IMG/VR virus record: IMGVR_UViG_3300043410_001664
Span: 1 to 51,644 of that record
Direction: 5' to 3' (one strand)
Source of the DNA: a virus
DNA length: 51,644 nucleotides
The translations under genes were made by a program, and so were the position numbers. This document shows positions 1 to 51,644 of this stretch, piece by piece; position 1 is the first letter of the stretch, and each line of letters begins with the position of its first letter. Under the pieces are notes generated by a model. It saw nothing but the letters and a program-made list of their open reading frames with translations. It was not told the DNA's origin and searched no databases.

Positions 1-137
1 TCAATGGTACCATGGCCATAAAACAAACGCAAGTGGGTTTTAAAGTTCGGCGCAAAATAGGAGGTATCCAAACCATCCAATGCACCTAACGGTGCACTAT
101 AGGTTAATAGCCTAGGTTTGCACGGTATACTAAACAA
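1..137. other. Left edge, possible fragment of a truncated gene
   Basis: Two frames are open across the edge. A + frame stops at a TAA at 87-89 (last residues GGIQTIQCT). A - frame has no stop and runs leftward out of the window (contains SYFAPNFKTHLRLFYG). No start, ribosome site or family match lets me choose, so no gene is called. An inverted repeat TGCACC/GGTGCA lies at 81-96. Confidence 0.25.
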
Positions 138-170
138 CAAAAAAGGCACCCCATTAGGAGTGCCCTTAGT
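138..170 (-). terminator. Rho-independent terminator of the Ltp-like gene
   Basis: Read on the - strand, GGCACTCC pairs with GGGGTGCC (one G-T pair) around a 4-base loop and is followed by a T-run. It lies just downstream of the stop at 181. Confidence 0.75.
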
Positions 171-180
171 GTTAATGCGA

Positions 181-678
181 TTAAATATTATTAACTGCAT
201 ACTCTGCTTGTGATTGAGTAAACTGGCTACCAATTACAAGTTGATCGATTAATCCCTCTTTAGAAAAAGAAGAAACTTCTAGATATTTCTTAGCCATACG
301 CAAAGCCTGCTCATTCCAGTTAACATTTAGTGAAGTTACAGCATTTGTAGCCTGCTCTTTCGTAAATCCACTACCAATTACAAGTTGGTCAATTAATCCA
401 TTATAAGAAAATGCAGAAACATCTAAATATCGCTTTGCCATAGAAGTTGCTTGAGTATCCCAAAGACTTTCCTTGACCTTTTGAACAACTGACACTTTAC
501 TGCCCTTGTTCCAAACCAACTTACTGCCTGATTTAACACATGTATACTTAATATTATCTACTATAGATGTTTGGCTAACCTTTGAACACTTTGATCCAGG
601 TGTAACTGCAGCATTTGATGGGGTAGCAAGCACAACTGATAGTCCTACGATAGCGATTGATGCAATTGTCTTTTTCAT
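181..678 (-). CDS. Exported Ltp-repeat protein (possible superinfection exclusion)
   Basis: 165 residues. A signal peptide covers about residues 1-23 (MKK, hydrophobic core, SNA-A cleavage site); no lipobox cysteine is seen, so it is probably secreted rather than a lipoprotein. Residues 31-56 form a Cys-containing segment ending GSKLVWNKG, a pattern I associate with actinobacterial surface proteins. Two Ltp repeats follow (about 74-114 and 121-164), each with an AKxYLxVSxFSxxGLIDQL core, the family called host cell surface-exposed lipoprotein. Phage TP-J34 Ltp blocks DNA entry of competing phages from the cell surface; a similar role here is inference. A clear promoter (708-736) and an AAAGGA ribosome site precede the ATG. 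An adhesin or wall protein is the alternative. Confidence 0.75.
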   Translation of the reverse strand: MKKTIASIAIVGLSVVLATPSNAAVTPGSKCSKVSQTSIVDNIKYTCVKSGSKLVWNKGSKVSVVQKVKESLWDTQATSMAKRYLDVSAFSYNGLIDQLVIGSGFTKEQATNAVTSLNVNWNEQALRMAKKYLEVSSFSKEGLIDQLVIGSQFTQSQAEYAVNNI

Positions 679-707
679 TTTTTTCCTTTGTTAGTAGTTA
701 TAGTCTA

Positions 708-736
708 ATTGTAGCGAATTTGCCAAGGTATGTCAA
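708..736 (-). promoter_or_regulatory. Promoter of the Ltp-like gene
   Basis: On the - strand TTGACA (731-736), a 17-base spacer and TACAAT (708-713): near-consensus sigma70. It abuts the divergent -10 box at 738-743, so the two promoters may compete. Confidence 0.8.
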
Positions 737-737
737 G

Positions 738-743
738 TATAAT
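738..743 (+). promoter_or_regulatory. -10 box of a leaderless transcript
   Basis: TATAAT ends 6 bases before the ATG at 750, so transcription should begin at or next to the start codon. No ribosome site is present. Confidence 0.6.
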
Positions 744-749
744 AGAATA

Positions 750-1067
750 ATGAACGAAGCAATCCTCTATATACTCTATAGCCCTATACATAAGGCTGTC
801 AAAATAGGGATATCAGATATATCAGGAAAGAGGTTTGCAAGCCATAAGACCAAGGGATGGATGCTTGTTTCATATTGGCACTTTTTTGAGCGGGATAAGG
901 CAAAAGCCGTAGAATCTATAGTACTAAATACACTAAGAGAAAGATATGGACATTTCCTTGATAAAGAGGATATGCCTCAAAATGGATATACTGAGACATT
1001 TGATGCTAGTAAGGTTAGTAAGAAACAGTTAATCCGTATGGTCAATAAAGCAATTAAGGCTGTTTGA
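750..1067 (+). CDS. Small GIY-YIG / T5orf172-like protein
   Basis: 105 residues. The N-terminus LYILYSP followed by VKIGIS matches the paired strands of GIY-YIG proteins, closest in style to the T5orf172/MUG113 group; the following lysines, arginines and alternating helices fit. Typical members are DNA-cleaving or DNA-binding modules. A longer reading from further upstream crosses the promoter, so the ATG at 750 is preferred; it lies 6 bases after a TATAAT and is probably translated from a leaderless mRNA. It ends just before a cluster of DnaA boxes, so a role at the origin is conceivable but unproven. A homing-endonuclease remnant is an alternative. Confidence 0.55.
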   Translation: MNEAILYILYSPIHKAVKIGISDISGKRFASHKTKGWMLVSYWHFFERDKAKAVESIVLNTLRERYGHFLDKEDMPQNGYTETFDASKVSKKQLIRMVNKAIKAV

Positions 1068-1603
1068 TCCCCTGGTTTTTATAAAAGTTATCCACAGGTA
1101 ACAAGTTATCCACAGGTTAGGATACCATTTCTACACTCTATAGGGTACCATTTCTACATAGTTATCCACAGGTTAGACCCCTATTTTCAAAGAGATTGTA
1201 CCCCTATATGTGGTTTGAAGGCATAGTTATCCACAGGTTTATCCACAGATTAATCTTACTGATTATATAACTAGATAGGGTGGAAGTGGAGTATTGTGGA
1301 GGATAGTGGAGGATAGAGCACTTTTAAGGAGGGCGCTTCGTAATGCCAAACCACCTATCACATATCCAAACAATTGTCAAACCTCATATCCACATATCCA
1401 AATAGCGCATTATAGCCCAAACATTGTTGTTTGTCAACTTTGTTTTGACACAAAACATTATGACAACATAGAGGATTTTTGGCAAATTTTGAGTTAAATC
1501 GTAATAAATTTAATTAGATTGTTTTAAATTAAAATATATCAAACAAAATGTTTGAAAACATTAGAAAACCCTTGTTTGATATGTTTGTATAGTACTATAG
1601 GGG
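1068..1603. other. Origin-like noncoding region
   Basis: No convincing gene. It holds five perfect DnaA boxes (separate entry), a 13-base direct repeat TACCATTTCTACA at 1123-1135 and 1147-1159, a G-rich run GTGGAGGATA repeated near 1295-1317, and an AT-rich stretch from about 1495 to 1600. The 11-base motif TTGTTTGATAT occurs inverted at 1536-1546 and direct at 1572-1582, with a third copy at 1936-1946. Clustered same-strand DnaA boxes beside AT-rich DNA are the usual layout of a replication origin. Confidence 0.55.
1088..1247 (+). promoter_or_regulatory. Five DnaA boxes (TTATCCACA)
   Basis: Perfect TTATCCACA at 1088-1096, 1106-1114, 1162-1170, 1227-1235 and 1239-1247, all in the same orientation and most inside a longer AGTTATCCACAGG core. 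They would bind host DnaA; origin function or DnaA titration is inferred. Confidence 0.75.
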
Positions 1604-1864
1604 TTATTTGTTATCAAAGAGGTCTATTGGTATCCCGTGCGAAAATGCGTAGACTTCTCCCAGGGCTTCGCCCAGCGCCTGCGCCGCTTGTGGATCTTCG
1701 TAATCTATTTCTTCCGCCAAAAAGTCGGGGGTAAAGGAGAAGAACCTATTCAAACCTACCTTATGAGTAATAGATACAAAACCATTCCATAGATTATCTG
1801 AGAATTGCTTATAATCTTTTGGATCTCTTCTTGCATATTCTGCAAAATGGTTTCTTGGACTCAT
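1604..1864 (-). CDS. Hypothetical protein, 86 aa
   Basis: 86 residues, acidic in the second half (AEEIDYEDPQAAQALGEALG), no recognised family, no membrane segment. The start is set by an extended -10 box TGGTATAAT whose last base is 6 bases before the ATG, with no ribosome site, so the mRNA is probably leaderless. It is a single-gene unit lying leftward into the origin-like region. It could be a small regulator or replication accessory by position only. Confidence 0.6.
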   Translation of the reverse strand: MSPRNHFAEYARRDPKDYKQFSDNLWNGFVSITHKVGLNRFFSFTPDFLAEEIDYEDPQAAQALGEALGEVYAFSHGIPIDLFDNK

Positions 1865-1870
1865 ATGAAA

Positions 1871-1876
1871 ATTATA
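1871..1876 (-). promoter_or_regulatory. Extended -10 box, leaderless start
   Basis: TATAAT preceded by TGG on the - strand, 6 bases before the ATG at 1864. Confidence 0.6.
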
Positions 1877-1920
1877 CCACTGTTTGGAGATATAATGTTT
1901 GGAAATTCCAGGAAATTTAC

Positions 1921-1949
1921 TTGACTTTCGTAATGTTGTTTGATATAAT
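1921..1949 (+). promoter_or_regulatory. Orphan rightward promoter opposite the leftward genes
   Basis: TTGACT (1921-1926), 17-base spacer, TATAAT (1944-1949): near-perfect sigma70 promoter pointing right. No + strand gene follows. The predicted transcript begins near 1956, enters a CCCTG/CAGGG hairpin (1965-1977) and then runs antisense to the gene at 1978-2262. A small RNA or a primer transcript is possible. Confidence 0.55.
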
Positions 1950-1958
1950 TGTTTGGCA

Positions 1959-1967
1959 CTCGGGCCC
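1959..1967. repeat. GC-rich box CTCGGGCCC, copy 1 of 8
   Basis: First copy of a GC-rich intergenic box also found at 4869, 6075, 7855, 8895, 10088, 11113 and 11777. Confidence 0.5.
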
Positions 1968-1977
1968 TGAGACAGGG

Positions 1978-2262
1978 TTACCCTTTCCCCGCCTCAAGAA
2001 ACATGTCGTCAATTGATTCATAGTTTAGTTTAGCATCCAAACCAAGTGCTCCGCACAATAGTTCCCAGCCTTCTAAAACATAAACCTCTGCAACCTGTGT
2101 TGACTCAACAATATTTTCTGTGATAGCAAATGCCAATGGCAATGCCAAATCATTATATTCTATAAAATCTTCAAACCCTTCTTGATCCCTATAGTTCAAC
2201 CAAAATGTAGAGAGTATCTCACATTTCCTAGAATAGGGTGTACTGGTTGGTTCTGATGTCAT
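1978..2262 (-). CDS. Conserved-type phage hypothetical, 94 aa
   Basis: 94 residues, acidic and helical. The middle DFIEYNDLALPLAFAI resembles a motif I recall in small actinophage hypothetical proteins, but its function is unknown. The start ATG lies 35 bases inside the upstream gene (2228-2437), the tight overlap typical of this operon. A CCCTG/CAGGG hairpin follows the stop immediately and may mark the transcript end. Confidence 0.65.
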   Translation of the reverse strand: MTSEPTSTPYSRKCEILSTFWLNYRDQEGFEDFIEYNDLALPLAFAITENIVESTQVAEVYVLEGWELLCGALGLDAKLNYESIDDMFLEAGKG

Positions 2263-2437
2263 ATCCCTTATACTCCTCGTTTGCTACCTCAGTTAAGAGA
2301 TTAAGTCTGTTATTTACTACTAAACCGCCTGTTCGTGCCACATAAGTTCCAACTTTTTCAATATCCAATCGCAGGTCTGAAATGAGATTACCAATTCTTA
2401 CCGCTACTTTTTCTTCCTCAGTCATCTTGTGTCGCAT
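2228..2437 (-). CDS. Hypothetical helical protein, 69 aa
   Basis: 69 residues. The segment AVRIGNLISDLRLDIEKVGTYVA looks like one amphipathic helix, followed by a loop and a second helix (NRLNLLTEVANEEY). No known fold or catalytic motif. The ATG has a GGAGA ribosome site 6 bases upstream and a promoter at 2457-2485. First gene of a two-gene unit with 1978-2262. Confidence 0.65.
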   Translation of the reverse strand: MRHKMTEEEKVAVRIGNLISDLRLDIEKVGTYVARTGGLVVNNRLNLLTEVANEEYKGYDIRTNQYTLF

Positions 2438-2456
2438 TATATTCTCCTAACATTCT

Positions 2457-2485
2457 ATTGTATCAAAAAATTATGGGAAGGGCAA
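2457..2485 (-). promoter_or_regulatory. Promoter overlapping a terminator
   Basis: On the - strand TTGCCC (2480-2485), 17-base spacer, TACAAT (2457-2462). The -35 lies inside the downstream arm of the terminator at 2465-2510, so termination and initiation share sequence. Confidence 0.5.
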
Positions 2486-2510
2486 GCCACCCAATTAACC
2501 TGCCCCTCCC
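2465..2510 (-). terminator. Strong intrinsic terminator
   Basis: On the - strand GGGAGGGGCA pairs with TGCCCTTCCC (10 pairs, one G-T) and is followed by ATAATTTTTT. It ends the operon of 2528-4769. Confidence 0.8.
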
Positions 2511-2527
2511 GCCTAGAGAGACCTATT

Positions 2528-2875
2528 CTAGGCCATCACAAGTGGCGCATATGCAGCCACAAATTTATCCCAGTCGACAGATACATTATCTGTGACAGTC
2601 TTATTAACAAAGTCAATGATGACGGTTTGTTCACCTAAATCAAAGTTATCCCCAGACACGGCATAAATACCATATCCAGTTTCACCAAGAATAGAATCTT
2701 GAATAAGATAACTAATCATCATCCTGGTCCCATATGAAGAGTCAGACCAGCGGGGCTTGGCATGCTGCAGGGCACCTGCAATGTCATGCTCCCAATCAGT
2801 CTGGCCCCAATGTGAGTACAAGACTACAGATGAGTCAGTGCCGTCTTTGAATACAAAATTAATACGTGCTCCCAT
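2528..2875 (-). CDS. Conserved phage hypothetical, 115 aa
   Basis: 115 residues. INFVFKDGTDSSVVLYSHWG, then RWSDSSYGTRMMISYLIQD and GYGIYAVSG are blocks I recognise from a small phage protein of unknown function that is common in early regions of large phages. No signal peptide or membrane segment. Last gene of the leftward operon starting at 4769; its ATG overlaps the TAA of 2875-3054 (TAATG), which implies translational coupling. Confidence 0.7.
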   Translation of the reverse strand: MGARINFVFKDGTDSSVVLYSHWGQTDWEHDIAGALQHAKPRWSDSSYGTRMMISYLIQDSILGETGYGIYAVSGDNFDLGEQTVIIDFVNKTVTDNVSVDWDKFVAAYAPLVMA

Positions 2876-3054
2876 TAGGCTTCAATCTCCTCAATCTCAT
2901 CAACCTCAATTGGATACCAATCATAGGCATAGTTCTCAACATCTTCAGTTAATTGGATATTATCCATAATTAGAATTGCTTCATCTTCAGAGTTTGCCTC
3001 AATCTCAAACTCATAGAGGGTTTCTCGCTTAGCGAGGATTTTATACATAGTCAT
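2875..3054 (-). CDS. Small acidic hypothetical, 59 aa
   Basis: 59 residues, beginning MTMYKILAKRETLYEF and ending in a glutamate-rich tail (VDEIEEIEA). The pattern of a short beta start (YKILAKR, LYEFEIEA) then NSEDEAILIM helix resembles small phage proteins of unknown role. AAGGAGA lies 5 bases before the ATG. Stop overlaps the next start. No function assigned. Confidence 0.65.
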   Translation of the reverse strand: MTMYKILAKRETLYEFEIEANSEDEAILIMDNIQLTEDVENYAYDWYPIEVDEIEEIEA

Positions 3055-3063
3055 TTGGTCTCC

Positions 3064-3588
3064 TTAGTAGTGAAAATCAACGGGTACTAGAAATTGTAGC
3101 ATTTTAGTATCAGAACTGTCAAGTCGCTCTTGCAAATAACCTATGTGAGCAGTATACTCCTTAAGGTCATAGTAGTATGATTCAGGACAGTAGTAGTCCA
3201 TTAGCATACCGCCAATCTTTCTAAAATAATATGAATTGAGATCAAAACGCTCATCATTTGGGATACCACTGTTTGAGATATAGTCAACCATATCACTCTT
3301 TAACTTGTCAGTGTTAATCTCTTTTAGGTAGCGGTTCATCTCATCTACACGAGACTTGCGGATACCCGCAATAACCTCATTAAACTTATCAGGGTCAGTT
3401 GCATATGAGATTACAGTATCAGATGTATCTTCATACTGTGATTGAGACCAACGTCCACCACCTACAACGTGCCAATCAGACCATTCAACAAACCTGTCAC
3501 CCTCATCATTAGATAATCTTGATTGAACAAGTTCGAAGGCTTCTTTATTATCCTCTGCCTCAACAGCAAAGTAATGTAATACGTGCAT
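3064..3588 (-). CDS. Phage hypothetical with SDWHVVGGGRWS motif, 174 aa
   Basis: 174 residues. The early block EWSDWHVVGGGRWS is shared, as I recall, with uncharacterised early proteins of other phages; the rest is helical and rich in Tyr and Asp (ISNSGIPNDERFDLNSYYFR, YYCPESYYYDL). No catalytic signature is obvious. It starts at the last base of the upstream stop region (3588 shared) so it is coupled to 3588-4022. Confidence 0.65.
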   Translation of the reverse strand: MHVLHYFAVEAEDNKEAFELVQSRLSNDEGDRFVEWSDWHVVGGGRWSQSQYEDTSDTVISYATDPDKFNEVIAGIRKSRVDEMNRYLKEINTDKLKSDMVDYISNSGIPNDERFDLNSYYFRKIGGMLMDYYCPESYYYDLKEYTAHIGYLQERLDSSDTKMLQFLVPVDFHY

Positions 3589-4022
3589 TATTTGGGTTCC
3601 AATCCTACTAGGGTCATTTCTTCAATTGTAGCGCATTCTGGACATTTTTCCAAATCGTGTTCTTGGAATGAATCTCTAATAGTATTATCAGGGTCTTCTA
3701 ATTCTGCATGGCAATTCTCACAGAAATACCAGTTGTGACCTACAAGAATCTGAATAGTAGTATTATCAGGGAAGGGAACCTCAGTGATAAAGTATCCTAT
3801 TCGATTAACGAATCCCCAGCCACTCCAGATATAAGACCCACCGTCGTCACCATCTCCATACATCCAGATACGGTTCTCAGGTTGCTCCTTAACAAAGGCT
3901 ACCTCATCACCATAGGTCTCAAACATCATTCCGTCAAAGGAGGCATTTGTATCAATATGATTAAGGATTGGTTTATATGTGGCAACCCATTCATCATAGT
4001 CTAATTCAATAAAGTTATCCAT
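3588..4022 (-). CDS. Phage hypothetical with C-terminal zinc-ribbon-like Cys pairs, 144 aa
   Basis: 144 residues. N-terminal two thirds carries TNASFDGMMFETYGDEVAFV and DGDDGGSYIWSGWGFVNRIGYF, blocks I associate with a widespread phage protein of unknown function. The C-terminal part has CENC (about 101-104) and CPEC (about 127-130), a likely zinc-binding pair. Start ATG overlaps the end of 4015-4170 by 8 bases. Role unknown; an early host-interaction protein is only a guess. Confidence 0.65.
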   Translation of the reverse strand: MDNFIELDYDEWVATYKPILNHIDTNASFDGMMFETYGDEVAFVKEQPENRIWMYGDGDDGGSYIWSGWGFVNRIGYFITEVPFPDNTTIQILVGHNWYFCENCHAELEDPDNTIRDSFQEHDLEKCPECATIEEMTLVGLEPK

Positions 4023-4170
4023 TTAGTTTAATCCTAACAATGTCATAGGCATCAATTGCTCCTGCACAGTAGTCATCCATTTCATAGTCACCATCTGCTT
4101 CGAATTGTTCACGAAGTTGGGTTAGTGCAATAATACGTCCATTCACAAAGTCAAGTAGGCTCTCAGTCAT
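4015..4170 (-). CDS. Small acidic hypothetical, 51 aa
   Basis: 51 residues starting MTESLLDFVNG. A longer reading from 4233 lies wholly in another gene, whereas the ATG at 4170 has GAGG 8 bases upstream and sits in a short overlap with the stop of 4163-4402, so 4170 is chosen. One helix-turn-helix-like pair of helices (RIIALTQLREQFEADGDYEM, YCAGAIDAYDIVRIKL), no recognised family. Confidence 0.6.
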   Translation of the reverse strand: MTESLLDFVNGRIIALTQLREQFEADGDYEMDDYCAGAIDAYDIVRIKLNG

Positions 4171-4402
4171 GAAGTGATTCCTCATACTCATATGGGTCAA
4201 AGTCTCTTGACTTACCCTCGTAGATTTCATCATATATTAATTGATATGCGGCTTCAAGTCCACAAGCAAAGCCTTCTGCTTCCTTGCGCTCAAATCCATC
4301 CATTGCATCGTCGTATCCTGATTCGATTTCAGCCTTGTGGATAATAACATATTCATCCCAAGCCTCATCAATCATTTGCTGTAGTTTTTCTTTTGCGGTC
4401 AT
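4163..4402 (-). CDS. Acidic helical hypothetical, 79 aa
   Basis: 79 residues, strongly acidic, mostly helix (MTAKEKLQQMIDEAWDEYV) with an acidic aromatic tail (RDFDPYEYEESLHD). No family recognised. Such small acidic early proteins often bind host enzymes, but nothing in the sequence shows a target. Spaced 3 bases from 4406-4621. Confidence 0.6.
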   Translation of the reverse strand: MTAKEKLQQMIDEAWDEYVIIHKAEIESGYDDAMDGFERKEAEGFACGLEAAYQLIYDEIYEGKSRDFDPYEYEESLHD

Positions 4403-4405
4403 ATA

Positions 4406-4621
4406 TTAATTATAGGGGTTGGTGTTGATTTTGACAAGTTCTACGGGTGTGACCTTGCTCACATCTGTAATGATAGGGGCATTGCCATCTGATACCCCAA
4501 GCCAAGTAAGATTAGCAGATCCACAGGAGCACCACCCTCTCCAGTTGTCTAGATTTTTCAGGGTAGTGATTTCCATAAGGGCATCACAATCAGTACAAAG
4601 ATAATCATATCTATTCCACAT
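4406..4621 (-). CDS. Zinc-ribbon protein, 71 aa
   Basis: 71 residues with CTDC (about 9-12) and CSCG (about 31-34), spaced like a zinc ribbon of the FmdB/rubredoxin-like type; YDYLCTDCDALMEI reads like the opening of FmdB-family proteins. Binding of zinc is inferred. Its ATG overlaps the TAG of 4611-4769 in another frame, indicating coupling. Confidence 0.65.
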   Translation of the reverse strand: MWNRYDYLCTDCDALMEITTLKNLDNWRGWCSCGSANLTWLGVSDGNAPIITDVSKVTPVELVKINTNPYN

Positions 4622-4769
4622 AAGACACCAGGAGTTTCATTGTATTGTGGATATTGCAATCGCAGTCTCCACCATTCATATTTTCCATGAATTCAATATG
4701 AGAATAATTATCCTCATAGATAGCAGTTAGTAGTTCATCTACTGTATAGGGTTTGTATGTTTGGGTCAT
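4611..4769 (-). CDS. Small hypothetical, 52 aa, first gene of operon
   Basis: 52 residues (MTQTYKPYTVDELLTAIYED..., ending NTMKLLVSYVE) with a CDC near the middle. It is the first gene of the leftward operon that runs to 2528. The ATG lies 6 bases after the TAAAAT -10 box and has no ribosome site, so it is probably leaderless. Short but supported by start placement, the overlap with the next gene and the shared promoter. Confidence 0.6.
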   Translation of the reverse strand: MTQTYKPYTVDELLTAIYEDNYSHIEFMENMNGGDCDCNIHNTMKLLVSYVE

Positions 4770-4775
4770 ATATTA

Positions 4776-4804
4776 ATTTTACAACCCCAGGAAATAAAAG
4801 TCAA
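4776..4804 (-). promoter_or_regulatory. Promoter of the 4769 to 2528 operon
   Basis: On the - strand TTGACT (4799-4804), 17-base spacer, TAAAAT (4776-4781). Predicted start coincides with the ATG at 4769. A CRP-like palindrome is centred about 73.5 bases upstream. Confidence 0.75.
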
Positions 4805-4834
4805 GTACGTAATGGGATTTGGGGAAAAATGTTA

Positions 4835-4850
4835 TGTGATCTTAATCACG
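4835..4850. promoter_or_regulatory. CRP/GlxR-like palindrome P1
   Basis: TGTGATCTTAATCACG, matching TGTGA-N6-TCACA except for the last base. Centre lies about -73.5 from the predicted start at 4769. Confidence 0.6.
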
Positions 4851-4868
4851 TCCCCGAATAAATGTTAA

Positions 4869-4879
4869 CTCGGGGCCCC
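4869..4879. repeat. GC-rich box CTCGGGGCCCC, copy 2 of 8
   Basis: Perfect copy of the intergenic GC box, 18 bases from palindrome P1. Confidence 0.5.
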
Positions 4880-4900
4880 ATTTACGCTTACGATCTAAAT

Positions 4901-4932
4901 AAAAAATTGAGCAGTTTTAAATCATGCTCAGG
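4901..4932 (-). terminator. Terminator of the DUF932 gene (hairpin repeat A)
   Basis: On the - strand TGAGCA/TGCTCA hairpin followed by TTTTTT, just after the stop at 4941. It is also one of four copies of the CCTGAGCA...AAACTGCTCA hairpin repeat. Confidence 0.7.
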
Positions 4933-4940
4933 ATTTTTTA

Positions 4941-5939
4941 TTATGCGAGTTGCATAACGTTTTGTACAACTTTTAGCAAACGATTTTTTTCTGCATTAAT
5001 AACAGGGTCAAAACCACTTGCACTTGCAAGGATAGATTCGTTAGAACCACCACGAGCAGAACGATACCAATCTAGGCGCTCAGTTAAAGCATTGAAAGCG
5101 CCCCAAGCAGAGCCAGCAATCATGCCGTTAAATTCGCCTGTGTAAATATCATTGATTACATCAATTTTATTTTCCCACTTCTTGATTGCACCCTTAGAAT
5201 CCTTTTCAGGCTTTGGATAAGCAGCAAGAATAATATCGTTAAATTGCTTAGCATTGACTTCTTTCTCAATCATAGCCTTAGCCATTAAATCGAATTCGTC
5301 CATATAAGCATTAGCAAGACCAAGAGCCTCACGAGCAACAGCAATCTTACCTTCTGCTGTCTGTGTGTGACGAATCTTGAAAGATTGCTTGACGCCATTC
5401 TTTTTCTTAGTACGATTAAGTGCAAGATTAAGAGTGTTAGCGCATACAACACGAACAGGTGTGATACTTGCTTGAATTGCGATAGAACCATCGTGTGATG
5501 TGTTGATGAGCAAATAAGTTTTCACAACATCGTTCACGCCATTAGGGTCTAGAACTGTCTCACGCTCAAGAGCAAGAGAACCAAATACAACACGACCACC
5601 ACGCAATGAGCCAGCAGTCTCCCAGCGACCTCCGCCGTCTAGGATATTATCACCAAATGAAAATAAATCTTCATTCTGTAATGGAACATAACGCTGTCCA
5701 ACAACGCCCAAAACATCTTTTTGTTCATTGTTAAATGGATTGGTGCGGATAACATATTGATAAGACTTATCAGAAGATAAGTGTGACGGGATTTCTAAAT
5801 CTTCCAATCGAACATTCCAATTAGATAGATTAGCAGAATCTAACATTTCTGCGGTTGTTTTTTCTTCTGTGAAAACTGTGCCAAGTCCGTGCCAAGCAGG
5901 TTCACGTAGAGAAGAAAAGGATTCGATTTCGTGTGCCAT
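4941..5939 (-). CDS. DUF932 family protein (phage/plasmid-like)
   Basis: 332 residues, the usual length of the DUF932 / phage-plasmid-like family. Recognised from its N-terminus (REPAWHGLGTVFTEEKTTAEML), the GVVGQRYVPLQNEDLFSF block, ETAGSLRGGRVVFGSLAL, and TPVRVVCANTLNLAL. The family is common on phages and plasmids; its biochemical role is unknown, though early expression and high abundance are typical. It is a monocistronic unit with its own promoter (5971-5999), two upstream CRP-like palindromes, a GAGGC ribosome site and a terminator at 4901-4932. Confidence 0.85.
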   Translation of the reverse strand: MAHEIESFSSLREPAWHGLGTVFTEEKTTAEMLDSANLSNWNVRLEDLEIPSHLSSDKSYQYVIRTNPFNNEQKDVLGVVGQRYVPLQNEDLFSFGDNILDGGGRWETAGSLRGGRVVFGSLALERETVLDPNGVNDVVKTYLLINTSHDGSIAIQASITPVRVVCANTLNLALNRTKKKNGVKQSFKIRHTQTAEGKIAVAREALGLANAYMDEFDLMAKAMIEKEVNAKQFNDIILAAYPKPEKDSKGAIKKWENKIDVINDIYTGEFNGMIAGSAWGAFNALTERLDWYRSARGGSNESILASASGFDPVINAEKNRLLKVVQNVMQLA

Positions 5940-5970
5940 ATTGTTGCCTCTTTCTGTAGGGTATTAATTA

Positions 5971-5999
5971 AGTTTAACAGATAGCACTGTCAAAGTCAA
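5971..5999 (-). promoter_or_regulatory. Promoter of the DUF932 gene
   Basis: On the - strand TTGACT (5994-5999), 17-base spacer, TAAACT (5971-5976). Two palindromes lie upstream, centred near -83.5 and -100.5. Confidence 0.75.
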
Positions 6000-6039
6000 A
6001 TAGCCTTAATAGGAATGGGGTAAATCGGACATTTCTTAA

Positions 6040-6072
6040 GGTGATCTTAAACACATTGTGATATTGATCACA
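6040..6072. promoter_or_regulatory. Tandem CRP/GlxR-like palindromes P2a and P2b
   Basis: GGTGATCTTAAACACA (6040-6055) and the perfect TGTGATATTGATCACA (6057-6072), one base apart. The GC-rich box follows at 6075-6083 (GCCCCCGAG). Confidence 0.65.
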
Positions 6073-6074
6073 GC

Positions 6075-6083
6075 GCCCCCGAG
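6075..6083. repeat. GC-rich box, copy 3 of 8
   Basis: GCCCCCGAG, three bases from palindrome P2b. Confidence 0.45.
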
Positions 6084-6107
6084 CAAATTTTGCAGGGGCA
6101 GAAAGAA

Positions 6108-6134
6108 TGAGCAGTTTACGTGGCCGTGCTCAGG
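6108..6134 (-). repeat. Hairpin repeat B
   Basis: TGAGCAGTTT...TGCTCAGG inverted repeat, same as copies at 4908, 6668 and 7237. No T-run follows in the - direction. A second hairpin TTAGTAG/CTACTAA (6171-6188) lies between it and the stop at 6191. Confidence 0.45.
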
Positions 6135-6190
6135 GCCCTTATCCAGTTTAAAGACATGTGACAGGTCTATTAGTAGCCCCCTACTAAATA

Positions 6191-6592
6191 TTAACACTCA
6201 TTGGCATCATACAATTCATATGAATCGATTACAACGTCACCATGATTGATGTCAACATATGCTTCTGAAAGAATCTCTTCGAGGTCAAAACCGTCTTGGT
6301 CCTCACGAGACACTTGAATGGTACCGCTGAAAGAAATTGTTGCAGTGAATGCAACTTCCTTGGTTGGATTATAATCGATGATTTCGCACAGTGTTGTTAG
6401 AATATCTTCTGCATCGCTACCGTTATCATATGCATCATTAATTAAATTAATAATCTGTGACTGTACACGACCGTTTTCACTCTTCCAGTAATCGCAATTT
6501 TGATGAGTTGTTAGCGCTGCATTCTGTCGAGAGATGATATCCTGTAGTTCTGCTATTTTGTTGTCTAGATATGTTTCTGTTGCTGTCTCCAT
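6191..6592 (-). CDS. Hypothetical protein with N-terminal coiled coil, 133 aa
   Basis: 133 residues. Residues 1-30 (TETYLDNKIAELQDIISRQN) look like a short coiled coil; the C-terminal half has a beta-rich block AFTATISFSGTIQVSRED followed by an acidic tail. The beta block with an acidic end resembles small phage proteins whose function is unknown. Own promoter at 6625-6654; the ribosome site GAAAG...GGGGCC is weak. No palindrome accompanies this promoter, unlike its neighbours. Confidence 0.6.
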   Translation of the reverse strand: METATETYLDNKIAELQDIISRQNAALTTHQNCDYWKSENGRVQSQIINLINDAYDNGSDAEDILTTLCEIIDYNPTKEVAFTATISFSGTIQVSREDQDGFDLEEILSEAYVDINHGDVVIDSYELYDANEC

Positions 6593-6624
6593 GGGGGCCC
6601 GCTTTCTATTAGTTTGTTTACTTA

Positions 6625-6654
6625 AGTATACTAGTGGCCACTGACAATTGTCAA
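6625..6654 (-). promoter_or_regulatory. Promoter of the 6592 gene
   Basis: On the - strand TTGACA (6649-6654), 18-base spacer, TATACT (6625-6630). No CRP-like site upstream. Confidence 0.7.
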
Positions 6655-6748
6655 GGACCCTTATGGGGAGCAGTTTGGCGTCTTACTCAGGACGATCATC
6701 TCAGGCATACCCACGCAGTATAGCCTGGGGCTTAGCAGAGATGAAAAG
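6655..6748. other. Structured intergenic segment with hairpin repeat C
   Basis: Hairpin repeat C (GAGCAGTTT to TACTCAGG, 6668-6691; the stem change G-C to G-T keeps pairing on the - strand RNA) is followed by nested inverted repeats: outer CATCTC/GAGATG and inner CAGGC/GCCTG between 6697 and 6743. No open frame. Could be a small structured RNA or a long 3' end. Confidence 0.4.
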
Positions 6749-6793
6749 TTGGGGGAGAGGTTTGAACTAGGTATTGCTACCTCTCTCCCCCAA
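6749..6793 (-). terminator. Strong intrinsic terminator
   Basis: On the - strand TTGGGGGAGAG pairs perfectly with CTCTCCCCCAA (11 pairs) around a partly paired loop, followed by CTTTTC. Ends the transcript of 7548-6800. Confidence 0.75.
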
Positions 6794-6799
6794 TTCTAT

Positions 6800-7201
6800 T
6801 TAGAGATACTGAGCGATAGTCTTGAAAGTTGTAGCATTAACAACTTCCTCGTCCGTCATTTTGAGAATACGAATTGCGTTCTCAATTTCATTAACCTCAT
6901 AGCGACCAAGTTCCTGCTCTAGTTCCATACTTGGCTTCTCAGGTAGTGTAATTGCACCTGCTGGAAGGCAGATATTTACATTAACTTCGTTACGATAGTT
7001 TTCGTGTGCAGAAAGTTCTGCCTTTGAGATTTGCTTGAATACTAGGTCTGCGACTTCTTTAGCCCAAGCCTTTTCTACCTTTGCGTATTCCTTACGCTTC
7101 TTCTCGTTGTTAGTGATAGCCTTTGCGCTATCTGATAGTTTTGTTTCAAGTGCCTTGATTACCTTAGCAGTTGATACCTTTACTGAAATTGCTCTTGCCA
7201 T
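6800..7201 (-). CDS. Hypothetical helical protein, 133 aa
   Basis: 133 residues. The N-terminal half is lysine-rich helix (KALETKLSDSAKAITNNEKK) and the C-terminal half is acidic helix (MELEQELGRYEVNEIENAIR) with a central CLPAGAITLPEKPS turn. Looks like an antiparallel coiled-coil protein; no family recognised. AAAGGAA ribosome site. No promoter of its own is clear, so it probably shares the transcript from 7453. Confidence 0.65.
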   Translation of the reverse strand: MARAISVKVSTAKVIKALETKLSDSAKAITNNEKKRKEYAKVEKAWAKEVADLVFKQISKAELSAHENYRNEVNVNICLPAGAITLPEKPSMELEQELGRYEVNEIENAIRILKMTDEEVVNATTFKTIAQYL

Positions 7202-7236
7202 TGGGTTTTCCTTTTCTGTTAGTTGGGGGTTTGAGT

Positions 7237-7263
7237 TGAGCAGTTTTAATTGACTTGCTCAGG
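7237..7263 (-). repeat. Hairpin repeat D
   Basis: TGAGCAGTTT...TGCTCAGG between two cotranscribed genes (7286 stop and 7201 start). It could act as a partial terminator or processing site. Confidence 0.45.
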
Positions 7264-7285
7264 TCATTTCCTGATTAGGAATTAT

Positions 7286-7453
7286 TTACTTTGCTGTCCA
7301 AGTTGTCCAGCGAGGTGTGCCATTTACATCTAACTTAACACGAACACTTGTTCCGTCTGTGTTTGGCTTGATTTCTGTAATTGTGCCTGTAACCTTTGAC
7401 TTCTGTGAAGTGTAGAGGTCGCCCACCTTGTATGTTGCTGTTGCTACTGCCAT
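7286..7453 (-). CDS. Small beta-rich protein, paralogue of 7548-7718, 55 aa
   Basis: 55 residues (MAVATATYKVGDLYTSQKSK...). The ATG at 7453 is chosen because it has an AAGGAGA ribosome site and a good promoter just upstream; a longer frame extends through that promoter. Aligns with its neighbour 7548-7718 over Y(K/Q)(V/I)GDL(Y/F)T...KxxVTGxI. The beta-hairpin pattern is like small KOW/SH3-type folds, which is inference. Confidence 0.65.
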   Translation of the reverse strand: MAVATATYKVGDLYTSQKSKVTGTITEIKPNTDGTSVRVKLDVNGTPRWTTWTAK

Positions 7454-7487
7454 TTTATTTCTCCTTAGTAGTTGGTTGATATATTTA

Positions 7488-7516
7488 ATTTTAGCATTTT
7501 TGAGATTTCTAGTCAA
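7488..7516 (-). promoter_or_regulatory. Promoter of 7453
   Basis: On the - strand TTGACT (7511-7516), 17-base spacer, TAAAAT (7488-7493). Confidence 0.75.
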
Positions 7517-7547
7517 ATACATTTCTGAGATTTCTCACATTTTGAGA

Positions 7548-7718
7548 TTACTTAGATGTCTTGACCATAGCAAGACGGCGTGAGCCATTTGCCAAAACCA
7601 AAGAAACTCTGGTAACCTTATTAGACATTGGTGTAAAACCTGCGATACGACCTGTAACGCCTGTCTTAGATGTAGTGAACAAATCACCAATCTGATATGT
7701 GTAGCCTGAGATAGTCAT
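7548..7718 (-). CDS. Small beta-rich protein, paralogue of 7286-7453, 56 aa
   Basis: 56 residues (MTISGYTYQIGDLFTTSKTG..., ending RRLAMVKTSK). Shares the YQIGDLF and KTGVTGRI blocks with the neighbouring 55-residue protein, so the two arose by tandem duplication and then diverged. GGAAG ribosome site; promoter at 7751-7779 with a CRP-like palindrome at about -63.5. Function unknown. Confidence 0.65.
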   Translation of the reverse strand: MTISGYTYQIGDLFTTSKTGVTGRIAGFTPMSNKVTRVSLVLANGSRRLAMVKTSK

Positions 7719-7750
7719 TGGGGACTTCCTTTCTGTTTGGGTATAATATA

Positions 7751-7779
7751 ATTATAGACGAAAAATCTCATAAATACAA
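7751..7779 (-). promoter_or_regulatory. Promoter of 7718
   Basis: On the - strand TTGTAT (7774-7779), 17-base spacer, TATAAT (7751-7756). Confidence 0.7.
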
Positions 7780-7799
7780 ATCTAAACGGCATTTTACGG

Positions 7800-7815
7800 T
7801 GTGATAAACCCCACA
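7800..7815. promoter_or_regulatory. CRP/GlxR-like palindrome P3
   Basis: TGTGATAAACCCCACA, one imperfect half-site. Centre about -63.5 from the start predicted for 7718. Confidence 0.5.
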
Positions 7816-7854
7816 TCTTAACAGCGTGTTCTTAACTTGACAAAATCATTTCTT

Positions 7855-7864
7855 GGCCCCCGAG
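7855..7864. repeat. GC-rich box, copy 4 of 8
   Basis: GGCCCCCGAG in the 220-base gap between 7718 and 7942. The rest of that gap (7865-7941) is AT-rich with a weak AATAAA/TTTATT inverted repeat that may end the GP88 transcript. Confidence 0.45.
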
Positions 7865-7941
7865 CCCACCAGATCGCAGGGGATTTATTGCAACAAGAAT
7901 AAATAAAATAACCAAAGTAAAATAAACAGAAACGTTTTCAT

Positions 7942-8658
7942 TTATTTTTTACTAGCACTAAACACAATATCACTTTTAGAGTATACACACAGTGAGCACG
8001 AAACACAAGCGCTACCGTTAGTAGAAATAAGTGGAATTGCTTTTTTATTCTCAGGGCACTTAGCGCCTACTTTACCAATCATCGCTTTCATATCTGCTTG
8101 ACCCATTGCGAAAGTATCTGCAAGGTATGCAAGACGAACACCATGAGTTTGATTAATTTCTACGGCAACATCCTTATTATCTTTATCAGTAGAAAAATAA
8201 AGAGATAGGTTTTTTATTCCCTTAAGCATTTCTGCAGCGAATGGCACACGAGTGTATACCCAGAATTGTACATCAGGATTAACACGAATAGTTTCATGCC
8301 ATGCTAACACGTAGGTTTCATTAAAGAAATCTCCGTCCCAGTGAATGCGGAAGAGTTTATCTGCATTACGCTTATCACAATCTTTTTTGAAATCAGTAAT
8401 CATCTCAGTTAATAGAGAGACCATTGTTTCATAGTCTGCGTCTTTTAATTGGTCCCAATTACTTATAAGGACATTGCGAACACCCTTATAAATCTTTTCT
8501 AGTTTCCCCGCATAGCAGACTTTAGCGCATGTGGGAGTTTGATTAGGGCATGAGTAAGACTTACCAGCAGGCAGTCCGAAAGTGTTGGCAATTGTTGGGG
8601 TTTTTCCATTTGGGGAGACGGCATTAGTTACTTTCCTATCTTTTGAGCGAATTAGCAT
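7942..8658 (-). CDS. GP88 family protein
   Basis: 238 residues. Recognised as the mycobacteriophage D29 gene product 88 family from NTFGLPAGKSYSCPNQTPTC, AKVCYAGKLEKIYKGVR, RIHWDGDFFNETYVLAW and the FWVYTR block. Cysteines at 37, 44 and 48, plus a C-terminal set (CVSCSLC near 218-224), could bind a metal or cluster; this is inferred from spacing. The family is frequent in actinophages and its biochemistry is not known to me. Start has GAAAGG upstream; the promoter lies at 8683-8711, inside the end of the preceding small gene. Confidence 0.85.
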   Translation of the reverse strand: MLIRSKDRKVTNAVSPNGKTPTIANTFGLPAGKSYSCPNQTPTCAKVCYAGKLEKIYKGVRNVLISNWDQLKDADYETMVSLLTEMITDFKKDCDKRNADKLFRIHWDGDFFNETYVLAWHETIRVNPDVQFWVYTRVPFAAEMLKGIKNLSLYFSTDKDNKDVAVEINQTHGVRLAYLADTFAMGQADMKAMIGKVGAKCPENKKAIPLISTNGSACVSCSLCVYSKSDIVFSASKK

Positions 8659-8668
8659 TGGGGCCTTT

Positions 8669-8812
8669 CTATTGTTTATCTAAGTCTAACATTTTTCTAG
8701 TGGTTTGTCTAGTCCGTTTGTATTTCTTTTTATTGGGAATTGGGGAGGCAGCATTAGATCTACGCAACTCCATTAGTTTGCGTAATTCTTCTTTGCTTTT
8801 TCTTAACCTCAT
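8669..8812 (-). CDS. Very basic small protein, 47 aa
   Basis: 47 residues (MRLRKSKEELRKLMELRRSN...), about a third Lys plus Arg, with one amphipathic helix and a basic tail; could bind nucleic acid. The ATG is 6 bases after a TAATAT -10 with a perfect TTGACA 17 bases further up and no ribosome site, hence leaderless. Its end overlaps the promoter of the GP88 gene. Confidence 0.55.
   Translation of the reverse strand: MRLRKSKEELRKLMELRRSNAASPIPNKKKYKRTRQTTRKMLDLDKQ
8683..8711 (-). promoter_or_regulatory. Promoter of the GP88 gene
   Basis: On the - strand TAGACA (8706-8711), 17-base spacer, TAGACT (8683-8688), lying inside the 3' end of the 47-residue gene. Confidence 0.5.
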
Positions 8813-8818
8813 ATAATA

Positions 8819-8847
8819 ATATTAACATAAATATTAAATAATGTCAA
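8819..8847 (-). promoter_or_regulatory. Promoter, leaderless start of 8812
   Basis: On the - strand TTGACA (8842-8847), 17-base spacer, TAATAT (8819-8824), then 6 bases to the ATG. Confidence 0.7.
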
Positions 8848-8894
8848 AATCAGGGAGATTCTTCTTAAATCATAACAAAACGGACAAAGCGGAC

Positions 8895-8904
8895 CTCGGG
8901 CCCC
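8895..8904. repeat. GC-rich box, copy 5 of 8, with GGACA pair
   Basis: CTCGGGCCCC preceded by GGACA AAGC GGACC (8882-8894), a 9-base-period tandem. Confidence 0.45.
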
Positions 8905-8910
8905 AATCAG

Positions 8911-9150
8911 TTATTCTTCTTCTTCAATTAAAACATACCAATTAAAACGTGCATCATCGCTAACTTCAATTATTCCATCTTCATCATATTCATCAAGATA
9001 GTTAATTACATAACCATCTTTTGTTCCTTGCACTTGAAGAACTTGAACAATTGTATTATCTTCTAACTCAATAAAATCGTCAATCTCTAACTGATCAACG
9101 TTTAGGACATCAACGTGTTGTAGTTTCATACTTAACATTGTAGCAGCCAT
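8911..9150 (-). CDS. Acidic hypothetical, 79 aa
   Basis: 79 residues (MAATMLSMKLQHVDVLNVDQ...). Acidic and beta-rich with FIELEDNTIVQVLQVQGTKDGYVINYLDE. An ATG 15 bases further up is possible, but the ATG at 9150 has GAGG at a proper distance and follows the upstream stop by one base. Last gene of the operon 9953-8911. A small beta-barrel is likely; function unknown. Confidence 0.6.
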   Translation of the reverse strand: MAATMLSMKLQHVDVLNVDQLEIDDFIELEDNTIVQVLQVQGTKDGYVINYLDEYDEDGIIEVSDDARFNWYVLIEEEE

Positions 9151-9151
9151 T

Positions 9152-9442
9152 TTATTCATCCTCATCTACTGGATTAATAAACCAAGCAAGGTGGTGCTGT
9201 TCAATAATAGCCCACGCTGGTGCTTCTGTTGCACCCTTATAAGTAATCTGAAAATCACCAACCATAGGCATAGCAATCATTCGATTATAGTCCTCGTCAT
9301 AGGATGCGTCAATTGCTTCAATACAAGGGGCAACCATTTCTGCGGGGACTGGAGGATAGTGATTATTTTTAAGGTGATACAAAATCTGTGTTTCAAGGTC
9401 AAGGACACTATCTGCCAAACCAATTGCTGTAACTGAACCCAT
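9152..9442 (-). CDS. Hypothetical, 96 aa
   Basis: 96 residues. Helical N-terminus (GLADSVLDLETQILYHLKNN) and an acidic C-terminus (NPVDEDE). No recognised motif. A strong AGGAGGT ribosome site lies inside the end of the upstream gene, 8 bases before the ATG, so it can be translated efficiently and independently. Third gene of the operon. Confidence 0.65.
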   Translation of the reverse strand: MGSVTAIGLADSVLDLETQILYHLKNNHYPPVPAEMVAPCIEAIDASYDEDYNRMIAMPMVGDFQITYKGATEAPAWAIIEQHHLAWFINPVDEDE

Positions 9443-9444
9443 TA

Positions 9445-9660
9445 TTACTTACCTCCTACATTTCCATTAGAATAAAATATCTTAGTGTGCATCTTACCTG
9501 ACGGCTCAGACAAGTTAATTGTGCGGTATTCCTTAGCATCGCCATAGTCAATAAACTTATTAAATACATCTACTGCATCTAGGGCATTATCATAGCGACC
9601 AATCCATTCAGGGCTGGTAGCGTTATCGTTAGTGCAAGTTACTGCGTATAGGTATTCCAT
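9445..9660 (-). CDS. Hypothetical, 71 aa
   Basis: 71 residues (MEYLYAVTCTNDNATSPEWI...). Alternating beta strands and one helix (YDNALDAVDVFNKFIDYG), ending NGNVGGK. No recognised family. Its ATG shares a base with the stop of the upstream gene, indicating coupling. Confidence 0.65.
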   Translation of the reverse strand: MEYLYAVTCTNDNATSPEWIGRYDNALDAVDVFNKFIDYGDAKEYRTINLSEPSGKMHTKIFYSNGNVGGK

Positions 9661-9953
9661 TAGTTAGCCTCCTGTGTAGTCCAAAGTTTATCTATCTCAG
9701 CATAGTCTATTTCTGCGTTATTTGCAAGGTAGCAATTCATACAATATAGGGCGTCCCAAGATACCTTATTCTCATTACAACCAATACAAGTATCTGGAAG
9801 TGGCTCTGCATATTCCTCTACTGATAAGTGATTAGGGTTGCATTCGCACCATTCAATATCAAAGTCCTCGCCATTAGACCAACCCTCATAGCCAATACCA
9901 TCACACATTGTGCAATTAGCAATATCAGCAAGTGCATTTTTCATTTTGCTCAT
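9660..9953 (-). CDS. Cys-rich zinc-ribbon-like protein, 97 aa
   Basis: 97 residues. Two Cys-rich knuckles: CTMCDGIGYEGW (about 14-25) with WCEC (about 35-38), and CIGC (56-59) with CMNC (71-74). The spacing suggests two zinc sites of a DnaJ-type or zinc-ribbon kind. First gene of a four-gene leftward operon with GAAAGGA ribosome site and a palindrome-associated promoter. No catalytic domain is seen. Confidence 0.65.
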   Translation of the reverse strand: MSKMKNALADIANCTMCDGIGYEGWSNGEDFDIEWCECNPNHLSVEEYAEPLPDTCIGCNENKVSWDALYCMNCYLANNAEIDYAEIDKLWTTQEAN

Positions 9954-9980
9954 TTTATGTCCTTTCTTTATATAAATAAT

Positions 9981-10008
9981 CTTATACTATCGTGGCGACA
10001 AACACAAA
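9981..10008 (-). promoter_or_regulatory. Promoter of the 9953 operon
   Basis: On the - strand TTTGTG (10003-10008), 16-base spacer, TATAAG (9981-9986). ACGGCGTGTCG (10009-10019) abuts the -35. Confidence 0.6.
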
Positions 10009-10039
10009 CGACACGCCGTAAATTACAACAACGTAATTC

Positions 10040-10055
10040 TGTGATCTTAAACACA
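10040..10055. promoter_or_regulatory. CRP/GlxR-like palindrome P4
   Basis: TGTGATCTTAAACACA, centre about -73.5 from the start predicted for the 9953 operon. Confidence 0.6.
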
Positions 10056-10087
10056 CTTACGTAAAACGGACATTTGGTACAAAACGC

Positions 10088-10097
10088 CTCGGGCCCC
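10088..10097. repeat. GC-rich box, copy 6 of 8
   Basis: CTCGGGCCCC. It is followed by GTTGAAAGTTAAACTA, which recurs beside copy 7 at 11128, each time just past the stop of a tiny leftward gene. Confidence 0.5.
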
Positions 10098-10114
10098 TTT
10101 AGTTGAAAGTTAAA

Positions 10115-10213
10115 CTATTCTTTTTGTTTTCTTGATTTGTATTCAAGTGTGATCCCATAAATAATTGGAGCCCACAACATTAACTGAATTAGTGAAGTGA
10201 TTAGTCTATTCAT
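10115..10213 (-). CDS. Tiny membrane protein, 32 aa
   Basis: 32 residues (MNRLITSLIQLMLWAPIIYG...). A hydrophobic segment of about 18 residues is followed by a basic tail (EYKSRKQKE), the look of a single-pass membrane peptide with the tail inside. Start overlaps the stop of 10206-10382 by 8 bases (translational coupling). Too short for a family call; a host membrane or superinfection effect is conceivable. Confidence 0.5.
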   Translation of the reverse strand: MNRLITSLIQLMLWAPIIYGITLEYKSRKQKE

Positions 10214-10382
10214 TGTCATTGTTTACCGCCTCAATAAATTTATCTGTTACGAAACGTGGATTATCTTTTTCAAACATAAACGCAAAGTCATCAACTAAAT
10301 CTGTAAAATCTTTTTCGTCAATAGTTGTTTTGTATTTGTTTAGAATTCTAGCAGTTTCTACATAGTCTTTTCTCGTCATCAT
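10206..10382 (-). CDS. Acidic helical hypothetical, 58 aa
   Basis: 58 residues starting MMTRKDYVETARILNKY. The ATG at 10382 overlaps the stop of the upstream gene (TAATG) and has AGGAG upstream; a longer frame lies wholly within that gene. Helical with DEKDFTDLVDDFAFMF and a C-terminal NNDNE. The order of helices resembles small phage hypotheticals, function unknown. Confidence 0.6.
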   Translation of the reverse strand: MMTRKDYVETARILNKYKTTIDEKDFTDLVDDFAFMFEKDNPRFVTDKFIEAVNNDNE

Positions 10383-10561
10383 TACTTGGCAACTCCTCTC
10401 AGAGTGCCTGTAACGCCTAGAGCGTCGCAAGCAATTTTTACAGAGATACCAACAGGCAACTGCTGAGGGTATTGTGAAATAAACTGAGCAACTGCTCCCT
10501 TGCTAGGCAAGTTAATTGTTGAAACTGAACCATTGAAGGTTTCGATTTTTACTTTATACAT
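10382..10561 (-). CDS. Small protein, paralogue of 12356-12529, 59 aa
   Basis: 59 residues (MYKVKIETFNGSVSTINLPS..., VKIACDALGVTGTLRGVAK). It aligns along its length with the 57-residue + strand protein at 12356-12529: KVxI at the start, IxLxSK, FIS in the middle, and VKI(T/A)CDxxGxxGxLxG at the end. Probably a small alpha/beta fold. Coupled to 10206-10382. No function known. Confidence 0.65.
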   Translation of the reverse strand: MYKVKIETFNGSVSTINLPSKGAVAQFISQYPQQLPVGISVKIACDALGVTGTLRGVAK

Positions 10562-10575
10562 TAAGTTTTCCTTTC

Positions 10576-10782
10576 TTAGAGATTTTCTGTTTTCACTGCG
10601 ATAGTGCGATAAGTTGAGCGAATTCCGCTATTAGGCATTACCTCAACAAGATAACTTTCGCAACCCTCATACCAAACTGCGTGAGGGTGCTTTTCAGCAG
10701 AGATAATTTCTCCCTGAAGTGTGCGTGAGTGATAGTTAGTTCCTACAAGTAGGCTTTCGATTGAATATACATTTGCAGACAT
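10576..10782 (-). CDS. Actinophage-type hypothetical, 68 aa
   Basis: 68 residues. YSIESLLVGTNYHSRTLQGE, then ISAEKHPHAVWYEGCESYLV and STYRTIAVKT match a small protein that I recall from several actinophages; function unknown. AAAGGAGAA ribosome site. First gene of the leftward operon to 10115, with promoter at 10818-10846. Confidence 0.65.
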   Translation of the reverse strand: MSANVYSIESLLVGTNYHSRTLQGEIISAEKHPHAVWYEGCESYLVEVMPNSGIRSTYRTIAVKTENL

Positions 10783-10817
10783 TAAGTTCTCCTTTCAAGA
10801 GACTTTCTAATAATTTA

Positions 10818-10846
10818 ATTATTTCATATTTAATTGTAAAAAGCAA
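10818..10846 (-). promoter_or_regulatory. Promoter of the 10782 operon
   Basis: On the - strand TTGCTT (10841-10846), 17-base spacer, AATAAT (10818-10823). GGACA TTTA GGACA (+ strand, 10857-10870) lies between it and palindrome P5. Confidence 0.55.
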
Positions 10847-10877
10847 ATCCAAAAACGGACATTTAGGACATTTTGAA

Positions 10878-10893
10878 TGTGATAAATATCACA
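10878..10893. promoter_or_regulatory. CRP/GlxR-like palindrome P5
   Basis: TGTGATAAATATCACA, a perfect TGTGA-N6-TCACA. Centre about -74.5 from the start predicted for 10782. It overlaps the stop codon of 10889-11011. Confidence 0.7.
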
Positions 10894-11011
10894 AGGCGCC
10901 CTCTTGGAAGAGAGCAATCTCAAAGTCCAAAAGTTCGTCTTTTGTAGCGTCTTGGAGATTAACCCACTCCACGCCGTTTTCGTCAATTCTAGCAAATTCA
11001 ATGTAACCCAT
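10889..11011 (-). CDS. Tiny hypothetical, 40 aa
   Basis: 40 residues (MGYIEFARIDENGVEWVNLQ...), one beta hairpin then an acidic helix (TKDELLDFEIALFQEG). AAAGGTGG ribosome site 8 bases upstream and a near-consensus promoter at 11046-11074 support it as a real gene, despite its size. Its stop codon lies in palindrome P5. Confidence 0.6.
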   Translation of the reverse strand: MGYIEFARIDENGVEWVNLQDATKDELLDFEIALFQEGAL

Positions 11012-11045
11012 TTTGAGCCACCTTTCTTTAGTTTCTATGTATGTA

Positions 11046-11074
11046 ATACTAGCAGATAAATCTCAAAAAGTCAA
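11046..11074 (-). promoter_or_regulatory. Strong promoter of 11011
   Basis: On the - strand TTGACT (11069-11074), 17-base spacer, TAGTAT (11046-11051). The same -35/-10 pair and closely similar spacer are used by the rightward promoter at 11849-11877. ACGGCGTGTCG lies 2 bases upstream (11077-11087). Confidence 0.8.
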
Positions 11075-11095
11075 GACGACACGCCGTAACTTAAA

Positions 11096-11111
11096 TGTGT
11101 TTTACATCACA
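11096..11111. promoter_or_regulatory. CRP/GlxR-like palindrome P6
   Basis: TGTGTTTTACATCACA, centre about -64.5 from the start predicted for 11011. GC-rich box copy 7 (GGGCCCCGAGG, 11113-11123) follows directly. Confidence 0.6.
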
Positions 11112-11141
11112 TGGGCCCCGAGGATTTTGTTGAAAGTTAAA

Positions 11142-11243
11142 CTACTTTATTTTTTCTAAAAGTTTTTCTAATTCTTTTAGTTGTTTTAAATTAAGATGAT
11201 CGAGTTGAATTGCATCTTCAAAATTAAAAATATCTTCATTCAT
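11142..11243 (-). CDS. Tiny helical protein, 33 aa
   Basis: 33 residues (MNEDIFNFEDAIQLDHLNLK..., KELEKLLEKIK), a single leucine-rich amphipathic helix with a heptad pattern. Start overlaps the stop of 11240-11413 (ATGA). Could be a small coiled-coil modulator; no family match. Confidence 0.5.
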   Translation of the reverse strand: MNEDIFNFEDAIQLDHLNLKQLKELEKLLEKIK

Positions 11244-11413
11244 TTATTTAACTCCTCAAAAAGTTCTTTACATTTATTTGGATTATCCCACCAAGGAAAA
11301 CCCTCGTGATATTGTGCGGGGGCTAAAACAACCTGACCGCAAGGGCAGAGATTCATTAACCCTGCAGGGTAGTCATTAACTGTAGCCATAGGCTCAAATA
11401 TTCTATTAGTCAT
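11240..11413 (-). CDS. Small Cys-containing hypothetical, 57 aa
   Basis: 57 residues (MTNRIFEPMATVNDYPAGLM...). A CPCG knuckle (23-26) and a lone Cys near the end (KCKE) suggest a half zinc ribbon. FPWWDNPNKC is distinctive but not recognised. Coupled on both sides by overlapping stop/start codons (TAATG with 11413-11592). Confidence 0.6.
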   Translation of the reverse strand: MTNRIFEPMATVNDYPAGLMNLCPCGQVVLAPAQYHEGFPWWDNPNKCKELFEELNK

Positions 11414-11592
11414 TATTTAACCTCCTTAGAGATACACTCTATGCAATAGCATTGAGGATTACGCTTAGGGTCAAATAAGAATTTAATTAACTCTTTACGA
11501 GTATACATATCTAAGCCATATGATGATTTAACACCACCATTATGGTACTCGTGTACGATAGTAGAGAATAAAGTTTCATTTAGTGTAGTCAT
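11413..11592 (-). CDS. Small hypothetical with CYCIEC, 59 aa
   Basis: 59 residues starting MTTLNETLFSTIVHEYHNGG. The ATG at 11592 has AAAGGTGG upstream; a longer frame extends into the promoter region. Ends with CYCIEC, a possible metal-binding knuckle. First gene of the leftward early unit next to the divergent control region. Its 5' leader can fold into TTCTATATATAGAA and TTGAGAA/TTCTCAA hairpins (about 11620-11650). Confidence 0.6.
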   Translation of the reverse strand: MTTLNETLFSTIVHEYHNGGVKSSYGLDMYTRKELIKFLFDPKRNPQCYCIECISKEVK

Positions 11593-11711
11593 TTTAGACC
11601 ACCTTTCTTTTAAGTGATTGAGAACCTTTCTCAACCTTCTATATATAGAAGTCTAACATAGACCACTGACAAATACAGGGGTACAAAACGGACATATGGG
11701 ATATATGGGAT

Positions 11712-11776
11712 TGTGATGTACATCATGTGGATAACTTAAGCGTAAATACGTAGTGTGATGTACGTCATGTGGATAA
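11712..11776. repeat. Direct repeat: palindrome plus inverted DnaA box
   Basis: GTGATGTACATCATGTGGATAAC and its near-identical copy 42 bases later (one C/G change). Each unit joins a TGTGATGTAC palindrome (P7, P8) to TGTGGATAA, the reverse of the DnaA box (11726-11734, 11768-11776). Confidence 0.7.
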
Positions 11777-11811
11777 CCCCCGAGCCAATGTCCGAATTGT
11801 CCTATATGTCC

Positions 11812-11827
11812 TGTGATATAAATCACA
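11812..11827. promoter_or_regulatory. CRP/GlxR-like palindrome P9
   Basis: TGTGATATAAATCACA, perfect half-sites, centre about -64.5 from the rightward start. CGACACGCCGT (11830-11840) follows. Confidence 0.7.
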
Positions 11828-11848
11828 TGCGACACGCCGTGTTAGGAC

Positions 11849-11877
11849 TTGACTTTTTGGGTTTTGTGTGCTAGTAT
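11849..11877 (+). promoter_or_regulatory. Strong rightward early promoter
   Basis: TTGACT (11849-11854), 17-base spacer, TAGTAT (11872-11877). Drives the operon 12034-12529. Confidence 0.8.
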
Positions 11878-11914
11878 TCTACTATAGAAAATTAAATAAA
11901 GGACAAAAGGGCTA

Positions 11915-11967
11915 ATGAGCCTAAGCAAATAAATGTGACTAGTATCACAGTGAGCCTTAGCAAATAA
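11915..11967 (+). other. Two mini-cistrons flanking palindrome P10
   Basis: ATGAGCCTAAGCAAATAA (11915-11932) and GTGAGCCTTAGCAAATAA (11950-11967) both read (M)SLSK-stop; they differ only in the start base and a silent third base. The perfect palindrome TGTGACTAGTATCACA (11934-11949) fills the gap. All lie in the leader of the 12034 operon. Confidence 0.5.
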
Positions 11968-12033
11968 GTAGCCAAAATGTCAGTCCCCTATGGTAGGATA
12001 GTCCTATCAGTTAGAAAAAGAAAGGTAGTCAAA

Positions 12034-12249
12034 ATGATTACACTAGATAAAAATACAATTAAGTCCGTTAAGTATGGACATCTCAATTTAGAACAGCGTA
12101 TTCAACTCGCTGCTGAAAAAGTCGCTAATGGCGAGGTAGTATCCTTTAGAGGTGCTAGTGCTGAAACCTATCAAAAGGTTATGCGTCTTGCTAATCGCAT
12201 TAAGCAAGATAGAGAGTTTCCACAGTGTCCTTGTGGAGAGTGCGACTAA
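12034..12249 (+). CDS. Hypothetical with helical core and C-terminal Cys knuckle, 71 aa
   Basis: 71 residues (MITLDKNTIKSVKYGHLNLE...). The ATG at 12034 has AAAGGTAG upstream, unlike an earlier frame start. Helices LEQRIQLAAEKVANGE and ASAETYQKVMRLANRIKQDR look DNA-binding-like; the end CPCGEC is a possible metal knuckle. First gene of the rightward early operon; a small regulator is plausible but not shown. Confidence 0.6.
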   Translation: MITLDKNTIKSVKYGHLNLEQRIQLAAEKVANGEVVSFRGASAETYQKVMRLANRIKQDREFPQCPCGECD

Positions 12250-12359
12250 TGCACCTCTATCTATGCGATGGTTGCGATACACTAGCAACAGTTATCCACG
12301 AGGGTAACACAATAACAATTAACAAATGTAAGTGCCAATCTGAGGAGGCAACTAAATGA
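12249..12359 (+). CDS. Tiny zinc-knuckle protein, 36 aa
   Basis: 36 residues (MHLYLCDGCDTLATVIHEGN...CKCQSEEATK). CDGC and CKC pairs make a minimal zinc-knuckle. ATG overlaps the preceding stop (TAATG) and its TGA overlaps the next ATG, so it is embedded in a coupled operon, which supports it as real. Confidence 0.55.
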   Translation: MHLYLCDGCDTLATVIHEGNTITINKCKCQSEEATK

Positions 12360-12529
12360 AAGTAACAATTACATCTATGCAAGGTAACACTCGCAACATT
12401 GAATTAGAATCTAAACAACAGGTGATAGATTTCATCTCATTATTTCAATCAACACTACACAAGAACCAGCGTGTGAAAATCACTTGCGACTTGATAGGAA
12501 TTGACGGATACCTACAGGGTATCAGTTAA
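12356..12529 (+). CDS. Small protein, paralogue of 10382-10561, 57 aa
   Basis: 57 residues (MKVTITSMQGNTRNIELESK..., VKITCDLIGIDGYLQGIS). Aligns with the 59-residue leftward protein at 10382-10561, sharing the VKI(T/A)CDxxGxxGxLxG end. GAGGAGG ribosome site 10 bases upstream. Last gene before the terminator at 12545-12584. Function unknown. Confidence 0.65.
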   Translation: MKVTITSMQGNTRNIELESKQQVIDFISLFQSTLHKNQRVKITCDLIGIDGYLQGIS

Positions 12530-12544
12530 ACCAAATGGTGTGAG

Positions 12545-12584
12545 TAGTGGGCACAAGGCGATCTATGTGCTCACTATTTTATTT
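12545..12584 (+). terminator. Intrinsic terminator of the rightward early operon
   Basis: TAGTGGGCACA pairs with TGTGCTCACTA (11 pairs, one G-T) around a 10-base loop, then TTTTATTT. Confidence 0.8.
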
Positions 12585-12641
12585 ACATTTTTGTTTTTAA
12601 AGTGTGTATCATGCATCTGGCAAAAATATTCAGATTTGTGG

Positions 12642-12647
12642 TAAAAT
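12642..12647 (+). promoter_or_regulatory. Extended -10 box, leaderless start of 12654
   Basis: TGTGGTAAAAT with the TAAAAT ending 6 bases before the ATG. Confidence 0.6.
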
Positions 12648-12653
12648 GGATTT

Positions 12654-12857
12654 ATGGGAATATTAGATAATTTTGAAGAAGCCTGGGACGATGAGTTCAA
12701 TTTTGAATCTCCAATCTACAAACCAGAAATGGAAAGCCTTGCTTCAAAAATTTTTTCAGATTTGTGTTGTAAGGACTGTGAATTTGAATCTAAACCTATT
12801 CCTGAGACTGACTCTATGGGTAGAGAAAAATTTTGGGAAGATCTAGGAAGGCCCTAG
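12654..12857 (+). CDS. Acidic Cys-containing hypothetical, 67 aa
   Basis: 67 residues (MGILDNFEEAWDDEFNFESP...). Acidic, with CCKDC in the middle and PETDSMGREKFWEDLGRP at the end. No family recognised. The leaderless -10 at 12642 sets the start. Its 3' end overlaps the convergent gene 12843-13274 by 15 bases. Confidence 0.6.
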   Translation: MGILDNFEEAWDDEFNFESPIYKPEMESLASKIFSDLCCKDCEFESKPIPETDSMGREKFWEDLGRP

Positions 12858-13274
12858 GGCAGCATACATTTTTGCACAAAATTCGGGATCACCAAAGAAC
12901 TTATCCTGATTATTCTCTCTATAAGCCATACTAAAACCATTCTTTGTACAGTAGTCCTTATACCACTCTATGACTTCTGGATTAGAGTTTGGACCACAAT
13001 TAGTTAATACAATAAACTTTTGTCCTCTACGTGTAGGCATGATATGAGATATTTCTGGTTTGAAATGATCTGGGATATCAGTGTTTGTTAACCAATGGCA
13101 TTTATAAATTTGGCAGGGATGATGAGGTCTATCCTCATATATCGTACAACCTAAACCAATTTCCACAAAATGGCAGGGTATACCATTTCCAAACTTGTGG
13201 CCATATACACCACCTGATGTATATCCTTCACAACATTTAGTACAAGAGCCACAAGACCTACTTGATATATCCAT
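12843..13274 (-). CDS. YkgJ-like metal-chelating Cys cluster protein
   Basis: 143 residues from the ATG at 13274 (MDISSRSCGSCTKCCEGYTS). The C8-x2-C11-x2-C14-C15 cluster with the later CTIYEDRP, HPCQIYKCHW and CGPN segments matches the YkgJ zinc/iron-chelating family (PF03692-like). Such proteins are thought to bind a metal; substrate is unknown. It is the last gene of a leftward operon with a 2OG-Fe(II) oxygenase-like gene (13459-14142), so iron handling for that enzyme is an attractive inference. No clear ribosome site; the start overlaps the upstream gene by 17 bases. Confidence 0.7.
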   Translation of the reverse strand: MDISSRSCGSCTKCCEGYTSGGVYGHKFGNGIPCHFVEIGLGCTIYEDRPHHPCQIYKCHWLTNTDIPDHFKPEISHIMPTRRGQKFIVLTNCGPNSNPEVIEWYKDYCTKNGFSMAYRENNQDKFFGDPEFCAKMYAALGPS

Positions 13275-13443
13275 TGGCATATAGCAAATCAAATAACATG
13301 CCATTTACATGTTTAAACTCTGGTGTTGATTTTTCAATAAACTCTTCAACCATCTCTGATGGAGCATTCTGTTGTTTGGCCATATCTCGATTAAACTTAA
13401 TAATGGCTTCAGTCATTAACTCAATTGCATTATCTCTATCCAC
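13258..13443 (-). CDS. Small helical hypothetical, GTG start, 61 aa
   Basis: 61 residues. The start codon is GTG with AGAGA 4 bases upstream. Helical (NAIELMTEAIIKFNRDMAKQ, EMVEEFIEK) with a C-terminal FDLLYANGYIK. It sits between the oxygenase-like and the YkgJ-like genes in one transcript. No family known. Confidence 0.55.
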   Translation of the reverse strand: MDRDNAIELMTEAIIKFNRDMAKQQNAPSEMVEEFIEKSTPEFKHVNGMLFDLLYANGYIK

Positions 13444-13458
13444 TTTATCTCTTTTCTG

Positions 13459-14142
13459 TTATTGGCAAGGACCGTTTAGCATTGCAGCCTTAGCACGGCT
13501 ATTCATTAGCAAATCTTTATATTTCTCTGATACATCGTTTGAATGGTCATCTCCATCTAGCCAATGTTCTTCTGGTAGCGGATTTTCATCTAAACTACTG
13601 TGTGTTTGACATAGGATGATATCGTAGTAATCTCCTTCTTGCCAATCATAGTCAGGTCTCCAGTGTGATTGATGTGTACCGCTAAACCAAATACCCTTGT
13701 TTTTTTCCATAGTGAATTTTTGGTCTTCTACATAGAAATCCCAATCAATATTTGTATCTAATTCAACAGTAAACATCAAAGCAACATGTGTTTCCGATCT
13801 ATCTTGGTGTGGCATTAATGTGGGCATCATACCGCTTTCAAGCGTATATCTTGCCCATAGGATGCCTATATGATCTACAGGAGCATTAGCCTCTTTTTCG
13901 AATTTCGCTCGAATTTTATCTTCGACTTCTTGAGATAATCCAGGTAGTGGACCCTGGCGACGTTCGGAAAGGAAAACAACGTTAAATCCGTTATTAGTAT
14001 TTTTCTTAAAGTGTTGCCACTTATCGCCCGAATCTTTAATACCCAATTCCATCGTGTCGTTAATGGTCTTATAAATGGATGCGTACTCTTCTGGCGTAAA
14101 GAAATCCTTTTCTTCACGTGGGGTGGTTGGCTCGATTATCAT
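13459..14142 (-). CDS. 2OG-Fe(II) oxygenase-like protein 1
   Basis: 227 residues. The double-stranded beta-helix signature is visible: H112-x-D114 (MPHQDRSE), distal H160 in FSGTHQSHWRPD and R162 as the likely 2-oxoglutarate contact, followed by YYDIILCQ. Such enzymes hydroxylate protein, nucleic acid or small-molecule substrates using Fe(II) and 2-oxoglutarate. Paralogues at 14466 and 15064 share ARYTLESG/PRYTLESG and the HWR block. The ATG at 14142 lies 7 bases after TATAAT, so leaderless start; a GTG 6 bases upstream is the alternative. Substrate unknown. Confidence 0.75.
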   Translation of the reverse strand: MIIEPTTPREEKDFFTPEEYASIYKTINDTMELGIKDSGDKWQHFKKNTNNGFNVVFLSERRQGPLPGLSQEVEDKIRAKFEKEANAPVDHIGILWARYTLESGMMPTLMPHQDRSETHVALMFTVELDTNIDWDFYVEDQKFTMEKNKGIWFSGTHQSHWRPDYDWQEGDYYDIILCQTHSSLDENPLPEEHWLDGDDHSNDVSEKYKDLLMNSRAKAAMLNGPCQ

Positions 14143-14149
14143 AATCACT

Positions 14150-14169
14150 ATTATACACTATGCTATACT
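14150..14169. promoter_or_regulatory. Divergent -10 boxes
   Basis: Leftward TATAAT (14150-14155) for 14142 and rightward TATACT (14164-14169) for 14194 lie 8 bases apart. Confidence 0.55.
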
Positions 14170-14193
14170 TTTATAGAGTGATAGGAGAGCCAT

Positions 14194-14469
14194 ATGGCGC
14201 TAGAAAAAATGAGTTTCGTAGAAACTAACTGGTACCAAACACAAGAAGGTACCGCTCAAGCAAAAGACTTTATCTTTAAGGATTTTTGCGACTATATCAT
14301 CGTCATCAAGACATTTGCCGATAAGGAAGATTCAAGCAAGTTGATTCGAACCGAAGTTGTACATATCGACTCAAATCACGGTGGCGTAAATCATAAGAAG
14401 ATTTCAGAACTTGATCCACCTCTACTAGAGGCTTTGGATAAGTCTGGATTCCCAGTAGTTAAGGACTAA
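14194..14469 (+). CDS. Hypothetical, 91 aa
   Basis: 91 residues (MALEKMSFVETNWYQTQEGT...). Beta-rich with KDFIFKDFCDYIIVIKTFAD and LIRTEVVHIDSNHGGVNHKK; no family recognised. Good GGAGAG ribosome site and the divergent -10 at 14164 support it. It overlaps the convergent oxygenase-like gene 14466-15083 by 4 bases. Confidence 0.65.
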   Translation: MALEKMSFVETNWYQTQEGTAQAKDFIFKDFCDYIIVIKTFADKEDSSKLIRTEVVHIDSNHGGVNHKKISELDPPLLEALDKSGFPVVKD

Positions 14470-15083
14470 AAGAACTTATTTACATAGAAGTCCGCTTTTT
14501 CTTGCATCTTTGCTCTATGAGCAGAATCTAGAATAAGCGGATTTTCTGTATCTTCATAAACCTGGCATACGATAATGTCGTAATAGTCATCTTCGCTAAA
14601 CTCAATATCTGGTCTCCAATGTATCTGATGACTTCCAGAAAATAGCGCTGCTTGGTTATATTTCAAACTAAACTTTTCTCCTTCTACATAAAGATCCCAC
14701 GGCTTAGTGTGTTTTAACTGAATACTAAGGGTAAATGAAGCAGATACCATACCAACATCATAGTGTGGCCTTAGAGCAGGCTTAGAACCCGATTCAAGGG
14801 TATATCTAGGCATATGATTACCATCTTCTTTTACGTATATTGGAACACGCTTTGCAATTTCATTTAAAATCTTTCTGCGGATAGATTCTTCAAATGGATA
14901 TACACAAGTAATATATCCGCATGATGGATCTGTAAATACATAATCTGTACCGTCGCCATTTTTCTTACCTGGCGCAATTTCAAATCTTGTTTTATAGATA
15001 CTTGCAATTTCCTCTTCAGTAAAAATGTTATCTATAAAAACTGGTTTAAAATTAAAAAACGTATCATGATTGTTTGCTGTCAT
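14466..15083 (-). CDS. 2OG-Fe(II) oxygenase-like protein 2
   Basis: 205 residues. H107-x-D109 (RPHYDVG), distal H155 and R157 in FSGSHQIHWRPD, then DDYYDIIVCQ. Closest to proteins 1 and 3; the N-terminus VFIDNIFTEEEIASIYKT matches the opening of protein 1 (FFTPEEYASIYKT). GGAGG ribosome site before the ATG, which lies inside the end of the upstream paralogue. Expected to be a soluble hydroxylase, substrate unknown. Confidence 0.75.
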   Translation of the reverse strand: MTANNHDTFFNFKPVFIDNIFTEEEIASIYKTRFEIAPGKKNGDGTDYVFTDPSCGYITCVYPFEESIRRKILNEIAKRVPIYVKEDGNHMPRYTLESGSKPALRPHYDVGMVSASFTLSIQLKHTKPWDLYVEGEKFSLKYNQAALFSGSHQIHWRPDIEFSEDDYYDIIVCQVYEDTENPLILDSAHRAKMQEKADFYVNKFF

Positions 15084-15672
15084 CCCAGAACCTCCAATAT
15101 TTATCTCTTTCTATCTGCATTATTTCTTTAAAATTTTCTGGAACTGTATCAGTCTCAGAGTCTTCGAAGGTAAAATGCCCTACTATAATATCATAGTAAT
15201 CGTCATCAGCAAATACAATTTTAGATCTCCAATGAACGTGTGTGCTTCCAGACATAATTATAAAATCATTAGTATTAGTGTCAAATAAGATTTCCTGAAC
15301 CCCTACATCCCATTTCATAGAAGAGTCCAATATGTATGTAAAAGTTAGACCATGAAAAGATCCTGGATTATAATTATCTAAGTGGGGATGTAGTTCTGGG
15401 TTTACACCATTAACCTTTAGATATCTACCAAAAAATAATCCAAGATTTTTAACTTTTCTGTTGAATTGCTTTTCAATTGCTTCAGTAAAAATATCATAAA
15501 GTTCAGGTTCTTCGATATGGTATTGATGTAATCCATTTTTATGAATATCAAAATTTTTAAATTGAGTTTGTAAATTTTTGTTATAAACTGGAATAATGTC
15601 CTTAATAATAGAAACATCCTGATTGTTTAAAAATTGATCAATTTTTACTGGAATAAATTCTGAGTTTTTCAT
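15064..15672 (-). CDS. 2OG-Fe(II) oxygenase-like protein 3
   Basis: 202 residues from the ATG at 15672, which overlaps the TAA of the upstream gene (TAATG); an ATG at 15678 is possible. H97-x-D99 (HPHLDNYNP), distal H147 and R149 in MSGSTHVHWRS, then DDYYDIIVGH. The most divergent of the leftward trio, more lysine- and asparagine-rich. Part of the operon 15872-14466. Confidence 0.72.
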   Translation of the reverse strand: MKNSEFIPVKIDQFLNNQDVSIIKDIIPVYNKNLQTQFKNFDIHKNGLHQYHIEEPELYDIFTEAIEKQFNRKVKNLGLFFGRYLKVNGVNPELHPHLDNYNPGSFHGLTFTYILDSSMKWDVGVQEILFDTNTNDFIIMSGSTHVHWRSKIVFADDDYYDIIVGHFTFEDSETDTVPENFKEIMQIERDKYWRFWDDSKQS

Positions 15673-15872
15673 TACCATTTACCTACTGGACATTTAGCAT
15701 CTTGAAGTGTGCTCTTTAGTTTCATAAAACATCCACATTTCTTACATTTAACAAGTCTTTTATTAAAGAAGTTACATTCATTACATATTGCCAATCTAAA
15801 CTCAATTAGTTCTTTGTCGCTTCTAGGTTTGTTTGGGTCAAAAAGGTCTGTAAATTTAACATCTTGAGTCAT
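15672..15872 (-). CDS. DUF6171-like zinc-ribbon protein A, 66 aa
   Basis: 66 residues. CNEC (about 30-33) and CKKCGCFM (about 43-50) with a terminal KCPVGKW: a compact zinc ribbon of the DUF6171 kind. A paralogue lies at 22105-22314 (CDWC, CKKCGCFM, TCPLGKW). The ATG follows TGGTAAAAT by 5 bases, so leaderless. First gene of the operon with oxygenase-like proteins 3 and 2. Role unknown; a metal or protein-binding adaptor is possible. Confidence 0.75.
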   Translation of the reverse strand: MTQDVKFTDLFDPNKPRSDKELIEFRLAICNECNFFNKRLVKCKKCGCFMKLKSTLQDAKCPVGKW

Positions 15873-15877
15873 ACTTT

Positions 15878-15915
15878 ATTTTACCACAAACTTTTTTAAA
15901 AATATTTGTTATAAT
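15878..15915. promoter_or_regulatory. Divergent leaderless promoters
   Basis: Leftward TAAAAT (15878-15883) with extended TGTGG for 15872 and rightward TATAAT (15910-15915) for 15924, 5 and 8 bases from their ATGs. Confidence 0.6.
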
Positions 15916-15923
15916 TAGTCATT

Positions 15924-16211
15924 ATGAGCACTCAAGACTGGGCAGGTTTTATTTTAACAATACTCTCAATTGGAACAATTATTTTGGGCGGTATCAGATG
16001 GTACATTAAAGTCCAGGTAGATCCAATAAAGGAAGCGGTAGAAGATATCCGTAAAGAAACCAAGACCAATGGTGGATCATCTATGCGTGATGAAATTAAG
16101 CAAATCAAAATAGAACAAGAAAATGCTAGAGAAAAGCGTAGTCAGCAGACAGAAAAAATAGATCATATGTATGATTTATTTGTTGAATATCTTGCTTCTA
16201 ATAAAAAATAA
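15924..16211 (+). CDS. Single-pass membrane protein with coiled-coil tail, 95 aa
   Basis: 95 residues. One membrane segment (FILTILSIGTIILGGIRWYI, about 9-28) with a short N-terminus, then a charged coiled coil (DEIKQIKIEQENAREKRSQQ). This layout fits some phage holins or accessory lysis proteins, and it starts the rightward late block, but no lysis gene adjoins it; the lysozyme lies 7 kb away. Holin is therefore a weak call. Leaderless start. Confidence 0.6.
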   Translation: MSTQDWAGFILTILSIGTIILGGIRWYIKVQVDPIKEAVEDIRKETKTNGGSSMRDEIKQIKIEQENAREKRSQQTEKIDHMYDLFVEYLASNKK

Positions 16212-16481
16212 TTTCTACTATATATAATATATATAATATATAAGATATTAAATTTTAGAGATAGTCTTTCTTTCTTATATATATTTAAGTATACACTATT
16301 CATTTCTTGATGTTTTATAACAAACTATTACAAAACGGACAAAAGGTATTGTAACAATTTGGTAAACTTTTCTGCTTCTTGATCTAAATGTCCTTTTTGT
16401 CCTTTATGATATACTTTATTATAAGATACTCAGGATAGTCTCTCATACCCACCTGTCCTGAGTATCTTTCTAATTTAGTGG
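16212..16481. other. AT-rich gap before the tail-fibre block
   Basis: About 280 bases without a gene. It holds an AT-only run (about 16216-16250), CGGACAAAAGG (16333), TGTCC TTTT TGTCC (about 16389-16402, 9-base period) and the large hairpin at 16424-16467. Confidence 0.5.
16424..16467. terminator. 12-bp perfect hairpin, probable terminator
   Basis: AGATACTCAGGA pairs perfectly with TCCTGAGTATCT around a 20-base pyrimidine-rich loop, followed by TTTCTAATTT. It may end the 15924 transcript; the long unpaired loop also suggests an RNA element. Confidence 0.55.
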
Positions 16482-16487
16482 TATAAT
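16482..16487 (+). promoter_or_regulatory. Extended -10, leaderless start of 16496
   Basis: AGTGGTATAAT; 8 bases to the ATG. Confidence 0.6.
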
Positions 16488-16495
16488 CTAACATT

Positions 16496-16873
16496 ATGAG
16501 TATGTGTGAACCAGAGATTTTTGGTGCTGATCCCGTCAGAATTAAGTGGCATGTTGTCCGTGGAGATACAGCAACACTAAAAATTGAATTTTTGGAAAAT
16601 GATGAAGAGACATATTTTGATATTTCTAATTGGGAATATAAGGCAAGTTCCTACGACCCTAAAGGAGATATTATTGATGAACTTACTGTTATTCCTGGAA
16701 ATGGATATGTAGAAATTAAGGCTACACCAGATATTACAGAATATTGGGGTACTGGATATACAACTCAAGTAGCAGAACTCTCATTTGACTTACAGGTAAC
16801 TATTGAGGATATTATTTGGACACCTGTGATAGGAACAATATCTGTTATTGGCGATATTTCAGGTGGATTATAA
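16496..16873 (+). CDS. Beta-sandwich tail-associated protein 1, 125 aa
   Basis: 125 residues. WHVVRGDTATLKIEF near the start and FDISNW after it match the pattern seen again at 18481 (YYRGDTLEFKV, FDLSDY) and 24565 (WTVVRGDTSGFKV, LNIPDW). These look like a phage adsorption-apparatus beta-sandwich domain similar to the LtfC/Gp6-type family. Each copy is followed by a small partner protein. A structural role in the tail tip or fibre base is inferred. Leaderless start. Confidence 0.65.
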   Translation: MSMCEPEIFGADPVRIKWHVVRGDTATLKIEFLENDEETYFDISNWEYKASSYDPKGDIIDELTVIPGNGYVEIKATPDITEYWGTGYTTQVAELSFDLQVTIEDIIWTPVIGTISVIGDISGGL

Positions 16874-16965
16874 TGGCTGTTATTAGAGTTACATCCCCTA
16901 GACCAGAGTTACCACCAGTAATACGAATTAACTCTAAAACATTTGTAGTAAAAAAGGAGAAATAA
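16873..16965 (+). CDS. Tiny partner protein, 30 aa
   Basis: 30 residues (MAVIRVTSPRPELPPVIRIN...TFVVKKEK), coupled by TAATG on both sides. A related arrangement occurs at 24969-25193, directly after the third beta-sandwich gene. Proline-rich with alternating beta strands; could be a peptide-like clamp in the tail structure. Confidence 0.5.
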   Translation: MAVIRVTSPRPELPPVIRINSKTFVVKKEK

Positions 16966-17246
16966 TGACAGTACATAGAATTACAATTTTAAGTAATAGT
17001 TCTGGAACCAGGCTTACACCAAATGGAATTCATTCTGGGGTCGACTTTACCATTCAAAATGTAAATGAATCCGCATACGTTTATATAGGAGGAGAAGGAG
17101 TTAGCACTTCAGACTATGGTTATAGAATTTCACCAGGTCATGCAATATCTTTCGAACTTCCTGGAAAAGATGCAATGTATGCAATATCAAACATCGATGA
17201 GGCAGAAGTTGCTATTATTGAGGTGGGTCTGGAGTCTGGATCCTAA
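16965..17246 (+). CDS. Tail-associated hypothetical, 93 aa
   Basis: 93 residues, all-beta in pattern: LTPNGIHSGVDFTIQNVNES, YVYIGGEGVSTSDYGYRISP and GHAISFELPGKDAMYAISN. I recall similar small proteins in phage tail-fibre regions. AAAGGAG ribosome site. Likely a small virion or chaperone component; exact role unknown. Confidence 0.65.
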   Translation: MTVHRITILSNSSGTRLTPNGIHSGVDFTIQNVNESAYVYIGGEGVSTSDYGYRISPGHAISFELPGKDAMYAISNIDEAEVAIIEVGLESGS

Positions 17247-17701
17247 TGGCTAGATTTAGTCAAGACTCAGATCTGCTTATTTCTTATTTGGGGACTAAGC
17301 AAACATATAATCCAGGTGGAGGCACAGATGGAACACAGCCCACATTTTCTGGATCTCCAAGATTTTATGGAATATATACACAAATAGGAGATCTCGTTTC
17401 ATTCTCAATTAATGTTGATTTTGCAAATATAACAAATTTTGGAACAGGTCAATATTATCTGACATTGCCATTTAATGTAGAACATGATTTATATTTTAGA
17501 GAAGGTCATTTACACGATGCTAGTAGCAACAAGGGATATGGTATATCTGGTCACGTAGAAGCAGGCTCTGACATTATAAAATTATTCTATACTGCAAGCA
17601 ATGGCCAAGATCATGAGTTTACAAGCACCAGTCCAGTAACTTTGACAAATCAGGATAATTTTCATATTCAGGGAACATACATAGACTCTCCATTCTCTTA
17701 A
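17246..17701 (+). CDS. Beta-rich fibre-tip-like protein, 151 aa
   Basis: 151 residues. GTQPTFSGSPRFYGIYTQIG, VDFANITNFGTGQYYLTLPF and the GHVEAGSDIIKLFYTAS block resemble globular beta domains at the ends of tail fibres. Ser, Thr, Gly and aromatic residues are frequent, as expected of a carbohydrate-binding surface. Coupled to 16965-17246. No family certain. Confidence 0.6.
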   Translation: MARFSQDSDLLISYLGTKQTYNPGGGTDGTQPTFSGSPRFYGIYTQIGDLVSFSINVDFANITNFGTGQYYLTLPFNVEHDLYFREGHLHDASSNKGYGISGHVEAGSDIIKLFYTASNGQDHEFTSTSPVTLTNQDNFHIQGTYIDSPFS

Positions 17702-17719
17702 TTTTTTTTAATATTATGA

Positions 17720-17725
17720 GATAAT
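17720..17725 (+). promoter_or_regulatory. -10 box, leaderless start of 17732
   Basis: GATAAT, 6 bases before the ATG. Confidence 0.5.
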
Positions 17726-17731
17726 ACAGTT

Positions 17732-18463
17732 ATGGCTATTTCTAAATCTATGGATTTTCCTAATTCCCAAAAGATAAGTTATGCAGAACAAGTACAGCAA
17801 AATCAAAACAATAACTCTGTAGAAAATACATTGTCCTTTTTACCAGTTCCTGGACCACAAGGACCTGCTGGTCCACAGGGCGTAAAGGGAGACGCTGGTC
17901 CACAAGGACCTGCTGGAAAAGATGGCAAAGATGGTAAAGACGGTGCAAAAGGCCCAATGGGGCCTGCTGGTAAGTCTTATAGTCCTCCTTATGACCAGGA
18001 GGTTGGATGGGTTTCATATGGAAATCAGAAAGATAAGAACTTTTTTCTTGGTGCTGACAAAGGAGACGATGGTTGGGTGCAGGTATTTATTGATGGACTT
18101 GGGCCTAAAACAAATAAACTTTATTTGCCAAAAAATTCTGTAGAACTTTATAATTCTGAGTTAAGAAAGATTAATTTGAGACAGTTAGCACTTGGTGCAC
18201 AGGTAGATATTACCTATAACTTCTCTCTTACAACATTTTCAAATAATACAGAGGTTTGGGCACGATCTTTTTGTGTGAGCCCAGATCTTTCCCCTACATC
18301 TTTTGTTGCATCTCTAAAATATCAATATGAATATGACTTGTCTACAACCCACAGGGTATTTATTCAGAATGAGCAACAAAGAAATAATGGAATTATCCCT
18401 CAAATCAGAACTGACCTAGATGCCATGGTAAATATGAAATCTATAGTAATTTCAGTATTCTAA
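17732..18463 (+). CDS. Collagen-like tail fibre protein
   Basis: 243 residues. Residues 41-82 are fourteen Gly-X-Y triplets (GPQGPAGPQGVKGDAGPQ and on), a collagen-like triple-helical shaft. Before it is a short Gln/Asn-rich head, after it a beta-rich globular domain. Pro occupies only the X position and Lys occupies Y in GVK and GAK. Such shafts are trimeric and usual in phage fibres. The many oxygenase-like genes nearby make hydroxylation of this shaft a testable idea. Leaderless start. Confidence 0.8.
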   Translation: MAISKSMDFPNSQKISYAEQVQQNQNNNSVENTLSFLPVPGPQGPAGPQGVKGDAGPQGPAGKDGKDGKDGAKGPMGPAGKSYSPPYDQEVGWVSYGNQKDKNFFLGADKGDDGWVQVFIDGLGPKTNKLYLPKNSVELYNSELRKINLRQLALGAQVDITYNFSLTTFSNNTEVWARSFCVSPDLSPTSFVASLKYQYEYDLSTTHRVFIQNEQQRNNGIIPQIRTDLDAMVNMKSIVISVF

Positions 18464-18468
18464 CGTGG

Positions 18469-18474
18469 TATAAT
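18469..18474 (+). promoter_or_regulatory. Extended -10, leaderless start of 18481
   Basis: CGTGGTATAAT; 6 bases to the ATG. Confidence 0.65.
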
Positions 18475-18480
18475 TAAATC

Positions 18481-18846
18481 ATGGCATATCCAGCAACCTA
18501 CAATATTAGTTACTATAGAGGAGACACTCTAGAGTTTAAAGTATACCCAAAGCATTCAGATGGAACTATTTTTGACTTATCAGATTATGACGATGTGGCA
18601 TTTTGGATTTCAACACAAAGAGGTACTGCTGGTGTAGCACATAGTCATCAATGCTATGCATCAATTTCTACTGATGGAACATATATTCTATGTGCAATTC
18701 GACCTGCAGATGCAACAAGTTTTGAACCAGGAACACAGTATGTTTATGACGTAGAGGTTAAGCAAACTCTTTCACCATATGATAAGGTTTATACACTTCT
18801 TACTGGAACAATCGTTGTAACTGATCAGGTTACTGGAGCATTCTAA
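18481..18846 (+). CDS. Beta-sandwich tail-associated protein 2, 121 aa
   Basis: 121 residues. YYRGDTLEFKVYPKHSDGTI and FDLSDYDDVAFWIST are the same pattern as in 16496 and 24565. The C-terminus YDVEVKQTLSPYDKVYTLLT with GTIVVTDQVTG fits the last strands of the sandwich. Its stop touches the next ATG, coupling it to 18846. Confidence 0.65.
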   Translation: MAYPATYNISYYRGDTLEFKVYPKHSDGTIFDLSDYDDVAFWISTQRGTAGVAHSHQCYASISTDGTYILCAIRPADATSFEPGTQYVYDVEVKQTLSPYDKVYTLLTGTIVVTDQVTGAF

Positions 18847-19433
18847 TGGCTGATGCAGTAGTTTCTAGTGAAGACATATCAGTTTTTGCTGGTCCAGATA
18901 CGGTCAACGTTCAGGTTGATTTCGGTGCTGATGGTCCACGTGGAAGTCAAATTTTTGTCAACCTTGGACAACCTGGGGCACATCCTTCATCATTGGCACC
19001 AAATTCTAAGGTAATGGATTTATATATTAATAGCCTTTCTACAGATGACGAATACCAGTATGTCTATCAGTTACAGAATGTTTTGGGCACTTTGACTTGG
19101 GTAAGGTTATTTAAGTTAGTTTCAAATAATTACAGTAGAGTCGAGACCGCCACTTTTGCAGACGGAAAGTGGAGCAAGAATATCCCCGTGGCAGACATTA
19201 TTCCATCAGATTTTGTTGGTAGTGTAACCGCTTCCAACTTTAATATTCAATACAGTATTTTGAACCAAAACCTAAACCCTATTGCATCTTCCATGATGAT
19301 TGGGGAGATTGCTCCAGAAAATAATATCCTGGTGCTTCCGATTACCATTAGTGCAATTGAACTTGTAGACGGTACCTACTGGTCAGATATTGATGATCCA
19401 AAAACCATTCATATGCTAATTACTGTGGTATAA
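18846..19433 (+). CDS. Tail-fibre protein with short collagen-like remnant, 195 aa
   Basis: 195 residues. N-terminal VQVDFGADGPRGSQIFVNLG carries two or three Gly-X-Y triplets, a remnant of a shaft; the rest is beta-rich (QYVYQLQNVLGTLTWVRLFK). The repeated LGTLTWVRLFKL pattern is common in fibre proteins. Function: structural, part of the adsorption apparatus, by context. Confidence 0.6.
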   Translation: MADAVVSSEDISVFAGPDTVNVQVDFGADGPRGSQIFVNLGQPGAHPSSLAPNSKVMDLYINSLSTDDEYQYVYQLQNVLGTLTWVRLFKLVSNNYSRVETATFADGKWSKNIPVADIIPSDFVGSVTASNFNIQYSILNQNLNPIASSMMIGEIAPENNILVLPITISAIELVDGTYWSDIDDPKTIHMLITVV

Positions 19434-19434
19434 T
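19429..19434 (+). promoter_or_regulatory. Extended -10, leaderless start of 19442
   Basis: TGTGGTATAAT, overlapping the preceding stop codon; 7 bases to the ATG. Confidence 0.6.
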
Positions 19435-19441
19435 TTTATTT

Positions 19442-19867
19442 ATGGCTGCAGAAGATATTGGTACTATATACCCGACAAAAATTCCAGGATTAGAAGATCC
19501 AGCAGATATTCAGGCTGCTTTAAAACTTTATCATTATGGAACAAGTTCTACCGTAACTACGGAATCAGAGATTGTTCCAAACTCTGTTGTTGGACACATC
19601 AAAGCACTGGATACAAGAATTGATGAAATTGAAGCATCAGGAATTGGATCAGTTGCAACAGGAACAATGCCTACTACACCAGATGATGGATATATATGGG
19701 TTGATACATCAACAAATCCATCTTCTGAACCAAGTTATGCATCTGCATCATATACAACATCAGAACCACTAAGTCCAAGTGTAGGAACTTTATGGGTAGA
19801 CTCAGATTCATCTCCATTGAAAATTTATGTGTATAGTGGAACTGAATGGAGGGCAATAGGTTCATGA
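19442..19867 (+). CDS. Tail-fibre protein, trimeric-fibre style, 141 aa
   Basis: 141 residues. A helical segment HIKALDTRIDEIEASG is followed by two similar modules ending in DGYIWVDTST and VGTLWVDSDSS, then YVYSGTEWRAIGS. The GxxWVDxxS module with a closing EWRAIG is a common phage fibre pattern. Likely a fibre subunit or tip. Leaderless start. Confidence 0.65.
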   Translation: MAAEDIGTIYPTKIPGLEDPADIQAALKLYHYGTSSTVTTESEIVPNSVVGHIKALDTRIDEIEASGIGSVATGTMPTTPDDGYIWVDTSTNPSSEPSYASASYTTSEPLSPSVGTLWVDSDSSPLKIYVYSGTEWRAIGS

Positions 19868-19989
19868 CAACAGAGGATACTATTACAAGTCAAGAATTAC
19901 GTGAAAGAGCAATTGCAAAGTTAGTTGCACTTGGTCTGACGGAAGCAGAATTGAGAGCATTGGGGTTGACATCAGATGGCGACAATTAA
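19864..19989 (+). CDS. Small helical protein between fibre genes, 41 aa
   Basis: 41 residues (MTTEDTITSQELRERAIAKL..., LGLTEAELRALGL). Starts inside the preceding stop (ATGA) and ends inside the next gene. The ALGLTEAELRAL motif is frequent in tiny phage proteins beside fibre genes. Role unknown. Confidence 0.55.
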   Translation: MTTEDTITSQELRERAIAKLVALGLTEAELRALGLTSDGDN

Positions 19990-20605
19990 TTCACAGGCAA
20001 AGGTTGCTTATATTTACGATGCAGATAGCGATAGTTGGCATGCAATTGGAGGTTCTGTAAATACTGCAGCATCATATACATGGACCGCATCACAATCATT
20101 TGAATCACTAGTTAACTTTGATGTTGTTTTAAATGCAAAAGGTGGAGTCAATAATTTTCAAAATGCAACTGCAAGAGATTCTGTAATTACTTCTCCGTCA
20201 AATGGAGTTGTTGCTTTTGTTAGACAGGATACCGATGGAACTGTAATTAATCAACTACAGTATTACCATAATGGCGAATGGCGCTACATCCATGACTCAA
20301 TGTATTTTGTTACAAAAACAGCAAATCATACAATTATTAAGAAAGATGCTGGTAAGACTCTTCTTGTTGATTCTTCTAGTGATGTAACTATTACAATTCC
20401 AACAAACAGTACAACTGCATTTGTTGTTGGTCAAAAAATTGAAGTAGTTAGAAGTGGAACAGGAAACGTTATATTTGCAGGAGATGTTGGAGTAACTCTT
20501 AACAGCAAGAATTCAAATAAGAAGATTGCTGCAAGATACTCTGGAGCAGTTCTTACAAAAACTGATACAAATACCTGGTTGCTTATTGGCGATCTGACTG
20601 CGTAG
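19976..20605 (+). CDS. Tail fibre protein with C-terminal beta domain, 209 aa
   Basis: 209 residues. C-terminal about 80 residues (TITIPTNSTTAFVVGQKIEV, ending NTWLLIGDLTA) match the C-terminus of the 876-residue fibre at 28038 (LTVPTNATVAYPVGTSIDIL, ending TWVLYGDLSA), so the two fibres share an exchangeable tip. N-terminal half contains SDSWHAIGG and EWRYIHDS modules. Confidence 0.7.
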   Translation: MATINSQAKVAYIYDADSDSWHAIGGSVNTAASYTWTASQSFESLVNFDVVLNAKGGVNNFQNATARDSVITSPSNGVVAFVRQDTDGTVINQLQYYHNGEWRYIHDSMYFVTKTANHTIIKKDAGKTLLVDSSSDVTITIPTNSTTAFVVGQKIEVVRSGTGNVIFAGDVGVTLNSKNSNKKIAARYSGAVLTKTDTNTWLLIGDLTA

Positions 20606-20613
20606 GACTTAAG

Positions 20614-22089
20614 ATGAGTCTATTTCCATGGGCAGGCGCAGTAGGCATGGTAGCAGTTCCAAACCTATCTGGACAAAGTTATACTACCGCAATTACTACT
20701 TTGCAAAATGCTGGACTCAACTATACAAATAGTGGATCTACAGACACATCTAATTCAAATTTAAATACTCTTATTGCAACACAGTCTATTGCAGCAGGAA
20801 CGCTTGTTGATTACGGCACCAGTGTTAGTTTTACATATTATAACTATGTTTCTGGTGGCGGTGGAGGTGGATGTACTGCAGGATATCTTGGCGACTGGAC
20901 CTATGCAGATCCAGCATCTTGGAGTACTTGTTCTGGCGGAAGTCAGAGTGGAACCTCAACATCTAGAACTGGAACATATCGAAACTCAGACTGTAGTACA
21001 CAATCAGTAACTCAGTCAGGATCTTGGACAGTAACAAGATCATGTTCTTCTCCAACATGTACTGCTGGTGCTTTAGGAGACTGGACTTATGCTGCTCCAG
21101 CATCTTGGGGAACATGTACCAACGGAAGTCAAAGTGGAACATCGACTTCAAGAACTGGATCATACAGAAATACTGATTGTTCTATTACTACTATTACAGA
21201 AACTGGTAGTTGGACAGTTACACAAACATGTGTAAGTAATGCTGCAAACTGGGTTGCAAGTTATAGTGAGTATAGAGCATCTTGTTGCGGTGTTGTAACT
21301 ATTTATGTAGACTCAAATCCACTATCGCCAACTTATAATACAGAAAAGTGGAACCCTTGTTCTAATGGTTGGACATATGGAACAACATGTCCTGCACCAT
21401 TTTCAGTATTTGGCTTTTCACCATTTGGATTCTCTCCATTTTCAGTATTTGGTTTCTCACCATTTTCAGTATTTGGATTTTCACCATTTGCTCCATATTC
21501 GTTCTCAACAACTACATATGGCGTAAAGTGTATTTCTGGAAATACCTTTATAAGAATTTCATCAGGAAGTGGTATAGCGCATACAGACCACGAAACAGGA
21601 AAAATTACCTTGAAAGATTCAAGTGGGAATATTGTTGCAAAACAAGCAAAAGATATTCAAATCGGTGATGAGGTTTTGTCTGTTTCTTATTCTGAAATTG
21701 ACCCTTCTCAGCCTGACTATGAAGTTTTTGCTTGGAACTCTGATACATTAACATTTATAGAAAATACAACAACAACCATTGTTGACATTGAAGAAAGTTT
21801 AAAGATTCAAACTATTTGCTTTAACAATGACACTTCTGCACAGTTTACATTAGAGCACCCTATTTTAGTTAAGAAAACTATAGATGGTCAAGATCAATGG
21901 AAATTTGCAATGGTAGCAGAATTAGAGATTGGTGACACAATTGTTAAATTTAATAATACTACTGGACAATATGATAATGTTATTATTTCTACTATTGATA
22001 TTATTACCAATGAAAATCCTGTATATACTTTCAGCGCAGAACCTTTTGACATTATTATTGCTGGCGATGTTGTCACACACAACAAGTAA
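20614..22089 (+). CDS. PASTA / TSP1-like / Hint-domain virion protein
   Basis: 491 residues. Order: PASTA-like domain (about 11-82: SYTTAITTLQNAGLNY), glycine linker, two TSP1-like repeats (each CTAGxLGDWTYAxPASWxTC, about 90-210), a third Cys-rich part, an FGFSPF repeat (262-298), then a 186-residue Hint (intein-like) domain from C306 to the end. Hint signs: N-terminal Cys in GVKCISGNT, IQIGDEVLS, FTLEHPILVKK, and the terminal block VVTHNK. Canonical splicing is unlikely because only Lys follows HN; autocleavage at C306 is expected. A sister protein is at 30703. Probably a surface or tip protein. Confidence 0.8.
   Translation: MSLFPWAGAVGMVAVPNLSGQSYTTAITTLQNAGLNYTNSGSTDTSNSNLNTLIATQSIAAGTLVDYGTSVSFTYYNYVSGGGGGGCTAGYLGDWTYADPASWSTCSGGSQSGTSTSRTGTYRNSDCSTQSVTQSGSWTVTRSCSSPTCTAGALGDWTYAAPASWGTCTNGSQSGTSTSRTGSYRNTDCSITTITETGSWTVTQTCVSNAANWVASYSEYRASCCGVVTIYVDSNPLSPTYNTEKWNPCSNGWTYGTTCPAPFSVFGFSPFGFSPFSVFGFSPFSVFGFSPFAPYSFSTTTYGVKCISGNTFIRISSGSGIAHTDHETGKITLKDSSGNIVAKQAKDIQIGDEVLSVSYSEIDPSQPDYEVFAWNSDTLTFIENTTTTIVDIEESLKIQTICFNNDTSAQFTLEHPILVKKTIDGQDQWKFAMVAELEIGDTIVKFNNTTGQYDNVIISTIDIITNENPVYTFSAEPFDIIIAGDVVTHNK
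21396..21504 (+). repeat. FGFSPF repeat in Hint protein 1
   Basis: DNA and protein tandem repeat: PFSVFGFSPF-type units, residues 262-298, Phe at every second to fourth position. Ends 8 residues before the Hint cysteine. Confidence 0.8.
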
Positions 22090-22093
22090 ATGC

Positions 22094-22099
22094 TATAAT
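22094..22099 (+). promoter_or_regulatory. -10 box, leaderless start of 22105
   Basis: TATAAT, 5 bases before the ATG. Confidence 0.6.
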
Positions 22100-22104
22100 G
22101 AAAT

Positions 22105-22314
22105 ATGACTAAAAACAATAAGCCAGTAAGACCATGGGATCTATTGAATCCAAGTAAAGAACAGGCCTCTGATGAGGTTGCCTGGTCTAGATATAATGTT
22201 TGTGATTGGTGTCCAGAATTTATTTCTTTAACAAAGCAGTGTAAAAAGTGTGGCTGCTTTATGAATTTAAAGGTAAAACTTCAGGATGCAACATGCCCAT
22301 TGGGGAAATGGTAA
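22105..22314 (+). CDS. DUF6171-like zinc-ribbon protein B, 69 aa
   Basis: 69 residues. CDWC and CKKCGCFM with TCPLGKW at the end; paralogue of 15672-15872, sharing the NPxK opening, the CKKCGCFM(K/N)LK block and the DA(K/T)CPxGKW ending. Leaderless; followed immediately by 22314-22391 (TAATG). Confidence 0.75.
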   Translation: MTKNNKPVRPWDLLNPSKEQASDEVAWSRYNVCDWCPEFISLTKQCKKCGCFMNLKVKLQDATCPLGKW

Positions 22315-22391
22315 TGATTAAAAGATTAATTTTTAAATATAGAGAATACAGAAAGTATCGTAAAATAAAAAAGAGTAATTGGATTTACTAA
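22314..22391 (+). CDS. Tiny basic peptide, 25 aa
   Basis: 25 residues (MIKRLIFKYREYRKYRKIKK...), extremely basic, one helix. Coupled on both sides by TAATG. Possibly only a translational link between neighbours. Confidence 0.4.
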   Translation: MIKRLIFKYREYRKYRKIKKSNWIY

Positions 22392-23368
22392 TGCTTTTTA
22401 ATATTTTTAAGCCAGGAGTCGTTCCACATTATGGTCACTGGTGTACTGATTTTTCAAAATCAAATTTTTCAGCAATTTCAAATGAAATTATGACACACGC
22501 AGAAGTTGCAAGACCAGAATATAACTATATGTGGAATTCAGATGGTGTAAGATCCGTTGAATTTGAAACTAAACCTCGTGTAATAGCGTTAGGGTGTTCA
22601 ATTACTCTTGGACAAGGCCTTCCAGTTGAATTTAGATGGAGTGATCTACTTTCTGAAAAAATACAAGAACCTATTGGAAATATATCTTATAGTGGTGGAT
22701 CAATAAGTCAAATTGTTTCTAGTTTTATTGGTATGGTTAAAAAATATAATTATGTACCAGAATATGTTATTGCAAACTTTGCCCCTTTTGAAAGATTTCA
22801 TTTTATTTCTGGGGATGGATCAAGAATGAGAGATTATGCTCTTGGCAATAGACCAAGAAAGACAAAAGACTCTGCTCCTTGGGATTATGGTGCAACTATA
22901 CCGTATGAATGGGTATATTATAATAATTTAAATTTTTTACAAATTTTAGAGTCTTTTTGTCAGACAAGTGGAATCAAACTTATTTGGTCAACATGGACTA
23001 ATTCTTTATCAGAGTCTCAGGAACAATTCCTTATGGATAACTTTTCATGCTATATTCAGGATCCAGTTAGAAAAGAGTTTCCGCCCCACTTTGAATTCCA
23101 TATTGACCCCAAAGAGGTAAGTGGATTGCTACCTTTTTATAAAATGAAAAATTGGGACTCAATAAAGTGCCATGAAGAATACTTTATCAAGTACCCTGAC
23201 ATTTTTGATTATGCCTATGATTATCATAAAATAGGAGAAGTCCCAGATAGGAAGATAACCCGTACTCCCCATCCAGGACTTCATCGCCAATTACACTATG
23301 CTGAATTTTATTATAATAAAATGTTAGAAAATGGATTTACTTTGGAAACTTGCTCATCCACATCTTAG
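22391..23368 (+). CDS. SGNH/GDSL-type esterase
   Basis: 325 residues from ATG 22391, which overlaps the preceding stop. Block I: VIALGCSITLGQG with Ser70 as nucleophile; later SYSGGSISQIV resembles block II/III; block V: TPHPGLHRQ with H294 or H298 as catalytic His. SGNH hydrolases remove acyl groups from sugars or lipids; within a tail-fibre region a deacetylase acting on host surface glycan is plausible. The expected block-III Asn is not certain. No signal peptide. Confidence 0.7.
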   Translation: MLFNIFKPGVVPHYGHWCTDFSKSNFSAISNEIMTHAEVARPEYNYMWNSDGVRSVEFETKPRVIALGCSITLGQGLPVEFRWSDLLSEKIQEPIGNISYSGGSISQIVSSFIGMVKKYNYVPEYVIANFAPFERFHFISGDGSRMRDYALGNRPRKTKDSAPWDYGATIPYEWVYYNNLNFLQILESFCQTSGIKLIWSTWTNSLSESQEQFLMDNFSCYIQDPVRKEFPPHFEFHIDPKEVSGLLPFYKMKNWDSIKCHEEYFIKYPDIFDYAYDYHKIGEVPDRKITRTPHPGLHRQLHYAEFYYNKMLENGFTLETCSSTS

Positions 23369-23900
23369 TCTTTGGTGTAAGTCCATGCCAAGAAGACCAA
23401 TCGTCTCCTCCGCTAGACATCCAAAAAGCAACCTGTGCATTAATTACAGGATTGAATAGGTCCTGATTATCACTAAGTCCAAACTTCTTAATTCTATCTG
23501 GACCAAGGTCTCTGATCATATTAATTTGAAATAGTCCATAGGACTTATCTCCAGTTTTGCCATTTTTGTTAAAGGCATAAGGACGGCCATTAGTTTCCTT
23601 TTTAGCCACAGCCCACGCCTGAACTAATTTCTTCCCTCTGAATCCAACCTGAAAAAGTAGATCTTTTAACTCTTTATCTGTAAGTGAATCACGGCTTACA
23701 TATTTTGTAAGTTTGCCAAGATTTGCAGTCTTAGAAACCAAAAAAGCCCCAGAAGGGGCTACCGAAGGCAGGGCCTGTTCATTAATACTATTACTAGGTT
23801 TAACAGTTACTGCATTAGCATTATTTGAAAAAACGGCAAAAATGCCAGTAGCCGTAAGTATTCCGATGATTACTTGTTCCTTAAATTTCTCGTTCATCAT
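23337..23900 (-). CDS. Secreted lysozyme / SLT-like transglycosylase
   Basis: 187 residues. AAGGAGG lies 5 bases before the ATG at 23900. Signal peptide about 1-30 (VIIGILTATGIFAVF, NANA cleavage), then a linker of about 35 residues, then a lysozyme-like domain with E102 in AVAKKETNGRPYAF and SYGLFQINM (120-128), the SLT signature. A secreted endolysin would need no holin to reach the wall. Orientation is opposite to the flanking late genes, and the 3' end overlaps the esterase by 32 bases. An intragenic terminator lies in the linker. Confidence 0.8.
   Translation of the reverse strand: MMNEKFKEQVIIGILTATGIFAVFSNNANAVTVKPSNSINEQALPSVAPSGAFLVSKTANLGKLTKYVSRDSLTDKELKDLLFQVGFRGKKLVQAWAVAKKETNGRPYAFNKNGKTGDKSYGLFQINMIRDLGPDRIKKFGLSDNQDLFNPVINAQVAFWMSSGGDDWSSWHGLTPKTKMWMSKFPK
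23740..23760 (-). terminator. Intrinsic terminator inside the lysozyme gene
   Basis: On the - strand AGCCCC/GGGGCT (loop TTCT) followed by TTTTT, within codons for PSGAFLV in the linker between the signal peptide and the catalytic domain. Confidence 0.6.
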
Positions 23901-23948
23901 AGTTTCCTCCTTAGAAAACAATAACACCTTGGTAGGTGTCTACTAACT

Positions 23949-23988
23949 AGTATAACATAATTTTACCCAGTTTGTCCTCAAAAGTCAA
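23949..23988 (-). promoter_or_regulatory. Lysozyme promoters
   Basis: On the - strand TTGACT (23983-23988), 17-base spacer, TAAAAT (23960-23965); a second -10 TATACT lies at 23949-23954. The leader then folds as ACACCT/AGGTGT. Confidence 0.65.
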
Positions 23989-24000
23989 ATTTAAGCGTGG

Positions 24001-24006
24001 TATAAT
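24001..24006 (+). promoter_or_regulatory. Extended -10, leaderless start of 24015
   Basis: CGTGGTATAAT; 8 bases to the ATG. Confidence 0.6.
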
Positions 24007-24014
24007 TAATTATT

Positions 24015-24545
24015 ATGGCAACAGGAAATACAGACGACGGCAAATTAGATTTACCATATCCACTTGCTGCAGATCCAGTAAATGTGCACGGAGATATAAA
24101 ATCTCTTGTGGATAGACTTAAAATTGTTTTGCCACCACTAGGACTATCAGCATTTCAATTAACAGTTATCAATAAAAGTGGGCAAACTCTTGCTGCAGGA
24201 TATCCTGTTTATGTTACTGGGTATTCTACTAAGCCAGAGATTTCCTATGCAACTCAAGAAACAACAGAGCCTATTCTTGGATTGTTAAAACAATCACTTG
24301 CAAATAATGCAGAGGGTATTGTAGTTGTTGGTGGAGTTATGGAAGGTATCAATCTAAGTTCTCAAGAATTTACCAATGGAAGTCCAGTATATGTTGCAGC
24401 ACAAGGTGGCTTAAGTGGAACTAGACCATCTACTGGAAATGCTACAGCAGTTGGTGTTGTTGCTGGAACAGGCATTAATGGAATTTTAATTGTTCAGGCA
24501 AAGGGTAATGGAACATGGGGGGCACTCAAAGACGGACTGTCTTAA
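24015..24545 (+). CDS. Structural protein, 176 aa
   Basis: 176 residues. Repeating beta blocks: INKSGQTLAAGYPVYVTGYS, EGIVVVGGVMEGINLSSQEF and NGSPVYVAAQGGLSGTRPST. The pattern recalls virion decoration or fibre-associated proteins with a cement-like fold. Near the end ATAVGVVAGTGINGILIVQA. Structural role by context only. Confidence 0.6.
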   Translation: MATGNTDDGKLDLPYPLAADPVNVHGDIKSLVDRLKIVLPPLGLSAFQLTVINKSGQTLAAGYPVYVTGYSTKPEISYATQETTEPILGLLKQSLANNAEGIVVVGGVMEGINLSSQEFTNGSPVYVAAQGGLSGTRPSTGNATAVGVVAGTGINGILIVQAKGNGTWGALKDGLS

Positions 24546-24552
24546 TGAGTGA

Positions 24553-24558
24553 TATAAT
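24553..24558 (+). promoter_or_regulatory. -10 box, leaderless start of 24565
   Basis: TATAAT, 6 bases before the ATG. Confidence 0.6.
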
Positions 24559-24564
24559 TTAAAA

Positions 24565-24969
24565 ATGGCTACAACAAGAAGATCAGCACAATCATATGAT
24601 GTAGGAGGACAACCTCCAACTGTTATTTGGACAGTTGTTAGAGGAGATACATCTGGATTTAAGGTATATGTCGTAGATGATGCAAAAAATCCACTGAATA
24701 TCCCAGACTGGTCAATCAACATGAAGATGAAGCGCCCTAATAACCTGATTGATCGTGGTGTCATTACAGACAATGCAACACTTATTTTAGAGTTAATCCC
24801 AGCAGCAGATGCCGATGACTTAGTTGGAGAATTTACTGTATGGTTAACTGCGGAAGAATCTAATATTTTGGAAACAGGAGACATCTTTGATATTCAGTTA
24901 TCGGATCCTACCAGAGTCTGGACAGTTTGCCAGGGCAGCATGAAGATTCTTGAAGATGTAACAGACTAA
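24565..24969 (+). CDS. Beta-sandwich tail-associated protein 3, 134 aa
   Basis: 134 residues. WTVVRGDTSGFKVYVVDDAK and LNIPDWSINMKM are shared with 16496 and 18481; the end DIQLSDPTRVWTVCQGSMKI fits the last sandwich strands. Its stop overlaps the ATG of 24969. Confidence 0.65.
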   Translation: MATTRRSAQSYDVGGQPPTVIWTVVRGDTSGFKVYVVDDAKNPLNIPDWSINMKMKRPNNLIDRGVITDNATLILELIPAADADDLVGEFTVWLTAEESNILETGDIFDIQLSDPTRVWTVCQGSMKILEDVTD

Positions 24970-25193
24970 TGGCAACATCAACAATAGTTGACTTAAATAA
25001 TAAAATAGCAAAAATCAAACCAATTGATTTCCCACCTGCAAAAATTAAAGATACCAACCTTCAAAGGGTTGAAATTAAAAGTACAGTACCTTTTAAAGTT
25101 AGATTTACTAGCATTCAAATTGAAGGGTATACAAGTACAAATGTTCCCCCAATTCCACTTCAAGTAATTGGATATAGCAACTACATTTTGTAG
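24969..25193 (+). CDS. Small partner of the beta-sandwich protein, 74 aa
   Basis: 74 residues. Helical-basic start (VDLNNKIAKIKPIDFPPAKI) then beta (RVEIKSTVPFKVRFTSIQIE) with a VPPIPLQVIGYSN end, echoing the PELPPVIRI motif of 16873-16965. Coupled by TAATG. Confidence 0.55.
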   Translation: MATSTIVDLNNKIAKIKPIDFPPAKIKDTNLQRVEIKSTVPFKVRFTSIQIEGYTSTNVPPIPLQVIGYSNYIL

Positions 25194-25206
25194 TAAAAAT
25201 GTATGT

Positions 25207-25212
25207 TATAAT
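25207..25212 (+). promoter_or_regulatory. -10 box, leaderless start of 25219
   Basis: TATAAT, 6 bases before the ATG. Confidence 0.6.
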
Positions 25213-25218
25213 AACGAC

Positions 25219-25665
25219 ATGGCTAAAATTACACTCTCAGCAGTTAAGTCAAAATTTGAAACAGGTGATCGCCCAACACAGGCGGACTACAATGATCTAA
25301 TTGACACAGTATCTGCTCAAGCAACAGATCTAGGTTCATACGGTAATAATGAAAATACAATTACTGGTATTGAAAATCCAACTGTCATTGACAATTTTGA
25401 TGCAACAGTTTGGAGAATGGTAAAGTATCTTGTTTCAATTGCTAAGACAACAGCAGGAGATAACAAGTTCTATGCAACAGAATTGACCATACTTTCAGAT
25501 GCTAATGATATTAGTGTTTCTGAATATGGCACAATAGACAACGATGGGAATATTGGCACCATTAGCGTCTCACGGACTGGAAATACCGTGGCTCTTACAG
25601 TCACTCCAGATCCTGCAATTAAGCCAGTCACAGTACGTTTTGCACGTATTGGACTTAAGGCATAA
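25219..25665 (+). CDS. Fibre-associated protein with shared beta tip, 148 aa
   Basis: 148 residues from ATG 25219; an earlier frame start reads through the promoter. N-terminus KSKFETGDRPTQADYNDLID is a common phage fibre-assembly motif. The C-terminal domain (NKFYATELTILSDANDISVS, SRTGNTVALTVTP) corresponds to the C-terminus of the next gene (THTDVAEVLLTLDTSDNIAI), so both share a tip fold. Confidence 0.65.
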   Translation: MAKITLSAVKSKFETGDRPTQADYNDLIDTVSAQATDLGSYGNNENTITGIENPTVIDNFDATVWRMVKYLVSIAKTTAGDNKFYATELTILSDANDISVSEYGTIDNDGNIGTISVSRTGNTVALTVTPDPAIKPVTVRFARIGLKA

Positions 25666-25682
25666 AAAAGGAGATATAAAAA

Positions 25683-27458
25683 ATGGCAACAGTAACAAAA
25701 GACTTTAAAGTCAAAAATGGTCTCGTCGTAGAAGGTACAACAGCAACAGTTAACAATTACGATGTATTGACCAAAAAGCAAGATGACCAAGATTATATTG
25801 TTGGTCTTATTGGTGGAACATCTACATCACAAAATACACCAGATACAGTTGTAAAGCGTGATGAAAATGGTGATTTTGCTGCAGGCGAAATTACAGCAGA
25901 CCTCGTTGGTGATGTAACTGGTCAGGTATCAGATATTTCAAATCACTCAACATCAAATCTATCAGAAGGATCAAACCTATATTTCACAAATCAGAGAGCA
26001 ATTGATGCTCAGGCTGGTCTTTGGGATGAGGCAGGATCTGCTCAGGATGCTTTAAACTCTGCAAATAACTACACCAATGGTGAGATTAGTTCTGCAATTG
26101 TACAGGCACAGGGTTATGCAGACTCACTTGCATCTAACTATGATCCAGCAGGATCTGCACAGGGTGCATATGACAATGCAGTTTCAGCAGCAGCATCAGA
26201 TGCAACTACAAAGGCTAATAATGCAGAAAATAATGCTAAGTCCTATGCAGATGACCTAATTGAGCAAGAGGTTTCTGACCGTGATTCTGCAATTTCAACA
26301 GCAATTACAAATCTTAACCTTGCAGGTACATATGATGCACTTGGTGCAGCAGATGCAGCACTTTCAGATGCAAATGATTATACTGATCAAAAGGTTGCAG
26401 ATCTTGTAGATTCAGCACCAGCACTTCTTGATACACTTAATGAATTGGCTGCAGCAATTGCTGACAATCCAAACTATGCATCAGATGTTGCTAACTTGGT
26501 TGCAACAAAGGCTGATACATCTTATGTAGATTCAGAAATTTCTGATCTTGATACAGCAGCACAAGGATATGCTTCAACAGCACAGACAAATGCACAAAAT
26601 TATGCAGATACTGCTGCTGGGAATGCAGAAGATAATGCTAACTCTTACACAGACAATGCAATTATCAACCTTGACCTTGCTAATACTTATGATGCGCTTG
26701 GGGCTGCTACAACAGCACAAAATAATGCTGCAACATACACAGATAATGCAATTAATGCACTTTCAACATCTGATATTGAAGAAGGAACTAATCTATACTT
26801 TACAAATCAGAGAGCAATTGATGCTGTAGGTGGAACAATCTCTGATCAGATTAATCTTCTATCAACAGATGATATTGAAGAAGGCGAAAGCAATCTTTAC
26901 TTTACAAATGCTCGTGTAGAAAATGCAATTATTGATCCACTTACACTTGGAACACAAACAAATATCTCTGTTACATATAACAATGGTACTGGAGCATACG
27001 ACTTCGTAGCAGAAAACGGTGTAGCAGATTCTACAACTGATGATCTAGAAGAAGGAGAAAATAACCTCTACTTTACAGACGAACGAGCAATTGATGCTCT
27101 TTCTGGAGTAACAATCTGGCCAGAGGCTGTAGTATTCAATAATCTTGCTAAGCAAGTTGCAGCAACAACTGAAGTTGCAACTGCTTCAACAATTACAGCA
27201 TACTCATGGGCAAAGGCTGACTATAGAACCGCAAAGTTCCTAGTTAAGACTGCCTATGGAACACACACAGATGTAGCAGAAGTTCTTTTGACTCTTGATA
27301 CATCAGATAATATTGCAATTACAGAATACGCTATGGTTGGAACTAATGGATCTGCAATGACAATTTCTGCAGATGTCAGTGGTAACGATGTACGTCTTCG
27401 TATCGCAACTGTTAATAATAACTCAACAGTCACTGTTGTAGGAACACTGTTAGCATAA
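25683..27458 (+). CDS. Long helical tail fibre protein, 591 aa
   Basis: 591 residues. N-terminus TKDFKVKNGLVVEGTT is shared with 27517 (DKDFKVKNGLVVNLGG), probably the docking domain. The middle is long Ala/Asn/Asp-rich helical repeat (AAGNAEDNANSYTDNAIINL). Three or four copies of an EGxNLYFTxxRAID motif punctuate the shaft. C-terminus is the beta tip shared with 25219. AAAGGAGA ribosome site. A trimeric receptor-binding fibre is likely. Confidence 0.8.
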   Translation: MATVTKDFKVKNGLVVEGTTATVNNYDVLTKKQDDQDYIVGLIGGTSTSQNTPDTVVKRDENGDFAAGEITADLVGDVTGQVSDISNHSTSNLSEGSNLYFTNQRAIDAQAGLWDEAGSAQDALNSANNYTNGEISSAIVQAQGYADSLASNYDPAGSAQGAYDNAVSAAASDATTKANNAENNAKSYADDLIEQEVSDRDSAISTAITNLNLAGTYDALGAADAALSDANDYTDQKVADLVDSAPALLDTLNELAAAIADNPNYASDVANLVATKADTSYVDSEISDLDTAAQGYASTAQTNAQNYADTAAGNAEDNANSYTDNAIINLDLANTYDALGAATTAQNNAATYTDNAINALSTSDIEEGTNLYFTNQRAIDAVGGTISDQINLLSTDDIEEGESNLYFTNARVENAIIDPLTLGTQTNISVTYNNGTGAYDFVAENGVADSTTDDLEEGENNLYFTDERAIDALSGVTIWPEAVVFNNLAKQVAATTEVATASTITAYSWAKADYRTAKFLVKTAYGTHTDVAEVLLTLDTSDNIAITEYAMVGTNGSAMTISADVSGNDVRLRIATVNNNSTVTVVGTLLA

Positions 27459-27471
27459 CGCTTTAAGGTTA

Positions 27472-27494
27472 GGGGGATCCTTTTAAAATCCCCC
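27472..27494 (+). terminator. Hairpin after the helical fibre gene
   Basis: GGGGGAT/ATCCCCC perfect 7-bp stem, 9-base AT loop, no T-run. Partial terminator or mRNA stabiliser. Confidence 0.4.
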
Positions 27495-27516
27495 ACACAA
27501 AACTTGGAGGTAGTAA

Positions 27517-27975
27517 ATGGCAACAGTAGACAAGGACTTTAAGGTCAAGAATGGACTCGTAGTTAATCTAGGAGGTTCGTTTGGTGGCACTGTAACAGTT
27601 GCTACCCCTACAAGTGGAGACCATGCAGCAACAAAAGATTATGTAGATTCTGTTGTTTCAAGTTCAACAATGACGGTTGGAAATACTGCTCCATCTTCAC
27701 CAACAAACGGTCAGCAATGGCTAGATACATTAACAGAAAGAGTTTATGTATATTATAATTCAGTTTGGGTTCCGCAAGCAAACCTTGCTGATGCGGAAAC
27801 TCTACAGGATCACATTCACGACACATCAATTGATGGTAATGGATTAATTGTCAGTGTTATTGTTGAAGGTGGATTCTATAATTCTGCTGGTGTTCTAACA
27901 GATGCTGGCACATACGACCTGACATCCTGGAATGCAGTCTGGGATGGCGGTATAGCAGTAGATAACTTCAATTAA
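27517..27975 (+). CDS. Short tail fibre protein, 152 aa
   Basis: 152 residues. Shares the KDFKVKNGLVV docking head with 25683. Next comes DHAATKDYVDSVV, then NTAPSSPTNGQQWLDTLTER, a module typical of phage fibres, and a Gly/Asp-rich end. GGAGG ribosome site. Likely an alternative or accessory fibre that docks at the same site. Confidence 0.7.
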   Translation: MATVDKDFKVKNGLVVNLGGSFGGTVTVATPTSGDHAATKDYVDSVVSSSTMTVGNTAPSSPTNGQQWLDTLTERVYVYYNSVWVPQANLADAETLQDHIHDTSIDGNGLIVSVIVEGGFYNSAGVLTDAGTYDLTSWNAVWDGGIAVDNFN

Positions 27976-28037
27976 TTTATTAAAATTGATGTTATAATAT
28001 GAAAAGTAAAGTGGCAGAACCACTAAGGGGGAAATAA

Positions 28038-30668
28038 ATGGCAACAAGAATGCAACAGCGCAGAGGAACTGCAGCACAATGGACAGATGCAGACCCAATT
28101 CTAGCATCAGGTGAAATTGGATTTGAATCAGACACAAATCAATTTAAGATTGGTGATGGTGTTAACCACTGGTCAGACCTATCATATTTTAAGAATTTAC
28201 AGGATCTTGGTGGTTCTTTGGATGACTACATTCCTTTGACCGAAAAGGGTCAACCAGACGGCGTTGCTCAACTTGACGAAAATGGAAAGATTCCCTCTTC
28301 TCAAATTCCAGATCTCGTTGGTTTAGACAGTGAAATTGCTTCATCTGTATCAAACGCTATCTCTACAGAGGTTTCAAATAGAAATGAAGCAATTGCGGAT
28401 GCAATTGATACTGAAGTTTCAGATAGAAACTCAGCAATTTCCAGCGCTATCTCTACAGAAGTAACAAATAGAAATTCAGCAATCGCAGATGCTGTTTCTG
28501 ACCTAGAGTCTGAAATATCTACATCTGTTGCAGATGCTGTAGATAATCTTGTTAATGGTGCTCCAGCAGCCCTAGATACTCTTAATGAAATTGCAACAGT
28601 AATTGGAGATTCTGATGATATCGTTGGTTCTCTTATTACAAATATTACTGGACTTAATACAGCAGTTGCAACCCATGCAAGCAAGACAACAAATGTTCAT
28701 GGTATTGCAGATGTAAATGCTTTGGCAACTAAGCAATATGTCGATGATCAAACAGGACCATTAACAGATACAGTTAATGATAATTATTCAACCCTTCAGG
28801 ATGCTATTACTGATGCAGTGTCTACACACAACTCAGATACTACTGGTGTTCACGGTATTGATGATACAACACAATTGGCAACAAAGACTTATGCAGATGG
28901 TGCCGTTAATACTCACGCAAATTTAACTGAAGATGTTCACGGAATTGCTGATTTTACTCTTTTGGCAACACAGTCATATGCGGATGATAAGGCATCAGAG
29001 GCACAGTCTGCTGCAGAAGCATCAGCAACAACTGCACTTGGTGAGCATACATCAAGTACAGCAGATGTTCATGGTATTACAGATACAGCAGATCTTGTTT
29101 ACACATCTGATTCACGTCTTTCAGATGAAAGAACACCTTCTGCAGGTTCTGTTACAGCAGCAAAGATTGCTACAGATGCAGTAGAAACAGCAAAGATTAA
29201 GGATCTTAATGTTACTACAGCAAAGATTGCAGATTCTGCAATTACTTCTGCTAAAATTGAAGATGGCACTATTGTAAATGGAGACATCTCAGCAACAGCA
29301 GCAATTGCTCAATCTAAGATTTCGGGATTGACCTCTGACCTTGCTTCAAAGCAAGATAAGGTTGCAAATGTTTCAGATACTGAAATTGGATACCTTGATG
29401 GAGTAACCTCTGCAATCCAGACACAGTTAGATGCAAAGGCAACAACTTCTGCACTATCTTCACACGAGGCTGATACCACAAATATTCACGGTATTACAGA
29501 CACATCAAAGTTAGTAACAACAGATGGAACACAAACTCTTACAAATAAGACAATTACATCTCCTTCAGGACTTGTAAAGGCAGATGTTGGTCTTGGAAAT
29601 GTTGACAATACTTCAGATGCTAATAAGCCAATTTCAAGTGCCACACAAACAGCATTAGATCTAAAGGCTCCAAAGGCAGCACCAACATTTACTGGTACAA
29701 CTACAACTGCCGATCTTACAGTAACTGGAAATCTTACAGTTAATGGTACAACAACTACAGTTTCTTCAACAAATCTTGAAGTTACAGATCCACTTATCTA
29801 TATTGGAACTGGCAACTCAGCAAACTCTAAGGACCTTGGTGTAGTTGGTCACTTTGATAATGGTACTTATCAGCACACAGGTATTGTTCGTGACGCTACC
29901 GATGGAAAGTGGAAACTTTTCTCAGGAGTAACTACAGAACCATCAGATACAATTGATTTTGCAACATATACAAAAGATACTTTGGTTATGGGTGCACTAG
30001 AAGCAACTTCTGCAACAATCGGAAATGTCTCTAACACCGAACTCCAATATCTCGATGGTGTAACATCAGCAATTCAAACACAAATGGATGCCAAGGCACC
30101 ACTTGCTTCTCCAACATTTACTGGAACAGTAACTTTGCCTTCAGGTACAGTTACCTCAGCAATGATTGTAGATGGAACAATTGTTGATGCAGACATCAAT
30201 GCATCTGCAGCAATTGCACAGTCAAAGATTTCAGGTCTTTCAACATCACTTGCTGCTAAGGCACCACTTGCTACACCATCATTTACTGGTGGAGTAACAG
30301 TAGACTCTTCAGGTATCATCTTCGCTGATGGTACACAAACAAAAGAAGGTGTTGTATCTCGTACACCAATTGTACAAAAGACAGCATCTTATACATTGTC
30401 AGCATTAACAGAAAGAGACTCATTAATTGAAATTGCGTCTGCATCTGGAGTAACGCTAACAGTTCCTACAAATGCTACAGTAGCATATCCAGTTGGAACT
30501 TCGATTGATATCCTTCAAACATCTACAGGACAGATTACTGTCGCAGGTGCTGCAGGAGTTACAGTAAATGCTACACCTGGTCTAAAGTTACGTACACAAT
30601 GGTCTGGAGCAACTCTATTTAAGAGAGCAACAGATACATGGGTTCTTTACGGCGATCTATCAGCATAG
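28038..30668 (+). CDS. Large tail fibre with Mtd-N-like head, 876 aa
   Basis: 876 residues. The N-terminus MQQRRGTAAQWTDADPILAS, then GEIGFESDTNQFKIGDG, matches the N-terminal domain of phage tropism-determinant type fibres. The shaft alternates helical parts (AISTEVSNRNEAIADAIDTE) with repeated units: (T/V)HGI(A/D/T)D about six times, SNTELQYLDGVTSAIQTQ and SAAIAQSKISG twice, LVKADVGLGNVDNTSDANKP once. C-terminus is the tip shared with 19976. AAGGGGGA ribosome site with TATAAT about 40 bases upstream. Main receptor-binding fibre candidate. Confidence 0.82.
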   Translation: MATRMQQRRGTAAQWTDADPILASGEIGFESDTNQFKIGDGVNHWSDLSYFKNLQDLGGSLDDYIPLTEKGQPDGVAQLDENGKIPSSQIPDLVGLDSEIASSVSNAISTEVSNRNEAIADAIDTEVSDRNSAISSAISTEVTNRNSAIADAVSDLESEISTSVADAVDNLVNGAPAALDTLNEIATVIGDSDDIVGSLITNITGLNTAVATHASKTTNVHGIADVNALATKQYVDDQTGPLTDTVNDNYSTLQDAITDAVSTHNSDTTGVHGIDDTTQLATKTYADGAVNTHANLTEDVHGIADFTLLATQSYADDKASEAQSAAEASATTALGEHTSSTADVHGITDTADLVYTSDSRLSDERTPSAGSVTAAKIATDAVETAKIKDLNVTTAKIADSAITSAKIEDGTIVNGDISATAAIAQSKISGLTSDLASKQDKVANVSDTEIGYLDGVTSAIQTQLDAKATTSALSSHEADTTNIHGITDTSKLVTTDGTQTLTNKTITSPSGLVKADVGLGNVDNTSDANKPISSATQTALDLKAPKAAPTFTGTTTTADLTVTGNLTVNGTTTTVSSTNLEVTDPLIYIGTGNSANSKDLGVVGHFDNGTYQHTGIVRDATDGKWKLFSGVTTEPSDTIDFATYTKDTLVMGALEATSATIGNVSNTELQYLDGVTSAIQTQMDAKAPLASPTFTGTVTLPSGTVTSAMIVDGTIVDADINASAAIAQSKISGLSTSLAAKAPLATPSFTGGVTVDSSGIIFADGTQTKEGVVSRTPIVQKTASYTLSALTERDSLIEIASASGVTLTVPTNATVAYPVGTSIDILQTSTGQITVAGAAGVTVNATPGLKLRTQWSGATLFKRATDTWVLYGDLSA

Positions 30669-30702
30669 TAGTTAAATTCAAAGGAAACAGAGGAGATAAG
30701 AA

Positions 30703-32079
30703 ATGGCAGTAAATAAAAAAGTAGGCGGTCACGCCCAAGGAGCAAATGACTTCTTGGCACCATATGCTCCAACAATCGGAACAGCAACTAACGTTCCATC
30801 AGGAAGAGCATACAATAATGGACGAGCAGATGTAACATTCACTGCTGATCCAATTAATGCAGCAACATCGTTTACTGTGACATCTTCTCCTGGAGGTTAT
30901 ACTGGTACTGGTGCTTCTTCACCAATTTCTGTTACTGGTTTGCAGTCTAATACTGCATATACATTTACTGTAACTGCTACAAACGGTTATGGAACTTCTG
31001 CAGCATCTTCTGCTTCTAATAGCATTACTGCTACAACAGTTCCAGCAGCACCAGGAACACCAAGTGCATCCTCACCATCAGCAGGTATCGATACATTCTC
31101 ATTCAGTGCCCCTGCAACTGGTGGAAGTGCAATTACAAACTATCACTGGGAGTCTAATGATGCTAAGTCTGGAGATCTAGGAACATCTACATCTTCTGGA
31201 AACATTGCACAGGAACAAGGCACAGCGCAGGCATATCGTGTTTATGCTACAAATGCTAACGGAAACTCTGATTGGTCTGCATACTCAAATACAGTTACAA
31301 CAACATTCTCGTTTGTACCGTTTAGCGTCTTTGGGTTCTCTCCATTTGCTGTGTTTGGATTCTCTCCATTCTCAGTGTTCGGATTCTCACCATTCGGATT
31401 CTCTCCATTTGGTGTATTTGGATTCTCTCCCTTTGGATTCTCTCCATTTGGATTCTCTCCATTTGCAGTGTTTGGCTTTTCTCCATATGGTTTTGCTACT
31501 ACAACATATGGTGTCAAATGCATTGATGGAGAAACATATATTCGTTTGAAGCCAGGGGCAGGAACCGAAGTTACCGATCCAGCAACAGGAAAGAAAACTC
31601 TCGTCAGTTCTGATGGAGTTGTAGTTGCTAAGCAAGCGAAGGATATTCAAATTGGAGATACAGTTGCATCTGTAGATTACTCTGAGATTGATCCTTCTGC
31701 ACCAGACTATGAAGTATTTAACTGGTCGTCTAATTCATTGACATTTATTCAAAATTCAGAAACAACTATTACGGATATTGAAGAAAGTCTAAAGATTCAG
31801 ACCATCTATTTCAATGGTGATGATTCAGCACAATTTACTCTAGAACATCCAATTCTAGTAAAAAGAACTGTAGATGGTGTAGACACTTATGGCTTTGCCA
31901 TGGTTGCAGAAATTACTATCGGAGATAAGATATTCAAGTATAACCCTGTCAATTCGTCATATGATGAAACCACAGTAACAGCAATTGATATCTCTGCTGG
32001 TGAAAAGACTACCTATACATTTAGTGCAGAGCCTGTAGACCTTATCATCGCTGGCGACATCGTTACTCACAATAAGTAG
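30703..32079 (+). CDS. FnIII / FGFSPF-repeat / Hint-domain virion protein
   Basis: 458 residues. Two fibronectin type III domains (about 25-110 and 113-202; SPISVTGLQSNTAYTFTVTA is the classic FnIII end), then a Phe-rich repeat (206-262: FSVFGFSPFAVFGFSPF units), then a Hint domain from C273 to the end, again 186 residues. Hint signs: GVKCIDGETYI, IQIGDTVASV, FTLEHPILVKR, IVTHNK. Very similar to the Hint domain of 20614 although the N-terminal domains differ completely. Expected outcome: N-S shift at C273 and release or transfer of the N-terminal part. GGAGATA ribosome site. Confidence 0.82.
   Translation: MAVNKKVGGHAQGANDFLAPYAPTIGTATNVPSGRAYNNGRADVTFTADPINAATSFTVTSSPGGYTGTGASSPISVTGLQSNTAYTFTVTATNGYGTSAASSASNSITATTVPAAPGTPSASSPSAGIDTFSFSAPATGGSAITNYHWESNDAKSGDLGTSTSSGNIAQEQGTAQAYRVYATNANGNSDWSAYSNTVTTTFSFVPFSVFGFSPFAVFGFSPFSVFGFSPFGFSPFGVFGFSPFGFSPFGFSPFAVFGFSPYGFATTTYGVKCIDGETYIRLKPGAGTEVTDPATGKKTLVSSDGVVVAKQAKDIQIGDTVASVDYSEIDPSAPDYEVFNWSSNSLTFIQNSETTITDIEESLKIQTIYFNGDDSAQFTLEHPILVKRTVDGVDTYGFAMVAEITIGDKIFKYNPVNSSYDETTVTAIDISAGEKTTYTFSAEPVDLIIAGDIVTHNK
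31318..31495 (+). repeat. FGFSPF repeat in Hint protein 2
   Basis: About nine units of FSPF spaced 5 or 10 residues apart, longer than in Hint protein 1 and also tandem at DNA level (TTTGGATTCTCTCC). Confidence 0.8.
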
Positions 32080-32084
32080 TAATT

Positions 32085-32756
32085 ATGCGTGGGGATAGAC
32101 ATCCTAATCCATCGCAGTTTTGGTTGAGCAGTTACAGCATGTCTTTTCGAGATATTGTTGATAAATCAAACTGTAGTAGAAAGCATGTTGAATATCAATA
32201 TGTTTTATCTAATGATGCAATAAAAAACTCTATTTTAAAGCCAGTCAATGATTATGTATATAACTTATATCCAGCACCTGAATTTTTAAAATATGAGGAT
32301 GGGTATATTTATCTAAGACAAAGAACACACGCAGAAATCTGGGTTAAAAGAGACTACAAGTTGGGGTTTTATTTTTTAGATAGACCACACATTAGACAGT
32401 TTTACACTTCAGATAAAATGTTTAGGGCAGAAAATACCTTTATGGTCCCATATAGATTTTATATGCCATGGTTTATTGATCTAGAAGGAGACTTTGAGAT
32501 ATTACAAGTTAGTGACGAATACTCCCCATTTGTAATAGAGGAGTCTACTTTTAGCAAAATCGATACAAATCTCAATATCTTAGAGCCAACTTTTATCAAT
32601 TTTCTTTTCAAAAAAACTGGGGAACATATGCTAAATCCAACTCATGGTAAAATTAGTATAGGTACTCCAATGTATGATGTCAAAAAGAAGGTAGATCATA
32701 GAGAATATCAACTTTTTGAAAAGTTTTACAAGGAATATAAGTACACTAGATTTTAG
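32085..32756 (+). CDS. DUF6065-like protein 1 (divergent), 223 aa
   Basis: 223 residues. The central VPYRFYMPWFIDLEGDFEIL and the IGTPM ending correspond in position to the WSIKTSPGYS and KGTPIAQVIPFK parts of the next two genes, so it seems a divergent member of the same family. Starts 5 bases after the Hint gene, no ribosome site evident. Function unknown; a cupin-like beta fold is possible. Confidence 0.5.
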   Translation: MRGDRHPNPSQFWLSSYSMSFRDIVDKSNCSRKHVEYQYVLSNDAIKNSILKPVNDYVYNLYPAPEFLKYEDGYIYLRQRTHAEIWVKRDYKLGFYFLDRPHIRQFYTSDKMFRAENTFMVPYRFYMPWFIDLEGDFEILQVSDEYSPFVIEESTFSKIDTNLNILEPTFINFLFKKTGEHMLNPTHGKISIGTPMYDVKKKVDHREYQLFEKFYKEYKYTRF

Positions 32757-32765
32757 GAGATAGAA

Positions 32766-33485
32766 ATGCCAATTATTGAGTTCCACCCTTGGAGTGAAGA
32801 TGCTGAGGGGCTTATAGATAAGCCAACACCAACACATAGAAATGTTCCAGAATGGTACAGACAACAACCAGCATATGTAAATAAGGATGATTTTTTAAAG
32901 AGAGGCGTTTCAGGTTCTACAGTAAAGAAATGTATGCCTGTATTTGATGCCATGACTGCAGGATATACCTTGTACTGCCCAGTTGATATTTATGTTGATG
33001 CAAGTGATCCTAATAAATTAGAGTATACAATTCCAGTAGCAGTTGCTGGATTAAAGAAAGAACTATTTACAACACATTCACCAGAACAACTAACGCACTA
33101 TCCAATGCCAACACATATGCATAAGGATGTTTTGCGAATTAATCCAATGTGGTCCATCAAAACATCTCCAGGATATAGTACATTATTTACAAAGCCAATG
33201 CATCAATACCACACACCGTTTGAAATTGTGCCTGGAATTATTGATACAGATACATATATGAGTGAAGGATTTTTATCATTTAAAATTGAAAATACCTTTA
33301 AAGGTATTATTGAAAAAGGCACTCCTATTGCACAAGTAATTCCATTTAAGCGTGAGACATGGGAAAGCAAGCATATAGATTATGCAGATTCAAAGGATTA
33401 TCAGAAAAAGCAAAGAATGCTAATTAGAAGTAAATTTTTTAATTATTATAAGAAAAACTTTTGGCATAAAAAGGAATGGCATTGA
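32766..33485 (+). CDS. DUF6065-like protein 2, 239 aa
   Basis: 239 residues. NVPEWYRQQPAY, VKKCMPVFDAMTAGYTLYCP, SIKTSPGYSTLFTKPMHQY and KGTPIAQVIPFKRETW are the blocks of the DUF6065 family, found in phages and some bacteria, biochemistry unknown. GGAGATAGAA ribosome site. 10-base overlap with the paralogue that follows. Confidence 0.7.
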   Translation: MPIIEFHPWSEDAEGLIDKPTPTHRNVPEWYRQQPAYVNKDDFLKRGVSGSTVKKCMPVFDAMTAGYTLYCPVDIYVDASDPNKLEYTIPVAVAGLKKELFTTHSPEQLTHYPMPTHMHKDVLRINPMWSIKTSPGYSTLFTKPMHQYHTPFEIVPGIIDTDTYMSEGFLSFKIENTFKGIIEKGTPIAQVIPFKRETWESKHIDYADSKDYQKKQRMLIRSKFFNYYKKNFWHKKEWH

Positions 33486-34213
33486 CCAATATAATTAAGT
33501 TCTATCCATCATCTTTAGAGGCGCACGAAAATTTTGCTATTCTAGAACCAGAGCCTGCTATTAAGCATATTCCAGAATGGTATAAGGATTTGGCACAACA
33601 TTATGACACTAATAGTGTTGAGTTTTTAAATCCTATTAATGATCGTGGCACAGATGGTGCAAATGTATCGACAAAGATGTGTTATCCATTTAGAGATGCA
33701 ATGACTGCTGGATATATTTATCGTTTAACACAAGATCTAGAAGTTACGTTAGATCCAGACGGAAAGCCAAATATTTCGTGGGAAATTGATAATTTGATGA
33801 TGATGGATAAAAGATATATCCTTGATATGGTACCTCCAGCAGGTTGTCATCCTGTTCATTTTGGATTAAGAATGCATTTTTATTATGAAACACCTCCAGG
33901 ATATTCCGTATTGCTTACCCACCCCATGAATAGATATGATCTTCCATTTATTATTCCATCTGGTATTATTGAATCTGATCTAATGGGGATTCCAGTATTT
34001 TTATCTATCTTTTTTAAAAAAGACTTTATTGGGGTTATTCCAAAGGGCACACCCCTATTCCAGTTGATGCCTTTTAAAAGAGAAGATTGGAAAATGGAAA
34101 TGTCCTATGATGAAAAGGAAATATTAAAAAAGGAATACGACCTTGAAAATAGACGCACAAGGCTTTATGCATACTATAAAAAGTTTGCTTGGCGTAAGAA
34201 AAATTACCAGTAG
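33476..34213 (+). CDS. DUF6065-like protein 3, 245 aa
   Basis: 245 residues. HIPEWYKDLAQHY, KMCYPFRDAMTAGYIYRLTQ, YETPPGYSVLLTHPMNRYD and KGTPLFQLMPFKREDW align with protein 2 end to end. AAAGGA ribosome site inside the preceding gene. The tandem duplication sits beside the second oxygenase cluster, suggesting the products act in the same modification pathway (inference). Confidence 0.7.
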   Translation: MALTNIIKFYPSSLEAHENFAILEPEPAIKHIPEWYKDLAQHYDTNSVEFLNPINDRGTDGANVSTKMCYPFRDAMTAGYIYRLTQDLEVTLDPDGKPNISWEIDNLMMMDKRYILDMVPPAGCHPVHFGLRMHFYYETPPGYSVLLTHPMNRYDLPFIIPSGIIESDLMGIPVFLSIFFKKDFIGVIPKGTPLFQLMPFKREDWKMEMSYDEKEILKKEYDLENRRTRLYAYYKKFAWRKKNYQ

Positions 34214-34215
34214 TG

Positions 34216-34221
34216 TATAAT
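34216..34221 (+). promoter_or_regulatory. -10 box upstream of the second oxygenase cluster
   Basis: TATAAT about 27 bases before a GGGAG ribosome site and the ATG at 34248. Confidence 0.5.
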
Positions 34222-34247
34222 AGTTATATAAGTCAAAGGGAGAAAAA

Positions 34248-34871
34248 ATGAAAGACCACAAGTTCTTTGAACGATTTTTAAATGCAGACACAGATCGTCT
34301 TGCTTTATATCTAGCAGAACAATATAGAAAAATTGAAAATCAAACCTTGCCTGGAATTAGGCCATTGGGTCAGGGCGAGGCTTGGACTGAATCTGGAAGT
34401 TTATCTACAGTAAAGTGGAGAGAGTATAATGTTTTTCAATTCCTAAATCCAGATATCTACAATTTGTATAAGACAATTGGCGAAGTAATGAGAGAAGCCT
34501 GCGATTACTACGAGATTAATTTTGAAGAGCAAGAATATATGGTTCAGGGTTGGTTTAATATTAACCATAAGAAAACTGGAAAGTTAGATTGGCATGATCA
34601 TGGTGGACCATATGCTCCACATTTCCATGGATACTATTCTGTTAAAGCAGAACCTTCTGTAACATATTATAGAATTTTTAATGATCCAGAAAGAGAAATT
34701 GCAAACCATAATATTAATAACCGTATGATTATTTCAGAGATGGGTCATCCACACGCACAGGCTGATTGGGACTGGGAAGGTCCAAGAATTACTGTTGCAT
34801 ATGATATTGTTCCACTTAAGTCTCTTGCTATGGCAAGACAATCAGAACAACATTGGATTCCACTAATATGA
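34248..34871 (+). CDS. 2OG-Fe(II) oxygenase-like protein 4
   Basis: 207 residues. Histidine-rich core WHDHGG (115-120), PHFHGYYSVKAEPSVTYY, GHPH (167-170 region) and PRITVAYDIVP with R180. Resembles phage 2OG-Fe(II) oxygenases of the PF13759-like group; exact metal ligands are less clear than in proteins 1-3. Paralogues at 34868 and 36354. It follows a good ribosome site. Confidence 0.62.
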   Translation: MKDHKFFERFLNADTDRLALYLAEQYRKIENQTLPGIRPLGQGEAWTESGSLSTVKWREYNVFQFLNPDIYNLYKTIGEVMREACDYYEINFEEQEYMVQGWFNINHKKTGKLDWHDHGGPYAPHFHGYYSVKAEPSVTYYRIFNDPEREIANHNINNRMIISEMGHPHAQADWDWEGPRITVAYDIVPLKSLAMARQSEQHWIPLI

Positions 34872-35506
34872 CATCATCAAAGCAACCTCATAGATTTTTT
34901 GAAAGATTCATTAATAATGATCTAGAGGATCTTCAGTTATATTTAGCAGAAAAACAAAAAGAAATTCTTGCTGGTAAAATTGAAGGTATTCCAACAGAAA
35001 AACTGGCAAACTTTACAGATGAAAATGGTCCAGCAACACAGTTGGGTTCATATTACAATATTTTTAATTTTGACCATAGAGCAATTAAAGCACTAAAAAC
35101 AGCACTTAAGGACTGCATGGTTAACGATGTAAGTGAGTATTACGGAATAGACTATGATGCACAGGACTATATGATTCATGGCTGGTTTAATCTTGATTAT
35201 AAGACTCAAGGTGGTGGAGTCTCTCCACTAGAGCATCCAGAGCATTTTCATGACCACATGGGTGGAGAAGGCTCTCCTATCTTTCATGGGTATTACTGTG
35301 TAAATGCAGAACCATCTTCAACTTGGTACAAGATTAACGGGGAGACGTTGTTTGAAAATATTAATAAGAATAATAGGGCAATAATTTCTGAAACTGGTCA
35401 CCCACATGGAAGAGATGATTGGTATAAGTCTAGACCAAGAATTACAATTGCCTACGACATTGCTCCAGCAAGTAGCGGAGTTAATAGTCAGTGGGTTAAG
35501 TTGTAA
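34868..35506 (+). CDS. 2OG-Fe(II) oxygenase-like protein 5
   Basis: 212 residues from ATG 34868, overlapping the preceding stop (ATGA). HFHDHMGGEGSPIFHGYYCV, NAEPSSTWYKI, ETGHPHGRDDW and PRITIAYDIAP mirror protein 4. The insert around YKTQGGGVSPLEHPEH is absent from protein 4 but has a counterpart in protein 6. Confidence 0.62.
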   Translation: MTSSKQPHRFFERFINNDLEDLQLYLAEKQKEILAGKIEGIPTEKLANFTDENGPATQLGSYYNIFNFDHRAIKALKTALKDCMVNDVSEYYGIDYDAQDYMIHGWFNLDYKTQGGGVSPLEHPEHFHDHMGGEGSPIFHGYYCVNAEPSSTWYKINGETLFENINKNNRAIISETGHPHGRDDWYKSRPRITIAYDIAPASSGVNSQWVKL

Positions 35507-36357
35507 TGAGCAAGATTTTAGTACATTTATATTCCTATAAGGAGAGAAACCTTATTGAGTTTTTAGATGTATTAAAATCTAAAGCATCTGGAACTAATGA
35601 AATAAAATTCTATGTGACTGATCAAAACAATCTTACTAGATTAAAATATTTTACAGATAAAGATATTTTATATAATGTTGTTTGGTGGGATGAACTTGTT
35701 AGTCCAGTATTTCATACAGGTAAATGTATTGTGGAGAATGCAGATAAGGGATATGACTATGCATTAGTGCTACAAAGAGAATTAGAGATACCAGAAAATT
35801 GGGACACATACCTAGTTGATAATTTAGCGGATAACTTTATTCTATCTGGTATTGGTAAATATGATATATCTATTAAAAACAATTTTTATATTAATAGAAC
35901 TATAAAAGAAACTTCTGAAATTACAAAGACATCTTACCTTGATCAATCTCTTGTTTTTGGCAAGTACTCTGATATTTTATCATTAGAGTGGCCACTACCA
36001 CTAAAGTATTATGGGGTAGATGAGTACCTGTCAATTGATTTAATTAATAAGGGAATTGACATATATTCTTTGCCATCAGATATTTTTAAATACATGTCAC
36101 CATCGTTGGATAGAAGGGGGTATGTTCCATTTTCATTAAATCATAATTATAATGATGTATTAGACATTCTCATTCATAAAAAATCATCAAAATTACAATA
36201 TAAAGATCCGTCTGGCTTTATAGAAATTAACGGACTTAATACGTCGAAGTTGTATAATCTACCATTTGATTTTAATGATATAGAATATAATAGGTCCTCA
36301 GAGTTTGATAATAGTGGCGGTAAGCGGTATATTGAAAAGTTGACCTCCGTATCATGA
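35506..36357 (+). CDS. Glycosyltransferase-like protein, 283 aa
   Basis: 283 residues. VHLYSYKERNLIEFLDVLKS opens like a nucleotide-sugar fold; then ADKGYDYALVLQRELEIPEN and YLDQSLVFGKYSDI, GVDEYLSIDLINKGIDIYSL follow the order of the GlcNAc-transferase (GT60-like) family. The usual DxD is not clear (perhaps the ADKGYDY part), so activity is uncertain. Its place between oxygenase-like genes, coupled by overlapping codons, suggests a joint hydroxylation then glycosylation route. Alternative: inactive or unrelated Rossmann-like protein. Confidence 0.45.
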   Translation: MSKILVHLYSYKERNLIEFLDVLKSKASGTNEIKFYVTDQNNLTRLKYFTDKDILYNVVWWDELVSPVFHTGKCIVENADKGYDYALVLQRELEIPENWDTYLVDNLADNFILSGIGKYDISIKNNFYINRTIKETSEITKTSYLDQSLVFGKYSDILSLEWPLPLKYYGVDEYLSIDLINKGIDIYSLPSDIFKYMSPSLDRRGYVPFSLNHNYNDVLDILIHKKSSKLQYKDPSGFIEINGLNTSKLYNLPFDFNDIEYNRSSEFDNSGGKRYIEKLTSVS

Positions 36358-37007
36358 GCAAAGATGATTTTATAATTTTTGAAAAACAGTTAAACTTAGA
36401 TCTAGAGAGACTAGAAAAATATTTATATTTAAAGACAGATGAGATTTTAGAAAATGCATTGCCAGAAACCAATAGACTTACGGACATTATGGTGGCAAAA
36501 TATACAAAACTAAATAATGCTCCAACAAAACTTAACAATAAGTATAATCTGTTTACCTTTAATAATGAAGATATTAGGTCTATTTATTCAGAACTGCTAG
36601 ACCTAACAAAAATTGCCTGTAATTACTATGGTTCTAATTTTGAAGACAACGAGTACATGATTCGTGGATGGTTTAATCTGGATACACCATCAACAAAAGA
36701 GTACGACCCTCTTAAAAATAATAGCCTATTTCATGATCATCTTAGTGGTCGTGGATTTCCAGATTTTCACGGTTACTACTGCGTTAATGCTGAGCCATCA
36801 ATAACTTATTATAAGTTAGATGATAAAAATATATATGAGAATATAAATAAGAATAATAGGATAATACTTTGTCAGAATGGATTTCCACATAGTAGAGGAA
36901 GTTGGAATCAATGTCAACAAAGAATTACTATAGCCTACGACATAGTACCTCGCAAAACATTAACAGAGTTAAACATAACAAATCCTTTGTGGATTAAATT
37001 TAAGTAA
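36354..37007 (+). CDS. 2OG-Fe(II) oxygenase-like protein 6
   Basis: 217 residues. LFHDHLSGRGFPDFHGYYCV, NAEPSITYYKL, NGFPHSRGSW and QRITIAYDIVP correspond to proteins 4 and 5; GFPH replaces GHPH, so one His of that motif is lost. AT-rich codon use is stronger here than in protein 4. Start overlaps the preceding stop. Confidence 0.62.
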   Translation: MSKDDFIIFEKQLNLDLERLEKYLYLKTDEILENALPETNRLTDIMVAKYTKLNNAPTKLNNKYNLFTFNNEDIRSIYSELLDLTKIACNYYGSNFEDNEYMIRGWFNLDTPSTKEYDPLKNNSLFHDHLSGRGFPDFHGYYCVNAEPSITYYKLDDKNIYENINKNNRIILCQNGFPHSRGSWNQCQQRITIAYDIVPRKTLTELNITNPLWIKFK

Positions 37008-37029
37008 ACATCAACCATAAGTTTAGGGT

Positions 37030-37062
37030 AGAGTTTTGCTTTTACTAAAACTCTGCTATAAT
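37030..37062 (+). promoter_or_regulatory. Hairpin plus promoter before the reductase gene
   Basis: AGAGTTTT/AAAACTCT (37030-37054) ends the oxygenase transcript or overlaps the -35; TATAAT lies at 37057-37062. The 88-base gap is too short for a cobalamin riboswitch. Confidence 0.5.
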
Positions 37063-37095
37063 AAGTTCATTGCAGTTTTTAAAAAGGAGAAACAC

Positions 37096-39126
37096 ATGTC
37101 AGATTTTTTTAGTTTTAGATTACCAGATGAGTTTGTAGATAAGTTTACTACAGCGCCAAATCCATTTGGTTTTAAGGATGCAGCAGAAAACTCACTTGGA
37201 GAGATTACCTTCATTCGCACCTATTCCCGTGTGAAGGAGGATGGAACTAAAGAACGTTGGCATGAGGTTTGTCGTCGTGTAATTGAGGGTATGTATTCAG
37301 TACAGAAAAATCATGCCAAGGAGAATCGTCTTCCATGGAATGATTATAAGGCTCAGAAGTCAGCACAAGAAGCATTCCAAAGAATGTTTGAACTTAAGTG
37401 GACACCACCAGGAAGAGGTATGTGGACATTTGGAACAGCAATGACAATGGAAAAGCGTAACTCTGCAGCCCTTCAAAACTGTGCAATGGTGTCAACCAAG
37501 GACCTGGATAAAAATGATCCAGGGGCGCTATTTGCTTGGGTTATGGATGCTTTGATGCTTGGTATTGGTGTTGGCTTTGATACAGTAGGACAGGAAAAAG
37601 GATTCCAAATCTATAGTCCTACAGAGCCAGCAGCGATCTTTGATATTCCAGACACTCGTGAAGGTTGGGTAGAGTCAGTTCGTCTTTTGCTAAACTCTTA
37701 CCTTCGTCAAAACCAGCCTATTCAGAAGTTTAACTATGACCTTATCCGTCCTCTAGGAGCCCCAATTAAAGGCTTTGGAGGGGTTGCCAGCGGTCCAGCA
37801 CCACTGATCCAACTACACACACAGATCGATAAAGTGATTGGCGGTAGAGTAGGAGAAACTTTAGACAGCCGTGCTATTACAGATATAGTGAATCTCATTG
37901 GTACATGTGTTGTATCAGGAAATGTTCGTCGTTCTGCAACATTGGCATTAGGTGCAGCAGGAGATGAAGACTTTATTAATCTTAAGAATTCTGAAGTATT
38001 TCCAGAGCGTAACTCATTTGATCCAGAAAATCCAGGATGGGCTTGGATGTCAAATAATTCAATTTCTGCAACAGTCGGAATGGATTACGAAAAGTATACA
38101 GATCTGATTGTTAATAACGGAGAGCCAGGTTTTATTTGGCTTGATGTTGCTCGTAACTATGGTCGTCTAGCAGATCCTGCAGATGGAAAAGACTATCGTG
38201 TTATGGGCTTCAATCCTTGTGCGGAGCAGCCATTGGAGTCGTATGAACTTTGTACTCTTGTAGAAGTTCACTTAAATCGACATGAATCCAAGGAGGACTT
38301 CCTCAAGACATTGAAGTTTGCTTACCTTTATGGTAAGACCGTTACATTGCTTCCAACACACTGGCAGCAGACAAACGGTATCATGCAGCGCAATCGTCGC
38401 ATTGGTACATCACTTACAGGCATTGCTTCATTCGCTGACCAAAAGGGTCTTCCCATTGTTCGTGAATGGATGGATGAAGGTTATAATACAATCCGTAAGT
38501 ATGACCGTCAATACTCAGAATGGCTTTGTGTTCGTGAATCAATTCGTGTAACAACTGTTAAGCCATCAGGTTCTGTATCAATTCTTTCTGGTGCAACTCC
38601 TGGAGTTCACTGGGGACCTGGAGGAAACTTCTTCCTTCGTGCAATTCGCTTTGGTGATACTGATCCAATGCTTCACTTATTTAAAGCAGCAGGGTACAAG
38701 ATTGAAAAGGATGTTGTATCAGCAAATACCCAGGTAGTATACTTTCCTGTAAAATCTGGACACCCACGTTCTGAAAAGGATGTGACCCTATTTGAAAAGA
38801 TTGCCCTTGCAGCAACTGCTCAAAAGTATTGGTCTGATAACGGTGTTTCTGTAACACTTTCATTTGATAAAGAAACAGAAGCCAAGCATGTTGCGCCAGC
38901 ACTTCATATGTATGAGGGTCAATTAAAGGCAGTATCATTCCTTCCAATGGGTAATGCTGTTTATCCACAGCAGCCATATACCCAGATAACTGAAGAAGAG
39001 TATAATAGTTATGTTGGTGTTTTAAAGCATATTGACTTTGGTGCTATTTACGATGGTAATGAAAACCTGGAGGCAATGGGTGAGGCTTATTGCACAACTG
39101 ATTATTGTGAAATTAAGGTTAAGTAA
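37096..39126 (+). CDS. nrdJ: Class II (adenosylcobalamin-dependent) ribonucleotide reductase
   Basis: 676 residues from ATG 37096, with AAGGAG 7 bases upstream. Matches the monomeric B12-dependent reductases: NCAMVS with C129, the active-site FNPCAEQPLE with C375 and E377, C386 as a further conserved Cys, and the C-terminal redox pair C666/C671 in YCTTDYCEIK. VTTVKPSGSVSILSGATPGVHWG and FLPMGNAVYPQQPY are also typical. It converts ribonucleotides to deoxyribonucleotides for phage DNA synthesis and needs host-derived cobalamin. Its own promoter lies in the short gap upstream. Confidence 0.93.
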   Translation: MSDFFSFRLPDEFVDKFTTAPNPFGFKDAAENSLGEITFIRTYSRVKEDGTKERWHEVCRRVIEGMYSVQKNHAKENRLPWNDYKAQKSAQEAFQRMFELKWTPPGRGMWTFGTAMTMEKRNSAALQNCAMVSTKDLDKNDPGALFAWVMDALMLGIGVGFDTVGQEKGFQIYSPTEPAAIFDIPDTREGWVESVRLLLNSYLRQNQPIQKFNYDLIRPLGAPIKGFGGVASGPAPLIQLHTQIDKVIGGRVGETLDSRAITDIVNLIGTCVVSGNVRRSATLALGAAGDEDFINLKNSEVFPERNSFDPENPGWAWMSNNSISATVGMDYEKYTDLIVNNGEPGFIWLDVARNYGRLADPADGKDYRVMGFNPCAEQPLESYELCTLVEVHLNRHESKEDFLKTLKFAYLYGKTVTLLPTHWQQTNGIMQRNRRIGTSLTGIASFADQKGLPIVREWMDEGYNTIRKYDRQYSEWLCVRESIRVTTVKPSGSVSILSGATPGVHWGPGGNFFLRAIRFGDTDPMLHLFKAAGYKIEKDVVSANTQVVYFPVKSGHPRSEKDVTLFEKIALAATAQKYWSDNGVSVTLSFDKETEAKHVAPALHMYEGQLKAVSFLPMGNAVYPQQPYTQITEEEYNSYVGVLKHIDFGAIYDGNENLEAMGEAYCTTDYCEIKVK

Positions 39127-39731
39127 TGAAAATTGTAAAAGATTTTATATCACAGGATGATCTTCATACTGTACAAGAATATATAAAAACAATTTCTTTT
39201 AATACAAAAGATGAGCATGTTCCATTACACGATGGTTTGTTTGATGGAGGAGCGCCATTTGACATTCATACACGTGGTGAAATGCCTCAGCATATACTAG
39301 ATATTTTTTCTAAATATTCTAAGGGATATTATGAAATTGTTCAGGCAGAGAATACTGATAAATATCATCCTGCAATGTTTTCAAAGCACTATATTGCAAG
39401 ATATAGGCCAGGTTCTTCTGAACCACAACATCATAACGAAGATGCAAAACCTGAAGGAACATATGTTTCTTATATTGTTTGGCAAAATGCAGAAGCAGGT
39501 GGACAGTTTGTTTTTTCTGGTTTAGATAAGACATTTACTCCAAACCCTGGAGATCTGATTTACTTCAAGGACAATAGAGAGAATATCCATGGAATCTCAG
39601 AGATAGAGTCTGGGCACCTATTCTTATCTGAAGCCTGGATGGGGAAGGTTGGACAGCATTGGATGCAAAACAAGGCTTCATATGAAGAAGTCCAGTGGGA
39701 TGACTGGGAAATTAAGGGTTTTTATGAATGA
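39126..39731 (+). CDS. 2OG-Fe(II) oxygenase-like protein 7
   Basis: 201 residues. Prolyl-hydroxylase-like layout: Y(I)ARYRPGSSEPQHHNED with H102 or H103 and an acidic partner at 105/106, GGQFVF and NPGDLIYFKDN strands, distal H155 in NIHGIS. Coupled to the reductase gene by TAATG. Substrate unknown. Confidence 0.62.
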   Translation: MKIVKDFISQDDLHTVQEYIKTISFNTKDEHVPLHDGLFDGGAPFDIHTRGEMPQHILDIFSKYSKGYYEIVQAENTDKYHPAMFSKHYIARYRPGSSEPQHHNEDAKPEGTYVSYIVWQNAEAGGQFVFSGLDKTFTPNPGDLIYFKDNRENIHGISEIESGHLFLSEAWMGKVGQHWMQNKASYEEVQWDDWEIKGFYE

Positions 39732-40233
39732 TCTTGTTAAGATAGTAAAAGGCTTTGTTCCATTTGAAGATGCTAGGAAAATTACAGATTACGCAGTTAA
39801 ACATGATAGTGGATTTGTTCAATTTGGAAATACCGAAAAAGAGTTTACTTTCCACGCTGATTTCACAGATACAGACATAAAAGATTTGCTTCAGTCATAT
39901 CAGCAATCAGTTTATAGGTTTGTTCAAGATAACTATCAGGGACCTTTTGAAGCATATGATGATAGTAAGATTCACATTGCTAGATTTATAGAAGGATATG
40001 GCATGCATGAACATTTTGATTCAACAAAACCCAATGATATAGCAACTCTCATATATCTAAATGATAACTATGAGGGTGGAGAGATATATTTTCCAGAATT
40101 AAACATTTTTATTAAACCACAAGAGGGAGATCTTGTCTGTTTCCCAGATACTCCAGATTTTGTACATGGAGTGAAGCCAATCTCTGAAGGAACAAGATAT
40201 ACTGCACCACGTTGGTTCACACGCATTGTGTGA
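39724..40233 (+). CDS. Prolyl-4-hydroxylase-like 2OG-Fe(II) oxygenase 8
   Basis: 169 residues from ATG 39724, overlapping the preceding stop by 8 bases. Clear P4H core: H97-F-D99 (MHEHFDSTKP), GGEIYFPEL, PQEGDLVCFPD, distal H149 (FVHGVKP), R158 in GTRYTAPRW. This is the best match to the P4H/PKHD group among the eight oxygenase-like proteins. Target could be protein Pro/Lys or a nucleobase. Confidence 0.78.
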   Translation: MNDLVKIVKGFVPFEDARKITDYAVKHDSGFVQFGNTEKEFTFHADFTDTDIKDLLQSYQQSVYRFVQDNYQGPFEAYDDSKIHIARFIEGYGMHEHFDSTKPNDIATLIYLNDNYEGGEIYFPELNIFIKPQEGDLVCFPDTPDFVHGVKPISEGTRYTAPRWFTRIV

Positions 40234-40248
40234 TAAAATAGATACATT

Positions 40249-43200
40249 ATGATAAGCCCATCTAATCTGTATGCAGAAAAAATATTTGCAGAGCATCCAC
40301 TCTCTTTGTGGGCTTTAGATGATAAATCAGATTACGTATCTTTGATTTCTGAAGAGCAAAGAAAGGTTTCTGATTGGTCAGTAACGGGCGGTACAGCAAG
40401 TGTTGTAACCGATATAACTGATGAACCTTTTATTAATAGTTATACAACTAAAATTCTTGGAGATGTCCCAAGCACAGGATTTGGAACTATCGAATGCATA
40501 GGCGATGATTTATTTAATTTTACATCTCTGAATTTAGATCTTGGAACGTTTTGTATTGGATCTTATTTTTATAATGATAGTACATATGTATCTGCAATTG
40601 AAATAGGATACGAGTATTATGATTCAACAACTGGAACAAATATCCAACACCTAAAGCATGTGGATACTGGGATCTATGGAAAGTGGATATTTATCTCTGA
40701 AACTTTTCATATTCCTTCAGATAATACTACAATGAGACCAGTTATTAAAATTAAATATCTTTCAGGTGCAGAAAACTCTTCTTCATATACTTTCTATATT
40801 AATGGAATTACTGTAGGGCAGTGGTCGGAAGAGTTTAACTCAACATCTCTTGGCGTTGCAATTCAATCAATTCCTTCAGACATTAATATTGCTGTAGATA
40901 ACGGTCTTGAGGCCAAGGCATATGGGCTACAAAGTAGTTCTGGCTATTACTTATTTGATGAAACTTCTTTGTGTGCAAAAAGTTCTGGAATTCCATTAGT
41001 GTTTGGATCATCGAACTCAACAATTCTTTTGCCTAATGAAAATGTTCATCCAAGTCTTATCATTCCAGGACAAGGATTTCTTAATGAACTTGGAAAATTT
41101 AAAGAATATACTGTAGAAATGTGGATACGTATTAATTCCGATTCCACAACAATGAAAAGAATATTTGGACCTGTCGCTTCAGAAGATGGATTATACGTTA
41201 ATGGTCCATTTATTACTTTAAAGGTTGGCAATAGTTTTGAGTCATACTGTGTTGGTGAATGGTGCAGACCAATGCTTACACATATTAGAATTACAAAAGA
41301 TACAGCAAGCCTCCTAATTAATGGAGACCAGGTTATATCTTTTAGTTTTTCTAAAGATGAATTAGATTTGCCTACACAATTTACAAACGGCAAGAGTAAT
41401 GACTGGTTAGCGTTTTATGCATACGATGACGTTTCTCCAATCGAGGTAGATTGTGTTGCAATATACCCTTATCAAGTTCCTGCTGTAGTTGCAAAAAGAC
41501 GTTTTGTGTATGGGCAGGGTGTACAAATTCCAGAAAATATTAATACTGCATATAGTGGAACATCTGTGTTTATTGATTATCCATTTGCAAATTATGCCAA
41601 TAATTATTCTTATCCAGATACAGGAAACTGGTCTCAGGGATCAATAAATAATTTATCTATTGAAAATAATGTTTTGTCATTGCCAGACTATCAAGTCCCA
41701 CAATTTGTAACATCCTCAACTACCTTTAACGTAGACAATTTATACGCAGACAACAAGGCATTACAATCAGAGGAAGAACTTTTCTTAACTCTTAAACCAT
41801 CTTCTTCTTGGGATACTTTACAGTCATATTTTCTTTTTAATAATTATAGTCCACTGAATACAGAAACATCTGCAATTTACGGAATGTTTTTGTGTAGCGA
41901 GTCATCAAGTAAGCAGACATTGATGCGTATTGAGGATGATGCATCTGGAAACTACATCTCTATTGATATTGAAAATTCTGTTGTTAAATATAGTGTAAAT
42001 GGAATTACAAATCCTTTGTACACACAAGAGGTCGATCTAAATGAAAAGTTTGTTGCTGGATTTAAAATTAATGATTTTTCTAATTACTTTGGTGGAACTG
42101 CTGCCTCTATTCTTGGAAATAGAGGATCCTTAAAAATTTATGTTGGAGGAAATAAAAATTTATCAAATACATTTGCTGGAAAAATATACTCAGTTAATTT
42201 TGATAATAACTTTAACATTGGAAATAATTCAGCAACATATAATTCTAAGGGGATTATCGAGAATGTTGGTTCTCATGTATCTAGTTATTCTCTAAAGCCA
42301 GCAACAGTATTTGATGAATATATGCTTGATATTGATTTAGTTGGATCTTGGGAGGATCAACTACCTTTAACTTATTTTGCAAAATATACAGAAGATGCCC
42401 AAGGTAATATTAACTACAATATAAACTTTTTGCAGTTTAATATAAATTATCCAGCACCTTCTACATATGTTGAAACTGAAACTGAGTCAACTTGGAACTA
42501 CTCAGAACTTAAGGCGGCATATCAGGTTCCTGTTCAAAGATCTTACGAAGCATTAGACAATCACCTATTTACTGGATATAACAATTATCAGGATTTGGCA
42601 AATAGATCTGAAAAGTCTTATAACTTTGATACGGGCAATTCTTTGGTTAGGGCGTATGCTACTTTTCAATATACTGCTTCTGGAGCAAATACTCCTGCAA
42701 ATTCTTTTGCGTATACAGTTGGTGCAAGTTCAGACGGAATCGTTAGACCAGGAACCTACATTGTTGATGTTATAGATGGAGAAAATATATATGATAGTTT
42801 TGTTAATAGCAGATATGAGATTGTAGATAATACAATTTTGTATCCGCCAAAAGGAATTGATTTTAATAAATTATCTGTAGTTATTCATTTGGAGTTTAAT
42901 GTAAGGCAGATTTCTAAAAATCCACTTAAGGTTAAATCTTTGCAAATTGCTTCACAAGCATTTGGTTCTGGACCAAATAAAATAGGAACAAGATTTGGAA
43001 CATCTATATATCCTTATAAAAAGGTTGGCGTATATTATGATTACGAAACAGACAACCCGTTTGTAATCTATAAAGGAAGTACCCCATATCTTTATTTAAC
43101 CAGAAAAAGTGGAATTCAGATAAAAGGAAAATTTGATCCAATGATCAACCGTGGTCTTGGTATTCCAATCAATGAGGGTTTCACTGATGACTACAAGGTT

Positions 43201-43860
43201 ATGGCTATGCAAGTTGCAGTCAGATATGATTATGATTTTTTTCCATACTCTCCAGTTGAAATTTTTGAAATTGAAAGCAAGGGAAGTTTTATTAAATTCT
43301 TTATGGTTGCAGATAGTCCTACTGGGAAACGAGCAAAAATCTATGCAATTGATGGAAATACGGGTGCTGTAATTGATGGAATTGCATTTTATTTAAATGG
43401 TAATATTGTCAGCGATCCAGTCATTACAACAAAACAATGGTCTATTCTTGGTATCTCTTTTCCAAAACTTTTAAATTTTGATAATTATGTGGGGGCACTA
43501 AGAATTAATGGCCCATTGACAGCAAACCTAATTTCTCATTACAAGTCTACAAACCTACAAACGGTTCAGATTGTAACTAAAAGACCATGGTTTAAGGTCG
43601 AGTCTTCAGGTGGTTTAGACCTTGATTGGGATTTCTGGGATACTGCATATAAGTGGCAAGGTGTTTTGGTTCTATCCTCTACATCATATTATGGTGTTAA
43701 TCCTGCAGATATCTATAAAGCCTATTCTGGCACAAACAAGATTATTGTCGATGATTACAATTCACAAGAGACTAATCCAAAAATATTATCGTTTAATAAT
43801 TACGAATATAACGTGTATAGTGAAATTACATGGCAGTCTTCAGTTCAAAATGCCGTATAG
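40249..43860 (+). CDS. Large virion protein with lectin-like (LamG) domains, 1203 aa
   Basis: 1203 residues. Largest gene here. LWALDDKSDYVSL near the N-terminus; around 275-400 a ConA/LamG-like part (KEYTVEMWIRINSDSTTMKR, SLLINGDQVISFSF); a similar unit near 525-620 (SAIYGMFLCSESSSKQTLMR). The rest is beta-rich. Such proteins are tail or fibre components binding surface sugars. No enzymatic motif seen. TAAAAT lies 9 bases before the ATG. It directly precedes the head genes. Confidence 0.65.
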   Translation: MISPSNLYAEKIFAEHPLSLWALDDKSDYVSLISEEQRKVSDWSVTGGTASVVTDITDEPFINSYTTKILGDVPSTGFGTIECIGDDLFNFTSLNLDLGTFCIGSYFYNDSTYVSAIEIGYEYYDSTTGTNIQHLKHVDTGIYGKWIFISETFHIPSDNTTMRPVIKIKYLSGAENSSSYTFYINGITVGQWSEEFNSTSLGVAIQSIPSDINIAVDNGLEAKAYGLQSSSGYYLFDETSLCAKSSGIPLVFGSSNSTILLPNENVHPSLIIPGQGFLNELGKFKEYTVEMWIRINSDSTTMKRIFGPVASEDGLYVNGPFITLKVGNSFESYCVGEWCRPMLTHIRITKDTASLLINGDQVISFSFSKDELDLPTQFTNGKSNDWLAFYAYDDVSPIEVDCVAIYPYQVPAVVAKRRFVYGQGVQIPENINTAYSGTSVFIDYPFANYANNYSYPDTGNWSQGSINNLSIENNVLSLPDYQVPQFVTSSTTFNVDNLYADNKALQSEEELFLTLKPSSSWDTLQSYFLFNNYSPLNTETSAIYGMFLCSESSSKQTLMRIEDDASGNYISIDIENSVVKYSVNGITNPLYTQEVDLNEKFVAGFKINDFSNYFGGTAASILGNRGSLKIYVGGNKNLSNTFAGKIYSVNFDNNFNIGNNSATYNSKGIIENVGSHVSSYSLKPATVFDEYMLDIDLVGSWEDQLPLTYFAKYTEDAQGNINYNINFLQFNINYPAPSTYVETETESTWNYSELKAAYQVPVQRSYEALDNHLFTGYNNYQDLANRSEKSYNFDTGNSLVRAYATFQYTASGANTPANSFAYTVGASSDGIVRPGTYIVDVIDGENIYDSFVNSRYEIVDNTILYPPKGIDFNKLSVVIHLEFNVRQISKNPLKVKSLQIASQAFGSGPNKIGTRFGTSIYPYKKVGVYYDYETDNPFVIYKGSTPYLYLTRKSGIQIKGKFDPMINRGLGIPINEGFTDDYKVMAMQVAVRYDYDFFPYSPVEIFEIESKGSFIKFFMVADSPTGKRAKIYAIDGNTGAVIDGIAFYLNGNIVSDPVITTKQWSILGISFPKLLNFDNYVGALRINGPLTANLISHYKSTNLQTVQIVTKRPWFKVESSGGLDLDWDFWDTAYKWQGVLVLSSTSYYGVNPADIYKAYSGTNKIIVDDYNSQETNPKILSFNNYEYNVYSEITWQSSVQNAV

Positions 43861-43865
43861 TATGG

Positions 43866-43871
43866 TATACT
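43866..43871 (+). promoter_or_regulatory. -10 box, leaderless start of 43879
   Basis: TATGGTATACT; 7 bases to the ATG at 43879, only 1 base to the ATG at 43873, which favours the former. Confidence 0.5.
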
Positions 43872-43878
43872 TATGGTT

Positions 43879-44283
43879 ATGAATATGCCAAATCCTCAAA
43901 AAAAGCGCAAGAGCCTGCCCAAAATGAAGGGGCAAGTTGGTGAATCAAGAGTCAAGGTTATAGATAAGCATTATGACTGGGGTCTTTATGTTTATAAAAA
44001 GGCAAATGGCAAGTGGTTTACCGATGGTAATGGATCTGTTTTAAATATTGAATCCATGAAGGGTGATATATCTCAGATTGCCAAACTTAAAGAAGCAGCA
44101 ATTTATTATGGTGATGATGGGCAAGGCACTTGTGTTTTTGTTCCAGGTCTGACAAGAATTTCAGAAGAGGAATATTCTGAGCAAAAGCAAAGATTGCAAG
44201 AGGGTCTCATTCCTTCAATGAACGATCTTGGTGCTTGGAAGGCTGCACAAGACACTTATAAGAAGTACGGAAGTGATGACTAA
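43879..44283 (+). CDS. Conserved pre-portal protein, 134 aa
   Basis: 134 residues. Basic N-terminus (PNPQKKRKSLPKMKGQVG), then VIDKHYDWGLYVYKKANGKW and a SEEEYSEQKQRLQEGLIPSM stretch. I recall similar proteins just upstream of portal genes in actinophages; function unknown. Coupled to the portal by TAATG. Confidence 0.6.
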   Translation: MNMPNPQKKRKSLPKMKGQVGESRVKVIDKHYDWGLYVYKKANGKWFTDGNGSVLNIESMKGDISQIAKLKEAAIYYGDDGQGTCVFVPGLTRISEEEYSEQKQRLQEGLIPSMNDLGAWKAAQDTYKKYGSDD

Positions 44284-45896
44284 TGTCAGAAGAGAATGAG
44301 TATATAATCAAGGCATCTCTTGGATCAAATCCAGAAGAATCTGATGTTTTTAAAGAGCAAGACCCATTTAATAAAACTTGGGATGAATTAAAAACTTTGA
44401 GTGGTTTGGATAACAATTTCAAACGACGTGCAGCAAGAATTTCAAAGGGCGAAGCAACCCCACAATATATTGATAGCGCACTTGCAGTAAAAAGCGGTAA
44501 AGATGGTGCAAAGTCAAAAGAAATTAACCCTGGATTAATTTATAGAAATGGCTACGGACTTTTTGATGTAATTACGCCACCATGGAATTTATATGAACTT
44601 GCAAATTACTATGACACATCGTTTGCTAACCATGCTGCCATCGATGCAAAGGTAGAGAATATTGTCGGACTTGGATATGATTTTGAGGTTTCTCCAAGAA
44701 CAATGTTGAAGATTGAAGCAAGTGAAAAGAAGACTGCAGAAAATGCAAGGAAAAGAATCGAACGTGCCAAGATCGAACTCACAGACTGGCTTGAAAGTTT
44801 AAATAGTGAAGATTCCTTTACAACTATTATGGAAAAGATTTATACAGATGTTCAGGCAACTGGAAACGGGTATATGGAAATTGGTAGAACGATTACTGGA
44901 GAGATTGGATATATCGGTCATATCCCTTCAGTTACAATGAGATGTCGTAGACTAAGAGATGGATATGTTCAGGTCATTGCAAATAAGGTTGTTTATTTTA
45001 GAAACTTTGGTGCACAAAATCCTAACCCTGTAACTGCAGATAAAAGACCAAACGAAATTATTCATTTTAAAGAATATTCACCACTGAATACTTTTTATGG
45101 TGTACCAGATATTATTTCTGCAATCACAGCATTACAGGGAGACATGTTAGCATCACAATACAACATTGATTACTTTAGCAACAAGGCTGTGCCAAGATAT
45201 GTTGTAACTCTCAAAGGTGCAAAACTTTCTGGAGAAGCAGAAGATAAGATGTTTAGATTTATGCAAACTGGAATGAAGGGTCAAAATCACAGAACACTTT
45301 ACATACCTTTGCCAGGAGACTCTGATACAAATAAGGTAGAATTTAAGATGGAGCCGATAGAGACTGGTGTCCAAGAAGGATCATTTGAAAAATATCGCAA
45401 ACAAAATCGTGATGACATTCTTGTTGCTCATCAAGTTCCACTTTCTAAACTTGGCGGGGGAGATTCATCTGCAATTGCAGCAGCGCTTGCACAGGATAGA
45501 ACATTTAAAGAGCAGGTTGCAAGACCAGCGCAAAGAGAATTAGAAAAACCAATTAATAAAATTATTCGTGAGAAAACTGATATTTTACAATTTAAGTTCA
45601 ACGAACTAACCCTGACAGATGAAATTGCTCAATCTCAGATTCTTGAAAGATATGTAAAGAATCAAATCATGATTCCTGATGAAGCACGTTCAGTTCTTGG
45701 TATGGGTGCTAGACCTGACGGAGATGGATCTAAGCCACTAGAACTTAAACCTCAGCAAGCAGCAGATCAAACAGCCAATAGAGAGCGTGATGCTCAAAGG
45801 ACTAATAATCAGTCCGATGGATCCGCTACCGTTTCTGGAAGAAATCCAAAGGGCGAAGGCAGAAAGTTCGACGAGTTGACCGAAATGTCCGATTAG
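44283..45896 (+). CDS. Portal protein
   Basis: 537 residues, normal for HK97/PBSX-type portals. PPWNLYELANYYDTSFANHA, AAIDAKVENIVGLGYDFEV, ATGNGYMEIGRTITGEIGYI, IIHFKEYSPLNTFYGVPD and KQNRDDILVAHQVPLSKLGG are typical blocks. It forms the dodecameric DNA channel at the capsid vertex. The C-terminal 60 residues are polar and disordered. Followed by the protease gene after 37 bases carrying its own promoter. Confidence 0.92.
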   Translation: MSEENEYIIKASLGSNPEESDVFKEQDPFNKTWDELKTLSGLDNNFKRRAARISKGEATPQYIDSALAVKSGKDGAKSKEINPGLIYRNGYGLFDVITPPWNLYELANYYDTSFANHAAIDAKVENIVGLGYDFEVSPRTMLKIEASEKKTAENARKRIERAKIELTDWLESLNSEDSFTTIMEKIYTDVQATGNGYMEIGRTITGEIGYIGHIPSVTMRCRRLRDGYVQVIANKVVYFRNFGAQNPNPVTADKRPNEIIHFKEYSPLNTFYGVPDIISAITALQGDMLASQYNIDYFSNKAVPRYVVTLKGAKLSGEAEDKMFRFMQTGMKGQNHRTLYIPLPGDSDTNKVEFKMEPIETGVQEGSFEKYRKQNRDDILVAHQVPLSKLGGGDSSAIAAALAQDRTFKEQVARPAQRELEKPINKIIREKTDILQFKFNELTLTDEIAQSQILERYVKNQIMIPDEARSVLGMGARPDGDGSKPLELKPQQAADQTANRERDAQRTNNQSDGSATVSGRNPKGEGRKFDELTEMSD

Positions 45897-45918
45897 TAAT
45901 ACTTTTCAAAAAAGGGTA

Positions 45919-45929
45919 TATAATATAAT
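45919..45929 (+). promoter_or_regulatory. Double -10 box before the protease gene
   Basis: Overlapping TATAAT at 45919-45924 and 45924-45929, 9 and 4 bases before the ATG. No ribosome site. Confidence 0.55.
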
Positions 45930-45933
45930 CACC

Positions 45934-47238
45934 ATGACTATCTCAAAAGCACACTGGAACACAGAAGGCGAATCAGTTCGTTTATCAATGCCTTTTTCAA
46001 AGGTTGACAAGGAAAGAAGAATTGTTTCTGGCTTTGCGTCGCTTGATAATATTGACAAGCAAAATGATATTGTAACTGCAGACGCATCTATGAAGGCATT
46101 TGCAAAATTCCGTGGAAATATACGTGAAATGCATCAGCCACTTGCTGTTGGCAAGATGATTGATTTTAAAGAAGATAAGTATTTTGATCCAGAATCTAAG
46201 AAATTTTATTCTGGTGTTTTTGTTTCTGCATATGTTTCAAAGGGTGCACAAGATACATGGGAAAAAGTTTTAGACGGAACACTAACAGGTTTTTCTATTG
46301 GTGGAAGAATGAATAAGTGGGATGACGCATATGATGAAAAGTCAGACACACAAATTAGAATTATTAAAGAATATGATTTGGTAGAGTTGAGTCTTGTTGA
46401 TTCACCAGCAAATCAATTTGCAAATATTGTTTCAGTAGAAAAGGTAGATGGCGTTGAAGTCATCAAAGCAGATGAAACTGTATTAGAAAATGTTTTTTAC
46501 GATAAAGAAGCGGGACTTGTTTTGCTTTCAGAGAATGATTCTGAAAAGAACCCAATTACAGGTGACGTCATGGAAAATATAGGGTTCGTTGAAAAAACGG
46601 ATAATGAAAAAACAGACATGGTAAAATTCTTAGTTGATAGTGCTAAAGGCATTAATACTTCTAAGATTAACAAGGAGGTAAATCCTATGACAGAAACAAC
46701 AAACGAAGTAGTAGAAGAAATCGTCGAGAAGTCTGACGCTACAGTTGTAGAAACACAGGTCGCTCCAGAGGCTATTGTCGAAGAATCTGCAGATGCGGAA
46801 AAGGCTATGAAGCCACACGCAGATGAAGAGACTCCTGCTGAAGATGCTGGTGAAAAGCCAGGAGATGAAGCAGAAGAAGACAAAGCAAAGAAGTCAGATG
46901 ATGTAGCAGCAGCAGTTGCTGAAATTAAAGACACTCTTACATCAGCCTTTAGCGATCTAGTAGCAACAGTTAAGTCTTTACAATCAGAAGTGGAATCACT
47001 TAAGGTTACAAAAGCAGACGTTGCAGAAGTAAAGAGTTCATTCGATGCTGTAGCAAAAGATATTGCTTCAGTATCTACTGAATTTAATGAATTTGGTAAG
47101 CGAGTAGACGCAGTAGAAGCAGACACCGCTTTCCGAAAGTCTGGTGATCTCGGTGAGATCGTACAGGATCAACCTGAAACGGTTGAAAAATCCCTATGGG
47201 GCGGACGTTTCCTCAAAACTGCCGACTTATTTAATTAA
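45934..47238 (+). CDS. Prohead protease fused to scaffold domain
   Basis: 434 residues. Residues 1-175 are an HK97-type (S78) prohead protease: GFASLDNIDKQNDIV, catalytic H67 in REMHQPLAVG and S153 in LVELSLVDSPANQF. After about 240 comes an acidic, Ala/Glu/Lys-rich, coiled-coil C-terminus (EVESLKVTKADVAEVKSSFD) typical of scaffolds. The protease matures the capsid and degrades the scaffold. An in-frame internal start at 46687 should also give free scaffold. Confidence 0.9.
   Translation: MTISKAHWNTEGESVRLSMPFSKVDKERRIVSGFASLDNIDKQNDIVTADASMKAFAKFRGNIREMHQPLAVGKMIDFKEDKYFDPESKKFYSGVFVSAYVSKGAQDTWEKVLDGTLTGFSIGGRMNKWDDAYDEKSDTQIRIIKEYDLVELSLVDSPANQFANIVSVEKVDGVEVIKADETVLENVFYDKEAGLVLLSENDSEKNPITGDVMENIGFVEKTDNEKTDMVKFLVDSAKGINTSKINKEVNPMTETTNEVVEEIVEKSDATVVETQVAPEAIVEESADAEKAMKPHADEETPAEDAGEKPGDEAEEDKAKKSDDVAAAVAEIKDTLTSAFSDLVATVKSLQSEVESLKVTKADVAEVKSSFDAVAKDIASVSTEFNEFGKRVDAVEADTAFRKSGDLGEIVQDQPETVEKSLWGGRFLKTADLFN
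46687..47238 (+). CDS. Nested scaffolding protein (internal start)
   Basis: 183 residues, same frame as 45934-47238. AAGGAGGT (46672-46679) lies 7 bases before ATG 46687, the best ribosome site in the region, placed exactly between the protease and the coiled-coil part. This is the classical arrangement of nested scaffolds such as lambda Nu3 within C. It predicts an excess of scaffold over protease. Confidence 0.7.
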   Translation: MTETTNEVVEEIVEKSDATVVETQVAPEAIVEESADAEKAMKPHADEETPAEDAGEKPGDEAEEDKAKKSDDVAAAVAEIKDTLTSAFSDLVATVKSLQSEVESLKVTKADVAEVKSSFDAVAKDIASVSTEFNEFGKRVDAVEADTAFRKSGDLGEIVQDQPETVEKSLWGGRFLKTADLFN

Positions 47239-47261
47239 GGAAATCACGTGGAGGTGAAATA

Positions 47262-48416
47262 ATGTCAGAAGAAATTAAGAAAAATCAACCAGGAGAATCT
47301 GGACAACTTGGTGGAACTCAACCAGGACTTTATCAAGGTCAGGGTGCGTTCGCATCTGGTTCAGAAGCAGGGTCAAACGTTGCAGGTAACTACCACAACG
47401 GTGCTGCCGTAGGCAACATCCCTAACGCTATCCTAGGTACAACAGATGGACCAAACGCAGTAAATCCTTCAGGTGATGCTGGAAGCGGTATTCTACGCCC
47501 TGAACAAGCACGTCAGTTTATTGACTACGTGTGGGATGCAACTGTATTGGCTCAAGATGGTCGCAGAGTGACCATGAGAGCAAACACCATGGAACTTGAA
47601 AAGGTAAACGTTGGTGAGCGTGTTATTCGTTCTGCTGCTCAGGCACTTGGCGATTACACAAACGCTGGAGCGACATTTAGCAAGGTGGAACTTACAACTA
47701 AGAAGATCCGTCTTGACTGGGAAGTCACTGCAGAAGCACTTGAAGATAATATCGAAGGTGCATCACTTGAAGATCACATTGTTCGTCTTATGACAAACGC
47801 TTTCGGTAATGATATCGAAGATCTTGCTATTAATGGTACAGGAGACTCTGATGACGGAGCATTCCTTGGTATCATGAATGGTTTCGTAAACAAGGTAAAG
47901 AATGATGGAGACGCACACGAAGCAGTTGTAACTGTTTCAAATGGCGGATGGACTCCAGAAGTTATGCAGAACATCATTCTTGCAATGCCACGTAAGTACC
48001 GTGCACTTAAGAACAATCTTAAGTTCTACGCAGGTACTGATGTGTTCCAGGGTATCGTTAAGAACAACGGTACACTTGCAGATGCAATCGCAGAAGCATT
48101 TGGATCACACGCTGGTGCAGCAGGTACACCTGCAATGCGTCAGTCATACCTAGATGGTAATGCACAGACATTCGGTGGAGCACGTACAACTCGTGTTCTC
48201 GGAATTGACGTTCAAGAAGTTCCTTACTACCCTGCAGGATATGTCGACTTGACATTCCCACAGAACCGTGTTTGGGGCTTCCAGCGTGACATCACTGTTA
48301 ACCGTGAATACAAGCCAAAGAAGGACACAATTGAATACACAGTATTCGTCCGCTTTGGTCTTCAATGGGAAGAACAGGATGCTATCGCATGGGCTGATGC
48401 TGCATCAGATTCATAA
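47262..48416 (+). CDS. Major capsid protein (HK97 fold)
   Basis: 384 residues. An N-terminal 60-80 residue polar arm is followed by ARQFIDYVWDATVLAQDGRR, TTKKIRLDWEVTAEALEDNI, LEDHIVRLMTNAFGNDIEDL and a C-terminal DITVNREYKPKKDTIEYTVF. These are HK97-like capsid blocks, and the position after the protease/scaffold confirms the call. GGAGGTGA ribosome site. A terminator-like hairpin follows, consistent with high expression. Confidence 0.92.
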   Translation: MSEEIKKNQPGESGQLGGTQPGLYQGQGAFASGSEAGSNVAGNYHNGAAVGNIPNAILGTTDGPNAVNPSGDAGSGILRPEQARQFIDYVWDATVLAQDGRRVTMRANTMELEKVNVGERVIRSAAQALGDYTNAGATFSKVELTTKKIRLDWEVTAEALEDNIEGASLEDHIVRLMTNAFGNDIEDLAINGTGDSDDGAFLGIMNGFVNKVKNDGDAHEAVVTVSNGGWTPEVMQNIILAMPRKYRALKNNLKFYAGTDVFQGIVKNNGTLADAIAEAFGSHAGAAGTPAMRQSYLDGNAQTFGGARTTRVLGIDVQEVPYYPAGYVDLTFPQNRVWGFQRDITVNREYKPKKDTIEYTVFVRFGLQWEEQDAIAWADAASDS

Positions 48417-48437
48417 TCTGTAAAGCAAAACCTTTTG

Positions 48438-48480
48438 AGGGGAGTAGGGGCTAGATCTCCTGCTCCCCTTAATTAATTTA
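48438..48480 (+). terminator. Terminator after the capsid gene
   Basis: AGGGGAGTAGG pairs with CCTGCTCCCCT (11 pairs, one T-G), then TTAATTAATTT. Weak T-run suggests partial termination. Confidence 0.65.
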
Positions 48481-48484
48481 ATGA

Positions 48485-48503
48485 TATAATACTATTTAGG
48501 AGG
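48485..48503 (+). promoter_or_regulatory. -10 and ribosome site of 48509
   Basis: TATAAT (48485-48490) then AGGAGG (48498-48503), 5 bases before the ATG; here the leader carries a ribosome site, unlike most late genes. Confidence 0.6.
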
Positions 48504-48508
48504 TAAAC

Positions 48509-48961
48509 ATGGAGAATAATATGTTTGAAAACAAAAACGAAGAACCTACACCTGTTAATCCAGTTGTAGAAGAAGCACCTATCGAGGCACCAGTAGAAGC
48601 ACCAGTTGCTGAACCTGTTGCAGAGGTTGCTCCAGAAGCACCTGCAAAGTCTGATGCTGTATCTACAGATTCTTTTGCTAGATCTGAGGCAGAACCACAA
48701 ACTGTTGGTTTGGTCACAGATGGGGCAATCGGCGTAACAGCAGCAAAGCCAGAACCAAAGAAGGCAACACCTGCTAAAAAGGCAGGGGCTAAGAAAGACA
48801 AGGTAGCAATTCACTCAACAAAGAATGTTACATGGTCTGGCGTAGGCAAGGTTTATACAGGATATAACATTGTCGATGCAGAAGAGGCAGAAAAGTGGCT
48901 TACACGTAATCACGTTCGTATCGCAACACCAGAAGAAGTTGCAAAGGAATTTGGTAAGTAA
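48509..48961 (+). CDS. Low-complexity capsid-proximal protein, 150 aa
   Basis: 150 residues. First 70 residues are Pro/Glu/Ala/Val repeats (EAPIEAPVEAPVAEPVAEVA), then a basic linker KKATPAKKAGAKKD, then a small folded end NVTWSGVGKVYTGYNIVDAE with EKWLTRNHVRIATPEEVAKE. The end looks like a small head-tail or decoration domain. A disordered arm with a histone-like linker may contact DNA or capsid. Function unknown. Confidence 0.6.
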   Translation: MENNMFENKNEEPTPVNPVVEEAPIEAPVEAPVAEPVAEVAPEAPAKSDAVSTDSFARSEAEPQTVGLVTDGAIGVTAAKPEPKKATPAKKAGAKKDKVAIHSTKNVTWSGVGKVYTGYNIVDAEEAEKWLTRNHVRIATPEEVAKEFGK

Positions 48962-48964
48962 GCA

Positions 48965-49876
48965 ATGGAAGTTCTGAGAGTTCCACCTTATCCTTTAACA
49001 ACAACATGGATCCTACCCATACCAAATTATGAGTATGTTGTCTATGTTGAGGATTTGGTGGACCACTCAGTAGAAGAAACAAATATTTTTTCAGACGCTA
49101 ATGGAAAGTTAATCTACACACTTCCATTATCCAAGGTCCAATATGACCGTAAGTTTTTTATTAAGTTTTATGACACGGAGCATGAGCACACACTGTATGA
49201 AGAAAACCTTGATGTAGTTAGACCGTACATTGATCCAGCAAAACTTGGAACAACGGCTTCAGAGATCGAAGAATATAAGGTTTTAGAGATGGTTGCAAGA
49301 TCACTCATAGATACAGTGATTACAGATGGTTTTTATAACAGCAAGCATATCGTTCAAAAAGTTGGAGATGGATCCGACTATTTTGCTATTTGGGAAGACA
49401 TTAACAAGGTTTTAAAGGTATACGAAAATAACGTTTTAGTTTATGATGTGGATACACCAGAATTAAATACACAAGAGTACATGGTAACTTTTGATAACTC
49501 AGCGGTACAGAGAGTCGTTACAGGTTTGCACAATAGATTTGAACAAGGAGTTATCACACTTCCTGGAGCACAGGGCGATTTAGCACATATGGGATCTACT
49601 AGAATTATAGATTTTCCAAAGGGCGCAGACTACGTATTTGTATTAGATATTGGATACAGAGCACTTCCGCCAGATATTGAATATGCAACAAAACTTCTTA
49701 TTGAAGATTTGAAGTGTGGTAAGTTAGATTATTACACAAGATATGTTAGTTCATATGGCTCAGATCAATTTAAGATTCAGTTCGATAAAGTAATGTTTGA
49801 GGGGACTGGCAATATGATTGTTGACAAGATTTTAGATAAGTACAAGGTTACAATCCCTAAGCCAGGAATAATCTAA
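48965..49876 (+). CDS. Head-tail connector / adaptor-like protein, 303 aa
   Basis: 303 residues. N-terminal beta part (PYPLTTTWILPIPNYEYVVY), then helix YKVLEMVARSLIDTVITDGF, typical of connector proteins, and a C-terminal DIEYATKLLIEDLKCGKLDY helix. Position directly after capsid genes and before other neck genes supports an adaptor/neck role; family is not certain. Coupled to 49876 by TAATG. Confidence 0.6.
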   Translation: MEVLRVPPYPLTTTWILPIPNYEYVVYVEDLVDHSVEETNIFSDANGKLIYTLPLSKVQYDRKFFIKFYDTEHEHTLYEENLDVVRPYIDPAKLGTTASEIEEYKVLEMVARSLIDTVITDGFYNSKHIVQKVGDGSDYFAIWEDINKVLKVYENNVLVYDVDTPELNTQEYMVTFDNSAVQRVVTGLHNRFEQGVITLPGAQGDLAHMGSTRIIDFPKGADYVFVLDIGYRALPPDIEYATKLLIEDLKCGKLDYYTRYVSSYGSDQFKIQFDKVMFEGTGNMIVDKILDKYKVTIPKPGII

Positions 49877-50322
49877 TGGAGTGCAAGGGAAAAGATTTTA
49901 TGTTTCCCATGCAAGTGGATGTTTTTTATCCAACTGTGGAACAGGGCGCATATGGAAATGTCAAAAAGCAATGGATGCTAGATAAGACTATTCCATGCCA
50001 TTTTACAACAGCAGGACTTAAGGCAAAAGAAGAGATCGTTCCAAATGTTAATATTACACAAGACACATTACTTATTGGAAGAGTAAAGTCAGATATCAGA
50101 GTATCCACTTTAGATGGAAAAAACTCCATGACAAATGTTGTGTTGAGCAATATTTTAGATAAAAACTGTAATCAGATTTATATGGAGACATCTGGCGTTC
50201 GTGCAGGCAAAGCAACTATTTTTGAGGTAGCCTCACAAGAACCTTTTGTTGGCCCATTTGGAAATATTGAGTATTATAAGTTAGTACTACGTCGTTCTGA
50301 AAATCAGGCGGTAGATGTATGA
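49876..50322 (+). CDS. Head-closure-like neck protein, 148 aa
   Basis: 148 residues, beta-rich: FMFPMQVDVFYPTVEQGAYG, PCHFTTAGLKAKEEIVPN and YYKLVLRRSENQ. Length and place between the adaptor and the HK97-gp10-like gene fit a head-closure (stopper) protein. Overlaps the next start (ATGA). Confidence 0.6.
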   Translation: MECKGKDFMFPMQVDVFYPTVEQGAYGNVKKQWMLDKTIPCHFTTAGLKAKEEIVPNVNITQDTLLIGRVKSDIRVSTLDGKNSMTNVVLSNILDKNCNQIYMETSGVRAGKATIFEVASQEPFVGPFGNIEYYKLVLRRSENQAVDV

Positions 50323-50990
50323 TAGCCGTCAAGTTTGATGATAAAGCACTAATGAAAAGTCTAAACAATGTAATCGATTATTCTATAGGATTCTTAGATG
50401 GTATTCAAAAGGGCAAGAAAGTATTTCTAGATAACCTTGGTAGAGGTGTCACTGAAATGGTTAAGGAATATATTGATGCAAGCGCAAGAGTAAATCCTGC
50501 AAAACTACATCACGTTTATGAATGGTATGAAACTGGAAGTCCAGATGCACGTTTATATGATATTGTTTATACAATAAGCAATCTTGGTCTATCTTTTAAA
50601 TCTACATTTTCTCAATCACGATCTATTAAGAATGGATCAAAAACACCATTTTATGATAAAGCAAGAATTATGGAAGAAGGAATTCCTGTTACAATTTCTC
50701 CAGTTAAAGCAAAGACATTAAGGTTTGAGGTAGGTACTAAAGAAATTTTTACCAAGGGGCCAGTTACAGTTGCTAATCCAGGTGGAGATGTTCAAGGACA
50801 ATTTGAAAATACATTTGATGAATTTTTTGGAAACTATTTTTCACAAGCATTTTTACGAAAGAGTGGAGCATTGTCAGAATTAGAAAATGCAAACATTTAT
50901 AAAAGTAATTTTGCAGCAGGAGCAAAACTTGGAAGAGGAAAGGGCATTGAAACTGGCTATCGCTGGATCGCAAATGCAAAGGTATCATAA
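50319..50990 (+). CDS. HK97-gp10-like neck/tail-completion protein, 223 aa
   Basis: 223 residues. KFDDKALMKSLNNVIDYSIG start, helix NLGRGVTEMVKEYIDASARV, then HHVYEWYETGSPDARLYDI, a pattern of HK97 gp10-like proteins. It probably links the closure complex to the tail. Coupled both sides. Confidence 0.6.
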   Translation: MIAVKFDDKALMKSLNNVIDYSIGFLDGIQKGKKVFLDNLGRGVTEMVKEYIDASARVNPAKLHHVYEWYETGSPDARLYDIVYTISNLGLSFKSTFSQSRSIKNGSKTPFYDKARIMEEGIPVTISPVKAKTLRFEVGTKEIFTKGPVTVANPGGDVQGQFENTFDEFFGNYFSQAFLRKSGALSELENANIYKSNFAAGAKLGRGKGIETGYRWIANAKVS

Positions 50991-51577
50991 TGGCAATTTA
51001 TCATCCACCAACATTTATTAATGCTTATCTAGCAGATAAGGTAAAAGGGCATTTGTCATATACCCTTCCATTTTTCCCAACAACCCCTACTGCGATTCAG
51101 GATGTCACAGAAACTTTTCCAGATGGCGAAAGCAATGTATTCGGTATTTATGACAGAATGCTTAGGATGAGGAGAAGTCCATTTCCACATATCAAAAGCG
51201 AACAGGTTCTATATTATTTATATAAAAAAGCAGGAGACCCAGTTTCATTAATTGAGACCGTACAAGTGGTTCAAGATCTTTTAGACCGTGAAGATGAGTC
51301 TGCTGAAGAGGTTAATAATTGGATTAAAAGATACCAAGAAAACAATCCAGGGGTTCCTGTACTTGAATCTGGAGGAGCACCGTCTGAAACAGGAGAAGAT
51401 TCAGGAAAGCGATTATTTAAAACAGCAAGATTTCAGGGCGTAGATTTTATGCTGCCGTATTTCCATAGATTTAAGGTGTATCAACTACAAGAAACCCGTG
51501 ACATCATTGACTTTGGTACAGCCCGTACCTATGCGGGTAACAAGATAATTATAGATTACGACTGGCATAAATCTTAA
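50990..51577 (+). CDS. Tail terminator-like protein, 195 aa
   Basis: 195 residues. PPTFINAYLADKVKGHLSYT, FFPTTPTAIQDVTETFPDGE, and MRRSPFPHIKSEQVLYYLY. The order (after the gp10-like gene, before a new promoter) and size suggest the tail terminator or tail-completion protein; family not certain. 67 bases to the right edge. Confidence 0.55.
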   Translation: MAIYHPPTFINAYLADKVKGHLSYTLPFFPTTPTAIQDVTETFPDGESNVFGIYDRMLRMRRSPFPHIKSEQVLYYLYKKAGDPVSLIETVQVVQDLLDREDESAEEVNNWIKRYQENNPGVPVLESGGAPSETGEDSGKRLFKTARFQGVDFMLPYFHRFKVYQLQETRDIIDFGTARTYAGNKIIIDYDWHKS

Positions 51578-51587
51578 AAAAGGCTGT

Positions 51588-51644
51588 TATACTTACTACT
51601 GAGGAAACAAACGCCTTTATTTCAACAAGGAAAAAAGAGGTGAA
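51588..51644 (+). promoter_or_regulatory. Promoter and ribosome site of the next, cut-off gene
   Basis: TATACT (51588-51593) and a closing AAAAGAGGTGAA ribosome site at the very edge. The next gene, presumably a tail sheath or tube, starts just outside. Confidence 0.5.

Follow-up and report, generated by a model that had tools for sequence, protein, structure and literature searches.

Candidate GlxR/CRP-type sites on one face of the helix before most early genes in a family of lake viruses

Introduction

The lac promoter of Escherichia coli exemplifies the class I arrangement, with its CRP site centred at −61.5, that is, at a distance d of 49 from the −10 hexamer (counted from the known lac sequence). 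The class I and class II geometries applied to Actinobacteria, medically and industrially important ones included, are borrowed from this species, and phage early promoters are usually regarded as strong and activator-free.

The closest actinobacterial regulators are Corynebacterium glutamicum GlxR, with the consensus TGTGANNTANNTCACA (PMC4254451), and Mycobacterium tuberculosis CRP (Rv3676), the sites of which cluster at −60 to −40 and lie at −54.5, −57.5 and −59.5 in activated genes, an upstream position accompanying activation and a position at the start accompanying repression (PMC4117774). Their targets are host genes, whereas the sites described here precede phage early promoters; a phage target of GlxR/CRP was not found in the searchable literature.

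Results

Palindromes are enriched in the early intergenic DNA

The window, the whole 51,644-nt stretch of viral DNA analysed here, had been described in a first-pass annotation as carrying eleven TGTGA-N6-TCACA-like palindromes, all of which we found where it placed them, with zero to two mismatches. Their enrichment over shuffled intergenic DNA, a comparison that the annotation had itself proposed, was strong. Specifically, the intergenic DNA of positions 1-12033 holds 4 exact palindromes, 9 sites with at most one mismatch and 12 with at most two, against 0.003, 0.10 and 1.6 expected from 2000 dinucleotide shuffles. The signal is confined to good sites within this intergenic DNA; the whole-window count at up to two mismatches (25 versus 35 expected) showed no enrichment and is therefore uninformative as a test. 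A further exact palindrome at 4448, overlooked in the first reading, lies inside the end of the ORF 4406-4621. The features are listed below, with d as the distance from the palindrome centre to the −10 hexamer and promoters called by an automatic promoter score, not by eye.

4448..4463, unstranded: exact palindrome TGTGACCTTGCTCACA; leftward −35 TTGTCA, −10 TATAAT (4414-4409), d=41, centre about −53.5
4835..4850, unstranded: palindrome, 1 mismatch; leftward −35 TTGACT (4804-4799), −10 TAAAAT (4781-4776), d=61, centre −73.5
4941..5939, minus strand: DUF932 gene (phrog_1221), an early gene that served as bait for relatives
6026..6032, minus strand: accessory box ATGTCCG (extended ATGTCCGAWTT) between palindrome and −35; further copies at 10856-10862 and 11689-11695
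6040..6055, unstranded: palindrome, 2 mismatches, downstream half of a tandem; −35 TTGACT (5999-5994) and −10 TAAACT (5976-5971) of the DUF932 gene, d=71, centre −83.5
6057..6072, unstranded: exact palindrome, upstream half of the tandem; d=88 to the DUF932-gene promoter
7524..7539, unstranded: doubtful 1-mismatch site TCTGAGATTTCTCACA, out of phase with TTGACT/TAAAAT (d=38)
7800..7815, unstranded: palindrome, 1 mismatch; leftward −35 TTGTAT, −10 TATAAT (7756-7751), d=51, centre −63.5
10040..10055, unstranded: palindrome, 1 mismatch; leftward −10 TAAGAT (9984-9979), d=63, centre −75.5; alternative TAGTAT, d=58, −70.5
10878..10893, unstranded: exact palindrome; leftward, weak second-best −10 AATAAT at 10823, d=62, centre −74.5; alternative d=68
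11096..11111, unstranded: palindrome, 1 mismatch; leftward −35 TTGACT (11074-11069), −10 TAGTAT (11051-11046), d=52, centre −64.5
11712..11727, unstranded: degenerate palindrome, 2 mismatches, adjoining a DnaA-like box; leftward −10 TAGACT (11655-11650), d=64, centre −76.5
11754..11769, unstranded: degenerate palindrome (2 mismatches), copy 2, with DnaA-like box; no promoter in phase
11812..11827, plus strand: exact palindrome; rightward −35 TTGACT (11849-11854), −10 TAGTAT (11872-11877), d=52, centre −64.5
11830..11840, plus strand: accessory box CGACACGCCGT between palindrome and −35; further copies at 11077-11087 and 10009-10019
11934..11949, plus strand: exact palindrome; weak rightward −10 TAGGAT (11994), d=52, centre −64.5

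The motif is specific in related viral contigs and matches the GlxR consensus

Neither a megablast of the window against phages nor a DUF932 search of genome contigs returned a match. In 80 related viral contigs (1.36 Mb), the exact palindrome occurs 373 times, as opposed to 0-13 times for 29 permuted half-sites and 0-9 times for other spacers, so that enrichment is limited to the 6-bp spacing. The phage logo, TGTGATnTAnATCACA, equals the GlxR consensus, inner TA included, and the promoters thus carry the palindrome characteristic of CRP/GlxR dependence. Among the long records listed, sites lie mostly within one block of ~5-12 kb, which is the early region. The window and its relatives form a family of freshwater (lake) viruses, probably infecting actinobacteria, with a candidate site before most early genes.

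Sites are helically phased with early promoters

The automatic score reproduced the centre positions read earlier by eye (about −63.5/−64.5, −73.5 to −76, and −83.5). Taken by itself, the window shows modest phasing (n=10, R=0.66, p ~0.009); this value, the permissive calling of −10 hexamers and the close kinship of many contigs would fit an artefact of common descent combined with flexible promoter calling. However, the peaks remain when each cluster of homologous promoters contributes one d value and the promoter search range is a uniform 25-110: across 82 promoter clusters of the related contigs, d is 41, 52, 62 or 72 (±1), the valleys that separate these peaks are empty, and the Rayleigh R reaches 0.82 (n=69, p <1e-4 by simulation). 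Phasing among related phages, which the first-pass annotation had suggested checking, is overwhelming in comparison with that of the window by itself. Between orthologous promoters, d shifts in jumps of ~10 bp, each a full turn of the helix, and the register is approximately −53.5/−64.5/−74.5/−84.5. Phases calculated per group leave out off-phase values, whereas the Rayleigh statistic for the related contigs uses the full sets. The sites lie upstream and clear of the −35 hexamer at whole-turn spacing, as in class I promoters. The class II position, centred at −41.5 over the −35, has no counterpart, since a search starting at d=25 showed no peak at 29.

Many orthologous DUF932 promoters repeat the tandem arrangement, with palindromes 17 bp apart at d ~72 and ~89; the site at d=88-91 is out of phase with its neighbor and was kept outside the phasing scheme. 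Reading the palindromes as DnaA sites or repressor operators was abandoned on account of the phasing. Some promoters with such tandem sites, and the ability of CRP-family proteins to repress, would nonetheless accommodate operators at which a protein of host or phage origin keeps early genes repressed, for instance as a delay at high cAMP. We deem this very unlikely, since the sites, centred between about −53 and −84, precede the −35 and do not cover the −10 or the start, repression by occlusion needs neither strict phasing to RNA polymerase nor whole-turn steps between orthologues, and upstream CRP sites accompany activation in M. tuberculosis (PMC4117774). Activation is therefore the probable outcome of binding.

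Unrelated phages and actinobacterial chromosomes share the register

The same register occurs in phages with no detectable protein relation to the clade, many of which carry WhiB. Contigs in a first WhiB test had been chosen largely for d=41/52, and that test therefore shows that they are actinophages, not that phasing is tied to WhiB. In an unselected check, 9 of 11 WhiB-motif sites, from phages without ORF relation, fell within phase windows covering ~27% of positions. Actinobacterial chromosomes yielded 17 matches versus 1 in the control, 14 of them at d=39-42, 50-51 or 62-63, and some of these composite promoters precede solute-binding-protein genes and rpsL. With reversed half-sites as a control, 35 loci were counted across the entire collection, versus more than 119 real-pattern loci among the matches listed. 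The clustered promoters, the chromosomes and the unrelated WhiB-motif phages already contradict an artefact of descent and calling, to which we give almost no credence.

The nearest isolated relatives, the Stanwilliamsviridae (Streptomyces phages Jay2Jay, Yaboi, Riptide and Coruscant), share the layout of a leftward DUF932 early block followed by rightward RNR and portal, with 48% identity in the portal and 55-57% in DUF932, but lack palindrome enrichment in their first 25 kb. The Planktophila phages LanE43-AprE7 and F5 (OX376640, OX376641) carry two exact palindromes each, versus 0.1 expected from permuted half-sites, those at 2477 in E7 and at 22684 and 22761 in F5 sitting in divergent intergenic regions. 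They differ in having 39-kb genomes in which no protein relation to the window's clade was found. No convincing −10 in phase was evident in E7 and F5 themselves; a contig that matches E7 at 74% identity along half of an 8-kb stretch carries a promoter with d=41.

A host protein is the likelier regulator

The first-pass annotation had left the regulator as either a host or a phage protein; of these, the host option gains favor. Searches of 20 clade records of up to 116 kb, which may be incomplete, returned no cNMP-binding domain or HTH_Crp above the cut-off. We infer the host order, Nanopelagicales, from one small secreted domain, habitat and GC; a search with the phage RNR gave no pointer to the host. 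A GlxR/Mtb-CRP orthologue is present in four of the five candidate-host genomes, and its recognition helix, SRETVNKALADFA, is identical; this helix and the consensus TGTGANNTANNTCACA (PMC4254451) would link the phage sites to C. glutamicum GlxR and M. tuberculosis CRP.

Alternatively, the phage could encode a regulator, from a family that escapes recognition, which binds the palindromes and activates early or middle genes. Chromosomes of the candidate hosts are consistent with it in lacking site enrichment: 61 genomes of Nanopelagicales, the likeliest hosts, hold 8 exact sites, with the count at up to one mismatch equal to the control, and none of 296 has a composite promoter. The accessory boxes between palindrome and −35 (CGACACGCCGTG and ATGTCCGAWTTGTCC) likewise suggest further dedicated factors, and CGACACGCCGT has 140 exact copies on both strands of clade loci, versus 0 of the reversed sequence. 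Yet the 20 clade records show no CRP-type gene above the cut-off, the motif matches the GlxR consensus down to the inner TA, the register recurs in actinobacterial chromosomes and in phages whose proteins have no detectable relation to those of the clade, and whatever acts on the very first promoters should already be in the host, all of which renders a phage regulator rather unlikely.

Discussion

The position of the sites on the same helical face before most early genes suggests that the virus turns on its earliest genes by means of a cAMP-type master regulator of its host. We consider it probable, judging from sequence, that the palindromes are sites of the host actinobacterial GlxR/Mtb-CRP-type regulator, which would activate early promoters in a class I-like manner. 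A GlxR/CRP dimer would bind upstream of the −35, on one helix face and in one-turn steps (d=41, 52, 62, 72), most likely touching the alpha C-terminal domain of RNA polymerase, and this contact would recruit sigma-A polymerase to the phage early promoters, the actinobacterial register being offset by 3-4 bp relative to E. coli. Against this reading stand the lack of site enrichment in Nanopelagicales chromosomes, the Stanwilliamsviridae that lack the sites, and the Planktophila phages E7 and F5 with two exact sites each and no convincing −10 in phase.

More tentatively, and with somewhat less than an even chance of being right, actinobacterial CRP/GlxR may have a register of its own (~ −53.5/−64.5/−74.5/−84.5), recruited by several unrelated actinophage lineages as an early-gene activator that would tie early transcription to host cAMP-CRP, the code being nearly phage-only in Nanopelagicales. 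A freshwater actinophage clade appears to place most of its early units under the control of a global regulator of the host, an arrangement shared by unrelated actinophages. Infection would thereby be tied to the carbon or cAMP state of the host, as a general phage strategy. Dozens of independent promoters would also provide a spacing rule for contact between CRP-type activators and RNA polymerase in Actinobacteria.

Like the class I CRP promoters of E. coli, lac in particular, the predicted phage promoters combine TGTGA-N6-TCACA upstream of the −35 with integral-turn spacing, but their hosts belong to another phylum and their register is shifted. The d values of 41, 52, 62 and 72 correspond to a phase of ~10 (mod 10.4) versus 7.4 for lac with its d of 49, a shift of 3-4 bp or ~100 degrees. 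The class I geometry that the first-pass annotation had ascribed to these promoters thus holds for a helically phased CRP/GlxR-type site upstream of the −35 at most early units, and not for the register. The shifted register is also found in actinobacterial chromosomes, and the arrangement is therefore class I-like but of an actinobacterial variant, to which the phage promoters would belong, with a putative AR1-alphaCTD contact.

Phased palindromes upstream of early promoters

All eleven TGTGA-N6-TCACA-like palindromes that the first-pass annotation placed between 4776 and 11949 are present in the window. Set against background, good sites far exceeded chance in the intergenic DNA of 1-12033, with 4 exact palindromes (0.003 expected) and 9 carrying at most one mismatch (0.10 expected), whereas matches allowing two mismatches showed no excess over the whole window (25 seen, 35 expected). 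The window, a 51.6-kb piece of an uncultivated virus, combines a leftward early block containing a DUF932 gene (4941-5939) with rightward RNR and portal genes, and DUF932 led us to 80 related IMG/VR loci on contigs reaching 116 kb. These loci hold 373 exact copies of TGTGA-N6-TCACA, their most frequent 5-bp inverted repeat, as compared with 0-13 for each of 29 other half-site permutations and 0-9 for other spacer lengths; in the long clade records listed, the majority of sites lie within a single early block (roughly 5-12 kb).

We measured d, the distance in bases separating the palindrome centre from where the -10 hexamer starts; the hexamer was assigned by a fixed promoter pattern over a uniform search range of 25-110. 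Window values were 41, 51, 52, 52, 52, 61, 63, 64, 68, and 71. Among the relatives, 433 palindrome-promoter pairs fell into 82 clusters of homologous promoters, with peaks at d = 41, 52, 62, and 72, no occupancy at 43-45, 47-49, 54-57, 65-68, and 75-78, and a Rayleigh R of 0.82 over 69 cluster modes; related phages conserve the proposed phasing. This phasing is established from sequence, as are the sites themselves, their specificity and their conservation. In individual orthologous-promoter clusters the frequent d values are, for example, 62/52/70 or 73/72/62, and differences inside them peak at 1-2 and at 10; the spacing is under selection.

Accessory boxes and other window elements

Two boxes, each specific to a spacing class, occupy the interval between palindrome and -35, CGACACGCCGTG in either orientation in the d = 52 class and ATGTCCGAWTTGTCC, often present, in the d = 62 class:

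Accessory boxes in the window
10009, 11077, 11830: CGACACGCCGTG, palindrome to -35 interval
6026, 10856, 11689: ATGTCCGAWTTGTCC, palindrome to -35 interval

Both also occur in contigs with no relation to the clade (L130, L161; L119, L120, L137, L165). Promoter output probably has determinants besides CRP. Many d = 72 clade promoters conserve WTGTCAG immediately 3' of the -35, e.g., TTGCATTTGTCAG.

Elsewhere, five perfect DnaA boxes (TTATCCACA) lie in 160 bp of intergenic DNA at 1088-1247, which may serve as a replication origin that uses host DnaA, and two more, at 11726 and 11768, adjoin the degenerate palindromes; clade loci contain 199 copies of TTATCCACAGG. A recurrent hairpin, GAGCAGTTT...GCTCAGG, found at the ends of leftward units (4909, 6109, 6668, 7238) and in one case bearing a minus-strand T tract, probably represents a terminator family; clade loci contain 166 copies of GAGCA-N11-TGCTC. 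Two virion-like proteins (20614-22089 and 30703-32079), with PASTA or fibronectin-type N-terminal parts, have near-identical C-terminal domains in translation; this shared domain looks Hint/intein-like (CI.G.T.IR ... HPILVK ... IIAGD.VTHNK).

The register in other phages and chromosomes

Scanning the whole viral collection for palindrome plus promoter with the gap unconstrained returned more than 119 loci, against 35 with a reversed-half-site control. In contigs lacking any detectable ORF relationship to the clade, d peaked at 41 and formed minor groups near 50-52 and 62-63, and 9 of 11 non-redundant sites at unrelated loci bearing the WhiB motif were in phase. A looser pattern matched 17 times in 395 actinobacterial chromosomes (once in the control), at d = 39, 39, 40, 40, 41, 41, 41, 42, 50, 51, 51, 51, 55, 55, 62, 63, and 68; two of the readable downstream genes encode solute-binding proteins of transporters, and one each encodes an HTH protein and ribosomal protein S12. 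The register is therefore a property of actinobacterial promoters, beyond this phage alone.

Probable host and candidate binding protein

WhiB is encoded by three long clade records and, among 14 control genomes, by C. glutamicum only, which assigns the clade to actinophages. A secreted domain encoded at 181-678 finds its nearest cellular matches in MAGs of freshwater actinobacteria, Candidatus Planktophila among them, which makes a Nanopelagicales bacterium the probable host. Each of the isolated Planktophila phages, E7 and F5, carries two exact palindromes, versus 0.1 expected from permuted half-sites, and three of the four lie in divergent intergenic regions; none of the four has a convincing in-phase -10. 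A contig 74% identical to E7 across half of an 8-kb stretch (L152) has a d = 41 promoter. Actinobacteria at large are enriched in the palindrome, but no such excess was seen in Nanopelagicales chromosomes (61 genomes yielded 8 exact copies; matches with up to one mismatch about equal to control), and the composite promoter was found in none of 296 Nanopelagicales genomes. Although a GlxR/CRP orthologue is present in these bacteria, exact consensus sites number about 0.1 per genome. Either another actinobacterium is the host, or in Nanopelagicales the regulator uses few, weak sites while phages use near-consensus ones.

In 20 clade records, neither a cNMP-binding nor an HTH_Crp domain scored above cut-off. 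The phage logo, TGTGATnTAnATCACA, equals the published consensus TGTGANNTANNTCACA of GlxR, which acts mostly as an activator (PMC4254451), and a protein orthologous to both GlxR and M. tuberculosis CRP, with an identical helix, SRETVNKALADFA, is present in four of the five candidate-host genomes. The evidence best supports a class I-like mode of activation, in which a host GlxR/CRP dimer would bind the palindromes at any one of four positions, whole turns of about 10.4 bp apart, and the alphaCTD, on its flexible tether, would absorb the turn differences; here we infer binding, activation, cAMP dependence and alphaCTD contact.

Comparison with known systems

Stanwilliamsviridae, which infect Streptomyces, share the window's gene order, with 55-57% identity in DUF932 and 48% in portal. 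These relatives do not have the palindromic sites, so the arrangement was gained in the freshwater clade or lost outside it. With the -10 taken as -12 to -7, d = 41, 52, 62, and 72 place the centre at -53.5, -64.5, -74.5, and -84.5. In E. coli lac, d is 49, counted from its well-known sequence. The class I CRP geometry initially proposed for the window holds in that the upstream palindromes are helically phased, but their register lies 3-4 bp away from that of lac. The lac site, at -61.5, is a class I position (PMC6728893). M. tuberculosis CRP sites concentrate at -60 to -40, and those of activated genes lie at -44.5, -54.5, -57.5, and -59.5 (PMC4117774), positions compatible with the d = 41 class.
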